A stretch of 54,193 nucleotides of DNA from the NCBI RefSeq assembly GCF_000473085.1, contig NZ_AXBA01000037.1, positions 1 through 54,193 on the forward strand, read 5' to 3'. How positions within the stretch are numbered: position 1 is the stretch's first letter; every line of letters starts with the position of its first letter. The notes beneath the pieces are model-generated. The model was given only the letters and a program-made list of their open reading frames with translations. It did not search any database and was not told where the DNA came from. A program made the translations under genes and the position numbers. The stretch comes from Azorhizobium doebereinerae UFLA1-100 (lineage in GTDB: Bacteria; Pseudomonadota; Alphaproteobacteria; Rhizobiales; Xanthobacteraceae). This document shows, piece after piece, positions 1 through 54,193 of this stretch.

Positions 1-169
1 TTGCGCAGGCTTCCATCGCCACGATGCAGGGCGGCTGCGCGCTCAACAGCTGGATCAGCTTCGTGCGGGACACCGTTCGGTTGAACAGAACCGCCCCGCC
101 CCGATCCGTGCCGCAAACCTGGAAACTCCGCTTGGCCAGGTCGATCGCAAGGACATGAACATCTGGCAT
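1..169 (-). CDS. IS110-family transposase, N-terminal part, cut by window edge
   Basis: This is the first 56 residues of a DEDD-type transposase/recombinase, which would cut and rejoin the ends of a circular IS110-type element. The protein begins MPDVHVLAIDLAKRSFQVCG, the usual opening of the RuvC-like domain, whose first catalytic Asp lies in AIDLAK. A later segment, IVAMEACA, is also typical. The ATG at 169 is preceded by GGGGAGGAGCAC, a strong ribosome binding site. The gene runs off the left edge, so its completeness cannot be judged. The roughly 80 bp between its start and the next IS remnant probably contain the element's end, but I cannot place the exact border. Confidence 0.8.
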   Translation of the reverse strand, partial: MPDVHVLAIDLAKRSFQVCGTDRGGAVLFNRTVSRTKLIQLLSAQPPCIVAMEACA

Positions 170-249
170 GTGCTCCTCCCCTGAAAGCGCCACCACGGCG
201 CTGCCCGGACACAATACGTGCCCGCTGGAGGGGGCATCCACACCATCAG

Positions 250-794
250 TTCATCCTGCTGGCCGTGGTCGATGGCCTGAAGGGCTTCCCTGAAGCGATT
301 GCCGCGGCCTATCCCGAGACCATCGTGCAGACCTGCATCGTCCACCTGCTGCGCCACAGCATGGAGTTTGCGTCGTGGAAGGACCGGAAAGCCATCGCCG
401 GTGCCCTGAAGACAATTTACGACGCCGTGGACGACAAGGCGGCCGCGGCGGCGTTGACCGCCTTCGAGGTCGGGCCTTGGGGCGAGAAACACGCCGCCAA
501 CGGCAAGGCCTGGCGCCGGGCGTGGCAAGAGGTCATTCAGTTCTTCGTCTTCCCGCGCGAAGTCCGGCGGATCCTTTACACCACGAATGCCATCGAGGCC
601 CTGAACTCCAAGCTGCGCCGGGCAGTCCGCACCAGGGGCATTTCCCCAATGACGAGGCGGCCCTGAAGCTGCTGTTCCTGGTCTTGAACCGGGCGGAGAA
701 AGATTGGAAAATGCCACCGCGCGAATGGATGGCTGCGAAGGCCCAGATGGCCGTCATATTCGGCGAGCGGTTCTCAAAGGCGATCAGCGCCTGA
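250..794 (+). pseudogene. IS256-family (mutator) transposase remnant, 5'-truncated and frameshifted
   Basis: This is the C-terminal part of a DDE transposase of the IS256 family. The reading frame opens without a start around 250 with FILLAVVDGLKGFPEAI and continues through VQTCIVHLLRHS and YTTNAIEALNSKLRRAVRTRG, all family hallmarks. VVDGLKG holds a catalytic Asp and NAIEALN the catalytic Glu. Near 640 the frame breaks: the expected HFPNDEAALKLLFL continues in another frame and ends at 794, while the original frame stops at 666. A single-base loss explains this. The N-terminal half, including the first catalytic Asp, is absent, so the copy is dead. Confidence 0.85.
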
Positions 795-832
795 ATGCGA
801 AACCGCCCCCGCCGAGCACGAAATTCCTGACA

Positions 833-1510
833 GTCCCCCGCCGGCCTCGTGATCATCGTCGGGTACTCGACGGTGTCTTCTGGATTGCCCGAACCGGTGT
901 TCAATGGCGGGATCTGCCCGAGTTTTTTGGCAAATGGTCCTCCGTCTACCGCCAGTTCCGCCGCTGGGCGCTCTCCGGCCTCTGGGATCTGCTGCTCGAA
1001 GTGCTGAACGACACCGAAGGGGTCGGCGAGACGGTTCAGATGATCGACAGCACCGTCATCCGGGCGCACCACTGCGCCGCCGGCGCAAGGGGGACTCCGA
1101 GACAGGGTCTCGGGCGCTCGCGAGGTGGGTTTTCGACCAAAATTCATCTCCGCACCAACGGCGCCGGCCTCCCCGTAGCCGTCGACATCGCGCCGGGCCA
1201 AGCCTCCGACTACACCGGCGCCCTGCCTCTCCTCGGCGCCGATGGGCCAGAGCCGAAGGTCCTTCTGGCCGATCGTGGCTACGATTCCGACCACATCCGA
1301 GAAGAGATGGAGGCTCGCGGCGTCACGTCGATGATCCCGACGCGTCGCAGCCGCAAGGTCCAGATCCCCGTCGACGATTACGTCTATGCCCTGCGAAACA
1401 GGATCGAGCGCTGCTTCGACAAGCTGAAGAACTCCCGCCGTCTCGCGACCCGATACGACAAGACCGCCGAGAGCTACCTCGGCTTCGTCCTCATCGCAGC
1501 CGTCAGGCTA
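833..1510 (+). pseudogene. IS5-family transposase remnant lacking both natural ends
   Basis: This is an IS5-family DDE transposase with a largely intact core. The segments are DHRRVLDGVFWIARTGVQWRDLP, then IDSTVIRAHH with the first catalytic Asp, LLADRGYDSDHI with the second, and NRIERCFDKLKNSRRLATRYDK with the catalytic Glu in the Y-R-E region. The usual first 30 to 40 residues are replaced by sequence joined to the preceding IS256 remnant. The C-terminus runs directly into the IS701 remnant after IAAVRLW, so neither terminal repeat is recognisable. The open frame continues to 1594, but the last part belongs to the junction. Border positions are estimates to within about 15 bp. Confidence 0.8.
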
Positions 1511-2449
1511 TGGACGCACGCGACGAGGTTCCGGTCATGGTGGGCCTGCGCCTGTTTCTGCCGGAGAGCTGGACCAGCGACCCCGACCGCATGAACCGGG
1601 CGCGTGTGCCGGATGCGCGCCAGTCCTATAAGACCAAGCCTGAGATCGCTCTGGAGGAGATCGACCGCATCCGGACGGCAGGCGTGCGCTTCGGCTGTGT
1701 GCTGGCCGACGCCGGCTATGGCCTGAGCGCCCCGTTCCGCCAGGGCCTGAGCGCGCGCGGCCTCATCTGGGCTGTGGGCGTGGGCGCGCGCCAGAAGGTC
1801 TATCCCGCCGGCGTGGCCCTGACCTTCCCCGTGGCGGGGCGGGGACGGCCGCGCAAGACCCCCGTGCCCGACGTGACCTCGCTCTCGGCGGAGAAGACGC
1901 TGGCGAGCGCCCCCTGGCGCACGCTGAGCTGGAGGCGGGGGACCAAGGGCCCGCTCAAGGCCCGCTTTGCCGCCGTGAGGATCATGGTGGCCGACGGACC
2001 GCCCCAGAGGATCGGCGCCATGGGGCAGCAGCATCAGCCGGGGGAAGACGCCTGGCTCATTGGCGAGCAGCGGTCCACTGGCGAGCGGAAATATTATCTC
2101 TCCAACCTTCCCGCCGATACGCCACTCAAGCGCCTGGCCGGCGCGGTGAAGGCGCGGTGGGCCTGCGAGCAGGCGCATCAGCAACTGAAGGAGGAGCTCG
2201 GGCTCGACCACTTCGAGGGCCGATCCTGGGGCGGCCTGCACAGGCACGCCTTGATGACGATGATCGCCTACGCCTTCCTGCAGAACCGTCGCCTGCGTCA
2301 GGCGAGCGGGGGGAAAAAGGATCTCCGGCCCCCCGCCGCAGCCGAACCTGCCAGCGATCCGCCAGGCCATCCTGGATCAGATCTTCACGCCGGACACACT
2401 CAGATGTCCACACTGCAGGGCGCGCCTCAGGCATAAAATGCCAAAGTAG
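1511..2449 (+). pseudogene. IS701-family transposase remnant, 5'-truncated, 3' frameshift
   Basis: This is the C-terminal two thirds of an IS701-family DDE transposase. It starts abruptly at VPVMVGLRLFLPESWTSD and continues with VLADAGYGLSAPFR, which holds a catalytic Asp, KYYLSNLPADTP, and the family signature QLKEELGLDHFEGRSW that holds the catalytic Glu. Past about 2315, in a GGGGGGAAAAA run, the family-like tail (LPAIRQAILDQIF, then RCPHC) continues in another frame to the stop at 2449, while the main frame ends at 2436. It lacks its N-terminus and is fused head-on to an IS5 remnant, so it cannot be functional. The following 2450-2718 interval holds no gene I can support. Confidence 0.85.
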
Positions 2450-2718
2450 TGATAGGGGAGTTGCATGCGAAGGGTGTTCGATGGGGGCGGATTTGACATC
2501 TGCAATGCACTGAAGCTGCGTCTGGCATGATTTATCCGCGCCCGACGATAAGTTGTTTATTGAATTGAAGATCCATACCCCGCCCCTGGGCACCATTTCC
2601 TTTTCCAGATATCTGAAAGCAAAGCTGTTCCGGCGTCTTCCGGCCGCGTGTGGCGCGGAAGAAGGCGCGGGAGGAGACATGCTGTCCTGCTGGACGGTGC
2701 CGCCAAATGGCGGTCCGT

Positions 2719-3945
2719 TCAGTCCCGGCGAGCCTTGGCGGTAGCGCCAGCGCTCTGGCGGTCCGAGCCGGCCACCGTCATCGCCAGCGCGGCGCCGGCC
2801 ATCAGGCCCGCCGCCAGCATGACCGGCAAAGCGTGCCCCAACCCGCCCAACGCGCCCGACACCAACGAGGAAATGCCCCATCCCATGGCGGCCGTCGAGC
2901 CCACCATGCCCAGGATCCAACCTTGCCGTTCCGCCGCCACGCGGTCCGACAGCAGGGTCACGATCGAGGGATAGGCGACGTTCACGGTGATGCCGGCAAT
3001 CAGCGCCACGGCATAGGCCTGATAGATGGAAGTCAGCATCAGGCAAAGCACCATGGTCGCCGCGTTCAAGCCGAGTCCCGCGACGGCCAAGCTGCGCATG
3101 CCGAACCGCTCGGCGAGCGCGGGCTGCACCAGCCCGTTGGAGATGCAGAAGCCGATTCCCATGATGGACATGAAGGCACCCACCTGGGTCAGGCTCATCT
3201 GGAGGCCGGAGGTGCCCATCAGATAGATCGAGACGAACACGAAGAAGCTGCCCCAGGCCACCTGCATCAGCAGGAAGCAGCCGAGGAGGCCGCGCACCGC
3301 CCGGTCGCCCGCCGCGTCTCTGAAACAACGCACGCCTTCCCAAATCGAAATGCTCGACCAGTCGACCTTCCGTCCGGGCTTGTCCGCCTCCCGATAGCTG
3401 GCCAGCAGCAGCACCAGGGCAATCAGCGTCAGCAGCGTGCAGAGGTGCAGCGGCGCCGAAAACGAGATCGTGGACAGCGCCGAGGCTACCACCGGCCCCA
3501 GCACGAAGCCAAGCGAGGAGAACAGCATGCTGTAGCTCAGGAGCCGGGCCTTGTTGCTGCCCATGTCCACCAGCGCCGCTTGCGCCGATGGCTGGGCGCC
3601 CGCGGTCGCGCCGCCGATCAGGCGGCTCAGGAACAGCAGCGGCAGCAGGTGCAGCTCGATCGCGATGCCGGCCAGCAGATTGCCCAGCAGCACGCCCGCC
3701 CCGCACAGCAGCAGCACCGGCCGCCGGCCCCACTGGTCCGACAGGCGCCCCAGCACCGGCGCCATGTACAGCATCATCAGCACATAGACGGCGACCAGCA
3801 GCCCGCTGACGAAATTGCGCAGCGGCAACGCGGCGTCCGGCAGGAACACCAGCGTCGCCGGCTCGATCAGCAGCGGGCCGAGCAGCGGAATGATCACGGT
3901 CGCGCTGATCGAATCGACCAGGATGAGCAGGAAGAGCGCGATCAT
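2719..3945 (-). CDS. MFS transporter coupled to the NRPS gene
   Basis: This is a 408-residue major facilitator superfamily permease with about twelve hydrophobic segments. It has an MFS motif A-like loop (GRLSDQWGRRPVLLL, near residues 66-80) after the second helix and an RLIGGATAGAQPSAQA stretch in the fourth. The ATG at 3945 overlaps the TGA of the NRPS gene as ATGA, so the two are translationally coupled. By context it is the likely exporter of the NRPS product or a self-protection pump. The substrate cannot be read from sequence. The final 20 residues are a charged cytoplasmic tail. The gene is followed by the insertion-sequence graveyard, so nothing further downstream appears to belong to the operon. 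Confidence 0.85.
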   Translation of the reverse strand: MIALFLLILVDSISATVIIPLLGPLLIEPATLVFLPDAALPLRNFVSGLLVAVYVLMMLYMAPVLGRLSDQWGRRPVLLLCGAGVLLGNLLAGIAIELHLLPLLFLSRLIGGATAGAQPSAQAALVDMGSNKARLLSYSMLFSSLGFVLGPVVASALSTISFSAPLHLCTLLTLIALVLLLASYREADKPGRKVDWSSISIWEGVRCFRDAAGDRAVRGLLGCFLLMQVAWGSFFVFVSIYLMGTSGLQMSLTQVGAFMSIMGIGFCISNGLVQPALAERFGMRSLAVAGLGLNAATMVLCLMLTSIYQAYAVALIAGITVNVAYPSIVTLLSDRVAAERQGWILGMVGSTAAMGWGISSLVSGALGGLGHALPVMLAAGLMAGAALAMTVAGSDRQSAGATAKARRD

Positions 3946-6900
3946 GCCTGGCTGGCGACCGGCTCGTGCAGATGGGCTTCAAGGCTGGCACGCATCCGCT
4001 CGGCCAGGCCGCGGATGGTCTCCTCCCGATAATTGAGGGAGGAATACTGGAACCGGATCATCAGCTTGCCATCGTGGATGATGGCTACGAGATACAGCCA
4101 GAAATCGGCGGGGTTGTCGGCGAAGGCGTGGTTCTTGAGGTAGAGCAGATCGTCTTCGGGGGGCTCGAGCACCGCGCCGTGGAAGCTGCTGTCCCAGGTC
4201 TCGCCGAAGAAATTGTACAGGATGCCGACCTTGTCCTGCGCAGCGAGTTCGGTTCCGCGCGGGTGGTAGGCGCGCAGGGCGCCGTGGGCGATGCCGTGCT
4301 GCGGCATGGCGTGGAGCTGCCCGGCCACGTCGGTGAGCCCACCCGCCAGCACGATCGGTGTATGGGTGGTGAACCAGCCGCACAGGCGGGTGGGATCGAC
4401 GTCGGCCACCACTGGCTCCCGGCCGTGGCCGACCACGTGCAGCATCAGGCGGTCCTGCCCCGATGCGTCCACCAAGGCGGCGGCGACGCGCTCATAGGGG
4501 TGGTTGGGCGCCTCATCCAGCATGGGGCTCAGGAGCGTGACGATGTCGCGCTGCCGGGCGCCGGGCTGGTGGCTGTCGGGCGTGAATGTCGGCCCTTGCT
4601 GGTCGAGCCAATAAGGCAACTGCGCCTCGGCCTCCGGGGTCGCCGCGAAGCGGACCAGCCCCTCGACCCAGGACTTGTAGGTGCCGCCCGACGGCGCCAG
4701 CGTCTGGCCGAGATACGCACGCTGCAAATCCGTCACTACCGCGCCCCAGGACAGGCCGTCGGTCACCAGATGATGGCAGATCAGCACCAGGCGCTGCCCC
4801 TGTTCGGTGGTGAACAGGCCTGCGCGCATGATCGGGCCCTGCGCGATGTCGATGGTCTCCTGCATCTGCGCGGCCCGCGCGCCGACTTGCGCCAGCGGGA
4901 TGTCGGCGCACTCCAGCGGCACGTCCACGCCGGCCTCGGCATAGAATTGCTTTCCGTCCTTGAACCGGAGCCGAAGCGCATCGTGGTGCGCCACCAGCGT
5001 CTGCAAGGCGGCCTTCAGCCGCTCGGGCTCCAGCGCGCAGCGGAATGCGGCGGAGACGTTGAACTGCTGCGGCCGCTCCGTCGCCCAGGTGAAGTAGTAG
5101 CGCTGCATGGGGGACAGCGGTACCTCGCCCGTGGCTTCGTCGGCGCGCACGGTCCGGGCGGGCTCCAGATGCTGCACCAGCTCCGCGATGGTGGGCGTGC
5201 GCTGGAGCGCGGTGGGGTCGAGCGGAAGCCCCGCTTCCCGTGCCTTGATGCCAAGCTGTACGGCCAGCAGTGAATCGCCGCCGAGCGCGTAGAAATTGTC
5301 GTGGATGCCGACCGGTTCGTGCTTCAGTACGGCCTGCCAGATGTCCACCAGCGCCGCCTCGGTCTCGGTGCGCGGCGCCACATAGGGCAGCTCGCCCGGC
5401 ATCTGCGCCACATCCGGCCGGGGCAGGGCCTTGCGGTCCACCTTGCCATTGGCGGACAGCGGGATCTGCTCCAGCGCCACGAACACCCGCGGGATCATGT
5501 AGTAGGGCAGGCGATCCTGGAGCGCGGCGCGCATCTGCGCGGCGTCAGGCGCCTTGTCCGACACCACGTAGGCCACCAGGAATTTGCCCTTGCCGTTGGG
5601 CTGCTCCTGCCCGTCCACGAGCGCGGCCTTCACGTCCGGCAACGCCTGGATCGCGCCCTCGATCTCGCCTAGCTCGATGCGGAAGCCGTTGATCTTCACC
5701 TGGAAGTCGGCGCGGCCTAGGAACTCCACCTGGCCGTCCGGCAGCCAGCGGCCGAGGTCGCCGGTGTAATAGATGCGCTCGCTGGTGGCTGGATAGGTGA
5801 CGAAGGCGGCGTCCGTCTTCTCCTGGTCCTTCCAATAGCCGCGGGCCAGGCACACGCCGCCCATGAAGATCCGCCCCGGCATGAAGGGCGGGCAGTGGTT
5901 GAGGCCCGGATCGAGCACGAACATTTTCTGGTTGGGCATCGCCCGGCCGTAGGGGATGGTGGTCCAGATCGGATCCACCGCACCGATGCGATACCAGTTG
6001 GAGATGATCGAGGTCTCGGTCGGGCCGCCGACGCTCCAGATCGCCGCGCCGGGGGCGAGCGGGCGCATGCGCTCCGGCAGGTCGGTGGGGATCTTGTCGC
6101 CGCCCATCATGAACACGCGCATGCTGGGCAACGCTTCGCCCGACTGCACCCACATGTCCACATACATGGGCACGCTGGTCCAGATGGAGGCGCCATGCTG
6201 GCGCGCGATCTCCACCCAGTGCGGCGGCTCCAGGTGGCGGTCTTCGTCCGGTATCACCACGCCGGCACCGGCCGAGAGCATGCCGAAAATGTCGTAGACC
6301 GAAAGATCGAAGGCGAAATCGGAGAGCTGAAGCGACTTGTCGCCCGGGCCGATGCCATGCTGCTCGTTGGCGTTGCGCAGCGTGTTCATGACGCTGAAAT
6401 GGGTCAGCGTCACGCCCTTCGGCTTGCCCGTGGAGCCGGAGGTGAACAGCACGTAGCAGATGTCGCCGATGTCGTTGACCGAGGCGAGGCGGGTGTCCGG
6501 CTCGTCCGCCCATGGCGCGGGGTCGTCCACCGCGAGGGCCGGCCGGCTGAGGCGGTCGATCACGCGCTGCTGGCTCAGCACGATCTCCACGTCGCCTTGC
6601 GCGATCACACTGTCCATGCGCTCGGCCGGCCAGGCGGCATTGATCGGCAGATAGCCGCCGCCCGCCTTCAGGATGGCCATGCAGGCCACTGCCTGCTCCC
6701 AGCCTTTCTCCATCATGACCCCGACCAGCGTGTTGGGCTTCACGCCCCGCCGGCGCAGAGCGTGCGCGATGCGGTTGGTCAGGCGGTCCATCTCGCCATA
6801 GCTGATCACGCGGTCGCGCATCAGCAGCGCGGGTGCCTCCGGTTGGCGGGCTGCCCAATCGGAGAAGGCATCGTGCAGCAATTGCAGGTCGGTGCGCGGG

Positions 6901-8147
6901 GCGGGCGGCGGTGTCCACTCGGTTTCGATCCGCTGCACCTCGGCATCGCTCGCGAGCTTCAACTGCGACAGCGGTGTCTCCGGATGGGCGATCACCTGCT
7001 CAGCGAGCAGCGCCAAATGTGCGGCCAATTGCTCGGCGAAGTCGCGGGTGAACTGCGCCGCGCGATATTGCAGCCGCACGTCCAGCCGCTCGCCCTCGGC
7101 GAAGCAGAGGAACAGGAGGTCGTTCTGGCAATCCACCGTCTCCAGCGGCAACGGCGTGCCCAGGGCGAACGGCCAGAGGGGCTTCGCCCAAGAGACGGAG
7201 ACATTGGGCAGCTGAATGGCCTCCGAGGGCCGCGCCCGGCGCAGGCCCGCAATGACTTCCTGGAACGACAGACGGTCGTGCTCCCGGGTCGCGCGCCGCT
7301 GCTCCTGCACCTGCTGCACGAGCTGGGCGAAGGTGAGGTCCGGCGTGAAGCTGGCGGTGGCGATCAGTGAATTGACGAACGAGCCCATGGAGCGGGCGAA
7401 CGGCTTGCCGCGCAGGTCGGTGGGATAGAGCACCGCCACCATCTCCTGCTCGGTGTAGCGGTGGACCAGGGCTTGGATCAGGGCGAGCGTGGTGATGAAC
7501 GGGCTGACGTTCATCTGCGGCAGGGGGAGCGAGAAATAGAGATTGCCGTCGCTTTCGCCCCGGTAGCTCACGCGCCGTGTCGGCAGGCCGGCATGGAAAT
7601 CGGATTGCGCCAGGGCCTGAGTCCAATAGGCGCGGTCGGCGTCATGTTCTGGGCTTTCCAGATAGGCGCGCTCATGAGCTTCCCAGGCTGCGGGATCGGG
7701 GCCGGGCTGCGGTGCCGGCTGGTCGTGATAGCGCGCGCCGACCTCTTCTAGCAGCAGCTGGATCGAGCCGCCGTCCAGCACCATGTGGCTGCCGTTGATG
7801 ACGAAGATGTCGCCGCACAGCACGAACCGGAACAGCGGGCCGTTCTCCACGTCGAACGGCTGGGTGATCGCCCATTCCCAGCTGTCCGAACGCTCCAGCA
7901 CCCGCGCCGGCGTGTCCCGGATCACCTGGTAAGGCTTGCCGTCCACCTCGTGAATCACCGAGCGCAGGGCGGGTTGGGCGTCGACCGTCTCGCGCAGCGC
8001 CCGCTCCAGCCGGTCGGCATCGACGCCGGGGTTCAGGCGGTAGACGAACGGCACGAAATAGGCCGAGCTGTCCGGGGCGCGCTTGCACTCCAGCCAGATG
8101 CGCTGGGTGACGATGGCAAGCGGAATGGGGGCCATAGCGACGTCCAT
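3942..8147 (-). CDS. Single-module non-ribosomal peptide synthetase, C-A-PCP-E-like
   Basis: This is a 1401-residue synthetase. The condensation domain (about 5-430) has SHMVLDGG near 120, keeping the catalytic second His but with Ser for the first. The adenylation domain (about 455-905) has all core motifs: LFTSGSTGKPKG near 565, FDLSVYD, GGPTE, YYTGDLGRW, and NGKVDRKAL with the catalytic Lys. The carrier domain has LGGDSL near 957. The GGDS form is typical of carriers that precede an epimerase. The last domain (about 1010-1400) resembles epimerization domains (HHLVTDG near 1122, GHGRE, GWFTTHTP), but the usual Glu before GHGRE is Val. There is no thioesterase or reductase domain. The ATG at 8147 fits the domain start. 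An ATG at 8135 with GGACG upstream is an alternative. The product is unknown. Confidence 0.9.
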   Translation of the reverse strand: MDVAMAPIPLAIVTQRIWLECKRAPDSSAYFVPFVYRLNPGVDADRLERALRETVDAQPALRSVIHEVDGKPYQVIRDTPARVLERSDSWEWAITQPFDVENGPLFRFVLCGDIFVINGSHMVLDGGSIQLLLEEVGARYHDQPAPQPGPDPAAWEAHERAYLESPEHDADRAYWTQALAQSDFHAGLPTRRVSYRGESDGNLYFSLPLPQMNVSPFITTLALIQALVHRYTEQEMVAVLYPTDLRGKPFARSMGSFVNSLIATASFTPDLTFAQLVQQVQEQRRATREHDRLSFQEVIAGLRRARPSEAIQLPNVSVSWAKPLWPFALGTPLPLETVDCQNDLLFLCFAEGERLDVRLQYRAAQFTRDFAEQLAAHLALLAEQVIAHPETPLSQLKLASDAEVQRIETEWTPPPAPRTDLQLLHDAFSDWAARQPEAPALLMRDRVISYGEMDRLTNRIAHALRRRGVKPNTLVGVMMEKGWEQAVACMAILKAGGGYLPINAAWPAERMDSVIAQGDVEIVLSQQRVIDRLSRPALAVDDPAPWADEPDTRLASVNDIGDICYVLFTSGSTGKPKGVTLTHFSVMNTLRNANEQHGIGPGDKSLQLSDFAFDLSVYDIFGMLSAGAGVVIPDEDRHLEPPHWVEIARQHGASIWTSVPMYVDMWVQSGEALPSMRVFMMGGDKIPTDLPERMRPLAPGAAIWSVGGPTETSIISNWYRIGAVDPIWTTIPYGRAMPNQKMFVLDPGLNHCPPFMPGRIFMGGVCLARGYWKDQEKTDAAFVTYPATSERIYYTGDLGRWLPDGQVEFLGRADFQVKINGFRIELGEIEGAIQALPDVKAALVDGQEQPNGKGKFLVAYVVSDKAPDAAQMRAALQDRLPYYMIPRVFVALEQIPLSANGKVDRKALPRPDVAQMPGELPYVAPRTETEAALVDIWQAVLKHEPVGIHDNFYALGGDSLLAVQLGIKAREAGLPLDPTALQRTPTIAELVQHLEPARTVRADEATGEVPLSPMQRYYFTWATERPQQFNVSAAFRCALEPERLKAALQTLVAHHDALRLRFKDGKQFYAEAGVDVPLECADIPLAQVGARAAQMQETIDIAQGPIMRAGLFTTEQGQRLVLICHHLVTDGLSWGAVVTDLQRAYLGQTLAPSGGTYKSWVEGLVRFAATPEAEAQLPYWLDQQGPTFTPDSHQPGARQRDIVTLLSPMLDEAPNHPYERVAAALVDASGQDRLMLHVVGHGREPVVADVDPTRLCGWFTTHTPIVLAGGLTDVAGQLHAMPQHGIAHGALRAYHPRGTELAAQDKVGILYNFFGETWDSSFHGAVLEPPEDDLLYLKNHAFADNPADFWLYLVAIIHDGKLMIRFQYSSLNYREETIRGLAERMRASLEAHLHEPVASQA

Positions 8148-8297
8148 CGTGGCGTTACCGATGCTGGCGCGCAGCGCGACCGCGCGGAGTGGATGGAGTG
8201 GGTGAGGCGGAGGTAAGCGGGCCGGATTGAGGCAGGAAATCGGCCGGCTGGCAAGGAGAATGAACCGGCCGTTGCGGGAGAGGCATCGGCGATTTGT

Positions 8298-8311
8298 TTG
8301 CTGGGGAGCAA
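8298..8311. promoter_or_regulatory. Possible Crp/Fnr-type dyad between the NRPS and DGC genes
   Basis: TTGCTGGGGAGCAA is a perfect TTGCT-N4-AGCAA palindrome in the 225-bp divergent spacer between the NRPS start (8147) and the DGC gene (8373). It matches the TTG-N8-CAA layout of the sites near the denitrification genes. No good -10 box lies at class II spacing on either side, so this is a weaker candidate than the others. Confidence 0.35.
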
Positions 8312-8372
8312 GGATGCGCCGCGGAGCCCTGCGCCACTCTGCGCCCTTCCGATAAGGCAGGGGGAAAGTTCG

Positions 8373-8780
8373 ATGGCTACCGATAAACGCACGTTTCCGC
8401 TCGCCTATTCCTGCTCGGGCTGCTCCAGCGCCGCGCAGATGGCGAATTACGTGGCGCTGTGCCTCGATCGCGCGGGCGATGCGGAAATGTCGTGCATCGC
8501 GGGCGTTGGCGGCGACGTGCCTTCGCTGGTCAGGATCGCCACGTCGGGGCGGCCGGTGGTGGCCATCGACGGCTGCCAGTTGCGCTGCGTGCGGCAGAGC
8601 CTGGCGCGTCACGGCGTGACGCCGGCCGTGGACGTGGTGCTGACCGATCTCGGCGTGAAGAAGCGCTTCCATGCGGAGTTCGACGAGGACGAGGCGGTCC
8701 GGGTCTATCGCAGCACGGTCGCCGCATTGCAGGCGCTGCGCCCGGGCACGGCCGGGTCCGGCGAGCGCCAAGACCGCTGA
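8373..8780 (+). CDS. DGC-family putative zinc-binding protein
   Basis: This 135-residue soluble protein belongs to the DGC family, named for its Asp-Gly-Cys motif, here AIDGCQLRCV near residues 69-78. A second cysteine pair, SCSGCSS, lies at 13-19, and a further Cys is in MSCIAG. Together these could bind Zn or an Fe-S cluster. Members are often found near denitrification, Fe-S or redox genes, but no biochemical role is established that I can name. The ATG at 8373 has AGGGGG at 8358-8363. It is transcribed away from the NRPS and leads the accessory group that continues with MIP18 and DUF2249 genes, so a role in NO or metal stress is an inference from context only. Confidence 0.75.
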   Translation: MATDKRTFPLAYSCSGCSSAAQMANYVALCLDRAGDAEMSCIAGVGGDVPSLVRIATSGRPVVAIDGCQLRCVRQSLARHGVTPAVDVVLTDLGVKKRFHAEFDEDEAVRVYRSTVAALQALRPGTAGSGERQDR

Positions 8781-8805
8781 GCCCAGAGGCCTTCGCACGA
8801 TCTGT

Positions 8806-8819
8806 TTGCGTGCCGACAA
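8806..8819 (+). promoter_or_regulatory. Crp/Fnr (NnrR)-type dyad before the MIP18-DUF2249 operon
   Basis: TTGCGTGCCGACAA, flanked as TTTGCG-TGCC-GACAAA, closely resembles the sites at 18551 and 27735, which share the GACAA half. It lies 54 bp before the ATG at 8874. A weak -10 (GAAGAT, 8842-8847) sits at the class II distance. It is a candidate site for the regulator encoded at 17573. Confidence 0.5.
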
Positions 8820-8873
8820 AGAAGGCGGGTCGGACAGACGTGAAGATCGTTGTGTTCACGAGACGACACCCCC

Positions 8874-9224
8874 ATGCCGATGCCCCCCGCCCTCGACCCC
8901 GAACTGCTCTCGTGCCTTGAAGACGTGCTGGATCCGGAAGTGGGTCTCAGCGTCGTCGATCTCGGCCTCGTATACCGGGCATCCCGATCGACGGACGCGG
9001 TCGATGTTGCGATCTCGCTCACCACGCGGGCATGCCCGCTTGGCGAGATGATCCTCGACGATATTCGGGAGCGGATCAGCGAGCGATTTGGCGAGGTCAA
9101 GGTCGTGAACGCCAGTCTGGTCTGGGATCCGCCATGGACTCCGGATCGCATCACCGATCGCGGCCTGGAACGGCTCGGCCGCCCGCCCCGGAGACCTCCC
9201 GATGTGCACCTGCGAGACCACTGA
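8874..9224 (+). CDS. MIP18/DUF59-family Fe-S cluster assembly protein
   Basis: This 116-residue protein has the MIP18 (SufT/PaaD-like) fold signature: DPELLSCLEDVLDPEVGLSVVDLGLVY, the DPE...VDLGL pattern at about residues 6-30, then a TTRACPLGEMI segment with the conserved Cys, and WDPPWTPDRIT near the C-terminus. Family members help deliver or assemble Fe-S clusters on target proteins. The start at 8874 (MPMPPALD) is chosen because the conserved domain begins right after it. The ribosome binding site is weak. The end overlaps the DUF2249 gene by 23 bp, so the two are probably translated together. Its place beside NO-associated genes suggests repair of NO-damaged clusters, which is inference. 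Confidence 0.8.
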   Translation: MPMPPALDPELLSCLEDVLDPEVGLSVVDLGLVYRASRSTDAVDVAISLTTRACPLGEMILDDIRERISERFGEVKVVNASLVWDPPWTPDRITDRGLERLGRPPRRPPDVHLRDH

Positions 9225-9450
9225 AACCGTCATCGACGTCAGGCAGATCGCGCCGCGCCTGCGCCATCCGCTGATCTTCGGCACCTTCGGGCTGCTGGGC
9301 TCCGGGGAGGCGTTCCTGCTGGTTAACGACCACGACCCCAAGCCGCTCTTCTACCAGTTCAGCGCGGAATATCCCGGCCTGTTCGGCTGGGACTATCAAG
9401 AGGAGGGGCCGGATGTCTGGCAGGTCCGCATCAGCCGTCTCGCCGCCTGA
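9202..9450 (+). CDS. DUF2249-type small protein
   Basis: This is an 82-residue cytoplasmic protein. It has the VIDVRQIAPRLRHPLIF opening, a LLGSGEAFLLVNDHDPKPLFYQF core with the ND-HDPxPL-YQF pattern, and an ending FGWDYQEEGPDVWQVRISR. This is the DUF2249 profile, often found as a small partner in nitrite, NO or hybrid-cluster gene neighbourhoods. Residues 1-8 carry two cysteines (MCTCE). The ATG at 9202 is preceded by GGAG at suitable spacing. It overlaps both the upstream MIP18-type gene (by 23 bp) and the downstream membrane protein gene (by 38 bp), which argues for one tightly coupled operon. The biochemical role is unknown. Confidence 0.8.
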   Translation: MCTCETTETVIDVRQIAPRLRHPLIFGTFGLLGSGEAFLLVNDHDPKPLFYQFSAEYPGLFGWDYQEEGPDVWQVRISRLAA

Positions 9451-10558
9451 CGAGCGGCCGCTCGTCGGCGGCGCGATCCACGGGCGTAGGAGCCTGCGCG
9501 TCGGGCTGCTCGCCCTCGGCGCGGTGAGCATGATCGCCGGTCTGTGTGGCGGGCTCTGGCGCCTCGGCTGGACCCTGCCGCACGGCGTGGGCCTCGCCGC
9601 CCTTCACGGGCCCCTGATGATTTCCGGCGCCTTCGGTGCCCTCATCAGCCTGGAACGGGCCGTGGCGGTCGGTCGCGATTGGTCCTATCTCGCCCCTATC
9701 CTCGCGGCAGCCGGCAGCCTCGCGCTGCTGGCGGGCCTGCCGCCCGAGGTCGGGGCGGCGGGCTATGTGCTTGCCAGTGGTGTGCTGTTCGCCGCGACAT
9801 TGCTCATCGCCTGCCAGCAGCCTGCTCTTTTTACGGCTGTGCTGCTGCTGGGGGCCGCCGCTTGGCTGAGCGGCAATGTGCTTTGGCTCCTCGGGCGGGC
9901 GGTTCCGGATGTCGCCGGATGGTGGCTTGCCTTCCTCATCTTCACCATCGGCGGCGAGCGGCTGGAAATGAGCCGGCTGCTGGAGCGTAAACGCGGAAGC
10001 GAGGTGCTGTTCCTCTTCGCGGCTGGCCTCGTCGCGGCGGGCGCGCGCAATGGCATCACGACCCATGACGGCGCGGTGCTGTTCGGGCTCGGCCTGCTGG
10101 GCACGGCCGCCTGGCTCGCGCGTCACGACCTGGCGATGAAGACCGTCCGCCTGTCCGGCCAGGCGCGGTTCTGCGCGACGGCCATGCTGGCGGGCTATGC
10201 CTGGATGGCGGTGGCGGGTGTCGCGCTGATTGCGCGGGGGCCGGATGTGGCGCCTTATGGCTATGATGTCGCGCTTCACGCGGTGCTGATCGGCTTCGTG
10301 CTCTCGATGGTGTTCGGGCACGCCTTGATCATCATTCCCGCCGTGGCGCGGGTGCGCCTGCGCTATCAGCCCGTGCTCTACGGGCCGCTGGCCCTGTTGC
10401 ATCTCTCCGCGCTCCTGCGGGTGGCGGGCGGCCTGCTGGAAATAGAGGAGATGCGTCGCGTCAGCGGCCCGCTGACCCTGCTGGCGATGGTGGCCTTCGC
10501 CGCCTGCCTGTTTTATGGCGCACGCGCCAAGGGCCGCCGGCCGGTCACGGCGAACTGA
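9413..10558 (+). CDS. NnrS-like polytopic membrane protein
   Basis: This 381-residue protein has about eleven or twelve hydrophobic segments from residue 25 onward. Histidines recur at membrane positions (LPHGVGLAALHGPLM, YDVALHAVLIGFVLSMVFGHALIIIP), and there is a GGERLEMSRLLERKR loop. The histidine pattern suggests haem or metal binding. The general layout recalls NnrS, the haem- and copper-containing membrane protein of denitrifiers, and a clearer NnrS is encoded at 15521. The sequence is divergent enough that I do not give it that symbol. The start at 9413 has a strong GAGGAGGGG binding site and overlaps the DUF2249 frame. The gene is followed after 11 bp by a DUF6522-like gene. A role in NO tolerance is inferred from context. 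Confidence 0.65.
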   Translation: MSGRSASAVSPPDERPLVGGAIHGRRSLRVGLLALGAVSMIAGLCGGLWRLGWTLPHGVGLAALHGPLMISGAFGALISLERAVAVGRDWSYLAPILAAAGSLALLAGLPPEVGAAGYVLASGVLFAATLLIACQQPALFTAVLLLGAAAWLSGNVLWLLGRAVPDVAGWWLAFLIFTIGGERLEMSRLLERKRGSEVLFLFAAGLVAAGARNGITTHDGAVLFGLGLLGTAAWLARHDLAMKTVRLSGQARFCATAMLAGYAWMAVAGVALIARGPDVAPYGYDVALHAVLIGFVLSMVFGHALIIIPAVARVRLRYQPVLYGPLALLHLSALLRVAGGLLEIEEMRRVSGPLTLLAMVAFAACLFYGARAKGRRPVTAN

Positions 10559-10569
10559 GGGGGAGTGCC

Positions 10570-10890
10570 ATGCGTCTGGAACGCGATGCCCATGGGGATT
10601 ATGTGGTCGATGCGGTTTATCTCGCCGCGCAATTGTCGCTGACGCCCGAAGCCTTTCGGCGCCGCCAGGACCTCGGCCAGATCACGAGCCGGGTCGAAGC
10701 CGGCGAGGGCGACGATGCCGGTTCCTGGCGGCTGACCATTCGTGCCGGAGGAGCCGCCTGGCAGGCGATCGTAGACGGGAACGGAGAGGTGATCCGCGAA
10801 GTCGCGACCGAGGGAGCGCCCCTGGCCAAGCTCGTGCGGCGAGCGATGGTGCCACCGCTTCCCGGCAAATCCGATGCTGGTGAGCCGTAA
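10570..10890 (+). CDS. DUF6522-like small protein
   Basis: This is a 106-residue soluble protein. It opens MRLERDAHGDYVVDAVYLAA, continues with a Leu/Glu-rich helix, and then has a strand-rich part, SWRLTIRAGGAAWQAIVDGNGEVI. This looks like the DUF6522 family, which I recall from denitrification neighbourhoods, but I could not check it. It follows the NnrS-like gene by 11 bp with GGGGGAG directly before its ATG, so it is the last gene of the 8874-10890 operon. There is no signal peptide and there are no cysteines. The convergent orphan at 10895 ends 4 bp away, so the two transcripts must share a terminator region. The function is unknown. Confidence 0.6.
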   Translation: MRLERDAHGDYVVDAVYLAAQLSLTPEAFRRRQDLGQITSRVEAGEGDDAGSWRLTIRAGGAAWQAIVDGNGEVIREVATEGAPLAKLVRRAMVPPLPGKSDAGEP

Positions 10891-10894
10891 GGGC

Positions 10895-11248
10895 TCAGGA
10901 CCCCTGGTCCACTTGTCGTAGCGCTGCCGCGCCCGCCGTGGCGCAATTGGCGATCTCGACGAACAGCAGCGCCATTTCCTCGAATACGGAACGGTCGTTC
11001 TCACCCTCGGTGATCTGGTCGAGTTCGGACAGGAAGGCGAGCAGGGCGATGATGCGGCTCTTATGGTCACGCGCCTCGGTGATATGGTGCCGCGAGACCC
11101 GCCGCCGCTCCATGGCTGCGAAACGATCGATCGCCTCGGACAGCGATCTGCGGCAGTCACAGTCGAGCTCCACCAGGGTGAGGATGGTTTGCAGGCGCGC
11201 GATGAGGTGCCCGGTGTCGCTTTCCACTCGATGTGCCTGCGCCGTCAC
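10895..11248 (-). CDS. Hypothetical helical protein, no family recognised
   Basis: This is a 117-residue, probably all-helical cytoplasmic protein. It has a cysteine pair (LDCDCRR) near residue 30 and a conserved-looking run, MERRRVSRHHITEARDHKS. It lacks a signal peptide, membrane segments and known motifs. The start is a GTG at 11248 with GAGGAGA directly upstream, which is good support that it is a real gene. It lies between the DUF6522-like gene (convergent, 4 bp apart) and ubiV (same strand, 65 bp further downstream), so it may form the first or a separate unit ahead of ubiV. I do not recognise it. The His/Cys content would allow metal binding, but this is speculation. Confidence 0.55.
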   Translation of the reverse strand: MTAQAHRVESDTGHLIARLQTILTLVELDCDCRRSLSEAIDRFAAMERRRVSRHHITEARDHKSRIIALLAFLSELDQITEGENDRSVFEEMALLFVEIANCATAGAAALRQVDQGS

Positions 11249-11313
11249 GATCCGTCTCCTCGCAGGGCCGCGCTCCGGGCCCCATGCCGATTGTCATTGG
11301 GCGGGGTCGCTGA

Positions 11314-12219
11314 TCACGCTCCGCCGGCTCGGGCCCCCGCCACGCGGGATGCGCCCGGTATCCCGTGGAGGAAGCCGTTGGCGAAGGGGACGGCGGGATA
11401 AAGCGTGGCGAGCGCTTCGCTTCCCGCCTCCGCTTCGCTCCGGCCATCCAGGACATCACGGAACGTCCGTGCCACCTCCACCATGTCGCAATGCTGCGGC
11501 GACAGGCGCAGAGACCGCACGCCCGCGTCGGCCAGCGCGGGCGCATCGCCCAGGAGGTTGGCGCAGGTGTGGGACAGGGTCTGCACGCCATTGACGGTCA
11601 GGAAGCCGTCCCCGTCGAGCGTGCTGACAGGCAGTCCGTCCGGGTCCTGTTCGCAGATGAACCGGCAATTGTCCTTCGACAGGCCGTGGACGCGAGCGTG
11701 ATAGCAGCGCGCGGAGATGGCGAGCGGTACCTTGCCGAAGGCGAAGACCTCGAAGACGGTGTCCGGCAATGCCGTCGCGATCGCACGGACCGAGGCGAGG
11801 GGGAGTTCCGGAGGAAGGCAGATGCGTTCCGCGCCCCGGCCGGCGAGGAAGGCGGCCGTCGCCTCGTTGTAGACGTTGACGAACGGGCCGATGGCGTGCC
11901 GCCGTCCCGCCAGGGCCGGCATGCAGGAGAGATCGTTCACCTCGACCAGATGTTCCGCCTCCACGAGGTCCGCCATCTGCCGGCGCTCACGCGGCAGCGA
12001 GACGAGGACCAGCGAGCCCAGCAGCACGGTCTTTCCCGCCGCCGTCAGCCGGTCGATCACCGATGGCATGTGATCGAGGAAGAACGGCAATCGCTTGGAG
12101 CAGACGATTTCTCCCACGACGACGGTGTCGACGGGGGCCTCGTCCGCCATGCGGAAGTAGAAGTCGCGCCAGGCGCCGGCATCCCAGTTGAACAGGACGG
12201 GACCTAGGGTCAGTCGCAT
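11314..12219 (-). CDS. ubiV: UbiV, O2-independent ubiquinone hydroxylation protein
   Basis: This is a U32-family protein that works with UbiU in the oxygen-independent hydroxylations of ubiquinone synthesis, each protein carrying a [4Fe-4S] cluster. Starting at the ATG at 12219 gives MRLTLGPVLFNW, matching the usual family opening. It also places the cluster ligands at C40, C172, C185 and C189, the same spacing as in the E. coli protein (one early Cys, then C-x12-C-x3-C in the segment CYHARVHGLSKDNCRFIC). Longer starts at 12291 (AAGAGA upstream) and 12336 exist and would add an unconserved tail of 24 to 39 residues. It lies about 160 bp downstream of ubiU on the same strand. The product has 301 residues. 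Confidence 0.9.
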   Translation of the reverse strand: MRLTLGPVLFNWDAGAWRDFYFRMADEAPVDTVVVGEIVCSKRLPFFLDHMPSVIDRLTAAGKTVLLGSLVLVSLPRERRQMADLVEAEHLVEVNDLSCMPALAGRRHAIGPFVNVYNEATAAFLAGRGAERICLPPELPLASVRAIATALPDTVFEVFAFGKVPLAISARCYHARVHGLSKDNCRFICEQDPDGLPVSTLDGDGFLTVNGVQTLSHTCANLLGDAPALADAGVRSLRLSPQHCDMVEVARTFRDVLDGRSEAEAGSEALATLYPAVPFANGFLHGIPGASRVAGARAGGA

Positions 12220-12378
12220 ACCGCCGTCCCGGCCCGCGGACGCGCCGGAGGGCGCCGCTTCTTCCGCTGTCTTCCCGTCAAGCCTTGCCATCGCACATTC
12301 TCTTGGAAACGGATTGTCGCCGTAGTGTCCGCGCATCGGGACGCTGGTTCGTTGCCGCGCCTGTCAATGCCCGCGCTT

Positions 12379-13356
12379 TCACCGCCACGTCTTGCGGTAT
12401 GCGCCGACGGTGGTGGTCTGGCCTTCGGTCAAGGCGGTCAGCGAGGCCGCCTCCGCCACCACGCCCGCGTCCAGCGCGGCAATCGTCTGGCGGAACGAGC
12501 GCACGACGCTCTCGATATAGGCCCGGCTGCGTTGCCGGCCTTCGATCTTCACCGCCGTGACGCCGGCCTTGCGCAGGCTCGGCAGCAGCGTCGCGGCGTC
12601 GAGGCTGGCGGGTTCCTCGAAGATGTAGCCCGCCCCGTGGCTGGTGGCGAAGCGGCCTTTGCACAGGGTCGGATAGGCTGCCGGCTCGCCGTCCGCGAAG
12701 GCATTGATGGTGAAGGCGCCGAGCCGCGAGACGACCTTCCCCTGCGCCTCGCCGTAGGTCACGTGGCTCGGCGGGGAGCACACGCCTTGCATGTTCGGCG
12801 AGCGGCCTGTGGCGTAGGAGGAAAGGGAGCAGCGCCCCTCCGCCATCACGCACAGGCCGCCGAATACGAACGCCTCGGTTTCGCAGGCGATCTCGGAGGT
12901 GATGACGGCGATCTCGGGCACGGTCAGGACGCGCGGCAGCACCACCCGCCGCGCGCCGAACGCCTCCACGTAGAAGCGGATCGCGTCGGCATTGGCTGCG
13001 GCGGCCTGGACCGAGACATGGAGGCGCTGGTCGGGATGGTGCCGGGCGACATAGTCCATCAGGCCGACGTCGGCGAGGATCAGGGCGTCGGCGCCGAGCG
13101 CGACGGCGTCATCGACCGCCCGATGCCAGACATCGACTGCACCGGCGCGTGGAAAGGTGTTGATCGCCACCAAGACCTTGGCGCCCCGCTCGTGCGCGAA
13201 GGTGATCGCCGCGCGCAATTCGTCACGGCTGAAATTAAGGCCGGGAAAGTTGCGGGCGTTGGTCTCGTCGCGGAAGCCGCAATAGACCGCATCGGCACCG
13301 GCATCCACCGCCACCTTGAAGGCTGCGGGCGTACCGGCGGGGCAGATCAGTTCCAT
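12379..13356 (-). CDS. ubiU: UbiU, U32-family partner for anaerobic ubiquinone synthesis
   Basis: This 325-residue U32 protein forms the UbiU-UbiV complex used to hydroxylate the ubiquinone ring without O2. It opens MELICPAGTPAAFKVAVDAG with AVYCGF, the classical U32 start. Four cysteines that would hold the [4Fe-4S] cluster fall at residues 169, 176, 193 and 232 (GGLCVMAEGRC, QGVCSPP, PTLCKGRF), which are the positions reported for E. coli UbiU. The ATG lies inside the last codons of ubiT (overlap 10 bp), so translation is coupled. Placement in a denitrification island fits the need for ubiquinone during anaerobic respiration of nitrogen oxides. Confidence 0.93.
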   Translation of the reverse strand: MELICPAGTPAAFKVAVDAGADAVYCGFRDETNARNFPGLNFSRDELRAAITFAHERGAKVLVAINTFPRAGAVDVWHRAVDDAVALGADALILADVGLMDYVARHHPDQRLHVSVQAAAANADAIRFYVEAFGARRVVLPRVLTVPEIAVITSEIACETEAFVFGGLCVMAEGRCSLSSYATGRSPNMQGVCSPPSHVTYGEAQGKVVSRLGAFTINAFADGEPAAYPTLCKGRFATSHGAGYIFEEPASLDAATLLPSLRKAGVTAVKIEGRQRSRAYIESVVRSFRQTIAALDAGVVAEAASLTALTEGQTTTVGAYRKTWR

Positions 13357-13895
13357 GAGGTCGCTCCAGCCTCGGGTCCGGCTGCTCGGCGAGGCGGCCG
13401 GAGCAGGCTGCGCAAGGCGCGCTCGGCCGGCGCTTTCAGCGGCCCCAGCCCCCTGACGACTTCGCCGACCAGGTCGATCTCCGCATCGTCGATGGCGTTG
13501 CGCAGCGCGAGAACGGCCTCCACATCGCCATCGACCCGCAGGTCGCGGGAGAAGAACAGGGCGTCGCCGTCGAAATCCCCCTCCACCAGCCCGATCAGGC
13601 CCGCCAGCGGGCCGGCGATGCGCACATTGAGGGAGGCCGGCAGAGCCCGCACCGCCGAGACGGCGGGGCTGTTGGGATGCGGCGTGAGAACGAAGGCGAA
13701 CGGCAGGTCGGTCGGATCGATGCCGAAGGACTTGTCGGCATGGGCGCCCAGTCGCTCGAAGATCTGCGGATGATGCCGCCGAATCCGGGAGATGAGCACG
13801 GCGAGCACGGGCTGCAACGGCAGCAGCGGCAACGGTCGCATCAGGCTGGAAAGGAACGGCGGTACGGTCGGAATGGCCGTTTCGGAAGCGGGCAT
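13347..13895 (-). CDS. ubiT: UbiT, SCP2-domain accessory factor for anaerobic ubiquinone synthesis
   Basis: This 182-residue protein has an SCP2 lipid-binding domain. Segments such as FGIDPTDLPFAFVLTP, FDGDALFFSRDLRVDGDVEAVLALRNAIDD and VEGDFDGD match UbiT, thought to bind the hydrophobic quinone intermediates for the UbiUV hydroxylases. The ATG at 13895 has GAGGTGACCCG in front, a good binding site. The longer open frame upstream has no support. It is the first gene of the ubiT-ubiU-ubiV run. A palindromic TTGCG-N4-CGCAA site lies 48 bp upstream with a TATCCG box at class II distance, so anaerobic or NO-dependent control is plausible. Confidence 0.88.
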   Translation of the reverse strand: MPASETAIPTVPPFLSSLMRPLPLLPLQPVLAVLISRIRRHHPQIFERLGAHADKSFGIDPTDLPFAFVLTPHPNSPAVSAVRALPASLNVRIAGPLAGLIGLVEGDFDGDALFFSRDLRVDGDVEAVLALRNAIDDAEIDLVGEVVRGLGPLKAPAERALRSLLRPPRRAAGPEAGATSWN

Positions 13896-13914
13896 CGGGT
13901 CACCTCGAGGACGA

Positions 13915-13956
13915 CGGATACACGCTCCGTCTGCCCCCTTGATTGCGCTGGCGCAA
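13915..13956 (-). promoter_or_regulatory. Crp/Fnr-type palindrome and -10 box between ubiT and ubiD
   Basis: TTGCGCTGGCGCAA at 13943-13956 is a perfect TTGCG-N4-CGCAA palindrome in the 111-bp divergent spacer. On the ubiT side, TATCCG at 13915-13920 is centred where a class II activated -10 is expected. On the ubiD side no good -10 is visible at that distance, so ubiD may be activated differently. Confidence 0.5.
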
Positions 13957-14006
13957 AGAGCAGGGCCGGCCCGCATGGGAGGGATGTCGCACCCCAGGAG
14001 GCCCCT

Positions 14007-15602
14007 TTGCTGCACCGAGACGTTGCGCCGTTCCGCGATCTGCGGAGCTTCCTCACGCACCTTGATCATGCGGGACAGGTGGTGCGGATCCATGAGCCGG
14101 TTTCCGTCGTGCATGAGATCACCGAGGTCCACCGCCGGGTGGTGAAGGACAACGGGCCGGTGCTCTGGTTCGAGCGCCCGGTTCGGCCGGATGGTTCGCT
14201 TTCGCCCATGCCCCTCGTCACCAACCTCTTCGGCACGGTGGAACGCGTGGCGTGGGGGCTGGGCATCCAGCCCGAGGCGCTTGGCCGGTTCGGCGAGGCG
14301 CTGGCCGAACTGCGCGAGCCGCGCCCCCCGCAGGGCCTGGCCGATGCGTGGCGGAAACTCCCGCTTGCCCGCGCGGCGCTGGCGATGCGGCCGCGGACGC
14401 GCTCATCCGCACCCGTGCAGGAGCGGATCCTCATCGGGCAGGACATCGACCTGCGGGCGCTGCCGGCGCAGATCTGCTGGCCGGGCGAGCCCGCGCCTCT
14501 CATCACCTGGCCGCTGGTCATCACCCGGCCGCCCGAGGCCTCGCCCGCCGACGAGGGCAACATGGGCGTCTACCGCATACAGATTCTGGGGCGGGATCGC
14601 GCGATCATGCGCTGGCTGGCCCATCGCGGCGGCGCCAAGCATCATCACCAATGGCAGGCGCTCGGCCGTGACATGCCAGTGGCGATCGTGATCGGGGCCG
14701 ATCCGGGAACGATAATGGCGGCAGTCATGCCCTTGCCGGAAACCCTCGCAGAACTGAAATTCTCCGGCATCCTGCGCGGCGAGCGGCCGGTTCTCACGCC
14801 CTGTGTCACCGTGCCCCTGATGGTCCCAGCGGAAGCGGAGATCGTCATCGAGGGGCTGGTTTCGGCGGCAGAGACAGCGCCGGAGGGCCCCTATGGCGAC
14901 CACACCGGCTATTACAACGCCGTTGAGGACTTTCCGGTGCTCACCGTCACGGCGGTGACGATGCGGCGGAACCCGCTCTATTTGTCGACCTTCACCGGCC
15001 GGCCGCCCGACGAGCCGTCGCGGATCGGCGAGGCGCTGAACGAGGTCTTCCTGCCCTTGGTCCGCCGCCAGTTCCCGGAGATCGTCGACCTGTGGCTGCC
15101 GCCGGAAGCCTGCTCCTACCGCGTGGCGGTGGCTTCCATCTCCAAGCGCTATCCCGGCCAGGCGCGGCGGCTGATGATGGGGCTCTGGTCCATGCTGCCG
15201 CAATTCACCTACACCAAGCTCCTCATCGTGGTGGATGCGGATATCGACGTGCGCAACTGGGCGGACGTGATGTGGGCGGTGTCGACCCGAGCGGACAGCT
15301 CGCGCGATCTCCTGACCGTCGCCGATACGCCCATCGACTATCTCGATTTCGCTTCGCCCAAGCCCGGTCTCGGCGGCAAGCTCGGTATCGATGCGACTAC
15401 CAAGATCGGACCAGAGACTGAGCGGACCTGGGGTGAGGTGCTGGCCATGGATCCGGCGGTGACGGCGCGCGTGGACGCCATGTGGTCCACGCTCGGCCTT
15501 GCTCTCGGCGGGCAGGGCGGTCAGCGTGTGCCGCGCGCGGCCACCGACCAGGCGAAGGCAATGGCCATGGCCCCGATCCAGGCCAGCGCGGCCAGCGGAT
15601 AG
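14007..15602 (+). CDS. ubiD: UbiD-family prFMN-dependent decarboxylase
   Basis: This 531-residue decarboxylase belongs to the UbiD family, which uses prenylated FMN to remove the ring carboxylate in ubiquinone synthesis. Diagnostic segments are NMGVYRIQILGRDRAIMRWL and HRGGAKHHH in the prFMN/Mn pocket (about residues 185-215), GPYGDHTGYYN (about 295-305), and KPGLGGKLGIDATTK near the end. The start is a TTG at 14007 preceded at 5 bp by a perfect AGGAGG. No in-frame ATG fits better, and the product then begins at the conserved HRDVAPFRDLRSFL. Its neighbourhood (ubiTUV) suggests a dedicated anaerobic quinone route. The final 27 codons overlap convergently with nnrS. Confidence 0.9.
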   Translation: MLHRDVAPFRDLRSFLTHLDHAGQVVRIHEPVSVVHEITEVHRRVVKDNGPVLWFERPVRPDGSLSPMPLVTNLFGTVERVAWGLGIQPEALGRFGEALAELREPRPPQGLADAWRKLPLARAALAMRPRTRSSAPVQERILIGQDIDLRALPAQICWPGEPAPLITWPLVITRPPEASPADEGNMGVYRIQILGRDRAIMRWLAHRGGAKHHHQWQALGRDMPVAIVIGADPGTIMAAVMPLPETLAELKFSGILRGERPVLTPCVTVPLMVPAEAEIVIEGLVSAAETAPEGPYGDHTGYYNAVEDFPVLTVTAVTMRRNPLYLSTFTGRPPDEPSRIGEALNEVFLPLVRRQFPEIVDLWLPPEACSYRVAVASISKRYPGQARRLMMGLWSMLPQFTYTKLLIVVDADIDVRNWADVMWAVSTRADSSRDLLTVADTPIDYLDFASPKPGLGGKLGIDATTKIGPETERTWGEVLAMDPAVTARVDAMWSTLGLALGGQGGQRVPRAATDQAKAMAMAPIQASAASG

Positions 15603-16651
15603 GCGAGGCCGGGAAACAGGAAGACGCCGGCGCGGGCAAGGCCGGCGAAGGACATCAGCGCGGCGGCTGAGCCGATGACCCCGGCGGGCATGGGTCTGCG
15701 GTCGCGCTGGACCGCGGTCTTCACCATCATGGTGACGGTGGTCAGCCCGATGCCGCCGATGGTGATGAGGTGGAGCGGCGCGCTCTCCGGCCACGGCGGG
15801 TCCAGCACCCGCGCTCCCAGCCCCGCGAGGCCGGCGGCGATGAAGGCCTGCGCCAAGACGAGGGCGAGCAGATCCAAGCTCGCAAGGCGCAGGCCCGCCC
15901 GCCAGTCGGCGAGCCGGGCCAGGATGGCGGCGCAGCCTATCCAGGCGCAACAGGCGAGCAGGGCGGCGGGCGCGCCGGCGAGAAGGGACAGGGCGGTTGC
16001 CAGCAACGCCGCCAATATCACCAGTTCGAGGCCGGGGCGCGGCGGAAGCCGCTCGCCGCCGGACCGCTGCGCCAGGCCCGACAATGCCGCGCCGAGGATG
16101 CGTCCGCCCATGGCCAGGATCAGCCCGACCACGGCGAAGACCGCCACCATGACGGCGGCCGCTCCGATCCGCGGGCTTCCTCCCACGGCCGGGACCTGCG
16201 AGGTGGCTTCGCACAGGAGGAGAACCGCCAGGGGAACCGGGAAGACGTAGTTCTGGCCGCGCTTGATCCCCCGCAGAAAACCGCGGGCGCCGATGATCGC
16301 GATGGTGCCCGTCGCGGCCATGGTCAGCACGGCCTGGGGGAGGGCGAATGGGTCGGGCGGAAGGAACCATGCCAGCCGCGCCGCGGTCCATAGGGCGAGG
16401 GCCGTGAGGATGGTTTTCGCCGTGGCCTTGGTGAACAGGAAGCCGGCCGCCACCGCCAGCGTGTAGCCGAAGACCAGTTCGTGCGCATGCCAGAAGGGGG
16501 TGGCGAAGCCGGGCGGCGCGAAAATCCAGACCCCGACGGCCGCGACGGCCTGGAGCATGGCGGCCGGAAAGAAGAGGTGATGTGCCGCGATCGCCATCCC
16601 GCCCGCCTCAAGGTTACGTGCAGGATCCCACGGCAGGAGCGGCCGATCCAT
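15521..16651 (-). CDS. nnrS: NnrS, haem-copper membrane protein linked to NO tolerance
   Basis: This 376-residue protein has about twelve membrane segments and the family marks of NnrS: HHLFFPAAMLQAV at the N-terminus, FWHAHELVFGYTLAVAAGFLFT with the conserved His residues, MGGRILGAA, and HLITIGGIGLTTVTMM. NnrS proteins bind haem and copper and protect cells from NO stress during denitrification. The frame opens at ATG 16651. An ATG at 16597 with GAGGCGGG before it would remove 18 residues and is an equally good start. The 3' end overlaps the ubiD gene by 82 bp tail to tail, so both proteins are encoded on opposite strands of the same DNA there. Confidence 0.88.
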   Translation of the reverse strand: MDRPLLPWDPARNLEAGGMAIAAHHLFFPAAMLQAVAAVGVWIFAPPGFATPFWHAHELVFGYTLAVAAGFLFTKATAKTILTALALWTAARLAWFLPPDPFALPQAVLTMAATGTIAIIGARGFLRGIKRGQNYVFPVPLAVLLLCEATSQVPAVGGSPRIGAAAVMVAVFAVVGLILAMGGRILGAALSGLAQRSGGERLPPRPGLELVILAALLATALSLLAGAPAALLACCAWIGCAAILARLADWRAGLRLASLDLLALVLAQAFIAAGLAGLGARVLDPPWPESAPLHLITIGGIGLTTVTMMVKTAVQRDRRPMPAGVIGSAAALMSFAGLARAGVFLFPGLAYPLAALAWIGAMAIAFAWSVAARGTR

Positions 16652-16792
16652 GGCAATCCACGGTCGCCCTCCCTGCGGCCCCGCATCCTGCCGGGCGAGG
16701 GCAAACCGGTCCCGAATGGATGCCCGACGACCTCCATCCGGATACTAACTTCCGGCTCCGGCTGCGGCTGCGCGTCTGCGCGTCTGCGCGGG

Positions 16793-17248
16793 CTACTTGC
16801 TCGCCGTTTTCGTGGCGTCCAGCTTGCCGAACAGGGCGGCAAAAGTCTGCTTGGCCTTGCCGGGATGGCTGACCGTCTTGGCGGCATCCTCATTCCCGGG
16901 CTGCCCCACGACAATCAGGCCCACCATGCCCATGCCGTAGTGCGGCTTGCAGCGGACGCCGTAGACGCCCTCCTTGTCGAAGACGACCACCACCTCCTCG
17001 CTGATCTTGCCGGCGATCGGCTTTGCGCCCTCCGGCAGCATGCCGTCGATCGTCTCCACATTGTGGCCCTTGTCGGCCGGGACGAACTTGACGGTATCGC
17101 CGGGTTGAACCTTGACCAGGGCCGGTTCGAAAACCATCACGCCTTCGGCCCCGCGATTGAGCAGCTTCACTTCCACCTCGGCGGCCGAAGCCGTTCCCGC
17201 GGCGCTCAAGAGAGCGACCATTGCCCCGAGCATGAGAGCCTTACGCAT
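16793..17248 (-). CDS. Pseudoazurin, periplasmic blue copper electron donor
   Basis: This 151-residue type I copper protein has a clear signal peptide (residues 1-22, LLSAAGTASA then AEVEV). The copper ligands are visible: His in DKGHNVE, and Cys, His and Met in CKPHYGMGM with the C-x2-H-x4-M spacing of pseudoazurins. It carries electrons in the periplasm to copper nitrite reductase and/or nitrous oxide reductase. The C-terminal helical tail (HPGKAKQTFAALFGKL) is typical. The ATG at 17248 has AGGAGAA upstream. An Fnr-type dyad and a good -10 lie in front, so it is probably switched on with the nos genes. Confidence 0.93.
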   Translation of the reverse strand: MRKALMLGAMVALLSAAGTASAAEVEVKLLNRGAEGVMVFEPALVKVQPGDTVKFVPADKGHNVETIDGMLPEGAKPIAGKISEEVVVVFDKEGVYGVRCKPHYGMGMVGLIVVGQPGNEDAAKTVSHPGKAKQTFAALFGKLDATKTASK

Positions 17249-17315
17249 CGTTCTTCTCCTGTCGAATGGGGGGCGTTTCGCCGGACATCCGCGACGTCAG
17301 CGAAACCTGTTGCGC

Positions 17316-17357
17316 GTTATAGGCAGAGCGGGTCGGGGCGTTCTTGTTGCGGCGCAA
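17316..17357 (-). promoter_or_regulatory. Class II Crp/Fnr-type promoter of the pseudoazurin gene
   Basis: Read on the minus strand, TTGCGCCGCAACAA (17344-17357) is followed at the class II distance by TATAAC (17316-17321), a five-of-six -10 box. The dyad centre would sit at about -41.5 and transcription would begin near 17309, 61 bp before the ATG. This is the best-formed of the dyad promoters in the window. Confidence 0.6.
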
Positions 17358-17496
17358 ATACCCTGCGATTTATGCCTCGGTGGAACCGGCCGAGCCAGCG
17401 CCTGTTGACTGTTCGCCGGTGCGCGTTCGGCAGGACGAGGTCCGCGCGCATCCGGTTTGCTGCGGGCAGGCGGATTGGCGGCAGGTTCGCAGCTGC

Positions 17497-17524
17497 TTGA
17501 CTTGGTGGGTCAAAAGAATATTCG
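17497..17524 (+). promoter_or_regulatory. Possible sigma-70 promoter of the Crp/Fnr regulator gene
   Basis: TTGACT (17497-17502) and TATTCG (17519-17524) are separated by 16 bp and lie about 50 bp before the regulator ATG. TTGAC also forms an inverted repeat with GTCAA seven bases later, so a regulator could bind over the -35. The rest of the 17249-17572 spacer shows only the divergent pseudoazurin promoter. Confidence 0.4.
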
Positions 17525-17572
17525 AGGCCCTGCGCGGAACAGGCAGCGTGCCCTCTCAGGGAGAGCCATCGA

Positions 17573-18271
17573 ATGGCAGCAATTGACCGTTCGCTCGTCG
17601 CGGAACTGCCCTTGTTCCAGGGCCTCGGCCCTGGCGATCTCGACGACATTCTCTCCATCGCACGCTCCGTCCGCTATCCGAAGGGCAGCAATGTCTTCAC
17701 GCAGGATCAGGTCGCCGAATGGTTTTTCGTGCTGTTGCACGGCCACCTGCGGGTGGTGAAACTGACACCCGCCGGGCGGCAGGTCGTCGTGCGCCACGTG
17801 GTTGCCAGCGAGATGTTTGGCGTCGCGATGGCCATCGGCCGCTCCACCTATCCGGCCACAGCGACCGCCATCGTCGACAGCATCGCCTTGGTCTGGCCTT
17901 CGGCGGCCTGGTCGGGGCTGGTAGCGAAATTCCCGTCCCTCGCCCTCTCCACGCTGGCGACGGTGGGCGCGAGGTTGCAGGATGCCCATACGCGTGTGGT
18001 GGAAATGTCCACGGAGGAAGTCGAGCGCCGGGTTGCCCACGCGCTTCTGCGGTTGGCACAGCAGGCGGGGCGCAAGACGGAGAGCGGCATCCAGATCGAT
18101 TTTCCCATCAGCCGCCAGGATGTCGCTGAGATGACCGGAACCACCCTGCACACGGTCAGCCGCATTCTGAGCGCCTGGGAGGACCAGGGCCTCGTGGAGG
18201 GGGGGCGCCAGAAGATCGTCATCCGCGATCCTCACCGGCTGTTCCTCCTGGCGGAAAGCTCATCGGACTAA
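17573..18271 (+). CDS. nnrR: Crp/Fnr-family regulator, probably of the NnrR/DNR type
   Basis: This 232-residue regulator has a cyclic-nucleotide-like sensor fold (about 15-125, with KGSNVFTQDQVAEWFFVLLHGHLRVVKL), a dimerisation helix, and a Crp-type winged helix (ISRQDVAEMTGTTLHTVSRILSAWEDQGLV, about 180-210) whose recognition helix is THTVSR-like. It lacks the N-terminal cysteine cluster of Fnr, so direct O2 sensing by a [4Fe-4S] cluster is not expected. This fits NnrR/DNR proteins, which respond to NO through haem. Sitting between pseudoazurin and the nos genes, it is the obvious candidate to bind the TTG-N8-CAA sites in this window. The symbol is by context. Confidence 0.75.
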   Translation: MAAIDRSLVAELPLFQGLGPGDLDDILSIARSVRYPKGSNVFTQDQVAEWFFVLLHGHLRVVKLTPAGRQVVVRHVVASEMFGVAMAIGRSTYPATATAIVDSIALVWPSAAWSGLVAKFPSLALSTLATVGARLQDAHTRVVEMSTEEVERRVAHALLRLAQQAGRKTESGIQIDFPISRQDVAEMTGTTLHTVSRILSAWEDQGLVEGGRQKIVIRDPHRLFLLAESSSD

Positions 18272-18499
18272 GTCGATGGCACCACAACGGGCTTGCGGCC
18301 CCTCTCCGTCCTCCACGCCCTTGAGGGCGGCAAGGAAGACCCCTGGATCAACATGGTGCTCCCTGCATGCGTCCTCCACCGTGTGAAAGCAGCCGATCGG
18401 GCAGCCCACGCAGTGAAAACGGTGGTCGAGGAACACCCGGATGGTCTGCGGCCATCGTCGCATGATGTCGTCGACCAGCTGATCTGACGTGATCGGCAT
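18260..18499 (-). CDS. DUF1858 redox-disulfide domain protein
   Basis: This 79-residue protein consists of one DUF1858 domain, the helical module associated with hybrid cluster proteins. It begins MPITSDQLVDDIMRRWPQTI and carries the typical HCVGCPIGCFHTVEDAC segment (about 30-46), in which two closely spaced cysteines could form a redox disulfide or bind a metal. Members cluster with anaerobic respiration and NO genes. The ATG at 18499 has AGGAGG in front. Its end overlaps the convergent regulator gene by 12 bp. An Fnr-type dyad lies 52 bp upstream with TAGCTT at class II distance, so it probably belongs to the same regulon. Confidence 0.85.
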   Translation of the reverse strand: MPITSDQLVDDIMRRWPQTIRVFLDHRFHCVGCPIGCFHTVEDACREHHVDPGVFLAALKGVEDGEGPQARCGAIDLVR

Positions 18500-18522
18500 G
18501 GCGGCCTCCTCTCAGAGCTTCA

Positions 18523-18564
18523 AAGCTACGCCAAGGACCCGCTGGTCTCTTTGTCGCGGCACAA
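18523..18564 (-). promoter_or_regulatory. Crp/Fnr-type dyad promoter of the DUF1858 gene
   Basis: On the minus strand TTGTGCCGCGACAA (18551-18564) is followed by TAGCTT (18523-18528) at class II spacing. It shares ten or more positions with the sites at 8806 and 27735, giving a rough consensus TTGNGYCNCGACAA. Confidence 0.5.
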
Positions 18565-18612
18565 CCATCCCGCGTGCCGTCTGTCCCGCCGAGATCAAGG
18601 CAGATGCGCCGC

Positions 18613-19605
18613 TCAGGCGGTCAAGGTCTCGAATCCTTGCGGGCCCAGGAGATGGACCTGCCCCCCGCCGATCGCCGCCAGCGTCCGCACGATGTCCTCG
18701 CGGGGCATCAGGCTGAACGCGGTGGACAAGGCGTCCGCCGCGGTGGCGGTCGGCAGGACCGTGGTCACGCTCCCATAGCGGCTGGCGCATTGCCCCGAAT
18801 GGGGATCGAAGAGATGGTTGAGGCGACCGTCGGGATCGAAAACGAAACCGTAGGCCCCCGATGTCGCGACCGCCTGGTCGACAGCGGGCAAGGTCTTCAC
18901 CGTCCGGCCCGGCGCGGCGGGATCGGCGATTGCCACCTGCCAGGGACGGCCCAGGGGATGGCTGCCGAGAACGCGCGTCTCCCCCATGTCCACGAGGCTG
19001 TGGTCGAGGCCCTCCGACCTCAGCAGGGCGACGATGCGATCCGTGACGTAACCCTGGGCGATGCCATTGAGCGTCAGTGCCGTGCCGCGGGGCATCACGA
19101 TGCGATCCGCGTCCACCGAAACCCGCTGGTAGCCGACCCGCGCGAGCGCCGCAGCCCTGGCCTGCGGCGAGGGGCCGGAGGGATCGGCTCCGGCCGCCGA
19201 AAAATGATCGAGATAGAGGGTCCACAGTGGCTGGACCGTCGGATCGAAGGCGCCGCCGGTCACCTCCGCATAATGCAGCGCCGCCGTGAGGAGCTCCACC
19301 AGCTCCGGAGGCGGTCCCTCAAGGACGCCAGCCCGGTTCAGCCGGTTCAGCGATGATGTCGGCTCGTAGAGGCTGAAGATGTAGCCCAGCCGCCGCACTT
19401 CATTGAGCGCCCGCCCGATAAGCCGGTCCGCCGTGGCACGGACGGGATGGTGGATCTGCATGACGGCGTCGGCGCCGAGCGCAGTGCCCTGCCAGGTGAC
19501 GAGATTCTCCTGCGCATGAGCTGCCCGGCCGGCGGGAAGGAGCGCCAGCCCGGCCGCCGCCGCACTGATGCCGATGAAGCGCCGGCGGGATGGTGCGTGA
19601 GCCAT
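18613..19605 (-). CDS. nosX: NosX, ApbE-type FMN transferase for NosR
   Basis: This 330-residue periplasmic protein of the ApbE family attaches FMN covalently to NosR, which needs the flavin to support nitrous oxide reduction. A twin-arginine signal is visible (SRRRFIGISAAAAGLALLPA, residues 6-25). The family signatures are YEPTSSLNRLNR, GGAFDPTVQPLW, LNGIAQGYVTDR, DMGETRVLGSHP and VATSGAYG. The start at ATG 19605 is chosen because GAGGGGAAC precedes it. A TTG at 19620 overlapping the nosL stop is less likely. It is the last gene of the nosRZDFYLX run. Confidence 0.92.
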   Translation of the reverse strand: MAHAPSRRRFIGISAAAAGLALLPAGRAAHAQENLVTWQGTALGADAVMQIHHPVRATADRLIGRALNEVRRLGYIFSLYEPTSSLNRLNRAGVLEGPPPELVELLTAALHYAEVTGGAFDPTVQPLWTLYLDHFSAAGADPSGPSPQARAAALARVGYQRVSVDADRIVMPRGTALTLNGIAQGYVTDRIVALLRSEGLDHSLVDMGETRVLGSHPLGRPWQVAIADPAAPGRTVKTLPAVDQAVATSGAYGFVFDPDGRLNHLFDPHSGQCASRYGSVTTVLPTATAADALSTAFSLMPREDIVRTLAAIGGGQVHLLGPQGFETLTA

Positions 19606-19616
19606 GGGTGTTCCCC

Positions 19617-20171
19617 TCAATTCTCGACATGGCGCGTCGGCGCGCCCGCGGGCAAGGCCTCGGTCTGGGTATCGCCGCCCAGCACATAGTCCCTCGGAAC
19701 TTCCGAGAACCCGACCACGCGACCGCCGTTTCTGGCCGCAAATGCGGCTGCGGCGACAGGGTCCGAGAACGGCACCGCCTCATCCGCGCCCATGCCGCTT
19801 TTCTGCCGGCTGCCGATCACGAACACCGCCTTGCGGGCATCCACCCAATTGTCCGCGCCGGGGGCGTCCCAACTGGGTGCCTTGCCCATGTCGGAGACGT
19901 AGATCGCCAGAATGTCCTTGGGCTCCTCTGGGAGCATGGTGAAGGCGAAGGCGTCGCGGGCCGAGGAGAACCAGAACGGCGTGATCGCGCTGGCGACGAT
20001 GATCTGCCCCTTGGGGCCGGGGTGCTCGAGCACGTTCATGCCGCAATAATTGCCGATCGCCTCGGCGGTAAGGCTCTGCGGCGGCGGCTGAACCGTCGCG
20101 GACTGCTTCTCGTTGCAGCCGAGAAGCGCCAGCGTTGCGAATGCGAGCGCGGCAGCCATCAGCAGCTTCAT
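19617..20171 (-). CDS. nosL: NosL, copper-delivering lipoprotein
   Basis: This is a 184-residue outer-periplasm lipoprotein. Its lipobox is LALLGC, with the lipidated Cys near residue 19. The Cu(I)-binding segment NYCGMNVLEHPGPKG follows at about 41-55. NosL hands copper to the NosDFY complex and to NosZ when the CuZ centre is built. The ATG overlaps the nosY stop as ATGA, and the gene ends 12 bp before the nosX start, so it sits inside a coupled operon. The last 20 residues are Ala/Pro-rich and not conserved. Confidence 0.92.
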   Translation of the reverse strand: MKLLMAAALAFATLALLGCNEKQSATVQPPPQSLTAEAIGNYCGMNVLEHPGPKGQIIVASAITPFWFSSARDAFAFTMLPEEPKDILAIYVSDMGKAPSWDAPGADNWVDARKAVFVIGSRQKSGMGADEAVPFSDPVAAAAFAARNGGRVVGFSEVPRDYVLGGDTQTEALPAGAPTRHVEN

Positions 20172-20998
20172 AACTCTCTCCTCGAGAATGCGAACGTCGC
20201 CAGAGCCAGCGGCAGGAAAACCCAGGCGGCGAGCGTGGCCAGCAAGACGCGCGGCCCCAGCCCGGCGGTTCCGGCCAGCCCGGCCATGCCGGCGAAGGTG
20301 CTGACGCTGGCGAAGCCGGTCAGGTTGAACAGGCGATAGGCGTCGGTGGGATTGAGCAGGAGCAGTGCGTTCAGCGCGCCGCCCGAAATGATCTTGCCCT
20401 GATCCACCACCAGAAGCCCCAGCAGCGCCATGTCGTAAATCAGCACGAACAGCAGCCAGATGCCGATCGCCAGCCCGGCTGCGGTGCCGCGATCGCGCGC
20501 GAGGGCACTGACGAGATAGCCGATAGCGATGAAAATCGCGCCGAGCAGGATGGACGAGCCGATCATCGAAGCGAATGCGAGCCAGCTCGCCGCATCCACC
20601 ACGGCGCCGGTCAAGGCGAGCGCGAGCGCCGCGGCGCCATAGCCCAGCACGGTAGCGAAGGCGAGGATCGCGACGTGACCGACGAATTTGCCGAGCATCA
20701 CCTGCCAGCGCCCGATGGGATAGCTCAGCATCAGGAGCATGGTGCCGCGCTCCATCTCTCCGACGATGGCGTCGTGCGAGATCAGCAGCGCGATCAGCGG
20801 CAGCAGGAAGATCGTCAGGCTGGAGAGGCTGACGATGACGACGTCAAGCGCCCGGACGCCCACATTGCCGGTCGGCGCGCTGCCGAGGAAGGTGAGTGAC
20901 AACGCCAGCCCGGCCAGCAGCAGAGTGGTGGCAAGGACCCAGCGGTTGCGCAGGCCCTCCTGGATTTCCTTGCCCGCGACGATGAGAATGTTTCTCAT
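20168..20998 (-). CDS. nosY: NosY, ABC-type permease for CuZ maturation
   Basis: This 276-residue integral membrane protein has six predicted helices. It starts MRNILIVAGKEIQEGLRNRWVL and contains MERGTMLLMLSYPIGRWQVMLGKF, the family loop that contacts the ATPase. With NosF and NosD it forms the machinery that supplies sulfur and helps insert copper for the CuZ site of nitrous oxide reductase. Both ends are coupled: ATGA overlap with nosF upstream and with nosL downstream. No defect is visible. Confidence 0.93.
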   Translation of the reverse strand: MRNILIVAGKEIQEGLRNRWVLATTLLLAGLALSLTFLGSAPTGNVGVRALDVVIVSLSSLTIFLLPLIALLISHDAIVGEMERGTMLLMLSYPIGRWQVMLGKFVGHVAILAFATVLGYGAAALALALTGAVVDAASWLAFASMIGSSILLGAIFIAIGYLVSALARDRGTAAGLAIGIWLLFVLIYDMALLGLLVVDQGKIISGGALNALLLLNPTDAYRLFNLTGFASVSTFAGMAGLAGTAGLGPRVLLATLAAWVFLPLALATFAFSRREL

Positions 20999-21912
20999 GC
21001 CGGCATCTCCTGCGACATCAGGAAATGAGCATAGAGATCGTCAAGGGTTGGGGGGACGATGTCGAGGTCGTCGACCGTCCCGTGCGCGACCGAGCGCTTC
21101 AGAACCTCGATCTTCTGCTCCAGCCCCACCTGGACCTCCACGACATGGCCATTGATGCGGCGGCAGGTGCCGATCGGACCAACCCATTCGGGAATCGCCG
21201 CCAGACTGTCCGCCGGCGCGGCGATCCGGATGCGCACCGGCAAGCAGGCGATACGACGCAGGTCGTCCACGGAGCCATTGGCCACCATGATGCCGCGGTT
21301 CATGATGATCACCCGCTCTGCACGCTCTTCCAGCTCCGTGAGGGCGTGGGACGACAGGAGCACCGTCGCTCCACGGTCGCGCAATTCCTGGATGATCTCG
21401 TAGAAGCTGTGTCGCAGCGCCGGGTCCAGCCCCGTGGTCGGCTCGTCGAGCAGCATCACGGCGGGAGCGCCGATCAGCGCCTGGGCGAGGCCGAGCCGTT
21501 GGCGCATGCCCTTGGAGTAAGTCCCAACCCGGCGATCCGCCGCAGCGCCGAGGCCGACGCGATCGAGAAGATCACCCATCCGGGCCACCGGTTCGCGCTT
21601 CAGGCGGGCATAGAAGGCAAGCGTCTCCCGCGCGGTCAATGCGGTGTTGAAGGCGACGCTCTCCGGCAGGTAGCCGAGGCGCCGGCGAGCGGCAAATTGC
21701 CCGGCGGCGGGGTTCTCGCCCAGCACCTGGACCGTCCCGGCGGTTGGATGGATGAGCCCGAGCATCAGTTTCATCAGCGTCGTCTTGCCCGCGCCATTGT
21801 GGCCGACGAGCGCCACCGTCTCGCCTGGGGGGAGCGCGAGCGAAACCGCGCGCACAGCCTCGATGGCGCCGAAGCGGCGGGTGACGTCCTGGAGGTTTAT
21901 CGACGCGGTCAC
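20995..21912 (-). CDS. nosF: NosF, ABC ATPase for CuZ maturation
   Basis: This 305-residue ATPase energises NosY/NosD in building the CuZ centre. The motifs are Walker A GHNGAGKTT (about 38-46), Q-loop region GYLPESVAF, signature YSKGMRQRLGLAQAL, Walker B VMLLDEPTTGLD and the switch His in LLSSHALTE. The start is GTG at 21912, which overlaps the nosD stop as GTGA. The longer frame to 22074 lies entirely within nosD and is not used. The C-terminal 80 residues form the accessory domain usual for NosF. Confidence 0.92.
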   Translation of the reverse strand: MTASINLQDVTRRFGAIEAVRAVSLALPPGETVALVGHNGAGKTTLMKLMLGLIHPTAGTVQVLGENPAAGQFAARRRLGYLPESVAFNTALTARETLAFYARLKREPVARMGDLLDRVGLGAAADRRVGTYSKGMRQRLGLAQALIGAPAVMLLDEPTTGLDPALRHSFYEIIQELRDRGATVLLSSHALTELEERAERVIIMNRGIMVANGSVDDLRRIACLPVRIRIAAPADSLAAIPEWVGPIGTCRRINGHVVEVQVGLEQKIEVLKRSVAHGTVDDLDIVPPTLDDLYAHFLMSQEMPA

Positions 21913-23303
21913 GGCTGGGCTCCGTCGGTTCTCGGACGGCGCCCGGGCGGCGAAATCAGCGGATGGGTGTCGACGACACCTCCCGGCAGCAAGGCGGGGA
22001 ATTGCGACTGGGCCCAACGGATCACCTGGACCGCGGGGCTGTTGGCAAGCACCTTGGCCTGCGGATTGGTCCACAGCACCTTGTCCATCAGGTCGTTCGG
22101 CCGATAGGCGGTCTCGGCGATGCCGTCCCCGTTCAGGTCGAACGCCGGATTGTCGCTCCAGTAATTGCCGCGCCCGCCCCTCGACCAGTCCAGATACCTG
22201 CTGCCCACGTATTTCACCTGGTTCTGGTTGCCAACGAAGGCGTTGCCGACGATCTCGTTGCCTTCCGACCCGGCAGTGAAATGAATGCCGATCTCGCAGC
22301 CTTCAAACCAGTTGTCGCGGAATCTGTTTTGGTTCGCATTATAGATGAAGACGCACTTCTCCGGTCCCACGCGGGCGCCCTGTGCACCGGTGGCGGGGGG
22401 CTCGTCGGGGGGCGCCATGCCGCGCTCCGCCGGATCAGTGGCGCGCATGCCGGAGGTCGCCCAGCGTTCCGCCGGCTGCACTCCGCCGAGCACCGCATTG
22501 CCGGTGATCTCGGAGCCGTTGGCGAAATTGAACAGGAAGCCGCGATCGCGGTCATGATCGGAGACGTTGCCGCGGACCACCAGCCGATTGGAGAACATCA
22601 GCGCAAAGCCGACGGTGTTTCCGACGGAGCGATTGTCCGTGATGCGGCTGTCGTTCGTGTACATATAATGAACCGCGAATCTCAGGTCGCGAAAGGTGTT
22701 TCCGCTGAACACGTTGTTCTTGCTGCTGATGGAAAATATGCCGTCGCGGCCGTAGCTGATGTCGTTGTCGAGCACCTGCGCACCGGGCGCGTTCCACACC
22801 GATACGCCGTTTCCTGCCTCGTTCACCCGGCCGGTCTTGATGCCGATGATGCGGTTCCGGCGCGCGACGGCATCCGGCGCGCCGTGCAGATAGATGCCGT
22901 AGAGATTGCCCTCCAGCACGTTGTTCTCGACCACCGCGCCGGCGGCGTCCTGCTCGACGAATACACCGGAGTCCATGGCCGGAAGATCTGTTCCGGATCC
23001 CCGGATGGTCAGGCCGCGCACCACCGCGCCGGGCGCCGACACGAGGATGACGTTGCCGGTCCCCGATCCCTCCACCACCGCGCCCGGCTCGCCCTCAAGG
23101 ATGAGCCGATGGGAAACCCGCAGAGGGCCGAGATGCCTGCCCGCCCTCAGGGTAATGGTGTCGCCGGGAGCGGCATGGTCCAGCAAGTCCTGCACGCCCG
23201 CGTCGCCGGGCGCTACGCGGAGTTGTGCAGCCCATGCGGGCATGGCGAGGGTGGCGGCCAGTGCGGCCGCCACCCCCAATGCTGCTATATCGGACCTTAC
23301 GGA
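21909..23303 (-). CDS. nosD: NosD, periplasmic beta-helix copper/sulfur maturation protein
   Basis: This is a periplasmic right-handed beta-helix protein of 464 residues with a signal peptide (ALGVAAALAATLAMPAWAA). The repeats are easy to see: NNVLEGNLYGIYLHGA, NDISYGRDGIFSISS, NTFRDLRFAVHYMYTNDS. It works with NosFY and NosL to assemble CuZ. The GTG at 23303 lies 10 bp past the natural nosZ stop and gives a clean signal peptide. A TTG at 23333 would overlap the nosZ tail. An unusual Pro/Ala-rich insert of about 35 residues (around MRATDPAERGMAPPDEPP) interrupts one helix turn before EKCVFIYNANQN. Confidence 0.88.
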   Translation of the reverse strand, partial: SVRSDIAALGVAAALAATLAMPAWAAQLRVAPGDAGVQDLLDHAAPGDTITLRAGRHLGPLRVSHRLILEGEPGAVVEGSGTGNVILVSAPGAVVRGLTIRGSGTDLPAMDSGVFVEQDAAGAVVENNVLEGNLYGIYLHGAPDAVARRNRIIGIKTGRVNEAGNGVSVWNAPGAQVLDNDISYGRDGIFSISSKNNVFSGNTFRDLRFAVHYMYTNDSRITDNRSVGNTVGFALMFSNRLVVRGNVSDHDRDRGFLFNFANGSEITGNAVLGGVQPAERWATSGMRATDPAERGMAPPDEPPATGAQGARVGPEKCVFIYNANQNRFRDNWFEGCEIGIHFTAGSEGNEIVGNAFVGNQNQVKYVGSRYLDWSRGGRGNYWSDNPAFDLNGDGIAETAYRPNDLMDKVLWTNPQAKVLANSPAVQVIRWAQSQFPALLPGGVVDTHPLISPPGRRPRTDGAQP

Positions 23304-23313
23304 CACGGCAGTC

Positions 23314-25248
23314 TCACGCGTTCTTCGGCTCAACGAACATCCGGCCCCGCATTTCCATGTGCATGGCGTGGCAGAACCAGGTGCAGAAGAACTAGTACAC
23401 GCCGGCGGCGTCGGCCGTGAACGTCACGGACGATGTCTGCTGCGGCCCGATCTCCATGTTGATGCCGTAGTTCACGATGCAGAAGCCGTGGGTCAGGTCT
23501 TCCACGTCGTCGATATTCGTGATGTACACGGTGACCTCGTCGCCCTGCTTGACCTGGAAGGTCTCCAGGCCGAACGCGGGGGCGCTCGAGGTCATGTAGA
23601 CGCGGACCTTGTTGCCGTCGCGGATGACCGTGGAATCGGCTTCGAGGTTCACCTTGTCGAGCGCCGCCTGCTTGCGGGCGTCCTCAAAATATGGGTCGTC
23701 CCGCTTCCAGATGCTGGCGATCTTGCCGTCCAGCTTGGAGCGGTGGACGATCACCGCGTCATGCGGCTCGGCGAAGCTCGGCCCGTCGTGAACTACCACC
23801 ATCTTGTCGCCGGAAATATCGATCAACTGGTCGTTCTCGGGCTTCAACGGGCCAACGTTGAGGAAGCGGTCCTTGGAGAACTTGTTGAGCGAGATCAGCC
23901 ACCGGCCATCCGCCTCCTTGGTCTCGCCCATCGACGCATGGTTGTGGCCGGGCTGATACTGCACGTCCACCTTCTGCGAGACCGGATTGACCTTCTCGCC
24001 CTTGTAGGCGCGCTTCGCCAGATCGATGTTCCACTTGACCACCTGGCTGTCCAGGAACAGCGTCGTATAGCCGTTTCCGCGCCCGTCGAAGGCGGTGTGC
24101 AGCGGGCCGAGGCCGAGTTCCGGCTCCGCCACCACCACATCGCGCGGCTTGATCTTGTCATCGAACAGATTGTCGAACAGCCGGACGTCGAAGACGGTGA
24201 CGGTGGGCGACAGCTTGCCGTTGGCCACCACATGGATGCCGTCGGGCGAGGTGTTGATGCCGTGCGGGCTGTTGGGCACCGGAACGTAGCGCGTATATGG
24301 CGACCCCTTCCGGCCGTCCAGCACCGGGACGCCGTTCATCTCCTTGAAGTCGCCCTTCTTCACCCCTTCCTCGATCCGCCTCAGGTTGAAGATGACCACC
24401 CAGTCCTGCTCCTTGGCCGTCATGTCGGCCAGGTTCATTCCCATCTCGGAATTGTAGCAGGTGGAGAAGGCGTACTTGCCCTGGAAATCGGCGTCCGTGT
24501 TGTCGAGGTTGCCGTCGACCACCACCTGCCAGGCGATCTTCATGCTGTCGCCGTCCACCGCGCTGAACACCGAGCGATACTGCGACTTGTCGTCGAGGAC
24601 CTTGCCGTCGTTCGGCAGCGGCACTTCGTATTCGCCATTGCAGAACACGTAGCCGGTGCGCGGATACTTCTGCGGCCGCATGCCGTGAATGGTGTACTGG
24701 TTGGGCAGCTCGATGATCTTGTCGCACTTCATGACGTCGGTGCGGATGCGGGCGAGCCGTGTATTGGCCTTGTCGTTGATGAAGATGTAGCGGCCGTCAT
24801 AGGTGCCGTCCGTGAACGACATGTGGGGATGATGGCAGTCACCGTTCATCCATACGCCCAGGCGCGTCTTCAGGCGCTCGCGGGTCGCCGGAAGGAGGCC
24901 CTCGGTCATGATCTTCCGGCTTTCGTTGGTCAGGCCCCAGCCGGTCGCGCTGCAACGGTTGAACACGGGAATCCGCATGAGCTCGCGCATGGAAGGCAGG
25001 CCGATGATGCGCAACTCGCCGGTCTGGCCGCTGGAGAAGAAGACGTAATATTCGTCGAGCTCGCCTGGGCCGACCTCGAACTTCTGATGGCCGGGACCGG
25101 CGGTGCGCGCGGCCTGGGCCGCGGCGGGGGAGGAGAGGGCGAAGGGCCCGAGGCCGGCGCCGGCGGCCGCGCTGGCCGCGCCGGCGACGACGGCCGTACC
25201 CAGAATGTGTCGACGATTGACGCCGGCGTTGTCATCTCTGTTGGTCAT
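23314..25248 (-). pseudogene. nosZ: nosZ nitrous oxide reductase with premature amber stop before CuA site
   Basis: NosZ is the periplasmic multicopper enzyme that reduces N2O to N2. A Tat signal ([10 protein letters not shown]) is followed by the seven-bladed propeller with CuZ ligands, including CHHPHMS near residue 135. The cupredoxin domain proceeds to TADAAGVY at residue 618, where codon 619 (23392-23394) is TAG. Reading on in the same frame gives FFCTWFCHAMHMEMRGRMFV and ends at TGA 23314-23316. That tail holds the CuA ligands Cys, Trp, Cys, His and Met. Homologues have Trp at the stop position, so a single G-to-A change turned TGG into TAG. Without readthrough the product ends just before the CuA loop and should be inactive. 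Full length would be 644 codons. Confidence 0.93.
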
Positions 25249-25263
25249 GGTGGACTCCAGGGC

Positions 25264-27612
25264 TCAAGAGGTGGGGGGAAGGGGCGCGTCCACGGTTGCG
25301 GGCCGATCGATCGGCCGGCCGTTGTGGGTAATGGTGGGCTTCGCTTTGCCGCCGCTGAGCATCGAGGGCGACGAAAGGGCTTCGAACCGCTCCCGTTTCA
25401 GGCGCACCTGGATCATGTGCGGGCAGCGGTGGTCGTCGTGGTAGAGCATCTGGCAGTGCATGCAGTAGATGCACTCGTTGACGTTGATGTGCCCTTCGGG
25501 GTGAATGGACTGAACCGGGCATTCCTTCGCGCAGCGCTGGCACGGCGATCCGCATTCGGACCACCGCTTCAGCCATTCGAACGTGCGCATCCGGCCGGGA
25601 ATGGCGAGCGCGGCGCCCAGCGGGCACAGGTAGCGGCAGAAGAACCGCTCGATGAACAGTCCCGCACACAGCAGGGTGAGGGCGTAGACCACATATGGCC
25701 ATTCGCGCGCGAACTTCAGGATGATCGCGGTCTTGAAGGGCTCGACCTCGGCCAGGGTCTCCGTCAGGGCGACGGAGTAGAGCGAAAGCCCGAACAGGCC
25801 GATGAACAGGATGTATTTTATCGGCCACAGTCGCTCGTGCAGGCCCCAGGGTACCGTGACCTGAGGGACCTTGAGCCACTTCGCCACCGTGCTGAGCAGT
25901 TCCTGCAATGCCCCGAACGGGCAAAGCCAGCCGCAGAACGGCCCGCGCCCCCAGAACAGTAGGCCCACCGCCACCGCCGACCACAGGATGAAGGTGAGCG
26001 GCGAGGCAAGGAAGAACTCCCATTTGAACCCGGTGATGAGGGCGCTGGTGAAGGTGACGACGTTCACCACCGATAGTTGAGCATTGGCATACCAGCCGAG
26101 CCAGACGAGGATGAAGAGCAGGAACGCCCGGCGCACCCACTCATAGACGGCCGGGCGGCGGACCAGCGCATCCTGAAAGAAGAAGATGGCCGTCAGGGCG
26201 AGGAGGGTGAATGCGGTCAGCCCGATGGCGGCGACGTTGCCGCGCCAGATCCGCATCCAGAGCGGATCCTCCAGCAAGTCTCCCGCAGGGGCCGCCTGTG
26301 CGGCCGGCGACATTGCGGATGCGGCCGCCTGGGGCGGGGAAGGGGCCGGGCGTTCCTGCTTGAGATAAGTGTCGGGGAGCGCATATCCCAGCTCGAACGT
26401 CTGGAAGGCCTTCTCGCGGGTGGCTGTCGCCCGCTGCACCAGGAGCTGGATTTGCCAGGGCGCTGCGGGGTCGAGGGTGAGCTCATTGGGCACCACGAAC
26501 AGCGACACTTCGCGCAGAACGGGCGCGCCCTGGGCGGCAAGGCCACCGAGACGGGTGTGGTTGCGATCGCGGAAGCGGGTGCTGGATCCGTCCTGCAACA
26601 GTTCGATGCGGTCGAAAATGCCGCCCCGGACGTAGCCCGACCCCTTGAAGGAATAGGCGCCGTCCCCGGCGATCAGGATGGCCTGCTGGCCTGGCTTCAG
26701 CTGCGCCATCAGGCGGTCGTAGCCGTCGTTGCCCAGCAGGCTGCGGCCGATGGTGGGGACGGTGACGAGCGCGGCATAGAGATCGATGAAGACATCGTCC
26801 TCTGCGCCCGGCTCCGGGTTTTCTGCCGCGGTCTTGTTGCCGGCCTTAGCGAAGGCGTCGCTGACCTCGCCGATCGAAAGGTGGAGGCGGCGAACCGATC
26901 CGTCGCCGAGCAGGTCGTTCCAGTCGCGAATGTCACTCTTCGTGAAGTCGATCGCCTTCTGCGGGAGCGCCGCGCCGGTGCCACCGCCCGCCACGCTGCC
27001 CCCGGCCACCCGTCCGCTGCGGATGAGCCGCACGGCAGAGCGCACCACGCTGTCGGCCATGACCAGCACAGTGACGGTCGCGCCACTGACGATGTCGACC
27101 TGAGGCGGATTTTCGGCGCCCGTGGCGATCGGCCGGATGTCCCGGCCGATCAGGGAATTCATCGTGGCGATGATGCGCTGTACCGGAATGCCGATCAGGA
27201 CGATCGGCTCCTTGTGATCCACCAGCTTTATGCCGGAGATGACACCGTTGGTGTCAATTCCGACAAGTAAGCTGATTGGCTTTCCTGAATATCCGGTCGC
27301 ATTGGCGAAGTCGGTATTGAGATAAAGGTATCCGCGCAGCCGCTCCCCGCTGAAGACAGGAACGATGGGCGGCGAGCCCTCTGGGGGCCCGAAGCGATCC
27401 GCGTCAGCAAAAAACTCGCCCGGCTGCGCGGCTCCCAAATAATCCTTCAATTCAGCGGCAGCGTGGGCTGGCGCTACAAAGAAGACCGCACCTGCCGCGA
27501 GTACAATGATGCCGGCTAGGCAGGTCGTCGAAAATCGTATGCTCGCAAGCTGAACAGCCGCAAACAGTCGAATCCGCGCAAGCCAAACCAGGGCGCGAGA
27601 TAGAACAGGCAA
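25264..27612 (-). CDS. nosR: NosR, membrane flavo-iron-sulfur protein for N2O respiration
   Basis: This 782-residue polytopic protein is needed for nosZ expression and for electron flow from quinol to NosZ. An N-terminal hydrophobic segment (about 28-50) is followed by a periplasmic FMN-binding domain with SGATVT near residue 175, where Thr carries the FMN added by NosX. After several membrane helices come CGWLCPFGALQE and CRYLCPLGAA motifs, then two ferredoxin-type clusters, CGSPCQRCAKECP (about 685) and CIYCMHCQ (about 711). All cluster cysteines are present. It is the first gene of the nos operon. Its stop lies 15 bp before the nosZ start. No defect is seen here, in contrast to nosZ. Confidence 0.94.
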   Translation of the reverse strand: MPVLSRALVWLARIRLFAAVQLASIRFSTTCLAGIIVLAAGAVFFVAPAHAAAELKDYLGAAQPGEFFADADRFGPPEGSPPIVPVFSGERLRGYLYLNTDFANATGYSGKPISLLVGIDTNGVISGIKLVDHKEPIVLIGIPVQRIIATMNSLIGRDIRPIATGAENPPQVDIVSGATVTVLVMADSVVRSAVRLIRSGRVAGGSVAGGGTGAALPQKAIDFTKSDIRDWNDLLGDGSVRRLHLSIGEVSDAFAKAGNKTAAENPEPGAEDDVFIDLYAALVTVPTIGRSLLGNDGYDRLMAQLKPGQQAILIAGDGAYSFKGSGYVRGGIFDRIELLQDGSSTRFRDRNHTRLGGLAAQGAPVLREVSLFVVPNELTLDPAAPWQIQLLVQRATATREKAFQTFELGYALPDTYLKQERPAPSPPQAAASAMSPAAQAAPAGDLLEDPLWMRIWRGNVAAIGLTAFTLLALTAIFFFQDALVRRPAVYEWVRRAFLLFILVWLGWYANAQLSVVNVVTFTSALITGFKWEFFLASPLTFILWSAVAVGLLFWGRGPFCGWLCPFGALQELLSTVAKWLKVPQVTVPWGLHERLWPIKYILFIGLFGLSLYSVALTETLAEVEPFKTAIILKFAREWPYVVYALTLLCAGLFIERFFCRYLCPLGAALAIPGRMRTFEWLKRWSECGSPCQRCAKECPVQSIHPEGHINVNECIYCMHCQMLYHDDHRCPHMIQVRLKRERFEALSSPSMLSGGKAKPTITHNGRPIDRPATVDAPLPPTS

Positions 27613-27734
27613 TGGCCGACTCCACAGCGTCCACCGCCCGTGGCGGTGCTTCTCGTTCGGAGGTGCGGTTGGTCGCTACGCTGGGACCGGCGCCCGCCTC
27701 TGTTCAACGCCTAGCACAAGGCAACGATGCCTTT

Positions 27735-27777
27735 TTGAGCCACGACAAACATAACTCAGATAAGATGATTTTGTAAT
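27735..27777 (+). promoter_or_regulatory. Class II Crp/Fnr-type promoter between nosR and the ferritin-like gene
   Basis: TTGAGCCACGACAA (27735-27748) is followed by TGTAAT (27772-27777) at the spacing of a class II activated promoter reading toward 27822. The same dyad lies 123 bp before the nosR start and could also serve the nos operon, but no good -10 is visible on that side. The site closely matches those at 8806 and 18551. Confidence 0.5.
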
Positions 27778-27821
27778 GACGTGAGCGATTGATAATTTCG
27801 GTCCCGGCGGAGGGCGAGGGC

Positions 27822-28688
27822 ATGGCGCTGCTGGAATGCGAGCCTGGGGGCACCGTGCGCTCGCTGGCGGAATTTTTTGCGCTTGCACAGGCGATGGTAG
27901 CGGACGCGGCGGCGGGCTACGAAGCGCTGGCTGCCGCAGCCCGCGCGCGGGGGCAGGGAGCGGTGGCCGATCGGCTCGATACACTCGCGGGCGAGGAACA
28001 TGTGCATCTGGCCAATCTCACCCGCTGGTCGGTGGATTTGCAGCATAAGATCCCGGACCCATCGGCGATGCCGTGGGCACCGCCGCACGCCATGGACCCG
28101 GAAGCCGGCGCGGAACTGGCCTCATCCCAGTTGATGACGCCCTATCGGGTGATGGCCCTGGCGGTTCGAAACAAGGGGCGAGCCTTCGCCTTCTGGAGCT
28201 ACGTCGCCGCGCAGGCCGAGCCGCGCGAGGTCCAGGATGCGGCGGAAGCTATGGCGCGGGAGGAGCTCCGTCGAGCGGCGACCTTGCGGGTGGAGCGGCG
28301 TCAGGCCTTTCACGCGGCCCGGCGGACCGTGGCGGATGCCGCCACACCTGATGCGCGGGGCGAGGCTGAGCCGGTGAATACGATCGCCGCTCTGGAGACG
28401 CAGCTCGCCCAGCTCTTGGAACAACGTCTGCCGGCGCTGGAGGGGGCCATGGCCGACCGCTCCCGTGCTTTCATCGCCGACGGGCGCGCTGCCGCAATGG
28501 ACATACGGGCCGCCGCCCCGGGAGCGATGGGCGATGGCCAGAACACGATGTCGGAGGTCGCCGAGCGTCTCGTCGCGCTGTATCTCGAAGCGGCGGAACG
28601 CAGCACGCATTACGCGCATCTGGTCTGGGCCCAGGCACGCGCCGAGGCGGCGCTGACCCGGCTGGCTTGGCTGCGGACCCTGCCGTGA
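27822..28688 (+). CDS. Ferritin-like/rubrerythrin-type helical protein
   Basis: This 288-residue cytoplasmic protein is rich in Glu and Ala helices. Residues 12-75 have AQAMVADAAAGYEALAAAA and LAGEEHVHLANLTRW, an E-x2-H-type arrangement of ferritin-like di-iron proteins. A second helix pair (about 125-165) has MAREELRRAATLRVERRQAFH. The last 110 residues are a separate Ala-rich helical region. A di-iron or iron-binding role is therefore likely, but the metal ligands are not certain. The ATG at 27822 has GGAGGG before it. It is divergent from nosR and has its own dyad promoter, so it is probably induced with denitrification. Confidence 0.65.
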   Translation: MALLECEPGGTVRSLAEFFALAQAMVADAAAGYEALAAAARARGQGAVADRLDTLAGEEHVHLANLTRWSVDLQHKIPDPSAMPWAPPHAMDPEAGAELASSQLMTPYRVMALAVRNKGRAFAFWSYVAAQAEPREVQDAAEAMAREELRRAATLRVERRQAFHAARRTVADAATPDARGEAEPVNTIAALETQLAQLLEQRLPALEGAMADRSRAFIADGRAAAMDIRAAAPGAMGDGQNTMSEVAERLVALYLEAAERSTHYAHLVWAQARAEAALTRLAWLRTLP

Positions 28689-28744
28689 GAGGGCCCCGGT
28701 GATGTGAGAACGTCCGTCCGATCTGCGCACCGTGGGAGAGCTGA

Positions 28745-28770
28745 GGCCGGGCATAAGCCCTCGCCCGGCC
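28745..28770. terminator. Hairpin between convergent genes
   Basis: GGCCGGGC pairs with GCCCGGCC across a 10-base loop in the gap between the ferritin-like gene and the convergent orphan at 28780. There is no T-run, so it would be a weak or Rho-assisted bidirectional terminator. Confidence 0.4.
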
Positions 28771-28779
28771 GGCCCTGCC

Positions 28780-29127
28780 TCAGGCGGCGTTCCGGCCCGC
28801 CATGAGCGCCGCCTCGATGGATGTCACCAGCCTCTCGAACGTCTCGGGCTGGGTCGATGCGGCGGCGAGGTCGCTGGCCCAATTGGGGTGGCGCAGCGTG
28901 TAAGTGGTGAAGGCCACGTGGGCGCCGGTCTTTTTCAGCAGATGGTCCGACACCCGCGAAGGCAGTGCCTCCCGCACGAAAAACAGAAGGCCGGGATGGC
29001 TTTTGTCGAATGTCGCAATCTCGCCGGATGCCTCGGCGTAGGCGCCTTCCGCGATCAGGCCAGAAACCCGATCGATCAAGTCTATCACTTCCGGCTTGTG
29101 CTTGCTCGTCCCAGTCACGCTGACCAT
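28780..29127 (-). CDS. Hypothetical small protein, family not recognised
   Basis: This is a 115-residue soluble protein with no signal peptide, no membrane segment and no cysteines. It is helical, with DLIDRVSGLIAEGAYAEASGEIATFDKSH resembling a short TPR-like helical hairpin and a basic stretch, HLLKKTGAH. The start at ATG 29127 is well supported by GGAGG at 7 bp spacing. The frame could extend to 29496, but that part has no start support. It is divergent from the debranching enzyme gene at 29411. I do not recognise the family and see no context that fixes a role. Confidence 0.5.
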   Translation of the reverse strand: MVSVTGTSKHKPEVIDLIDRVSGLIAEGAYAEASGEIATFDKSHPGLLFFVREALPSRVSDHLLKKTGAHVAFTTYTLRHPNWASDLAAASTQPETFERLVTSIEAALMAGRNAA

Positions 29128-29410
29128 CGTTTCGCCTCCTGCTGACGTCCCGCCGAGGAACGGTAGAAGTGATATGGGCGCGCGAAAGAGCGAGTCAACG
29201 GGATGGGCAGGCGGGGGCAATCGCAAGGCTGTGGCCATTCCGGGGCGGTCAGGAGGTGCGGTTGGCCGGGAGCTGAGCCGCCGCCAACGGGGAACCAAGC
29301 TGCGCCGTTGTGCGTTGTCCATGGTCTTGCAATGCGGGAAGGCTGCCCTTTCCGTGTCTCCACCGACCGTTGTGCGTCTCTCCCCACAGCGCAAACGCAC
29401 CCGATGGGCC

Positions 29411-31582
29411 ATGAACCTGCAGCACACGCCCGATGGCACAGAAGAGCCGCTGTTCCAGATCGAATCCCACGGGCCTCCGTCGCGCCCGCGCGGCACGCTG
29501 AAACAGGGCGATACGTTCGCGGTATTCGACCTCTATGGTGACATGGGCGTCTCGCCCGGCACACCGGATGGACTTTATCACGCAGATACCCGTCATCTCT
29601 CGCATTGGTCGCTGCTGATCGAGGGCCGCGAGCCGCTGTTCCTCGGCTCGACCATTCTCGACGGCAATGCCGGCCTGGCGGTCGATCTCACCAACCCCGA
29701 CGTGATCGCTGACGGCCATACCCGCCTGCACAAGGACACGCTGCACGTGGTGCGCTTCTTCTTCCTCTGGCAGGAGGCTGCGCATGAGCGCTGTTCCATC
29801 CAGAATTACGGCAGCGAGGCGGTGGACGTGGTGTTCACCTATACGTTCGATAGCGATTTCATCGACCTGTTCGAGGCCCGCGGGGCGCGGCGGGTGAAGC
29901 GCGGCACTCCGCTTCCGCCGGTGATCGAGGGCGGGCACGTACGCCTTGCCTACCGGGGCCTTGACGAGGTCGAATACCATACGGAGATCGAGTTCCGCCC
30001 GCGTCCTTCCGCTGTACGCACCCGCAGCGCCGACTTCGCCATCCGCTTGGGACCGGGCGAGCGCACTTCGATCTTCGTCACCATCGCCACGCAGCCCGCG
30101 ACCGAGCGGATGCGCCGCCCTTTCCTGCAAAGCCTTCAGCGGGCCTGCCGCGCCACCCGCACTGTCCGCGAGGACATGGCCCAGGTGGTGACCTCGAACC
30201 CGCAGGTGAACGGGGTGCTGGAGCGTTCCGCCGCTGACTTGGCCATGCTGCTGACGCAGACGCCGCAGGGCCTTTACCCCTATGCCGGCATCCCCTGGTA
30301 TTCCACGACGTTCGGGCGCGACGGCCTGCTGACGGCCATCGCCATGCTTTGGGCCGATCCTGGCATCGCGTGCGGCGTCCTCATGCGTCTCGCCGCTTTG
30401 CAGGCGGCGACCACGGACCCCGCTGCGGATGCCGAGCCGGGCAAGATCCTGCACGAGATGCGGGGCGGCGAAATGGCTCGCCTGAAGGAGGTGCCGTTCG
30501 CGCTCTATTACGGCAGCGTGGATTCGACGCCGCTGTTCGTGCTCCTCGCCGGGCGCTATTACGAGCGCACCGGGGATTTGGAGACCATGCGCGCCTTGTG
30601 GCCGGCGATCCTGGCGGCCCTCGCCTGGATCGACGGACCCGGAGATCGCGATGGCGATGGATTCCTAGAATACCATCGCGCCACGGACACCGGCCTCGCC
30701 AACCAGGGCTGGAAGGATTCCTACGATTCCATCTTCCATGCCGACGGCACCCTGGCGAAGGGGCCGATCGCTTTGGTCGAGGTGCAAGCGTATGTCTATT
30801 CAGCGAAACTGGCGCTTGTTGACGTTGCGCAGGCCCTCGGTGACGACGTCTTCGCCGATCGGCTGAGGCGGGAGGCTCTCGCGCTCGCCCAGTGTTTCGA
30901 GGCCGCCTTCTGGGCGCCGGAGATCGGCACCTATGCGTTGGCGCTCGACGGCGACAAACGGGCCTGCAAGGTCGCGACCTCCAATCCCGGGCATGCGTTG
31001 TTCTCCGGCATTGTCCGCCCCGACAGGGCGGGAGCGGTGATCCGCCGGCTGATGGACAGCGATGGAGCGTCGGGCTGGGGCATTCGCACGGTGGCGCGGG
31101 GCGAGGCGCGCTATAATCCCATGTCCTATCACAACGGCTCCATCTGGCCGCACGACAACGCTGTCGCCGCGCTCGGCATGGCACGCTACGGACACACCCA
31201 GGCCGCCGTCGAGGTGTTCGAGGCGATGCTGGACGCCGGCGGAGCTATGGCGCTCGGCCGCCTCCCTGAACTCTATTGCGGCTTTCGCCGGCGCCACGGG
31301 CGCGGGCCGACGCTCTATCCCGTCGCCTGTGCGCCTCAGGCCTGGGCGAGCGCGGCCGTGCTCGCCTGCGTCCAGGCGTGCCTGGGCATCGAGTTCCGCC
31401 CCGCCGCCGAAGAGGTGGTGTTCCGCCGCCCCCGCCTGCCACGGATGATCGACGAACTGTCGATCCGCAATCTGCGCGTCGGGGGGACGCAACTGGACGT
31501 CACGATCCAGCGGCGGGGCTCGGATGTCGCCGTCGGCGTCGACCGGCGCTTGGGTGCGGGGCAGGCGATCGTTCTGCTTTGA
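29411..31582 (+). CDS. Amylo-alpha-1,6-glucosidase-type glycogen debranching enzyme
   Basis: This is a 723-residue cytoplasmic enzyme of the bacterial glycogen-debranching type. The N-terminal domain (about 15-230) has GDTFAVFDLYGDMG and GLYHADTRHLSHW, typical of the debranching enzyme N-terminal domain. The C-terminal (alpha/alpha)6 barrel has PWYSTTFGRDGLLTA (about 295), NQGWKDSYDSIF (about 430), and MSYHNGSIWPHDNA (about 570), which supply the acid/base residues. It would hydrolyse alpha-1,6 branches or related glucosides. The ATG at 29411 fits the domain start, but its binding site is weak. The frame extends upstream to 29096. The PRC-barrel gene follows after 58 bp. Confidence 0.85.
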   Translation: MNLQHTPDGTEEPLFQIESHGPPSRPRGTLKQGDTFAVFDLYGDMGVSPGTPDGLYHADTRHLSHWSLLIEGREPLFLGSTILDGNAGLAVDLTNPDVIADGHTRLHKDTLHVVRFFFLWQEAAHERCSIQNYGSEAVDVVFTYTFDSDFIDLFEARGARRVKRGTPLPPVIEGGHVRLAYRGLDEVEYHTEIEFRPRPSAVRTRSADFAIRLGPGERTSIFVTIATQPATERMRRPFLQSLQRACRATRTVREDMAQVVTSNPQVNGVLERSAADLAMLLTQTPQGLYPYAGIPWYSTTFGRDGLLTAIAMLWADPGIACGVLMRLAALQAATTDPAADAEPGKILHEMRGGEMARLKEVPFALYYGSVDSTPLFVLLAGRYYERTGDLETMRALWPAILAALAWIDGPGDRDGDGFLEYHRATDTGLANQGWKDSYDSIFHADGTLAKGPIALVEVQAYVYSAKLALVDVAQALGDDVFADRLRREALALAQCFEAAFWAPEIGTYALALDGDKRACKVATSNPGHALFSGIVRPDRAGAVIRRLMDSDGASGWGIRTVARGEARYNPMSYHNGSIWPHDNAVAALGMARYGHTQAAVEVFEAMLDAGGAMALGRLPELYCGFRRRHGRGPTLYPVACAPQAWASAAVLACVQACLGIEFRPAAEEVVFRRPRLPRMIDELSIRNLRVGGTQLDVTIQRRGSDVAVGVDRRLGAGQAIVLL

Positions 31583-31640
31583 GCCGGGGCGCGCCGCCGC
31601 GGCCGCCCCGACAGTTACAACGCCCGACAGAGGATTTCCG

Positions 31641-32354
31641 ATGTCATCCATCCTCAGCGGCCGGCTGATTGCCGGTTTTCTGCTCCTGGCGCTGTCGTGC
31701 CCTGCGTCCATGGCTTTCGCCCAAGCGCCGGACGCACCGGCCGCCGTCACGCCTTCGGCGGTGCCGCCTCCAGTTGCACCATCCCCCGCCCCCGCGCCGG
31801 CCACGGAACCCACGCCGGCCCAGCCTGCGGCGGCTTCGTCCCCGCCGTCGCCGTCCGTCTCCGTGCCGCCACCCGCCACGGAGACGCCGGCCATGGTGAT
31901 CGACGGCGCCGCCGCCGATACGCTTCTCGGAAAGCCGGTGCAGAGCGCTGCCGGCGAGGACATGGGGCGCATCGTCGATGTGGTGATCGACCGGGCCGGC
32001 GTGATGCGGGCCGTCATCATCGATTTCGGCGGCTTCCTCGGCGTCGGCAGCCGCAAGATCGCGGTGGACTGGCGCGTGCTGCATTTCCCGCCCGGCGGCG
32101 CCATGGACAAGGCGGTCGCGCAGCTCCAGCGCAATCAGCTCCGGAGCGCGCCCGTATTCAAGCAAGGCGAGCCGATCGTCGTGGTGGGGCGCGCGGAAGC
32201 GGCATCTTCGCCGGCATCGCCCCAGGCTATGCAGCCCGCTGCCGCGCCTGCGCCCGCGTCCGTCCCCCCCGCATCAAGCGGCCAAGCCCCAGGCGTGCCG
32301 CCCGCCGCAGCGGCGCCTTTGTCACCCACATCCGATCCATCGCCGAAGCCGTGA
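31641..32354 (+). CDS. Secreted PRC-barrel domain protein with Pro/Ala-rich arms
   Basis: This 237-residue protein has a signal peptide (residues 1-28, ending AMAFAQ) and is then a long Pro/Ala/Ser-rich linker to about residue 85. A PRC-barrel domain follows (about 92-165: LLGKPVQSAAGEDMGRIVDV, VMRAVIIDFGGFLGVGSRKI, VDWRVLHF), and a second Pro/Ala-rich tail ends the protein. It likely acts in the periplasm or at the cell surface. PRC-barrels bind partner proteins or membranes, but the ligand is unknown. AGAGGA precedes the ATG. Its TGA lies one base before the GTG of the next MFS gene, so the pair is coupled. Confidence 0.8.
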   Translation: MSSILSGRLIAGFLLLALSCPASMAFAQAPDAPAAVTPSAVPPPVAPSPAPAPATEPTPAQPAAASSPPSPSVSVPPPATETPAMVIDGAAADTLLGKPVQSAAGEDMGRIVDVVIDRAGVMRAVIIDFGGFLGVGSRKIAVDWRVLHFPPGGAMDKAVAQLQRNQLRSAPVFKQGEPIVVVGRAEAASSPASPQAMQPAAAPAPASVPPASSGQAPGVPPAAAAPLSPTSDPSPKP

Positions 32355-32355
32355 C

Positions 32356-33660
32356 GTGAACAGCCCTCGGAAGGTGCAGGAACAGGACAGCGTGCCTGGT
32401 CCCCCCGGTGTGGACCCCGCATATCCAGACGGCGGCACGCCACCCTCGGCGCGCAGCCGGCATGGGCTGGACTGGTTCGTGTTCTGCGTGGCGGACATCC
32501 AGACCGGCTTCGGCCCGTTTGTCGCGGTGTTCCTCACCACGCAGAAATGGACACAGCTCGACATCGGCCTGGTGCTGACCATCAGCGGCCTCGTCAGCCT
32601 CGTCGGTCAGATCCCGCTCGGCGCGATGGTGGATGCAGTCTGCTCCATCCGCGCCATGGCGGTGCTCTCGCTGATCGCCATCGGGATCAGCGCCGTCGTC
32701 TTCGCCGCATGGCCGATCTTTCCCGTGGTCCTCGCCTCGCGCGTGCTGCATGCGGCGGCGAGCTGCGTTCTGGGGCTGTGCCTCGTCTCACTCAGCCTCG
32801 GCTTGGTTGGACCGGCTGGCATCAGCGCGCGCCTCGGCCGCAATGCCGCTTTTGCGTCGGCCGGCACCGGCGTCGCGGCGCTGACCATGGGCGGGCTTGG
32901 CTACTACGTGTCGAGCCAGGCGGTGTTCTTTCTTGCGGCGGCCCTTGTCGTGCCGGCGCTTACCGCTTTGCTGCGCATCGATGCGGCGGAAATCGCGGCG
33001 GCCCCGCGACCACGCGAGGCGAGCGGCGGCAGTTGGACGGCGACCATCGCGGGCGTGCTCAGCCTCGGGCGGAACCGGCGGCTGGTAATCTTCTGCGGCT
33101 GCGTGGTCATGTTCCACCTCGCCAATGCGGCCATGCTGCCTCTGGCTGCCAGCATGCTCACGCTACGCTCGAGCGAGGCGGCCACCGTCATGGTGGCCGC
33201 GGCGATGGTGGTGCCGCAATTCACCGTGACGCTCCTGTCCCCGCTGGTCGGCCGGGGCGCTCAGAGATGGGGGCGCCGGCCGTTCCTGCTTATAGGCTTC
33301 GCGGCGCTGGTGGTACGTGGCGCCTGCTTTGCGCTGACGGGCGAGCCCTATTTCCTGGTGGCGATCCAGGTGTTGGACGGCGTGTCCGCGGCAGTGCTTG
33401 GCGTACTCGTTCCGCTCACCGTGTCGGACCTCACCCGCGGCACCCATTTCAATCTGGCGCAGGGCACCGTGGGCTGCGCCATGGGGATCGGCGCCTCATT
33501 CAGTACCGTCATGACGGGATATGTGGCGGATACGATGGGAAGCTACACCGCCTTCCTGACCCTGGCGGTCGTCGCTGCGGCGGGGCTCGCGTTGGTGGCG
33601 TTGGTCATGCCCGAAACGCGACCGACCGAGGCTGGGGAGGGGCGGCAAAGTCGGGGCTGA
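32356..33660 (+). CDS. MFS transporter
   Basis: This is a 434-residue major facilitator permease with twelve hydrophobic segments after a 35-residue polar N-terminus. The motif A-like loop is not classical (LGAMVDAVCSIRAMA), and a second half-repeat has VGRGAQRWGRRPFLLIGF. It resembles uncharacterised MFS proteins, possibly drug or metabolite exporters. The GTG start at 32356 lies directly behind the PRC-barrel stop, so reading depends on translational coupling. It is followed by a strong inverted repeat that should end the transcript. Confidence 0.8.
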   Translation: MNSPRKVQEQDSVPGPPGVDPAYPDGGTPPSARSRHGLDWFVFCVADIQTGFGPFVAVFLTTQKWTQLDIGLVLTISGLVSLVGQIPLGAMVDAVCSIRAMAVLSLIAIGISAVVFAAWPIFPVVLASRVLHAAASCVLGLCLVSLSLGLVGPAGISARLGRNAAFASAGTGVAALTMGGLGYYVSSQAVFFLAAALVVPALTALLRIDAAEIAAAPRPREASGGSWTATIAGVLSLGRNRRLVIFCGCVVMFHLANAAMLPLAASMLTLRSSEAATVMVAAAMVVPQFTVTLLSPLVGRGAQRWGRRPFLLIGFAALVVRGACFALTGEPYFLVAIQVLDGVSAAVLGVLVPLTVSDLTRGTHFNLAQGTVGCAMGIGASFSTVMTGYVADTMGSYTAFLTLAVVAAAGLALVALVMPETRPTEAGEGRQSRG

Positions 33661-33723
33661 GCGGAATGGAAACGGTTCGTGTCGATTTTGTTTCGATCGC
33701 GAGCCCCGAGATCGACCTCTGAG

Positions 33724-33765
33724 CAGTATTTCGGCGGAGTGGCTCTCCGCCCCGCCGAAATACTG
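33724..33765. terminator. Bidirectional terminator-like inverted repeat
   Basis: CAGTATTTCGGCGG pairs perfectly with CCGCCGAAATACTG (14 bp, loop 14). A nested alternative hairpin, GGCGGAG-TGGCT-CTCCGCC, lies inside it. It sits between the convergent MFS (ends 33660) and glycosyltransferase (ends 33796) genes. There is no T-run. Confidence 0.6.
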
Positions 33766-33795
33766 ATCGGGTAGTCATTTGTAGGTATCCGCTGC

Positions 33796-34854
33796 TCAGA
33801 TGGCCGAGACGAGGTGCGGCCGCATGCGCCCGCCATCCACCATGCGGCGGTAGAGCGTCAGATAGCGCTCGGCCATGCGCCGCGCCGTAAAACGCTCCTC
33901 GAAGCGTTCGCGGATCGTCTCCCGCGAGAGGGTCCGCAGATCGCGGACGGCGCCAGCCGCGCTGATCTCGTCTTCCACCACGAAGCCGGTGACGCCGTTC
34001 TCGATCACCTCCGGCACCGAGCCGCGATTATACGCGATCACCGGCGTACCGCAGGCCATGGCCTCGATCATGACGAGGCCGAAGGGTTCCGGCCAGTCGA
34101 TGGGGACAAGCAGGGCGTGGGCGCCGCTGAGGAAATCGGATTTCTGCGCGTCTCCGATCTCGCCGATGAACTCGACGCCCGGGCTGCCGATCAGAGGGCG
34201 GATCTGCTCCTCGAAATGATCTTCGTCCGCACGGTCGATCTTGGCTGCGACCTTGAGCGGGATGCCGCAGCGCTGGGCGATGCGGATGGCGCGGTCGAGC
34301 CGCTTCTCCGGCGAGATGCGGCCGAGGAAGGCGAGGTAGCTGGGAGCCACGGCGGTGGGCCTCAGCAGATCCGCCGGCAAGCCGTGATGCACGGTCTCGA
34401 CCCAATTGGCATTGGGCACGGGCCGGCGCTGGGCATCGGAGATCGACACCACCGGAATGGAGGAGAAGGTGTTGAACAGCGGCTGGTGCTCCGGCAGGTC
34501 CAGGCGGCCGTGCAGGGTGGTGACGAAGGGCGTGGGCTGGCGCGACATCAGGGAGAAGGGATAATAGTCCATGTGGAAATGCATGATGTCGAAGTCGCCG
34601 GCGCGACGGTAGACATGCTCCACCATGGCCATGTGCAGGGCGTTGGGATCACGCACCGTGCCGTCCAGGCGCAGCGCGCGGGGCCACATAGCCTCCAGGC
34701 GGGCGGTGGTCACGGAATCCCCGCTGGCGAAGAGGGTGACGTCGTGACCCATGGCCACGAGTTCTTCTGTGATCCAGGACACCACCCGTTCGGTGCCCCC
34801 GTACAGCGTCGGCGGTACGGCTTCGGTCAACGGGGCAATCTGTGCGATTTTCAT
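33796..34854 (-). CDS. Glycosyltransferase family 4 protein
   Basis: This is a 352-residue GT-B glycosyltransferase. It starts MKIAQIAPLTEAVPPTLYGG, with the glycine-rich acceptor loop, and ends with the donor-sugar EX7E region PEPFGLVMIEAMACGTPVIA (about 265-285) followed by GSVPEVIENGVTGF. It would transfer a sugar from a nucleotide donor. The substrate is unknown. The ATG at 34854 is chosen because the conserved domain begins there. The upstream frame to 35004 crosses the divergent ABC gene start. It sits near the debranching enzyme, a pairing that could relate to storage or stress polysaccharide. Confidence 0.85.
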   Translation of the reverse strand: MKIAQIAPLTEAVPPTLYGGTERVVSWITEELVAMGHDVTLFASGDSVTTARLEAMWPRALRLDGTVRDPNALHMAMVEHVYRRAGDFDIMHFHMDYYPFSLMSRQPTPFVTTLHGRLDLPEHQPLFNTFSSIPVVSISDAQRRPVPNANWVETVHHGLPADLLRPTAVAPSYLAFLGRISPEKRLDRAIRIAQRCGIPLKVAAKIDRADEDHFEEQIRPLIGSPGVEFIGEIGDAQKSDFLSGAHALLVPIDWPEPFGLVMIEAMACGTPVIAYNRGSVPEVIENGVTGFVVEDEISAAGAVRDLRTLSRETIRERFEERFTARRMAERYLTLYRRMVDGGRMRPHLVSAI

Positions 34855-34958
34855 GAAACGAAAGCCCTTCGTCACAGTTAAGTTCACGGCCAGCCGATGA
34901 CTGTCTGACTGGATCGGATCGGGCCGCCGTCTCAAGAACCGCGAACGGAAGGCAGGCC

Positions 34959-36812
<1,854 letters not shown>

Positions 36813-36819
36813 AGCCCGC

Positions 36820-37572
36820 TCAGCCGGCCAGCGCCGCTTTCTTGGCGCGGGCTTGCTCCAGCAGCCAGCTCTGGTCGGAGCCGCAGATGAAGGCGCTGTA
36901 GCCCTCCGCCGTGCGCTGTGGAATCTCGACCGTGCCGGGGATGAACAGGCCGGCCGTGACGCCCGCCGCACGGCAGGCCTGGCCCACCGCATGCACCGCC
37001 TCCGCGACGCGCGGATCGCCTGTGCCGGCGGCGCCCAGCGACAAGGCGAGATCGGCGCGACCGACGAACAGGCAGTCCACGCCGTCCACCGCGGCGATGG
37101 CGTCGAGCCGATCTAGCGCCTCGGCATCCTCGATCTGGCACCAGACCGAGGTCTCGCCGTCCGCGGCCGCGAGATAGGCGTCGGCGCCCCGCGTGCCGTA
37201 GCCGCCGGCGCGGACGGAGGGGGAGAAGCCACGTCGCCCGGCATATTTCGCCGCCGCCACGGCAGCGCGCGCCTCCTCCGCCGAGCGTACATGGGGCACC
37301 AGGATGCCAGTCGCGCCCATGTCGAGGCAGGCGGCGATGGGCGCGGGATCGAGCCCGGCCACCCGCACCAACACGGGCAGCCCGCCGGCGCGGCCGGCCA
37401 GGATCATCCGGTCGAGGTCGCCGGGCGAGAAAGGGGCGTGTTCGGCATCGATCACCACGCAATCGAGGCCGCCCAGCGCCAGGATTTCCACCATCTGGTA
37501 GGAGGCCGACTTCACGAAGGTGCCGAGCAGCGGCTGGGCGAGCCGGGCGCGGAAGGAGTTGGCGGTCATCAT
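36820..37572 (-). CDS. HpcH/HpaI-family aldolase
   Basis: This is a 250-residue class II pyruvate-aldolase-like enzyme. Segments are LGTFVKSASYQMVEILALGG, DCVVIDAEHAPF, GATGILVPHVRSAEEARAAV, SVWCQIEDAEALDRL with the metal-binding Glu, and DCLFVGRADLALSLG with the metal-binding Asp. Such enzymes split 4-hydroxy-2-oxo acids into pyruvate and an aldehyde. It is the last gene of the 11-gene minus-strand operon. Its start overlaps the acyl-CoA synthetase stop as ATGA. The substrate here is unknown. Confidence 0.82.
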   Translation of the reverse strand: MMTANSFRARLAQPLLGTFVKSASYQMVEILALGGLDCVVIDAEHAPFSPGDLDRMILAGRAGGLPVLVRVAGLDPAPIAACLDMGATGILVPHVRSAEEARAAVAAAKYAGRRGFSPSVRAGGYGTRGADAYLAAADGETSVWCQIEDAEALDRLDAIAAVDGVDCLFVGRADLALSLGAAGTGDPRVAEAVHAVGQACRAAGVTAGLFIPGTVEIPQRTAEGYSAFICGSDQSWLLEQARAKKAALAG

Positions 37573-39095
37573 GCGGCTCCAGCGCGCTGCTGCGCGCGGG
37601 CGTCGCGCTGGCGCAGCTCGGTCTTCACCACCTTGCCGTAATTGTTCTTCGGCAGGGCTTCGACGAACACATACTGCTTCGGCCGCTTGAAGCGGGCGAT
37701 GCGCGACAGACAGAGGGCGTCGAGCTCTCCCTCCGGCGCGGTGCCCACCACATAGGCCACCACCACCTCGCCCCATTCGGGATCGGGCCGGCCGATGACC
37801 GAGACTTCCTGGACGGCGGCGTGGGTGAGCAGCACCTCCTCCACCTCGCGGGGATAGATGTTGGTGCCGCCGGAGATGATGAGGTCCTTGGAGCGGTCCT
37901 TCAGCGTGAGGTAGCCGGCGTCATCCATCACGCCCATGTCGCCGGTGTGCAGCCAGCCGCCCTTCAGCGCGCGGGCGGTGGCATCGGGATCGTTCCAATA
38001 GCCGGACATGACGGTCGGGCCGCGGCAGATGATCTCGCCGGTCTCGCCCGGCGCCGCGGGCCGCCCCTGGCCATCCACCAGCGCCACGTCGAGCATGGCG
38101 AACGGCCGGCCCACTGAGCCCAGCTTCTCGCGCCAGCGTGGATCGCGCCGGTTGGCGATGTCCTCGCGGCCGAGGGTAGTGATGGTCATGGGCGTCTCGC
38201 CCTGGCCATAGATCTGCACCAGATGGTCGCCGAACGCGTCGAGCGCGGCGATGGTGTCCTCCACATACATGGGGCCGCCGCCATAGACGATGGAGCGCAG
38301 GCGCGCGGGATCGAAGGCGATACCTGAGGCCACGAGCCGCTTGACCATGGTGGGCGCCGCGAACAGCGAGGTGCGGCCCCAGTGCGCGGCAAGGCCGAGC
38401 ATCTCGTCGGGCTCGAAGGCGCCGCTCTCCGGCACCACGCTGACAGCCCGGCGCATCACATGGGCCATGATATAGAGGCCAGAGCCGTGGCTCATGGGCG
38501 CGCCGTGATAGAGCACGTCGCCCGGCGCGATGGGGTCCACCTCCGCCGCATAGGCATAGGACATGGCCGCGAGATTGCCATGCGAGAGCAGGGCGCCCTT
38601 CGGCCGACCGGTGGTGCCGGAAGTATAAAACAGCCAGGCCAGGTCGCCGTCGTCGCGGGGCGCGGCGGTCAGGGGTTCGGCGGCGAACAGCGCCTCATAG
38701 GCCGGGCTGCCGATCACGATGGCCTGGCGCAGGCTGTCGGGAGCGAAGGGGGCGATGGCGCTCTCGACGTCCGGCGAGACGAAGGCGATCCCGGCGCCGG
38801 AATGCTCCAGGATGTAGCCGAATTCCGCGCCGTGCAGCTTGGCATTCACCGGCACCGCGGCGGCGCCGGCGAGCCAGATGCCGTAGAGGATCTCCAGATA
38901 TTGCGGCATGTTCTTGGCGATCACCGCCACTCGCCCGCCGGTGGGAACGCCGAGCCCCTCCCGCAGCGCCCTGGCGAGGCGCGCGGCGCGCCCGGCGAGC
39001 GTCTCGTAAGTCTGGTGGACGGCGGTTCCGTGGCCGACAGCGGCCGCCTCGGGGCACTCGCGCCCGGCGCGTTCCAGCCATAGTGCAAGGTTCAT
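37569..39095 (-). CDS. AMP-forming acyl-CoA synthetase
   Basis: This 508-residue enzyme of the AMP-dependent synthetase family activates a carboxylic acid to its CoA thioester. The motifs are LFYTSGTTGRPKGALLSHGN (about 150-170), IYGQGETPM, GWLHTGDMGVMDDAGYLTLKDR and the C-terminal NNYGKVVKTEL with the catalytic Lys. The sequence resembles the medium- or aromatic-acid and malonate branches, but the acid cannot be named from this. It is coupled to the downstream aldolase (ATGA overlap) and follows the cupin gene by 31 bp. Its presence suggests that the pathway makes a free acid needing CoA activation. Confidence 0.85.
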   Translation of the reverse strand: MNLALWLERAGRECPEAAAVGHGTAVHQTYETLAGRAARLARALREGLGVPTGGRVAVIAKNMPQYLEILYGIWLAGAAAVPVNAKLHGAEFGYILEHSGAGIAFVSPDVESAIAPFAPDSLRQAIVIGSPAYEALFAAEPLTAAPRDDGDLAWLFYTSGTTGRPKGALLSHGNLAAMSYAYAAEVDPIAPGDVLYHGAPMSHGSGLYIMAHVMRRAVSVVPESGAFEPDEMLGLAAHWGRTSLFAAPTMVKRLVASGIAFDPARLRSIVYGGGPMYVEDTIAALDAFGDHLVQIYGQGETPMTITTLGREDIANRRDPRWREKLGSVGRPFAMLDVALVDGQGRPAAPGETGEIICRGPTVMSGYWNDPDATARALKGGWLHTGDMGVMDDAGYLTLKDRSKDLIISGGTNIYPREVEEVLLTHAAVQEVSVIGRPDPEWGEVVVAYVVGTAPEGELDALCLSRIARFKRPKQYVFVEALPKNNYGKVVKTELRQRDARAQQRAGAA

Positions 39096-39126
39096 GGAAG
39101 TCCTCCCGGTGCGCGGCGCGGTCCGC

Positions 39127-39459
39127 TCAGGCGTATTCGGGGCGGCGGGGGGTGAAGACGTCGAGGTTGATCACGGGCTCATCGCCTACCACCTCGCCCC
39201 AGTGGCGCACGTTCGGCGGGATGACGATGACCCCGCCCGGGCCGACGAGGTGCTCCTCCTCGCCCACGAAGAAGCGGATGGTGCCGGAGACGATATAGGC
39301 GATCTGCTCGTGCGGATGGCTGTGCGGGCGGGGCTCGTGGCCCGGCATCAGGCGGTGCAGCGCGAGCGTGGCGCCGTCGCCGGACACCGCCTTGCGCTCG
39401 ACGCCCTCGCGCACCGGCGTCCAATCCATCGCGTTCCAGTTGACGTTGGTGATGTCCAT
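39127..39459 (-). CDS. Cupin-domain protein
   Basis: This is a 110-residue single cupin. The metal-binding motif is partly visible: HSHPHEQIAYIVSGTIRFFVG (motif 1) and GGVIVIPPNVRHWGEV (motif 2 His). It could be an isomerase, a dioxygenase-like enzyme or a sensor. The cupin fold alone does not decide. It sits between the LivH-type permease and the acyl-CoA synthetase in the same operon, so a catalytic step on the operon's substrate is the favoured guess. AAGGGA lies 9 bp before its ATG. Confidence 0.8.
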   Translation of the reverse strand: MDITNVNWNAMDWTPVREGVERKAVSGDGATLALHRLMPGHEPRPHSHPHEQIAYIVSGTIRFFVGEEEHLVGPGGVIVIPPNVRHWGEVVGDEPVINLDVFTPRRPEYA

Positions 39460-39485
39460 GAGAAAAATCCCTTGCGGTCAGGCGC

Positions 39486-40364
39486 TTATTTCGCCGCGCC
39501 CAGCAGGCCCGAGGGCCGGATGAAGAGGAACAGCAGCAGAACGGAGAGCGCGGCCACCGTCTTGAGCCCGGCGCCGAAGCCGAGGATGGCGAGCGACTGC
39601 ACGAGCCCCAGCATGAGCCCACCGAGGAAAGCGCCGAACGGCCGCCCGAAGCCGCCGACGATGGCGGCGATGAAGCCGGAAATGGCGAATGGCACGCCCA
39701 CGTTGAAGGCGGTGTACTGGGTCGGCGTGATCAGGATGCCCGCCATGGCGCCGAGCGCCGCGCTGATGGCGAACGCCGCCGCCAGCATACGCGAGACCGG
39801 GATGCCCTGGAGTGCCGCCGCCTCGCGGTTGATGGCGCAGGCGCGCATGGCCTTGCCGGTGCGCGTCAGGCGGAAGAAGGCGGCGAGCGCCGCCACCGCC
39901 AGCAGCGAGGAGCCGACGATCCACAGCAACTGGTAGCTCACCGCCACGCCGCTGACCTGGATCGGCGGCAGGTCGGTGAACATGGGCAGCGTCTTGGGCT
40001 GGTCGCCGCCCACCAGCAGGGTCACCCGCTCGATGACGATCTGCGCCGCCAGCGTGGCGAGGATCATGGTGAACATGGTCGCCTTGCGGTCCCACAGCGG
40101 GCGGACGACGACGCGCTCCAGCACCACGCCGAGCAAGGCGACGATGGCGATGGCGACGAGCGCCGCCGGCAGCAGGGGCAGGCCGTAGCGCTGCAGCAGG
40201 CCCTGGGTGAGCATGCCGCCCAGCATGACGAAGGCGCCCTGGGCGAAATTCACGATGCCCGAGGCATTGTAGATGACGCAGAAGCCGATGCCGATCAGCC
40301 CGTAGACGCAGCCGATGCCCAGCCCCGACACCAGCACCTGGGGAATGTAGGAGAAATCAGCCAT
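39486..40364 (-). CDS. LivH-type ABC permease
   Basis: This is a 292-residue inner-membrane subunit of a branched-chain-amino-acid-type transporter, with about eight helices. It opens SYIPQVLVSGLGIGCVYGLI and has ALQGIPVSRMLAAAFAISAALGAMAG, the family cytoplasmic loop that contacts the ATPase. It pairs with the LivM-like subunit at 41151. The ATG overlaps the LivG-type gene stop by 8 bp. It belongs to an operon for an unknown substrate rather than to a general amino acid system. Confidence 0.88.
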   Translation of the reverse strand: MADFSYIPQVLVSGLGIGCVYGLIGIGFCVIYNASGIVNFAQGAFVMLGGMLTQGLLQRYGLPLLPAALVAIAIVALLGVVLERVVVRPLWDRKATMFTMILATLAAQIVIERVTLLVGGDQPKTLPMFTDLPPIQVSGVAVSYQLLWIVGSSLLAVAALAAFFRLTRTGKAMRACAINREAAALQGIPVSRMLAAAFAISAALGAMAGILITPTQYTAFNVGVPFAISGFIAAIVGGFGRPFGAFLGGLMLGLVQSLAILGFGAGLKTVAALSVLLLFLFIRPSGLLGAAK

Positions 40365-41154
40365 GGCGTGCGTCCTTCCGGGCGATTGGGGCCGTCTCGG
40401 CGCTGCCGAGATAGGCGGCGATCACCGCCGGATCGACGCGCACCTCGCCGGGCGTGCCCTCGGCGATCTTGCGGCCAAAATCCACCACCACCACGCGGTC
40501 GGCGGTGTTCATCACCAGTGTCATATCGTGTTCGATCAGCAGCACCGTGGTGCCGGTCTCGGCGATGCGGCGGATGATGCGGGAGAGGGCGGCGGATTCC
40601 TCGCCGTTCAGTCCTGCGGCCGGCTCGTCCAGCAGCACCAGGCGCGGCTCGGCGGCGAGCGCACGGGCCATCTCCAGCAGGCGCTGCTGGCCGTAGGAAA
40701 GACCGGAGGCGGGCGTGTCCGCCTTCAGCTTCAGGCCGACGAAGGTCAGCAGCTCCAGCGCCCGCGCCTCCACCTCGCGCTCCTCCCGCCGGGCGGCGGG
40801 CGTGCGGGCGAGCGCAGCGAGGAGGCCGCTCCGGGTGTGCAGGTGGCGCCCGACCTTGACATTCTCCAGCGTGGTCAGGTCCTCGAACAGCTTCACCAAC
40901 TGAAAGGTGCGTACGAGGCCGCGCCCGGCCACCTTCTCCGGCGCGAGGCCGGTGATGTCCGCGCCATCGAACAGGATGCGGCCGGAGCTCGGCGGCAGGA
41001 AACCGGAGATGAGGCTGAACAGGGTGGTCTTGCCCGCCCCGTTCGGTCCGATGACGGCGGTGACGCCGGCTTCCGGCACGGAGAAGCTCATGTCGTCTAC
41101 GGCGACGAGGCCGCCGAAGCGGCGGGTGACGTTTTGCAGCACGAGCCGGTTCAT
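40357..41154 (-). CDS. LivG-type ABC ATPase
   Basis: This is a 265-residue ATPase of the HAAT transporter family. Walker A is GPNGAGKTT near residue 36, the signature is ASGLSYGQQRLLEMARAL, Walker B is LVLLDEPAAGLN and the switch His is in LLIEHDM. Its LivG subtype is shown by VARGLVRTFQ-like sequence (GRGLVRTFQLVKLFEDLT). The start is ATG 41154, which overlaps the LivM-type stop as ATGA. The long upstream frame is LivM read in another frame and is not used. Confidence 0.9.
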   Translation of the reverse strand: MNRLVLQNVTRRFGGLVAVDDMSFSVPEAGVTAVIGPNGAGKTTLFSLISGFLPPSSGRILFDGADITGLAPEKVAGRGLVRTFQLVKLFEDLTTLENVKVGRHLHTRSGLLAALARTPAARREEREVEARALELLTFVGLKLKADTPASGLSYGQQRLLEMARALAAEPRLVLLDEPAAGLNGEESAALSRIIRRIAETGTTVLLIEHDMTLVMNTADRVVVVDFGRKIAEGTPGEVRVDPAVIAAYLGSAETAPIARKDARHG

Positions 41155-42125
41155 GGGCGCCTCCGGATGCTGAAGAGGGAGGACAGGCCCTTGGGGGCAT
41201 AGATCAGCATCACGATCAGCGCCGCGCCATAGGCGAGGTCCTGATAGTCCTTGAAGCCGCGGAAGGTCTCCGGGAGCAGGCTGATGATGAGCGCCCCCAC
41301 CACGGGGCCGGCGATGGTGCCGATGCCGCCCACATAGAGCATGGTGAAGGTGAGGATGACCATGTGCAGCCCGAACACCTCCGGGCTGACGAAGCCCACC
41401 ACATGCACGAACAGCGAGCCCGACAGCGAGGCCAGAGCCGCCGATAGCAGGAAGGCCAGGAGCTTGTAGCGCGCCACCGGAATGCCCAGCGCGCGGGCGG
41501 CCTCCTCGCTGCCCGCCACCGCGGACAGCGCGCGGCCGATGCGCGAACCGCGCAGCCGCGCGGAGAGGAAGGTGGCGCCGGCCACCACCGCCGCCAGCAT
41601 CAGCAGCTGGCCGCGATCCGAGGTGATTTCGTAGCCGCCGATGCCGAGCGGGGGGATGCCGGAGAGGCCCATGTAGCCCTGGGTCACCGACTGCCATTCC
41701 ACCGTGATCTCATAGACGATGAGGCCGATGGCCAGCGTGCCCATGGCCAGATAGTGACCCTTCAGGCGCAATGTCGGATAGCCGATGGCGCAGGCGGCCG
41801 CGACGGCGCCCAGCATGCCCGCGGCCATGGCCGGCAGCGGCTCCCAGCCATAGGTCGCCGTGAGCACGGCGGACGTATATCCACCGATGGCGGCAAAGGC
41901 GTTCTGGCCGAAGGAGACCTGGTTGGCGAAGCCCATGAACAGGTTGAGGCCGATCACGAACACCGCATAGATGAGCGCGAACGACACCACGGTCGCGGGA
42001 TAGCCGCCGGCGACGGCGGCATAGGCGACCACGGCTGTCACGAAGCCATAGGGCAGGGCCACACGCCAGGACAGCCAGGAGCGGCGGGGCGCCTCAGGCG
42101 AAGTAATGCTGAGCGAGCTCGTCAT
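41151..42125 (-). CDS. LivM-type ABC permease
   Basis: This is a 324-residue permease with about eight to ten helices and the conserved GYPTLRLKGHYLAMGTLAIG and EEAARALGIPVARYKLLAF loop. It forms the channel with the LivH-type partner. The first 31 bp overlap the end of the LivF-type gene, an unusually long overlap for this operon. The polar N-terminus (SSLSITSPEAPRRSW) precedes the first helix. Confidence 0.88.
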   Translation of the reverse strand: MTSSLSITSPEAPRRSWLSWRVALPYGFVTAVVAYAAVAGGYPATVVSFALIYAVFVIGLNLFMGFANQVSFGQNAFAAIGGYTSAVLTATYGWEPLPAMAAGMLGAVAAACAIGYPTLRLKGHYLAMGTLAIGLIVYEITVEWQSVTQGYMGLSGIPPLGIGGYEITSDRGQLLMLAAVVAGATFLSARLRGSRIGRALSAVAGSEEAARALGIPVARYKLLAFLLSAALASLSGSLFVHVVGFVSPEVFGLHMVILTFTMLYVGGIGTIAGPVVGALIISLLPETFRGFKDYQDLAYGAALIVMLIYAPKGLSSLFSIRRRP

Positions 42126-42840
42126 AAGAGGTGATCTCGCGTGGATCGAGGGTGGCGACGATGCGGCCGACCGAAAGCAGGTAGGCGCGATTGGCGAGTT
42201 GCAGCGCCAGCGGCGCCTTCTGCTCCACCAGGATGATGGAGAGGCCCTCGCCGTTGAGGCCGCCGAGGGTGGCGAGGATCTCCTCGGTCACCCGCGGCGC
42301 GAGGCCGAGGGAGGGCTCGTCCAGCAGCAGGACCTGGGGTCCGGCCATGAGCGCGCGGCCGATGGCAAGCATCTGCTGCTCGCCGCCGGACATGGAGCCC
42401 GCCACCTGGGTGAGGCGCTCCTTGAGGCGCGGGAACAGTTCCAGCACCTTCTCGCGGCGATGGCGGAACTCACCGGCATCGCGCAGGCGATAGGCGCCGA
42501 GCTCCAGGTTTTCTGCCACGCTCATGGGGCCGAAGATGCCGCGCCCTTCGGGCACCAGCACCACGCCGCGCGAGGCCACCGCCACCGGATCGAGCCGGGG
42601 CAGGGGCGTGCCGCGCAGGCTGACGCTGCCGGCATTGGTCACGAGGCCGAGGATGGCGCGCAGCAAGGTGGACTTGCCCGCCCCGTTGGGGCCGAGCACC
42701 GCCACCAGCTCGCCTTCGGCCACGAACAGGTCGGTGGGGTGCAGTGCCTCCACGTGGCCGTAGCGGGCCGAGAGGCCGCGCGCCTCCAGCACCGGGATGG
42801 TGCCGGGGGCGGGGCTGAGCATGGCGGACGCCGCGCTCAT
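42094..42840 (-). CDS. LivF-type ABC ATPase
   Basis: This is a 248-residue second ATPase of the HAAT-type transporter. Walker A is GPNGAGKST, the signature is GSMSGGEQQMLAIGRAL, Walker B is VLLLDEPSLGLAP, and the LivF hallmark is VPEGRGIFGPMSVAENLELGA. The usual switch His is replaced by Gln in LVEQK, as in many LivF proteins. The ATG at 42840 overlaps the binding-protein stop (ATGA). Confidence 0.9.
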   Translation of the reverse strand: MSAASAMLSPAPGTIPVLEARGLSARYGHVEALHPTDLFVAEGELVAVLGPNGAGKSTLLRAILGLVTNAGSVSLRGTPLPRLDPVAVASRGVVLVPEGRGIFGPMSVAENLELGAYRLRDAGEFRHRREKVLELFPRLKERLTQVAGSMSGGEQQMLAIGRALMAGPQVLLLDEPSLGLAPRVTEEILATLGGLNGEGLSIILVEQKAPLALQLANRAYLLSVGRIVATLDPREITSYDELAQHYFA

Positions 42841-43976
42841 TGCACCACCTTGATCTTGCCGTTCACGATGGTGGCGAGCACGAACGGGTTCTCGGTGATG
42901 CCCTGGTGCACCTCGGGCGAGAAGTTGTAGACGCCGGTGGTGCCCTGGAAGCCCTTGATGCCTTCATAGGCATCGCGCACCGCGGCGCCCTCGAACGACT
43001 TGCCCGTCTCCACCGCGGTGGCGGTGAGCATCAGGCCGTCCCAGCCGCGCGAGGCCCAGTTGGGATCGCGGTCGCCATACTTGGCCTTCCAGGGGCCGAG
43101 GAACTTGGTGATCTCCGCCTTCAGCGGCCCCTCGGGCAAGGCGTCATAGACCTGCGAGGGGGAGGCGACGAAGAAGAACTTGTCGCCCAGCACTTCGGCC
43201 ACCGGGCCGAACACGGCAAGGTCCTCCAGGCTGGTGAGCAGCAGCATATCGGCGCCGAGCTGCTTGATGTTCTTGGCGGCGGTGAGCGTGGAGCCGCCCA
43301 GCCCGATCTTCAGCACGGCGCCGGCGCCGGCCGAGCGCATCTTGCTGATCTGCACCGAGAGGTCGGCGTCATCCTGCTTGTACTGCTCGATGGCGACGAT
43401 CTCGATGCCGTACTTCGCCGCGACCTTTTCCGCCACGCTCTTCTGCAGGTTGGCATAGGGCGTGGGGTCGTGCAGCACGCCCACCTTGCGGATCTGCGTC
43501 TTGTCGCGCAGGTATTCCAGGCGCTTCTCCACTTCGAAGCCGGCCGGGGGCAAGGTGGAGAACGCCCATTTCAGTTGGTCCGGCTGCTGCGGCAGGATGG
43601 AGCACAGCATCATCGGCACCTTGGCGCGCACCAGGAGGCCGGCGGCGGCGAAGTTGCCCGCCGAGACGCAGCCGGACACGAACACCTGGGCGCCATCGGA
43701 CGACAGCATTTTCCTGTAGACCGTCACCGCCTCCTGCGGCTCGGAGCGGTTGTCCTCCACGATCACCTGGATCTTGCGGCCCATGACGCCGCCGCGCGCA
43801 TTGATCGCTTCGGCCGCGAGCTCGACGCCGTCGCGCCAGGCGCGATCGACGGTGGCGGCATAGCCGGTCAGGCCGGCGGAGATGCCGACCTTGTAAGTCT
43901 CCTGCGCACCGGCGGGCGCTGCAAGGATCGACGATCCGGCGAGCAGCGTTGCGGCGATGAAGGTGCGAAATGTCAC
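42837..43976 (-). CDS. Periplasmic ligand-binding protein of the Liv/HAAT type
   Basis: This is a 379-residue type I periplasmic binding protein with a signal peptide (FIAATLLAGSSILAAPAGAQ). Its core has YKVGISAGLTGYAATVDRAW, VMGRKIQVIVEDNRSEPQEAVTVYRKML and SGCVSAGNFAAAGLL. It would capture the operon's substrate, perhaps an aromatic or acyl compound as in other catabolic Liv-type systems, and pass it to the permease pair. The GTG start at 43976 has GGAGGAACGCC in front, which fixes it well. The longer upstream frame has no support. The 98 bp before it is the largest gap in the operon and may hold an internal regulatory site. Confidence 0.87.
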   Translation of the reverse strand: MTFRTFIAATLLAGSSILAAPAGAQETYKVGISAGLTGYAATVDRAWRDGVELAAEAINARGGVMGRKIQVIVEDNRSEPQEAVTVYRKMLSSDGAQVFVSGCVSAGNFAAAGLLVRAKVPMMLCSILPQQPDQLKWAFSTLPPAGFEVEKRLEYLRDKTQIRKVGVLHDPTPYANLQKSVAEKVAAKYGIEIVAIEQYKQDDADLSVQISKMRSAGAGAVLKIGLGGSTLTAAKNIKQLGADMLLLTSLEDLAVFGPVAEVLGDKFFFVASPSQVYDALPEGPLKAEITKFLGPWKAKYGDRDPNWASRGWDGLMLTATAVETGKSFEGAAVRDAYEGIKGFQGTTGVYNFSPEVHQGITENPFVLATIVNGKIKVVQ

Positions 43977-44074
43977 GGCGTTCCTCCCGATGATTTTTCT
44001 TTGGGGTTGTCGCGGCCCGGCTCTTTGTGTCCGGGCCGCCTGCGCTTGGAGGCGGGGCTCGCTCGGGTTGCGGC

Positions 44075-45643
44075 TCAGGCGGCTTTCGGCGGGCCGAAGC
44101 CGCCGCCACCGGGGGTTTCCAGCACCACCACGTCGCCGGCCTGCATGGTGAGCTTCTTGGCCTCGCTCACCGACTTGCCGTTCACGAGGAAGCGCCCTGC
44201 CGCACCTGACGCGCCGCCGGCGATGCCGTCCGGCCCGTTCTCCAGCCGGCTGGGCACGGCGTTCAGCAGCCAGGGATAATCGGTGCGCATGTGGAACTGG
44301 ATGGTCTGTCCGTCGCCCCCCTTCGTCCGGCCCGCGCCGCCGGAGCCGCGCCGCAATTCCTTGCGGTCGAACACGACGGGCATGGCCGCTTCCAGGATCT
44401 CGATGGGCACCGCCGCGACGCCGGTGGGATAGCAGGTGGCGCTGGGGCCGTCCTTCTCGGCCCGCGCACCCATGCCGCCGGAATAGTTGAACATGGAGGA
44501 GGTGAAGGGGCGCCCGTCCGTCTGCCTTCCCTGGATCTGGATGGTCCACACCGCGCCGGACCCTTCCGCCAGCACCCGCTCGGGCATGACCTGGTGGAGC
44601 GCCTTCAGGATCGGCATGGGCACATACATGCCCACCACATGCCGCGCGTTCACCGGCGCGGGATAGGTGCAGTTGATGATGGAGCCTTCCGGCGCCCGGA
44701 TCTCGATGGGAGCCAGCGAGCCGGTGTTGTTCGGCAGGTCCGGGTTGAGGCAGGAGCGGATGGCGAACGTGGAATAAGCGTGGGTGTAGTTCAGCACCAC
44801 GTTGATGCCGGTGGCGGTCTGCGGCGAGGAGCCGGCAAAATCGACGATGATGGAGCCGGTGTCGGTGTCCACCGTCACGGCGGTCTTCAATGTGATGATC
44901 TCACCGCCGGGCACGTCGAACTGGCTTTCGCCATGATAGGTGCCGGCCTTCAGCTTGCGGATGGCGTTGCGGGTGGCATCCTCCGAGCGCTGGATGATCT
45001 CGTCCGAGAGCGCCTCGATGTCGGCGAGCCCGGCGCGGCGGCACAAAGCGATCAGGTGCTCGGCCGCGGCCTGGCCGCTGGAGACCTGGGCTGAGAGATC
45101 GCCGAACACCGCATCCGGGGTGCGCACGTTGCGCCGGATGATGGCGTGCAGCACCTCCACCGGCTCGCCCTTCTCATAGAGCTTCAGCGGTGGGATCCAG
45201 AGGCCTTCCTCATGCACGTCGCGGGCGCCGGCGCCGATGCCATAGCCGCCGATGTCGGTGTGGTGGATGGTGGAGCCGATATAAGCGATCAGCCGCTCGT
45301 CGTCGAAGATCGGTGTGAGGATAGTGATATCGAAGAAGTGGCCCGCCGACAGCCACGGGTCGTTAGTGATGAGCACGTCGCCGGGCGCGCACTTGCCGTC
45401 GAACAGGCGCACCAGATGGGCGCCGGCGAAGGCCAGCGAATTGATGTGGCCGGGCGTGCCGGTATTGGCCTGCGCCACCATGCGCCCGCGCTTGTCGAAC
45501 AGGGCGCAGGCGAGGTCGCCCGCCTCGCGCACGATGGGGCTGAAGGCGATGCGCTGGAGGGCTTTGGCCCGCTCCGTCACCACGCCGATCAGGTTCGACC
45601 ACAGGATTTCCAGCTCGACGCCGTCCATTTTGAGTTCGGACAT
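44075..45643 (-). CDS. HyuB-type hydantoinase/oxoprolinase B subunit
   Basis: This is a 522-residue subunit B of an ATP-dependent hydantoinase/oxoprolinase/carboxylase-type enzyme. Characteristic segments are AFSPIVREAGDLACALFD, GHINSLAFAG, ITNDPWLSAGHFFDITILTPIF, GGYGIGAGARDVHEEGLWIPPLKLY and the C-terminal GDVVVLETPGGGGFGPP. Relatives act on hydantoins, 5-oxoproline, caprolactam or, as carboxylases, on ketones. ATG 45643 is chosen for the GAGGAAC before it. A TTG at 45658 overlaps the HyuA stop. Confidence 0.88.
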   Translation of the reverse strand: MSELKMDGVELEILWSNLIGVVTERAKALQRIAFSPIVREAGDLACALFDKRGRMVAQANTGTPGHINSLAFAGAHLVRLFDGKCAPGDVLITNDPWLSAGHFFDITILTPIFDDERLIAYIGSTIHHTDIGGYGIGAGARDVHEEGLWIPPLKLYEKGEPVEVLHAIIRRNVRTPDAVFGDLSAQVSSGQAAAEHLIALCRRAGLADIEALSDEIIQRSEDATRNAIRKLKAGTYHGESQFDVPGGEIITLKTAVTVDTDTGSIIVDFAGSSPQTATGINVVLNYTHAYSTFAIRSCLNPDLPNNTGSLAPIEIRAPEGSIINCTYPAPVNARHVVGMYVPMPILKALHQVMPERVLAEGSGAVWTIQIQGRQTDGRPFTSSMFNYSGGMGARAEKDGPSATCYPTGVAAVPIEILEAAMPVVFDRKELRRGSGGAGRTKGGDGQTIQFHMRTDYPWLLNAVPSRLENGPDGIAGGASGAAGRFLVNGKSVSEAKKLTMQAGDVVVLETPGGGGFGPPKAA

Positions 45644-45654
45644 CTGTTTGTTCC

Positions 45655-47718
45655 TCAATTCTTGGTGGCGACGATGCAGCCGAAGCGGTCGATGGTGGCG
45701 GTCCAGCCCGGCGGGATGGCCGTGGTGGTCTCGCGCTCCTCGATGATGGCCGGGCCTGAGACGCTCTGGCCGGTGGCGAGGGTGGAGCGCTCGTAGACCG
45801 CCGCGTCCTGATCGTCCGCCCAGGCGTGCACCTTGCGGAAGGTCTTGGGCGTACCGGGTGCCTCGGAGGTGCGCATGGTGGCGTGGAAGGGCACTACCGG
45901 GCCGCGCGCGGTGACGCGCCAGGTGACGATCTCCATCGGCACGTGGGAGGGGTTCACGCCATAGAGATGGTGGTAGGCGGCGGCGAACAGATCGGCGATG
46001 GCGGTGGTGTCGCGGGCATCGCGCGGGTCCGCATCGAAGGTGACGTTCACCTCGTGCTGCTGGCCCAGATAGCGCATGTCGGCACCGATCAGGATGGTCA
46101 CGTCGGCGGCCGGGCAGCCGGCCTCGCGCAACGCGGTGCGGCCTTCCGCCTCCAGGTCGCCGAGGATGCGGGCGACGCGGTCCCAGTCGAGGTCGTCGAG
46201 CCGGGTCAGGTCGGAGCGCACGAGGTCGAGCCGCACCGGGGTCACCAGTGTTCCGAAGGCGGAGAGCACGGAAGATTGGGGCGGCACGATCACCGCCGTG
46301 CTCAGCAGCAGATCGGCGACACCGCAGGCGTGCAGAGGGCCGGCGCCGCCGAAGGCGAACAGCGGCAGGCCGCGATAGTCCACGCCGCGATCAGTGGCGT
46401 GGGTGCGGGCTGCGGACGCCATGGCCTCGGTGACGATGCGATAGATGCCCCGCGCCGCCTGGACGCGGGAGACCTTCAGGTCGTCGCCCAGCCGGGTCAT
46501 GGCGGCGTTGGCTGCCGGTAGATCGAGCGGCATGTCGCCGCCGAGGAAATTCTCCGCATCGATCAGGCCGAGGACCAGATCGGCGTCGGTCACGGTGGCG
46601 CCGGTGCCGCCGCGCCCGTAGCACGCCGGGCCCGGATTGGAGCCAGCGCTTTCGGGGCCGACCTTCAGCAGGCCGAGGTCGTCCACGTGGGCGATGGAGC
46701 CGCCGCCGGCGCCGATCTCGATGAGATCGATGGAGGGCACCGTGACAGGCAGGCCGGAGCCTTCCTTGAAGCGGTAGCGGCGATCCACCTCGAACAGGCC
46801 GGTGACCAGCGGCGTGCGGTTCTCGATCAGGCACGCCTTGGCGGTGGTGCCGCCCATGTCGAAGCTCATCAGCCGGTCGATGCCCAGCATCTCGGCGTAA
46901 TGGCAGGCGGCGAGCGCGCCAGCGGCCGGGCCGCTCTCGATCATCCGCACCGGATTGCGGCCGGCGGTCTCCGCACCCACCACGCCGCCGGATGACAGCA
47001 TGATCAGTGGGGTATTGGAGAAGCCTTCGTCACGCAGGCGCTCGCTAAGGCGGCGCAGATAAGGTTGCGAGATCGGCATGGCATAGGCGTTCACCGTGGC
47101 GGTGGAGGCACGCTGGTATTCGCGGATCTGGGGGGCCACGTCGGACGAGGTGCAGATGAAGGTGTCGTTCAGCAGCCGCTGCAGCTCGGTCGCCACCTTC
47201 GCCTCGTTGGCGCCGTTGGCGAAGGAATTGAGGAAGCAGATGGCCACCGCCTTGGCGCCCGAGGCGCGGATGGTGTCGGCGAGCGCGGCGATGTCCGCGT
47301 CCGTGGGCGCGGCCAGCACGGTGCCGTCGGCCAGCACCCGCTCCTTGATGCCGAAGGTGAGGTCGGCGGGAACCAGCGGCTCGGGGAATTCGATCTGCGG
47401 GTCGTACATGTCGTAGCGGTGCTCATTGCGGATGGCGAGCACGTCGCGGAAGCCATCGGTCACCACCAAGGCTGTGGGGAGACCCTTGCGCTCGATGAGC
47501 GCGTTGGTGACGACGGTGGTGGCATGCACGACCACGCCGTTCACCGCGTCGGCACTGACGCCGGCCTTGGCAAGCACCTGGTTAACACCGCGGAAGAAGC
47601 CTTCCAGCAAATCGTTGTGGGTGGTGAGCGTCTTGTCGACCTGGAGGCGCCCGTCGGAGTGGCGCAGCACGATGTCGGTGAAGGTTCCGCCGATATCGAC
47701 GGCCAGGGAATAGGTCAT
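45655..47718 (-). CDS. HyuA-type hydantoinase/oxoprolinase A subunit
   Basis: This is a 687-residue subunit A with an ATP-binding acetate/sugar-kinase-like fold: DIGGTFTDIVLRHSDG (phosphate loop, residues 8-23), HATTVVTNALIERKG, and MSFDMGGTTAKACLI near residue 287. The last 170 residues are the metal-binding C-terminal region with a DADPRDARD-rich loop. With subunit B it would phosphorylate the substrate to drive hydrolysis of a cyclic amide or carboxylation. It is the first structural gene behind the regulator, 4 bp downstream. Confidence 0.88.
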   Translation of the reverse strand: MTYSLAVDIGGTFTDIVLRHSDGRLQVDKTLTTHNDLLEGFFRGVNQVLAKAGVSADAVNGVVVHATTVVTNALIERKGLPTALVVTDGFRDVLAIRNEHRYDMYDPQIEFPEPLVPADLTFGIKERVLADGTVLAAPTDADIAALADTIRASGAKAVAICFLNSFANGANEAKVATELQRLLNDTFICTSSDVAPQIREYQRASTATVNAYAMPISQPYLRRLSERLRDEGFSNTPLIMLSSGGVVGAETAGRNPVRMIESGPAAGALAACHYAEMLGIDRLMSFDMGGTTAKACLIENRTPLVTGLFEVDRRYRFKEGSGLPVTVPSIDLIEIGAGGGSIAHVDDLGLLKVGPESAGSNPGPACYGRGGTGATVTDADLVLGLIDAENFLGGDMPLDLPAANAAMTRLGDDLKVSRVQAARGIYRIVTEAMASAARTHATDRGVDYRGLPLFAFGGAGPLHACGVADLLLSTAVIVPPQSSVLSAFGTLVTPVRLDLVRSDLTRLDDLDWDRVARILGDLEAEGRTALREAGCPAADVTILIGADMRYLGQQHEVNVTFDADPRDARDTTAIADLFAAAYHHLYGVNPSHVPMEIVTWRVTARGPVVPFHATMRTSEAPGTPKTFRKVHAWADDQDAAVYERSTLATGQSVSGPAIIEERETTTAIPPGWTATIDRFGCIVATKN

Positions 47719-47722
47719 GGGG

Positions 47723-48571
47723 TCAGCTTCTCCATCCGAGGCTTCTGGAGATGCGGCCGGCAGCGCCGGTCACCTCCATCACCTGCGCGTCTTCGGGATT
47801 GGGCGGGATGAACTGGGTCGCGCCGACGATGGCGAGCGAGCCGGCGAGCGCGCCGCGATGGTCGAACAACGGCGCGGCCAGGGTGTTCACGCCGGTGATG
47901 ACCTCGTCCGGGGCGGTGGCCCAGCCACGGTCCTTCACCTTGGCGATCTCGGCGCGCAGCGAGGCGGGATTGCTGAGCGTGTTGGGGGTCCAGCTCTTCA
48001 GCGGACCGGCGAGCACCCGCTCGGCGAGGCTGGCGGGCCCGAAGGCCAGCCACACCTTGCCGTGCGCGCTGGCGTGGAAATCCAGCCGCGTGCCGGGGCG
48101 GGTGGCGAATTCGATCAGGGTGCGGCCCTGGACCAGCTCCAGCACCACCAGTTCATCGTCGATCAGCGCGCAGATGGTCACCGCGTGCCCGGTGCGGTCG
48201 CGCAGCTGCATCAGTTCGGCGCGGGCGGCGGAGAGCACGTCGAAGCGTGCCCGCAGGGCCTCGCCCAGCACCATGAGCTTCACGCCCGCCTCGTAGCGGC
48301 CGGTGTCGGGGTCCTGGCGCACGAAGCCGTGGCGCTGGAGCGTCACGAGATGGCGATAGACGGTGGCCTTGGAGGCCGAAAACGCCGCCGCGATCTGGGC
48401 GAGCGGCACCGGGCGGCTCTGTAGCGCCAGGTATTCGACCATGCGCAGCGCGAGGTCGAGCGTGCTCGTTCCGGTGGCCGAAGACGTCGCCTCGCCGGCG
48501 GAAGATGGCTTTTCACCTTCAGGCGCAGGTGTGGCGTCGCGGCGGACGCGCGTGGTCGTGCGTGGTGGCAC
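47723..48571 (-). CDS. IclR-family transcription regulator
   Basis: This is a 282-residue regulator. A Thr/Ala-rich N-terminal stretch (residues 1-38) precedes a winged helix (LALRMVEYLALQSRPVPLAQI, FSASKATVYRHLVTLQRHGFV), followed by the IclR effector domain (about 115-275, with ASAHGKVWLAFGPASL). IclR proteins often repress the adjacent catabolic operon until an intermediate binds. The start is GTG 48571 with AAGGA upstream. An overlapping ATG at the same place is in another frame. It leads the 11-gene operon and has a palindrome just upstream that it could bind. Confidence 0.88.
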   Translation of the reverse strand: MPPRTTTRVRRDATPAPEGEKPSSAGEATSSATGTSTLDLALRMVEYLALQSRPVPLAQIAAAFSASKATVYRHLVTLQRHGFVRQDPDTGRYEAGVKLMVLGEALRARFDVLSAARAELMQLRDRTGHAVTICALIDDELVVLELVQGRTLIEFATRPGTRLDFHASAHGKVWLAFGPASLAERVLAGPLKSWTPNTLSNPASLRAEIAKVKDRGWATAPDEVITGVNTLAAPLFDHRGALAGSLAIVGATQFIPPNPEDAQVMEVTGAAGRISRSLGWRS

Positions 48572-48600
48572 GCTTCCATCCTTCTTGGCGTTTCCTCAGA

Positions 48601-48624
48601 TGTTTCGTTTTGAATAATGAAACA
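48601..48624. promoter_or_regulatory. Candidate IclR operator
   Basis: TGTTTC-N12-GAAACA is a perfect 6-bp palindrome in an AT-rich island (48601-48660) directly upstream of the IclR gene. TTGACC on the minus strand (48664-48669) could be the -35 element. The palindrome would lie over the transcription start. Confidence 0.4.
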
Positions 48625-49080
48625 TCATTTTATTATCATCACGGTACGATGCGTTTTTTTCTTGGTCAAGAGCTTGCTGTGCTTTCTGGCGAGCCTCGGT
48701 CACGGCCACTTGTCATTGTGCGATGCAACCGTGCGGGTGGAGCAGGCGGGGCTGCGCACGGCATGCCGGGGCCGTCGCGCCGCATTCGATGCACGCGCCG
48801 TCTGCAACAGTGCTCCCTTGCTCATTAAACGACGTTGAGCGTCGCTCGCCGCTCCGCCGCTCCGCCGCTCCGCCGTGAGGCGAGGCGGGTGCGGAGGGCT
48901 GGGCGTCGGGGATTGCGGCTCGGCCGTCGTTGCGTCCGCAAGGGACGTAGGCTGCGGCTAAGGCGGTTCCGGTGGTCTTGGGAGTGGGGCGGCGCGCGGC
49001 GGTGGCGCTCGTGGCGGCGGCGGGCTCGACCCGTGCGGGGAGCAATGCTGGCGGCGGTGGAACTGAGGCCGGCGGAGCAC
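48625..49080. other. Intergenic region with short tandem repeats, no gene seen
   Basis: This spacer between the IclR operon and dctA carries the minus-strand promoter area of the operon and, at 48848-48875, three and a half copies of the 8-mer GCCGCTCC. Open frames here are shadows without ribosome binding sites or family resemblance. Confidence 0.5.
48848..48875. repeat. Short tandem repeat, GCCGCTCC x 3.5
   Basis: Three perfect direct copies of GCCGCTCC and a partial fourth (GCCG) lie in the IclR-dctA spacer. No gene or structure explains them. Slippage at GC-rich sequence is the simple reading. Confidence 0.5.
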
Positions 49081-49107
49081 CGTGGGGGCGCGCTGGGCGC
49101 CCCCACG
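49081..49107 (-). terminator. Terminator-like hairpin downstream of dctA
   Basis: CGTGGGGGCGC and GCGCCCCCACG form a perfect 11-bp stem with a 5-base loop. It lies 9 bp past the dctA stop on the minus strand. No T-run follows, so it may act with Rho or protect the 3' end. Confidence 0.6.
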
Positions 49108-49115
49108 GAAAGAGG

Positions 49116-50450
49116 TTACTCGGCGGCGATTTCCGCCAGGATCGGCTCGTCTTTGGGGGCGATGGGATGACCGGCGAGGGCGGCCTTCAGGCGGTCCTCG
49201 TCCAGTTCGCCTTCCCAGCGCGCCACGACGATGGTGGCCACCGCGTTGCCGATGAAGTTGGTGATCGCGCGGCATTCCGACATGAAGCGATCGATGCCGA
49301 GGATCAGCGCCATGCCGGCCAGCGGCACGGACGGCACCACGGAGAGCGTGGCGGCCAGGGTGATGAAGCCCGCGCCGGTGATGCCGGCGGCGCCCTTCGA
49401 ACTGAGCATCGCCACCAGGAGCAGCAGGATCTGGTCCCACAGGCTGAGCTCGATGCCGGTCGCCTGCGCGATGAACAGCGCGGCCAGCGTCATGTAGATG
49501 TTGGTGCCGTCGAGATTGAAGGAGTAGCCGGTGGGAATGACAAGGCCCACCACCGACTTGCGGCAACCGGCCAGTTCCATCTTCTCCATCAGGCTGGGCA
49601 GCGCCGCCTCGGAGGATGAGGTGCCGAGCACCAGCAGGATCTCCTCCTTGATGTAGCGCAGCAGCGCGAAGATGGAGAAGCCGTTGTAGCGCGCCACCAG
49701 CCCCAGCACGACCAGCACGAACAGAGCGGAAGTGATGTAGAAGGTGAGGATCAGCAGAGCGAGGCTAGCCACGGAGCCGATGCCGTAGCGGCCGATGGTG
49801 AAGGCCATGGCGCCGAAGGCGCCGATCGGCGCGGCCTTCATGAGGATGTGCACCAGGCGGAACATCGCCTGCGAGGCCGAGTGCAGCACCTTCATGACCG
49901 GCTCGCCGCGGTCGCCGACCCCGGCGAGCGCGATGCCGAACAGCACCGAGAAGAACAGCACCTGCAGGATGTCGCCGGATTCCAGGGCGCTGATCGGCGT
50001 ATTCGGGATGATGTTCATCAGGAAGCCGACGATGGTCGTGTCGTGGGCTTTGGCGGCGAAGGAGGCGGTCGCCTTGGGGTCCAACGTCGCGGGATTGATG
50101 TGCATGCCGGCGCCCGGCTGCACCACATTGGCGACGATCAGGCCGATGATCAGCGCGAAGGTCGAGAAGGTGATGAAGTAGAGCATGGCCTTGCCGGCCA
50201 CGCGTCCGACCTTGCCGAGGTCGCGCATGCCGGCGATGCCGGTGACCACGGTGAGGAAGATCACCGGGGCGATAACCATCTTCACCAGCTTGATGAAGGC
50301 GTCGCCGAGCGGCTTCATTTCGGTGGCGAACGCCGGGTAGAAGTGGCCGAGCAGGACGCCGGCGACGATGGCGACGAGCACCTGAACGTAGAGATGCGAA
50401 TAGAACCTGCGACGCGCGGCGGGAGCCGGCGCCGGAATGGCGTGCGCCAT
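49116..50450 (-). CDS. dctA: DctA, C4-dicarboxylate/proton symporter
   Basis: This is a 444-residue inner-membrane symporter that takes up succinate, malate and fumarate. It has eight membrane segments and the serine-rich re-entrant region [19 protein letters not shown] (about 265-285), followed by [23 protein letters not shown], both substrate and cation binding motifs of the family. The C-terminus has [17 protein letters not shown]. The ATG at 50450 has AGGAGAA in front. It is divergent from dctBD and preceded by a sigma-54 promoter and DctD-type sites, so dicarboxylate-induced control is almost certain. Confidence 0.95.
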
Positions 50451-50554
50451 GGACGTTTCTCCTGTCGGCCCTTCGACGCCTCGGGAGTGCGGGCGCCGTG
50501 GGGAACCGGGTGGACTTTATGAGGCGGCCTGCGGCCCTCTCGTCCATGCCATGC

Positions 50555-50569
50555 GCAAGAGGCGTGCCA
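50555..50569 (-). promoter_or_regulatory. Sigma-54 promoter of dctA
   Basis: On the minus strand TGGCACGCCTCTTGC matches the -24/-12 consensus TGGCAC-N5-TTGC exactly. It lies about 105 bp before the dctA ATG and about 82 bp from the nearer DctD palindrome (measured from the end of the promoter to the start of the palindrome). Confidence 0.85.
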
Positions 50570-50650
50570 GACCCGCGCCGCGCGCGGTCAAAGGCAAGAG
50601 CCTGAATCTTAAGGAAAAGTTTCCGGATGAGAGGGGGACGTTTGACCTAG

Positions 50651-50668
50651 TGTGCGGAAAGTCGCACA
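50651..50668. promoter_or_regulatory. DctD-type upstream activating palindrome 1
   Basis: TGTGCGGAAAGTCGCACA has TGTGCG and CGCACA arms around a six-base centre. It lies upstream of the dctA sigma-54 promoter and is one of two near-identical sites 34 bp apart centre to centre. Confidence 0.7.
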
Positions 50669-50684
50669 TTGCGGGCTTGAGAGG

Positions 50685-50702
50685 TGTGCGAAAATTCGCA
50701 CA
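50685..50702. promoter_or_regulatory. DctD-type upstream activating palindrome 2
   Basis: TGTGCGAAAATTCGCACA is a perfect palindrome with the same arms as site 1 and lies just before the dctB start. An earlier possible dctB start (GTG 50684) falls one base before this site and is therefore unlikely. Confidence 0.7.
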
Positions 50703-50722
50703 ATTTCCAGGAATCAGCTCCC

Positions 50723-52561
50723 GTGACGTTCGATGTGCGCGACCGGCCGATTGCCGCTAGCCGGAAACCTCGCCCGGTTTCGTGGCTGTTTCTGGGCGTC
50801 GTCGCCATCGCCGGGCTGATCGCGCTCGACGCGCTGGCCCGGCGCGGGGCGGAGCGCTGGGCCCTCTCCCAGGTGCGGGTCTCAGCGGAAGCCGCCGTGG
50901 GGCTGCGGGTCGCCATGCTGCGCAGCGAGATCGAGAAGCAGCGCACCCTGCCGCTGGTGCTGGCCGAAGATCCGGGCGTGCGCGCCGCCCTGGAGCGGCC
51001 GGACGAGAGCCGCCTCCTGGCACTGGACAACCGGCTGGACCTGCTGGCGGAGGCGACGCGGGCGGGCGCCATCTATCTGCTCGACACCAAGGGGATGACC
51101 ATCGCCGCCAGCAATTTCCGCACGCAGGAGAGCTTCGTCGGCAGCGACTATGCCTTCCGCCCCTATTTTCAGCGGGCCATGTCGGACGGACACGGGGAGC
51201 ATTTCGCCTTCGGCACCGTGAGTCACCGGCCCGGCCTCTATCTCTCTCGTCGCCTGGAGGGCGCCACCGGGCCCCTCGGCGTGGTCGTCGTGAAAGCCGA
51301 GTTCGAGGCGGTGGAGGACGAATGGCGACGCTTCGCCGAGCCGACTTTCGCGACCGATGAGCGCGGCATCGTCCTAGTGGCCAGCGAGCGGGCGTGGCAG
51401 TTTCGCACCCTTGCGCCCGTTCCCGAAGCCGAGCGGGCCGATATCCGCGCCAGCCTGCAGTTCGGCGATGCGCCGCTGGACATGCTGCCGATCCGGCCGG
51501 TGCCGGAGCCGCCGGGCAGCGTCGTGGCCGACGCGCCCCCGGGCCTCGCCGGGCAGAGCTTCGTGGAGGTGGAGGCGGCGGTCCCGACTACGGGCTGGAC
51601 CTTACATCTGCTGGCGCCCACCGCGCCCTCGCTGGCGCTCGCCACCACGGCGGCACGCTCGCTGGCCCTGCTGCTGGCAGTGGCGGGGCTGGGCTCGCTC
51701 GGCCTGTGGCTGGCCCGGCGGCGACGGCTGGAGGAAGAACGCGAGCTTCAGGCGACAGCCCGGCGCGAACTGGAGGCGCGCGTCGCCGAGCGCACGGTGG
51801 AGCTCAGCGCCGCCAATGAACGCCTGGTGGGCGAGATCGACGAACGGCGGCGCACCCAGGCGGCGCTCACCGAACTTCAGGACGAACTGGTGCAGGCCAG
51901 CAAGCTGGCGGTCCTTGGGCAGATCGCGGCCAGCGTGGCGCACGAGGTCAACCAGCCGGTGGCCGCCATCCGCACCTTCGCGGAGAATGCGCGCCTGTTC
52001 CTCGACCGGGGTGAGGCGGAGGCCGCGCGCGGCAACCTTTCCATCATCGGCGATCTGACCGAGCGCGTGGGCATCATCACCGGCGAACTGCGCGCCTTTG
52101 CCCGCAAGTCCCCGGCGGAGGTCACGCGGGTTTCGCTGCGCGAGGTCATCGATGGCGCCCGCCTCCTGGTGGGGCATCGGCTGCGACAGCAGGACATCAC
52201 GCTCGACGTGGATATGGGCGGCGAGGAGATTGCTGTCGCCGCAGCGCCGGTGCGCCTTGAGCAGGTGTTCGTGAACCTGCTGCAGAATGCGGCGGAGGCC
52301 CTGGGCGAGCGCCCGGACGGACGCATCCGCATCGAGGCGCGCTCCGATGCCGGGCATGTCACCGTGACCGTGGCCGACAACGGGCCGGGCCTGCCGCCGG
52401 ACGTGCGCAAGGCGCTGTTCATGCCGTTCGTGACCACCAAGTCCGCCGGCCTCGGGCTCGGCCTGCTGATCTCGCGTGACATCATCGCCGAGTTCGGCGG
52501 CACCTTCAGCGCCGGCGAAGCGGAGGGCGCCGTCTTCACCATGATCCTGCGGAGAGCCTGA
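50723..52561 (+). CDS. dctB: DctB, C4-dicarboxylate sensor histidine kinase
   Basis: This is a 612-residue sensor kinase. A first membrane helix (about 18-38) is followed by a periplasmic double-PAS-type sensor (to about 290, with [17 protein letters not shown] and [12 protein letters not shown]), a second helix, a coiled coil ([21 protein letters not shown]), the His box [16 protein letters not shown], and ATPase boxes [18 protein letters not shown] and GLGLGLLIS. It senses succinate-type ligands and phosphorylates DctD. The GTG start at 50723 has AGGA upstream. dctD starts 5 bp past its stop. Confidence 0.9.
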
Positions 52562-52565
52562 CGCC

Positions 52566-53900
52566 ATGGATGTGGCCTTCATCGATGACGACGAGATCCT
52601 GCGTGCCGCCAATCTCCAGGCGCTGATGCTGGCCGGTCTGACGGTCGCGCCCTATGCCTCCGCCCAGGCGGCGTTGGAGGAGATTGATGCCACCTTTCCC
52701 GGCGTGGTGGTGAGCGACGTGCGCATGGCGCGCATCGACGGGCTTGAACTGTTCCGCCGCCTGAAGCGCGTGGACCCGCAGCTTCCGGTCATCCTGATCA
52801 CCGGCCACGGCGACATCGCCATGGCGGTGGAGGCCATGCGCGAGGGGGCCTATGATTTCCTCGCCAAGCCCTATGCCGGCGATCGGCTGCTCGGCAGCAT
52901 CCGTCATGCGTTGGAGAAGCGGCGGCTGGTGCTGGAAAATCGCGACCTCAAGCGGGCAGCGGAGGCCGGCGGCGAGGCCTTTCCGCTGTTGGGCGCCGAT
53001 CCGGCCATGGAACGCCTGCGGCAGACCTTGCAGCAGCTCGCCGACGCGGACGTGGACGTGTTGGTGGAGGGGGAGACGGGCAGTGGCAAGGAGGTGGTGG
53101 CGAACCTGCTACACCGCCTCAGCCACCGGGCGGCGCGGCCGTTCGTGGCGGTCAACTGCGGTGCACTGCCGGAGACCATGATCGAAAGCGAGCTGTTCGG
53201 CCATGAGGCCGGCGCCTTCACCGGCGCGCTCAAGAAGCGGGTGGGGCGCATCGCCTTCGCCCACGGCGGCACGCTGTTCCTCGACGAGATCGAGGCCATG
53301 TCGCCGGCCTTGCAGGTGAAGCTCCTGCGCGTGCTGGAGGCGCGCGAGGTGACGCCGCTCGGCGCCAACGAGGCGCGACGCGTGGACATCCGCGTGGTGG
53401 CCGCCTCCAAGATGGACCTGCTGGACCTCGTGCGGACCGAGAAGTTCCGCGAGGACCTCTATTACCGCCTGCACGTGGCCGCCGTGCGCATCCCGCCGCT
53501 GCGCGAGCGGCGTTCGGATGTGCCGCTGCTGTTTGGCCACTTCCTCGCCAATGCCGCGCGGCGCTTCCGGCGCGATACGCCAATCGTCGGCAGGCCGGTG
53601 TTGAACCATCTCGATACGCACGACTGGCCCGGCAACGTGCGTGAACTGATGCACTATGCCGAGCGGGTGGCCCTGGGACTGGTCGACAGCCCGACTTCGA
53701 CGCGGGTGGCGGAAGCGACGGGCCTCAGCCTGCCGGAGCGCATGGATGCCTATGAGGCGGAACAGATCCGCACCGCGCTCGCCGCCAGCCAGGGCGACGT
53801 GCAGGCCACCGTCAAGGCCCTCGGCATTCCACGCAAGACCTTCTACGACAAGCTGCACCGCCACGGCATCGACCAGAACGCCTTCCGCATCGCCAGATAG
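52566..53900 (+). CDS. dctD: DctD, sigma-54-dependent response regulator
   Basis: This is a 444-residue NtrC-family activator. The receiver domain has the phosphorylated Asp in [13 protein letters not shown] and the Lys in DFLAKPY. The AAA+ domain has Walker A GETGSGKE, the sigma-54 contact loop [13 protein letters not shown], and Walker [12 protein letters not shown]. The C-terminal Fis-type helix-turn-helix is [20 protein letters not shown]. When phosphorylated by DctB it binds the two palindromes at 50651-50702 and opens the sigma-54 promoter of dctA. The ATG lies 4 bp behind dctB. It is followed closely by an insertion sequence. Confidence 0.93.
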
Positions 53901-53931
53901 GATCTGATCCGACCCTAGGTGGTGTGGACAG

Positions 53932-54193
53932 TTACCTGATCCACAGGACGATGGCAGCGATTGTGACGATGGCGAGGTAGTTTCGCGCGGTCTTCTCGAA
54001 GCGGGTCGCGACACGCCTGAACTGCTTGAGCTTGGAGAAGCAGCATTCGATCAGGTGGCGCTGAGCGTAGAGGTGCCTGTCGAGGCTATGCTTCCTGGCG
54101 CGGGATGGATTGGACGGGATGACCGCCTGCGCGTTCCTTGCCGCGATTGTGGCGCGCAGGGCGTCGCTGTCATAGGCGGTATCGGCCATGACG
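53932..54193 (-). CDS. IS5-family transposase, C-terminal part, cut by window edge
   Basis: This is the last 87 codons of an IS5-family DDE transposase running off the right edge. Visible marks are ADTAYDSDALRATI with the second catalytic Asp, and RHLIECCFSKLKQFRRVATRFEKTARNYL with the catalytic Glu region. The frame ends at a stop just inside 53932. The sequence around 53918 (CTAGGTGGTGTGGACAG) is a plausible element end next to a CTAG target, only 17 bp behind the dctD stop. Its subtype differs from the IS5 remnant at 833. Confidence 0.8.
   Translation of the reverse strand, partial: VMADTAYDSDALRATIAARNAQAVIPSNPSRARKHSLDRHLYAQRHLIECCFSKLKQFRRVATRFEKTARNYLAIVTIAAIVLWIR

Follow-up and report, generated by a model that had tools for sequence, protein, structure and literature searches.

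A probable nonsense mutation directly before the CuA motif of nosZ in Azorhizobium doebereinerae UFLA1-100

INTRODUCTION

Does Azorhizobium doebereinerae UFLA1-100 still make a complete nitrous oxide reductase? The question is raised by a 54,193-nucleotide stretch of its draft genome (contig NZ_AXBA01000037.1; the whole stretch is referred to here as the window), in which a sequence-only reading had found nosZ to be broken by a single amber codon amid intact companion genes. Such a stop might be a genuine nonsense mutation, an artefact of the consensus, assembly or culture, a codon that is read through, or the normal end of a shorter protein that is useful by itself. In the available text of PMC7660919, both copper centres of NosZ, CuA and CuZ, are described as essential for activity, with the CuA of one monomer lying near the CuZ of the other monomer.

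RESULTS

The nosZ frame and its internal stop

The nosZ gene occupies positions 25248-23314 of the minus strand as a frame of 645 codons (644 codons plus the stop), interrupted once, by a TAG at codon 619 (23394-23392, minus strand). Past the TAG, 25 codons continue in register, FFCTWFCHAMHMEMRGRMFVEPKNA, and are followed by the natural TGA at 23316-23314, so that the claim of an amber codon in a frame that runs on to its natural stop is borne out. Third-position GC is 0.92 in codons 620-644 vs 0.90 in codons 1-618. When the stop is written as X, the frame matches the solved NosZ chain 2iwf_A with 907.1 bits, compared with 847.5 bits for the truncated frame, and the tail aligns without gaps to the C-terminal end of that chain. 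Judged by sequence comparison, the family match of the tail is not a product of chance. A premature in-frame stop is thus combined with homology that continues past it, one of the two marks by which we recognise a nosZ pseudogene made by nonsense mutation, the other being the loss of N2O reduction.

The truncated frame (23392-25248, minus strand) would encode 618 amino acids with a Tat-type signal, a beta-propeller bearing the CuZ histidine motifs, and the start of the CuA cupredoxin domain. It belongs to clade I, scoring 1057.5 bits against TIGR04244 (TAT-dependent nitrous-oxide reductase; cut-off 625) over profile positions 2-605 of 627. Following the ligand positions of Pseudomonas stutzeri NosZ, we take the six CuA ligands to be H587, C622, W624, C626, H630 and M633. 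H587 alone precedes the stop; the other five lie in the untranslated remainder (23314-23391, minus strand), which consists of codons 620-644 and the TGA. The predicted protein accordingly lacks a complete CuA site (a His plus C-x-W-x-C-x3-H-x2-M), and with this ligand assignment the loss of the CuA motif asserted in the sequence-only reading holds. The motifs HHPH, IHGM, SPHG, PLHTAF, GHNHA and EPHD, on the other hand, all precede the stop and supply the seven histidines that we assume, again from P. stutzeri NosZ, to be the CuZ ligands.

The amber codon also creates the only ACTAGT in the window, a SpeI site. As a separate observation, CTAG is strongly avoided throughout the window, where it occurs 17 times compared with about 155 expected from base composition; the amber codon accounts for one of the 17.

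Relatives of nosZ

The sequence-only reading had placed Trp at this site in homologues and had proposed a comparison with near relatives, which we carried out on 109 loci. Eighty of these (L003-L082) are the best 80 of 86 loci encoding a NosZ relative in a scan of species genomes, and 29 (L083-L111) come from a scan of the GTDB family (391 genomes); the two sets of genomes partly overlap. The family scan gave a match in 77 genomes, the strain's own included, with 79 full-length rows, of which 29 were read besides its own and the other 49 stand outside the 109-locus count. Trp aligns with codon 619 in 109/109 loci, as claimed, and a stop as a trait common to the relatives can be dismissed. Direct reading of the codon gave TGG in 100 loci; the remaining nine are on the other strand, and there the codon was left unread. 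These relatives are clade I, Tat-type NosZ proteins of the same family (Bradyrhizobium, Afipia and others) with at most 85% identity over the aligned part, and all of those read differ from the strain's nosZ in keeping the Trp.

The genome contains a single nosZ, which rejects a compensating second copy. The nosZ search found none in two other genomes of the genus (G001 and G002), and a near search of PLSDB for a near-identical plasmid copy returned 71 records, none of which covers 80% of the query at a single location. A Chelatococcus plasmid has the annotated order nosRZDFYLX, the same gene order as here.

The nos operon

All six companion genes are open and match their protein kinds, and their reported intactness is confirmed. 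On the minus strand, nosR (25264-27612, the longest frame with a putative TTG start) scores 801.6 bits against NF046105, below the cut-off of 1000. It is followed beyond nosZ by nosD (21909-23306, with a likely GTG start; TIGR04247, 453 bits) and by nosF (20995-22074, longest frame), an ABC ATPase that matches only ABC ATPase models and has relatives in 80 of 81 loci. Then come nosY (20168-20998), an ABC-2 permease (PF12679, 155.6 bits), and nosL (19617-20171), a copper chaperone (PF05573 NosL, 160.4 bits). The last gene is nosX (18613-19620), an ApbE-type flavin transferase (NF007774, 74.3 bits, below the cut-off of 498). Beside the operon lie a Crp/Fnr, FixK-like regulator on the plus strand (17573-18271; best match NF050806 FixK at 75.6 bits, below the cut-off of 300) and, on the minus strand, a pseudoazurin that is a candidate electron donor (16793-17248; TIGR02375, 159.2 bits, above the cut-off of 109.85) and an NnrS-family protein (15521-16651; PF05940, 159.6 bits).

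Stops occur in some aligned relatives of the companion proteins, in 11/79 for nosR (at residue 19 or 756-779 of 782), 5/81 for nosD (468-472 of 474) and 12/80 for nosF (11-53 of 359). Because these stops sit at gene ends, they reflect alignments that overrun the genes, or a nosF start set too far upstream, and broken companion genes in relatives can be rejected. The true nosF start is probably downstream of the longest-frame start, since in the 12 relatives the stops fall opposite its first 11-53 residues.

For nosD, a GTG is the likely start; it comes seven bases downstream of the natural stop of nosZ and 85 downstream of the amber codon, and a TTG at 23333 shares the nosD frame. Because ribosomes would now stop 85 rather than seven bases upstream of nosD, translation of the downstream maturation genes nosDFYLX may be somewhat reduced.

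Absence of decay

Decay was tested in NosZ, NosR, NosD and NosY by comparing each sequence with those columns that do not vary among the others. Relatives below 60% identity were first removed, as was one member of every pair that shared 97% or more. Before the stop, the strain's NosZ is changed at 0/163 invariant columns (72 sequences including its own, range 0 to 5). The corresponding values are 2/224 for NosR (49 sequences), 2/126 for NosD (37) and 1/65 for NosY (44). Under a looser rule (225 columns conserved at 97% among 81 relatives), NosZ differs at Y255F, A295G and codon 619. On this comparison there is no decay of NosZ before the stop, in keeping with the suggestion that the loss is very recent. 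The bound on age is weak, however: by the rule of three, 0/163 limits neutral change to roughly 2% per site, and the recency is unproven.

Interrupted genes elsewhere in the genome

A codon-score gene finder was applied to 374,193 bases, made up of the window and 16 other stretches of the genome, and it predicted 312 ORFs, of which 261 end in TGA, 36 in TAG and 15 in TAA. Two scans looked for in-frame coding past a stop; the first omitted continuations that are themselves predicted ORFs, and the second covered those. The first scan gave four places: nosZ, and one each in L203, L210 and L202, the latter three appearing on inspection to be distinct genes, each starting at an ATG of its own. The second gave 30 in-frame neighbour pairs, nosR-nosZ among them, which were judged by eye over the 50 residues past each stop; 29 look like separate genes, and the remaining one is a BNR-domain gene (L207:15021-16436, contig C83) interrupted by one TAA in frame. 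The two pieces of this gene match PF13088 at profile positions 1-203 and 206-277, and a search of solved structures with the second piece gave no match. Genes interrupted by an in-frame stop therefore number 2/312 in the 374 kb, nosZ and the BNR-domain gene, a level that would be expected of ordinary pseudogenes. The BNR-domain gene can mean either a real pseudogene or an imperfect consensus.

Transfer RNAs

A tRNA with a CUA anticodon was found at none of 47 tRNA places in the genome (RF00005 at E 0.1), with ARAGORN run on the stretches around all 47 and on the window. One tRNA-like place is short (C21:29812-29876, 33.9 bits); ARAGORN calls it tRNA-Gly GCC, which the genome also has in normal form, and it is perhaps a tRNA remnant. 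A tRNA-SeC is present at C72:108995-109085, and about 9 kb away, at C72:117696-119120, a molybdopterin-oxidoreductase match contains one in-frame TGA; matches of this kind with one TGA are present in G001 and G002 as well. These sequences suggest selenocysteine recoding in the strain's genome.

Denitrification genes

Profile searches of the strain's genome, an assembly of 104 contigs rated 99.99% complete, found narG over its cut-off and narI. They gave no match for nirK or nrfA, and no NapA over its cut-off. The nirS (cytochrome d1) profile PF02239, whose cut-off is low (25.5), gave three weak rows of 28.2, 23.4 and 20.3 bits in two proteins; two rows are marked as above the cut-off, one of them only together with its neighbours. 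Both proteins fit PQQ/YVTN beta-propeller models best, and nirS is rejected. A norB is likewise rejected, the only three matches to PF00115 (COX1 family) being CtaD, CyoB and CcoN, each above its NCBIfam cut-off. The assembly thus lacks the combination by which we recognise a canonical denitrifier, nirK or nirS plus norB. It is possible that a plasmid is missing from the 104-contig draft.

Genomic setting

Between 29 kb and 47.7 kb, all 14 predicted genes of the window have G002 homologues arranged in the same order, with 63.8 to 94.5% identity, the last of the G002 homologues being cut by the end of the compared stretch. Of these 14 genes, the first five match G001 as well. To the left of 29 kb, no gene has a specific match in the adjoining 20 kb of G001 or G002, generic ABC-ATPase and AMP-binding matches having been set aside, and a search elsewhere in those genomes for the NnrS-family gene gave weak matches only. 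Positions 1-28900 hold the nos operon, the NnrS and pseudoazurin genes, a UbiD, two U32-peptidase-family proteins that look like UbiU/UbiV, and a non-ribosomal peptide synthetase gene, a set without a specific match beside the glycogen-debranching gene conserved in G001 and G002. Because there is no counterpart beside the same place in either genome, the nos operon lies within a stretch of about 28 kb, reaching the contig end, which was either acquired in this strain or else deleted or relocated in G001 and G002. The GC content of the nos part is slightly lower than that of the sequence to its right (0.652 vs 0.683), and a repeat search at the island edge found only short, weak repeats.

Two further observations concern neighbouring genes. 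The peptide synthetase (3942-8819) has 1625 residues with condensation, AMP-binding and PP-binding domains, and an MFS transporter gene lies at 2719-3945. In G001, the homologous glycogen-debranching gene (L189, C1:3138745-3141186) was matched across two in-frame TGA codons.

DISCUSSION

We consider it probable that the amber codon is a genuine nonsense mutation leading to an inactive NosZ of 618 amino acids. In this scenario, a clade I (Tat-type) nosZ that is intact in all other respects acquired one nonsense change, and ribosomes would stop after residue 618. The product would retain the export signal and the CuZ histidines and would lack the last 26 residues. Because five of the six CuA ligands would be missing, the protein should be unable to build CuA or to hand electrons on to the CuZ centre, and the strain should no longer reduce N2O. 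The predicted inactivity follows from the removal of CuA ligands together with the description, in the part of PMC7660919 at hand, of both copper centres as essential. That the mutation is present in the living strain, and that the shortened protein is inactive, is what we infer.

There are several other scenarios. The living strain's nosZ may be intact, the TAG reflecting either a base-calling error or a variant confined to a single stock culture. An undecayed NosZ (0/163) with all companion genes open is what a working operon would look like, and would be expected equally of a functional gene with a wrong base call; the call itself rests on one draft consensus in 104 contigs, within which a second stop-cut gene (the TAA of L207) was found in 374 kb. 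Against this, single-base errors are rare in good drafts, and a mere two stop-cut ORFs among 312 can be explained by ordinary pseudogenes as well. An artefact is thus an unlikely explanation, although one to be taken seriously. Functional readthrough, in which UAG 619 would be decoded often enough to yield full-length NosZ, is very improbable, in agreement with the earlier ranking of this option as the least likely and now with the search for a suppressor tRNA that had been proposed. The frame past the stop is conserved up to its last residue, but a young mutation would leave the same conserved tail. The genome may recode UGA, given its tRNA-SeC and the molybdopterin-oxidoreductase match, but selenocysteine machinery reads UGA and not UAG. 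With no CUA anticodon at the 47 tRNA places and TAG as the ordinary end of 36/312 predicted ORFs, amber suppression or UAG recoding can be rejected. Among those 36, nosZ alone looks interrupted: the two other TAG-ended ORFs with an in-frame continuation (in L210 and L195) are apparently followed by separate genes with their own ATG. A stop at codon 619, moreover, occurs in 0/109 relatives.

A related idea is that the 618-residue protein is useful by itself, as a CuZ-only or otherwise altered NosZ. The upstream residues are conserved and the CuZ histidine motifs are present, as this would require; it is opposed by the cut through the cupredoxin domain itself, by the lack of any such truncation in the 109 relatives, and by the need for both centres described in the available text of PMC7660919, and we give it very little credence. 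Equally remote is a mixed scenario in which a UAG at the rim of CuA is tolerated or weakly read through, and full-length NosZ, made in traces or under special conditions, acts as a translational throttle on N2O respiration.

Internal stops in nosZ are already known. In Brucella melitensis, the accessible text of PMC10714718 reports one in eleven genomes, and that of PMC11271283 dates it through ancient DNA to before about 8,700 years ago. Set side by side by description, both cases are alphaproteobacterial nosZ genes silenced by an internal stop (PMC10714718, PMC11271283, in the portions available). They differ in that the B. melitensis stop is known from eleven strains and has an ancient-DNA date, whereas ours comes from one draft genome in which no nir or nor gene was found. 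An Accumulibacter clade IC strain, according to a citation in the available part of PMC8407102, has a nosZ with an internal stop and decreased transcripts; it resembles our case as an environmental bacterium with a stop inside the nosZ frame, and differs as another organism, compared by published mention alone. In 15 Pseudogulbenkiania strains, a nosZ-like pseudogene lies downstream of nosZ, which on the accessible text of PMC5017806 is not clearly comparable. Among the matches listed in a search of titles and abstract openings on nosZ stops and pseudogenes, there is no account of this strain's nosZ stop. The present case adds another example, in which we hold the mutation to be real with moderate confidence, and its novelty is small.

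Finally, the gene content bears on what the loss would mean. The sequence-only reading had proposed that the strain would become an N2O producer by losing NosZ; the gene content does not support this, since narG and narI are present but no recognisable nirK, nirS, nrfA or norB. The loss would therefore turn an N2O sink into a non-sink, rather than a denitrifier into a source. With neither a nitrite reductase nor an NO reductase recognisable in the assembly, it is likely, on gene content, that the strain was a nitrate-respiring scavenger of N2O before the mutation and is now without its sink.

The wider meaning is modest. Gene-presence surveys would score this strain as an N2O sink, though its NosZ should be dead. 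A survey of the co-occurrence of nirK, nirS and nosZ left out sequences with stop codons, according to the available text of PMC4250227, and such cases are therefore dropped or miscounted, depending on the method. If the nonsense mutation is real, A. doebereinerae UFLA1-100 would be a freshly broken N2O sink that has a nitrate reductase and no recognisable nitrite or NO reductase, and it could show when N2O respiration becomes dispensable.
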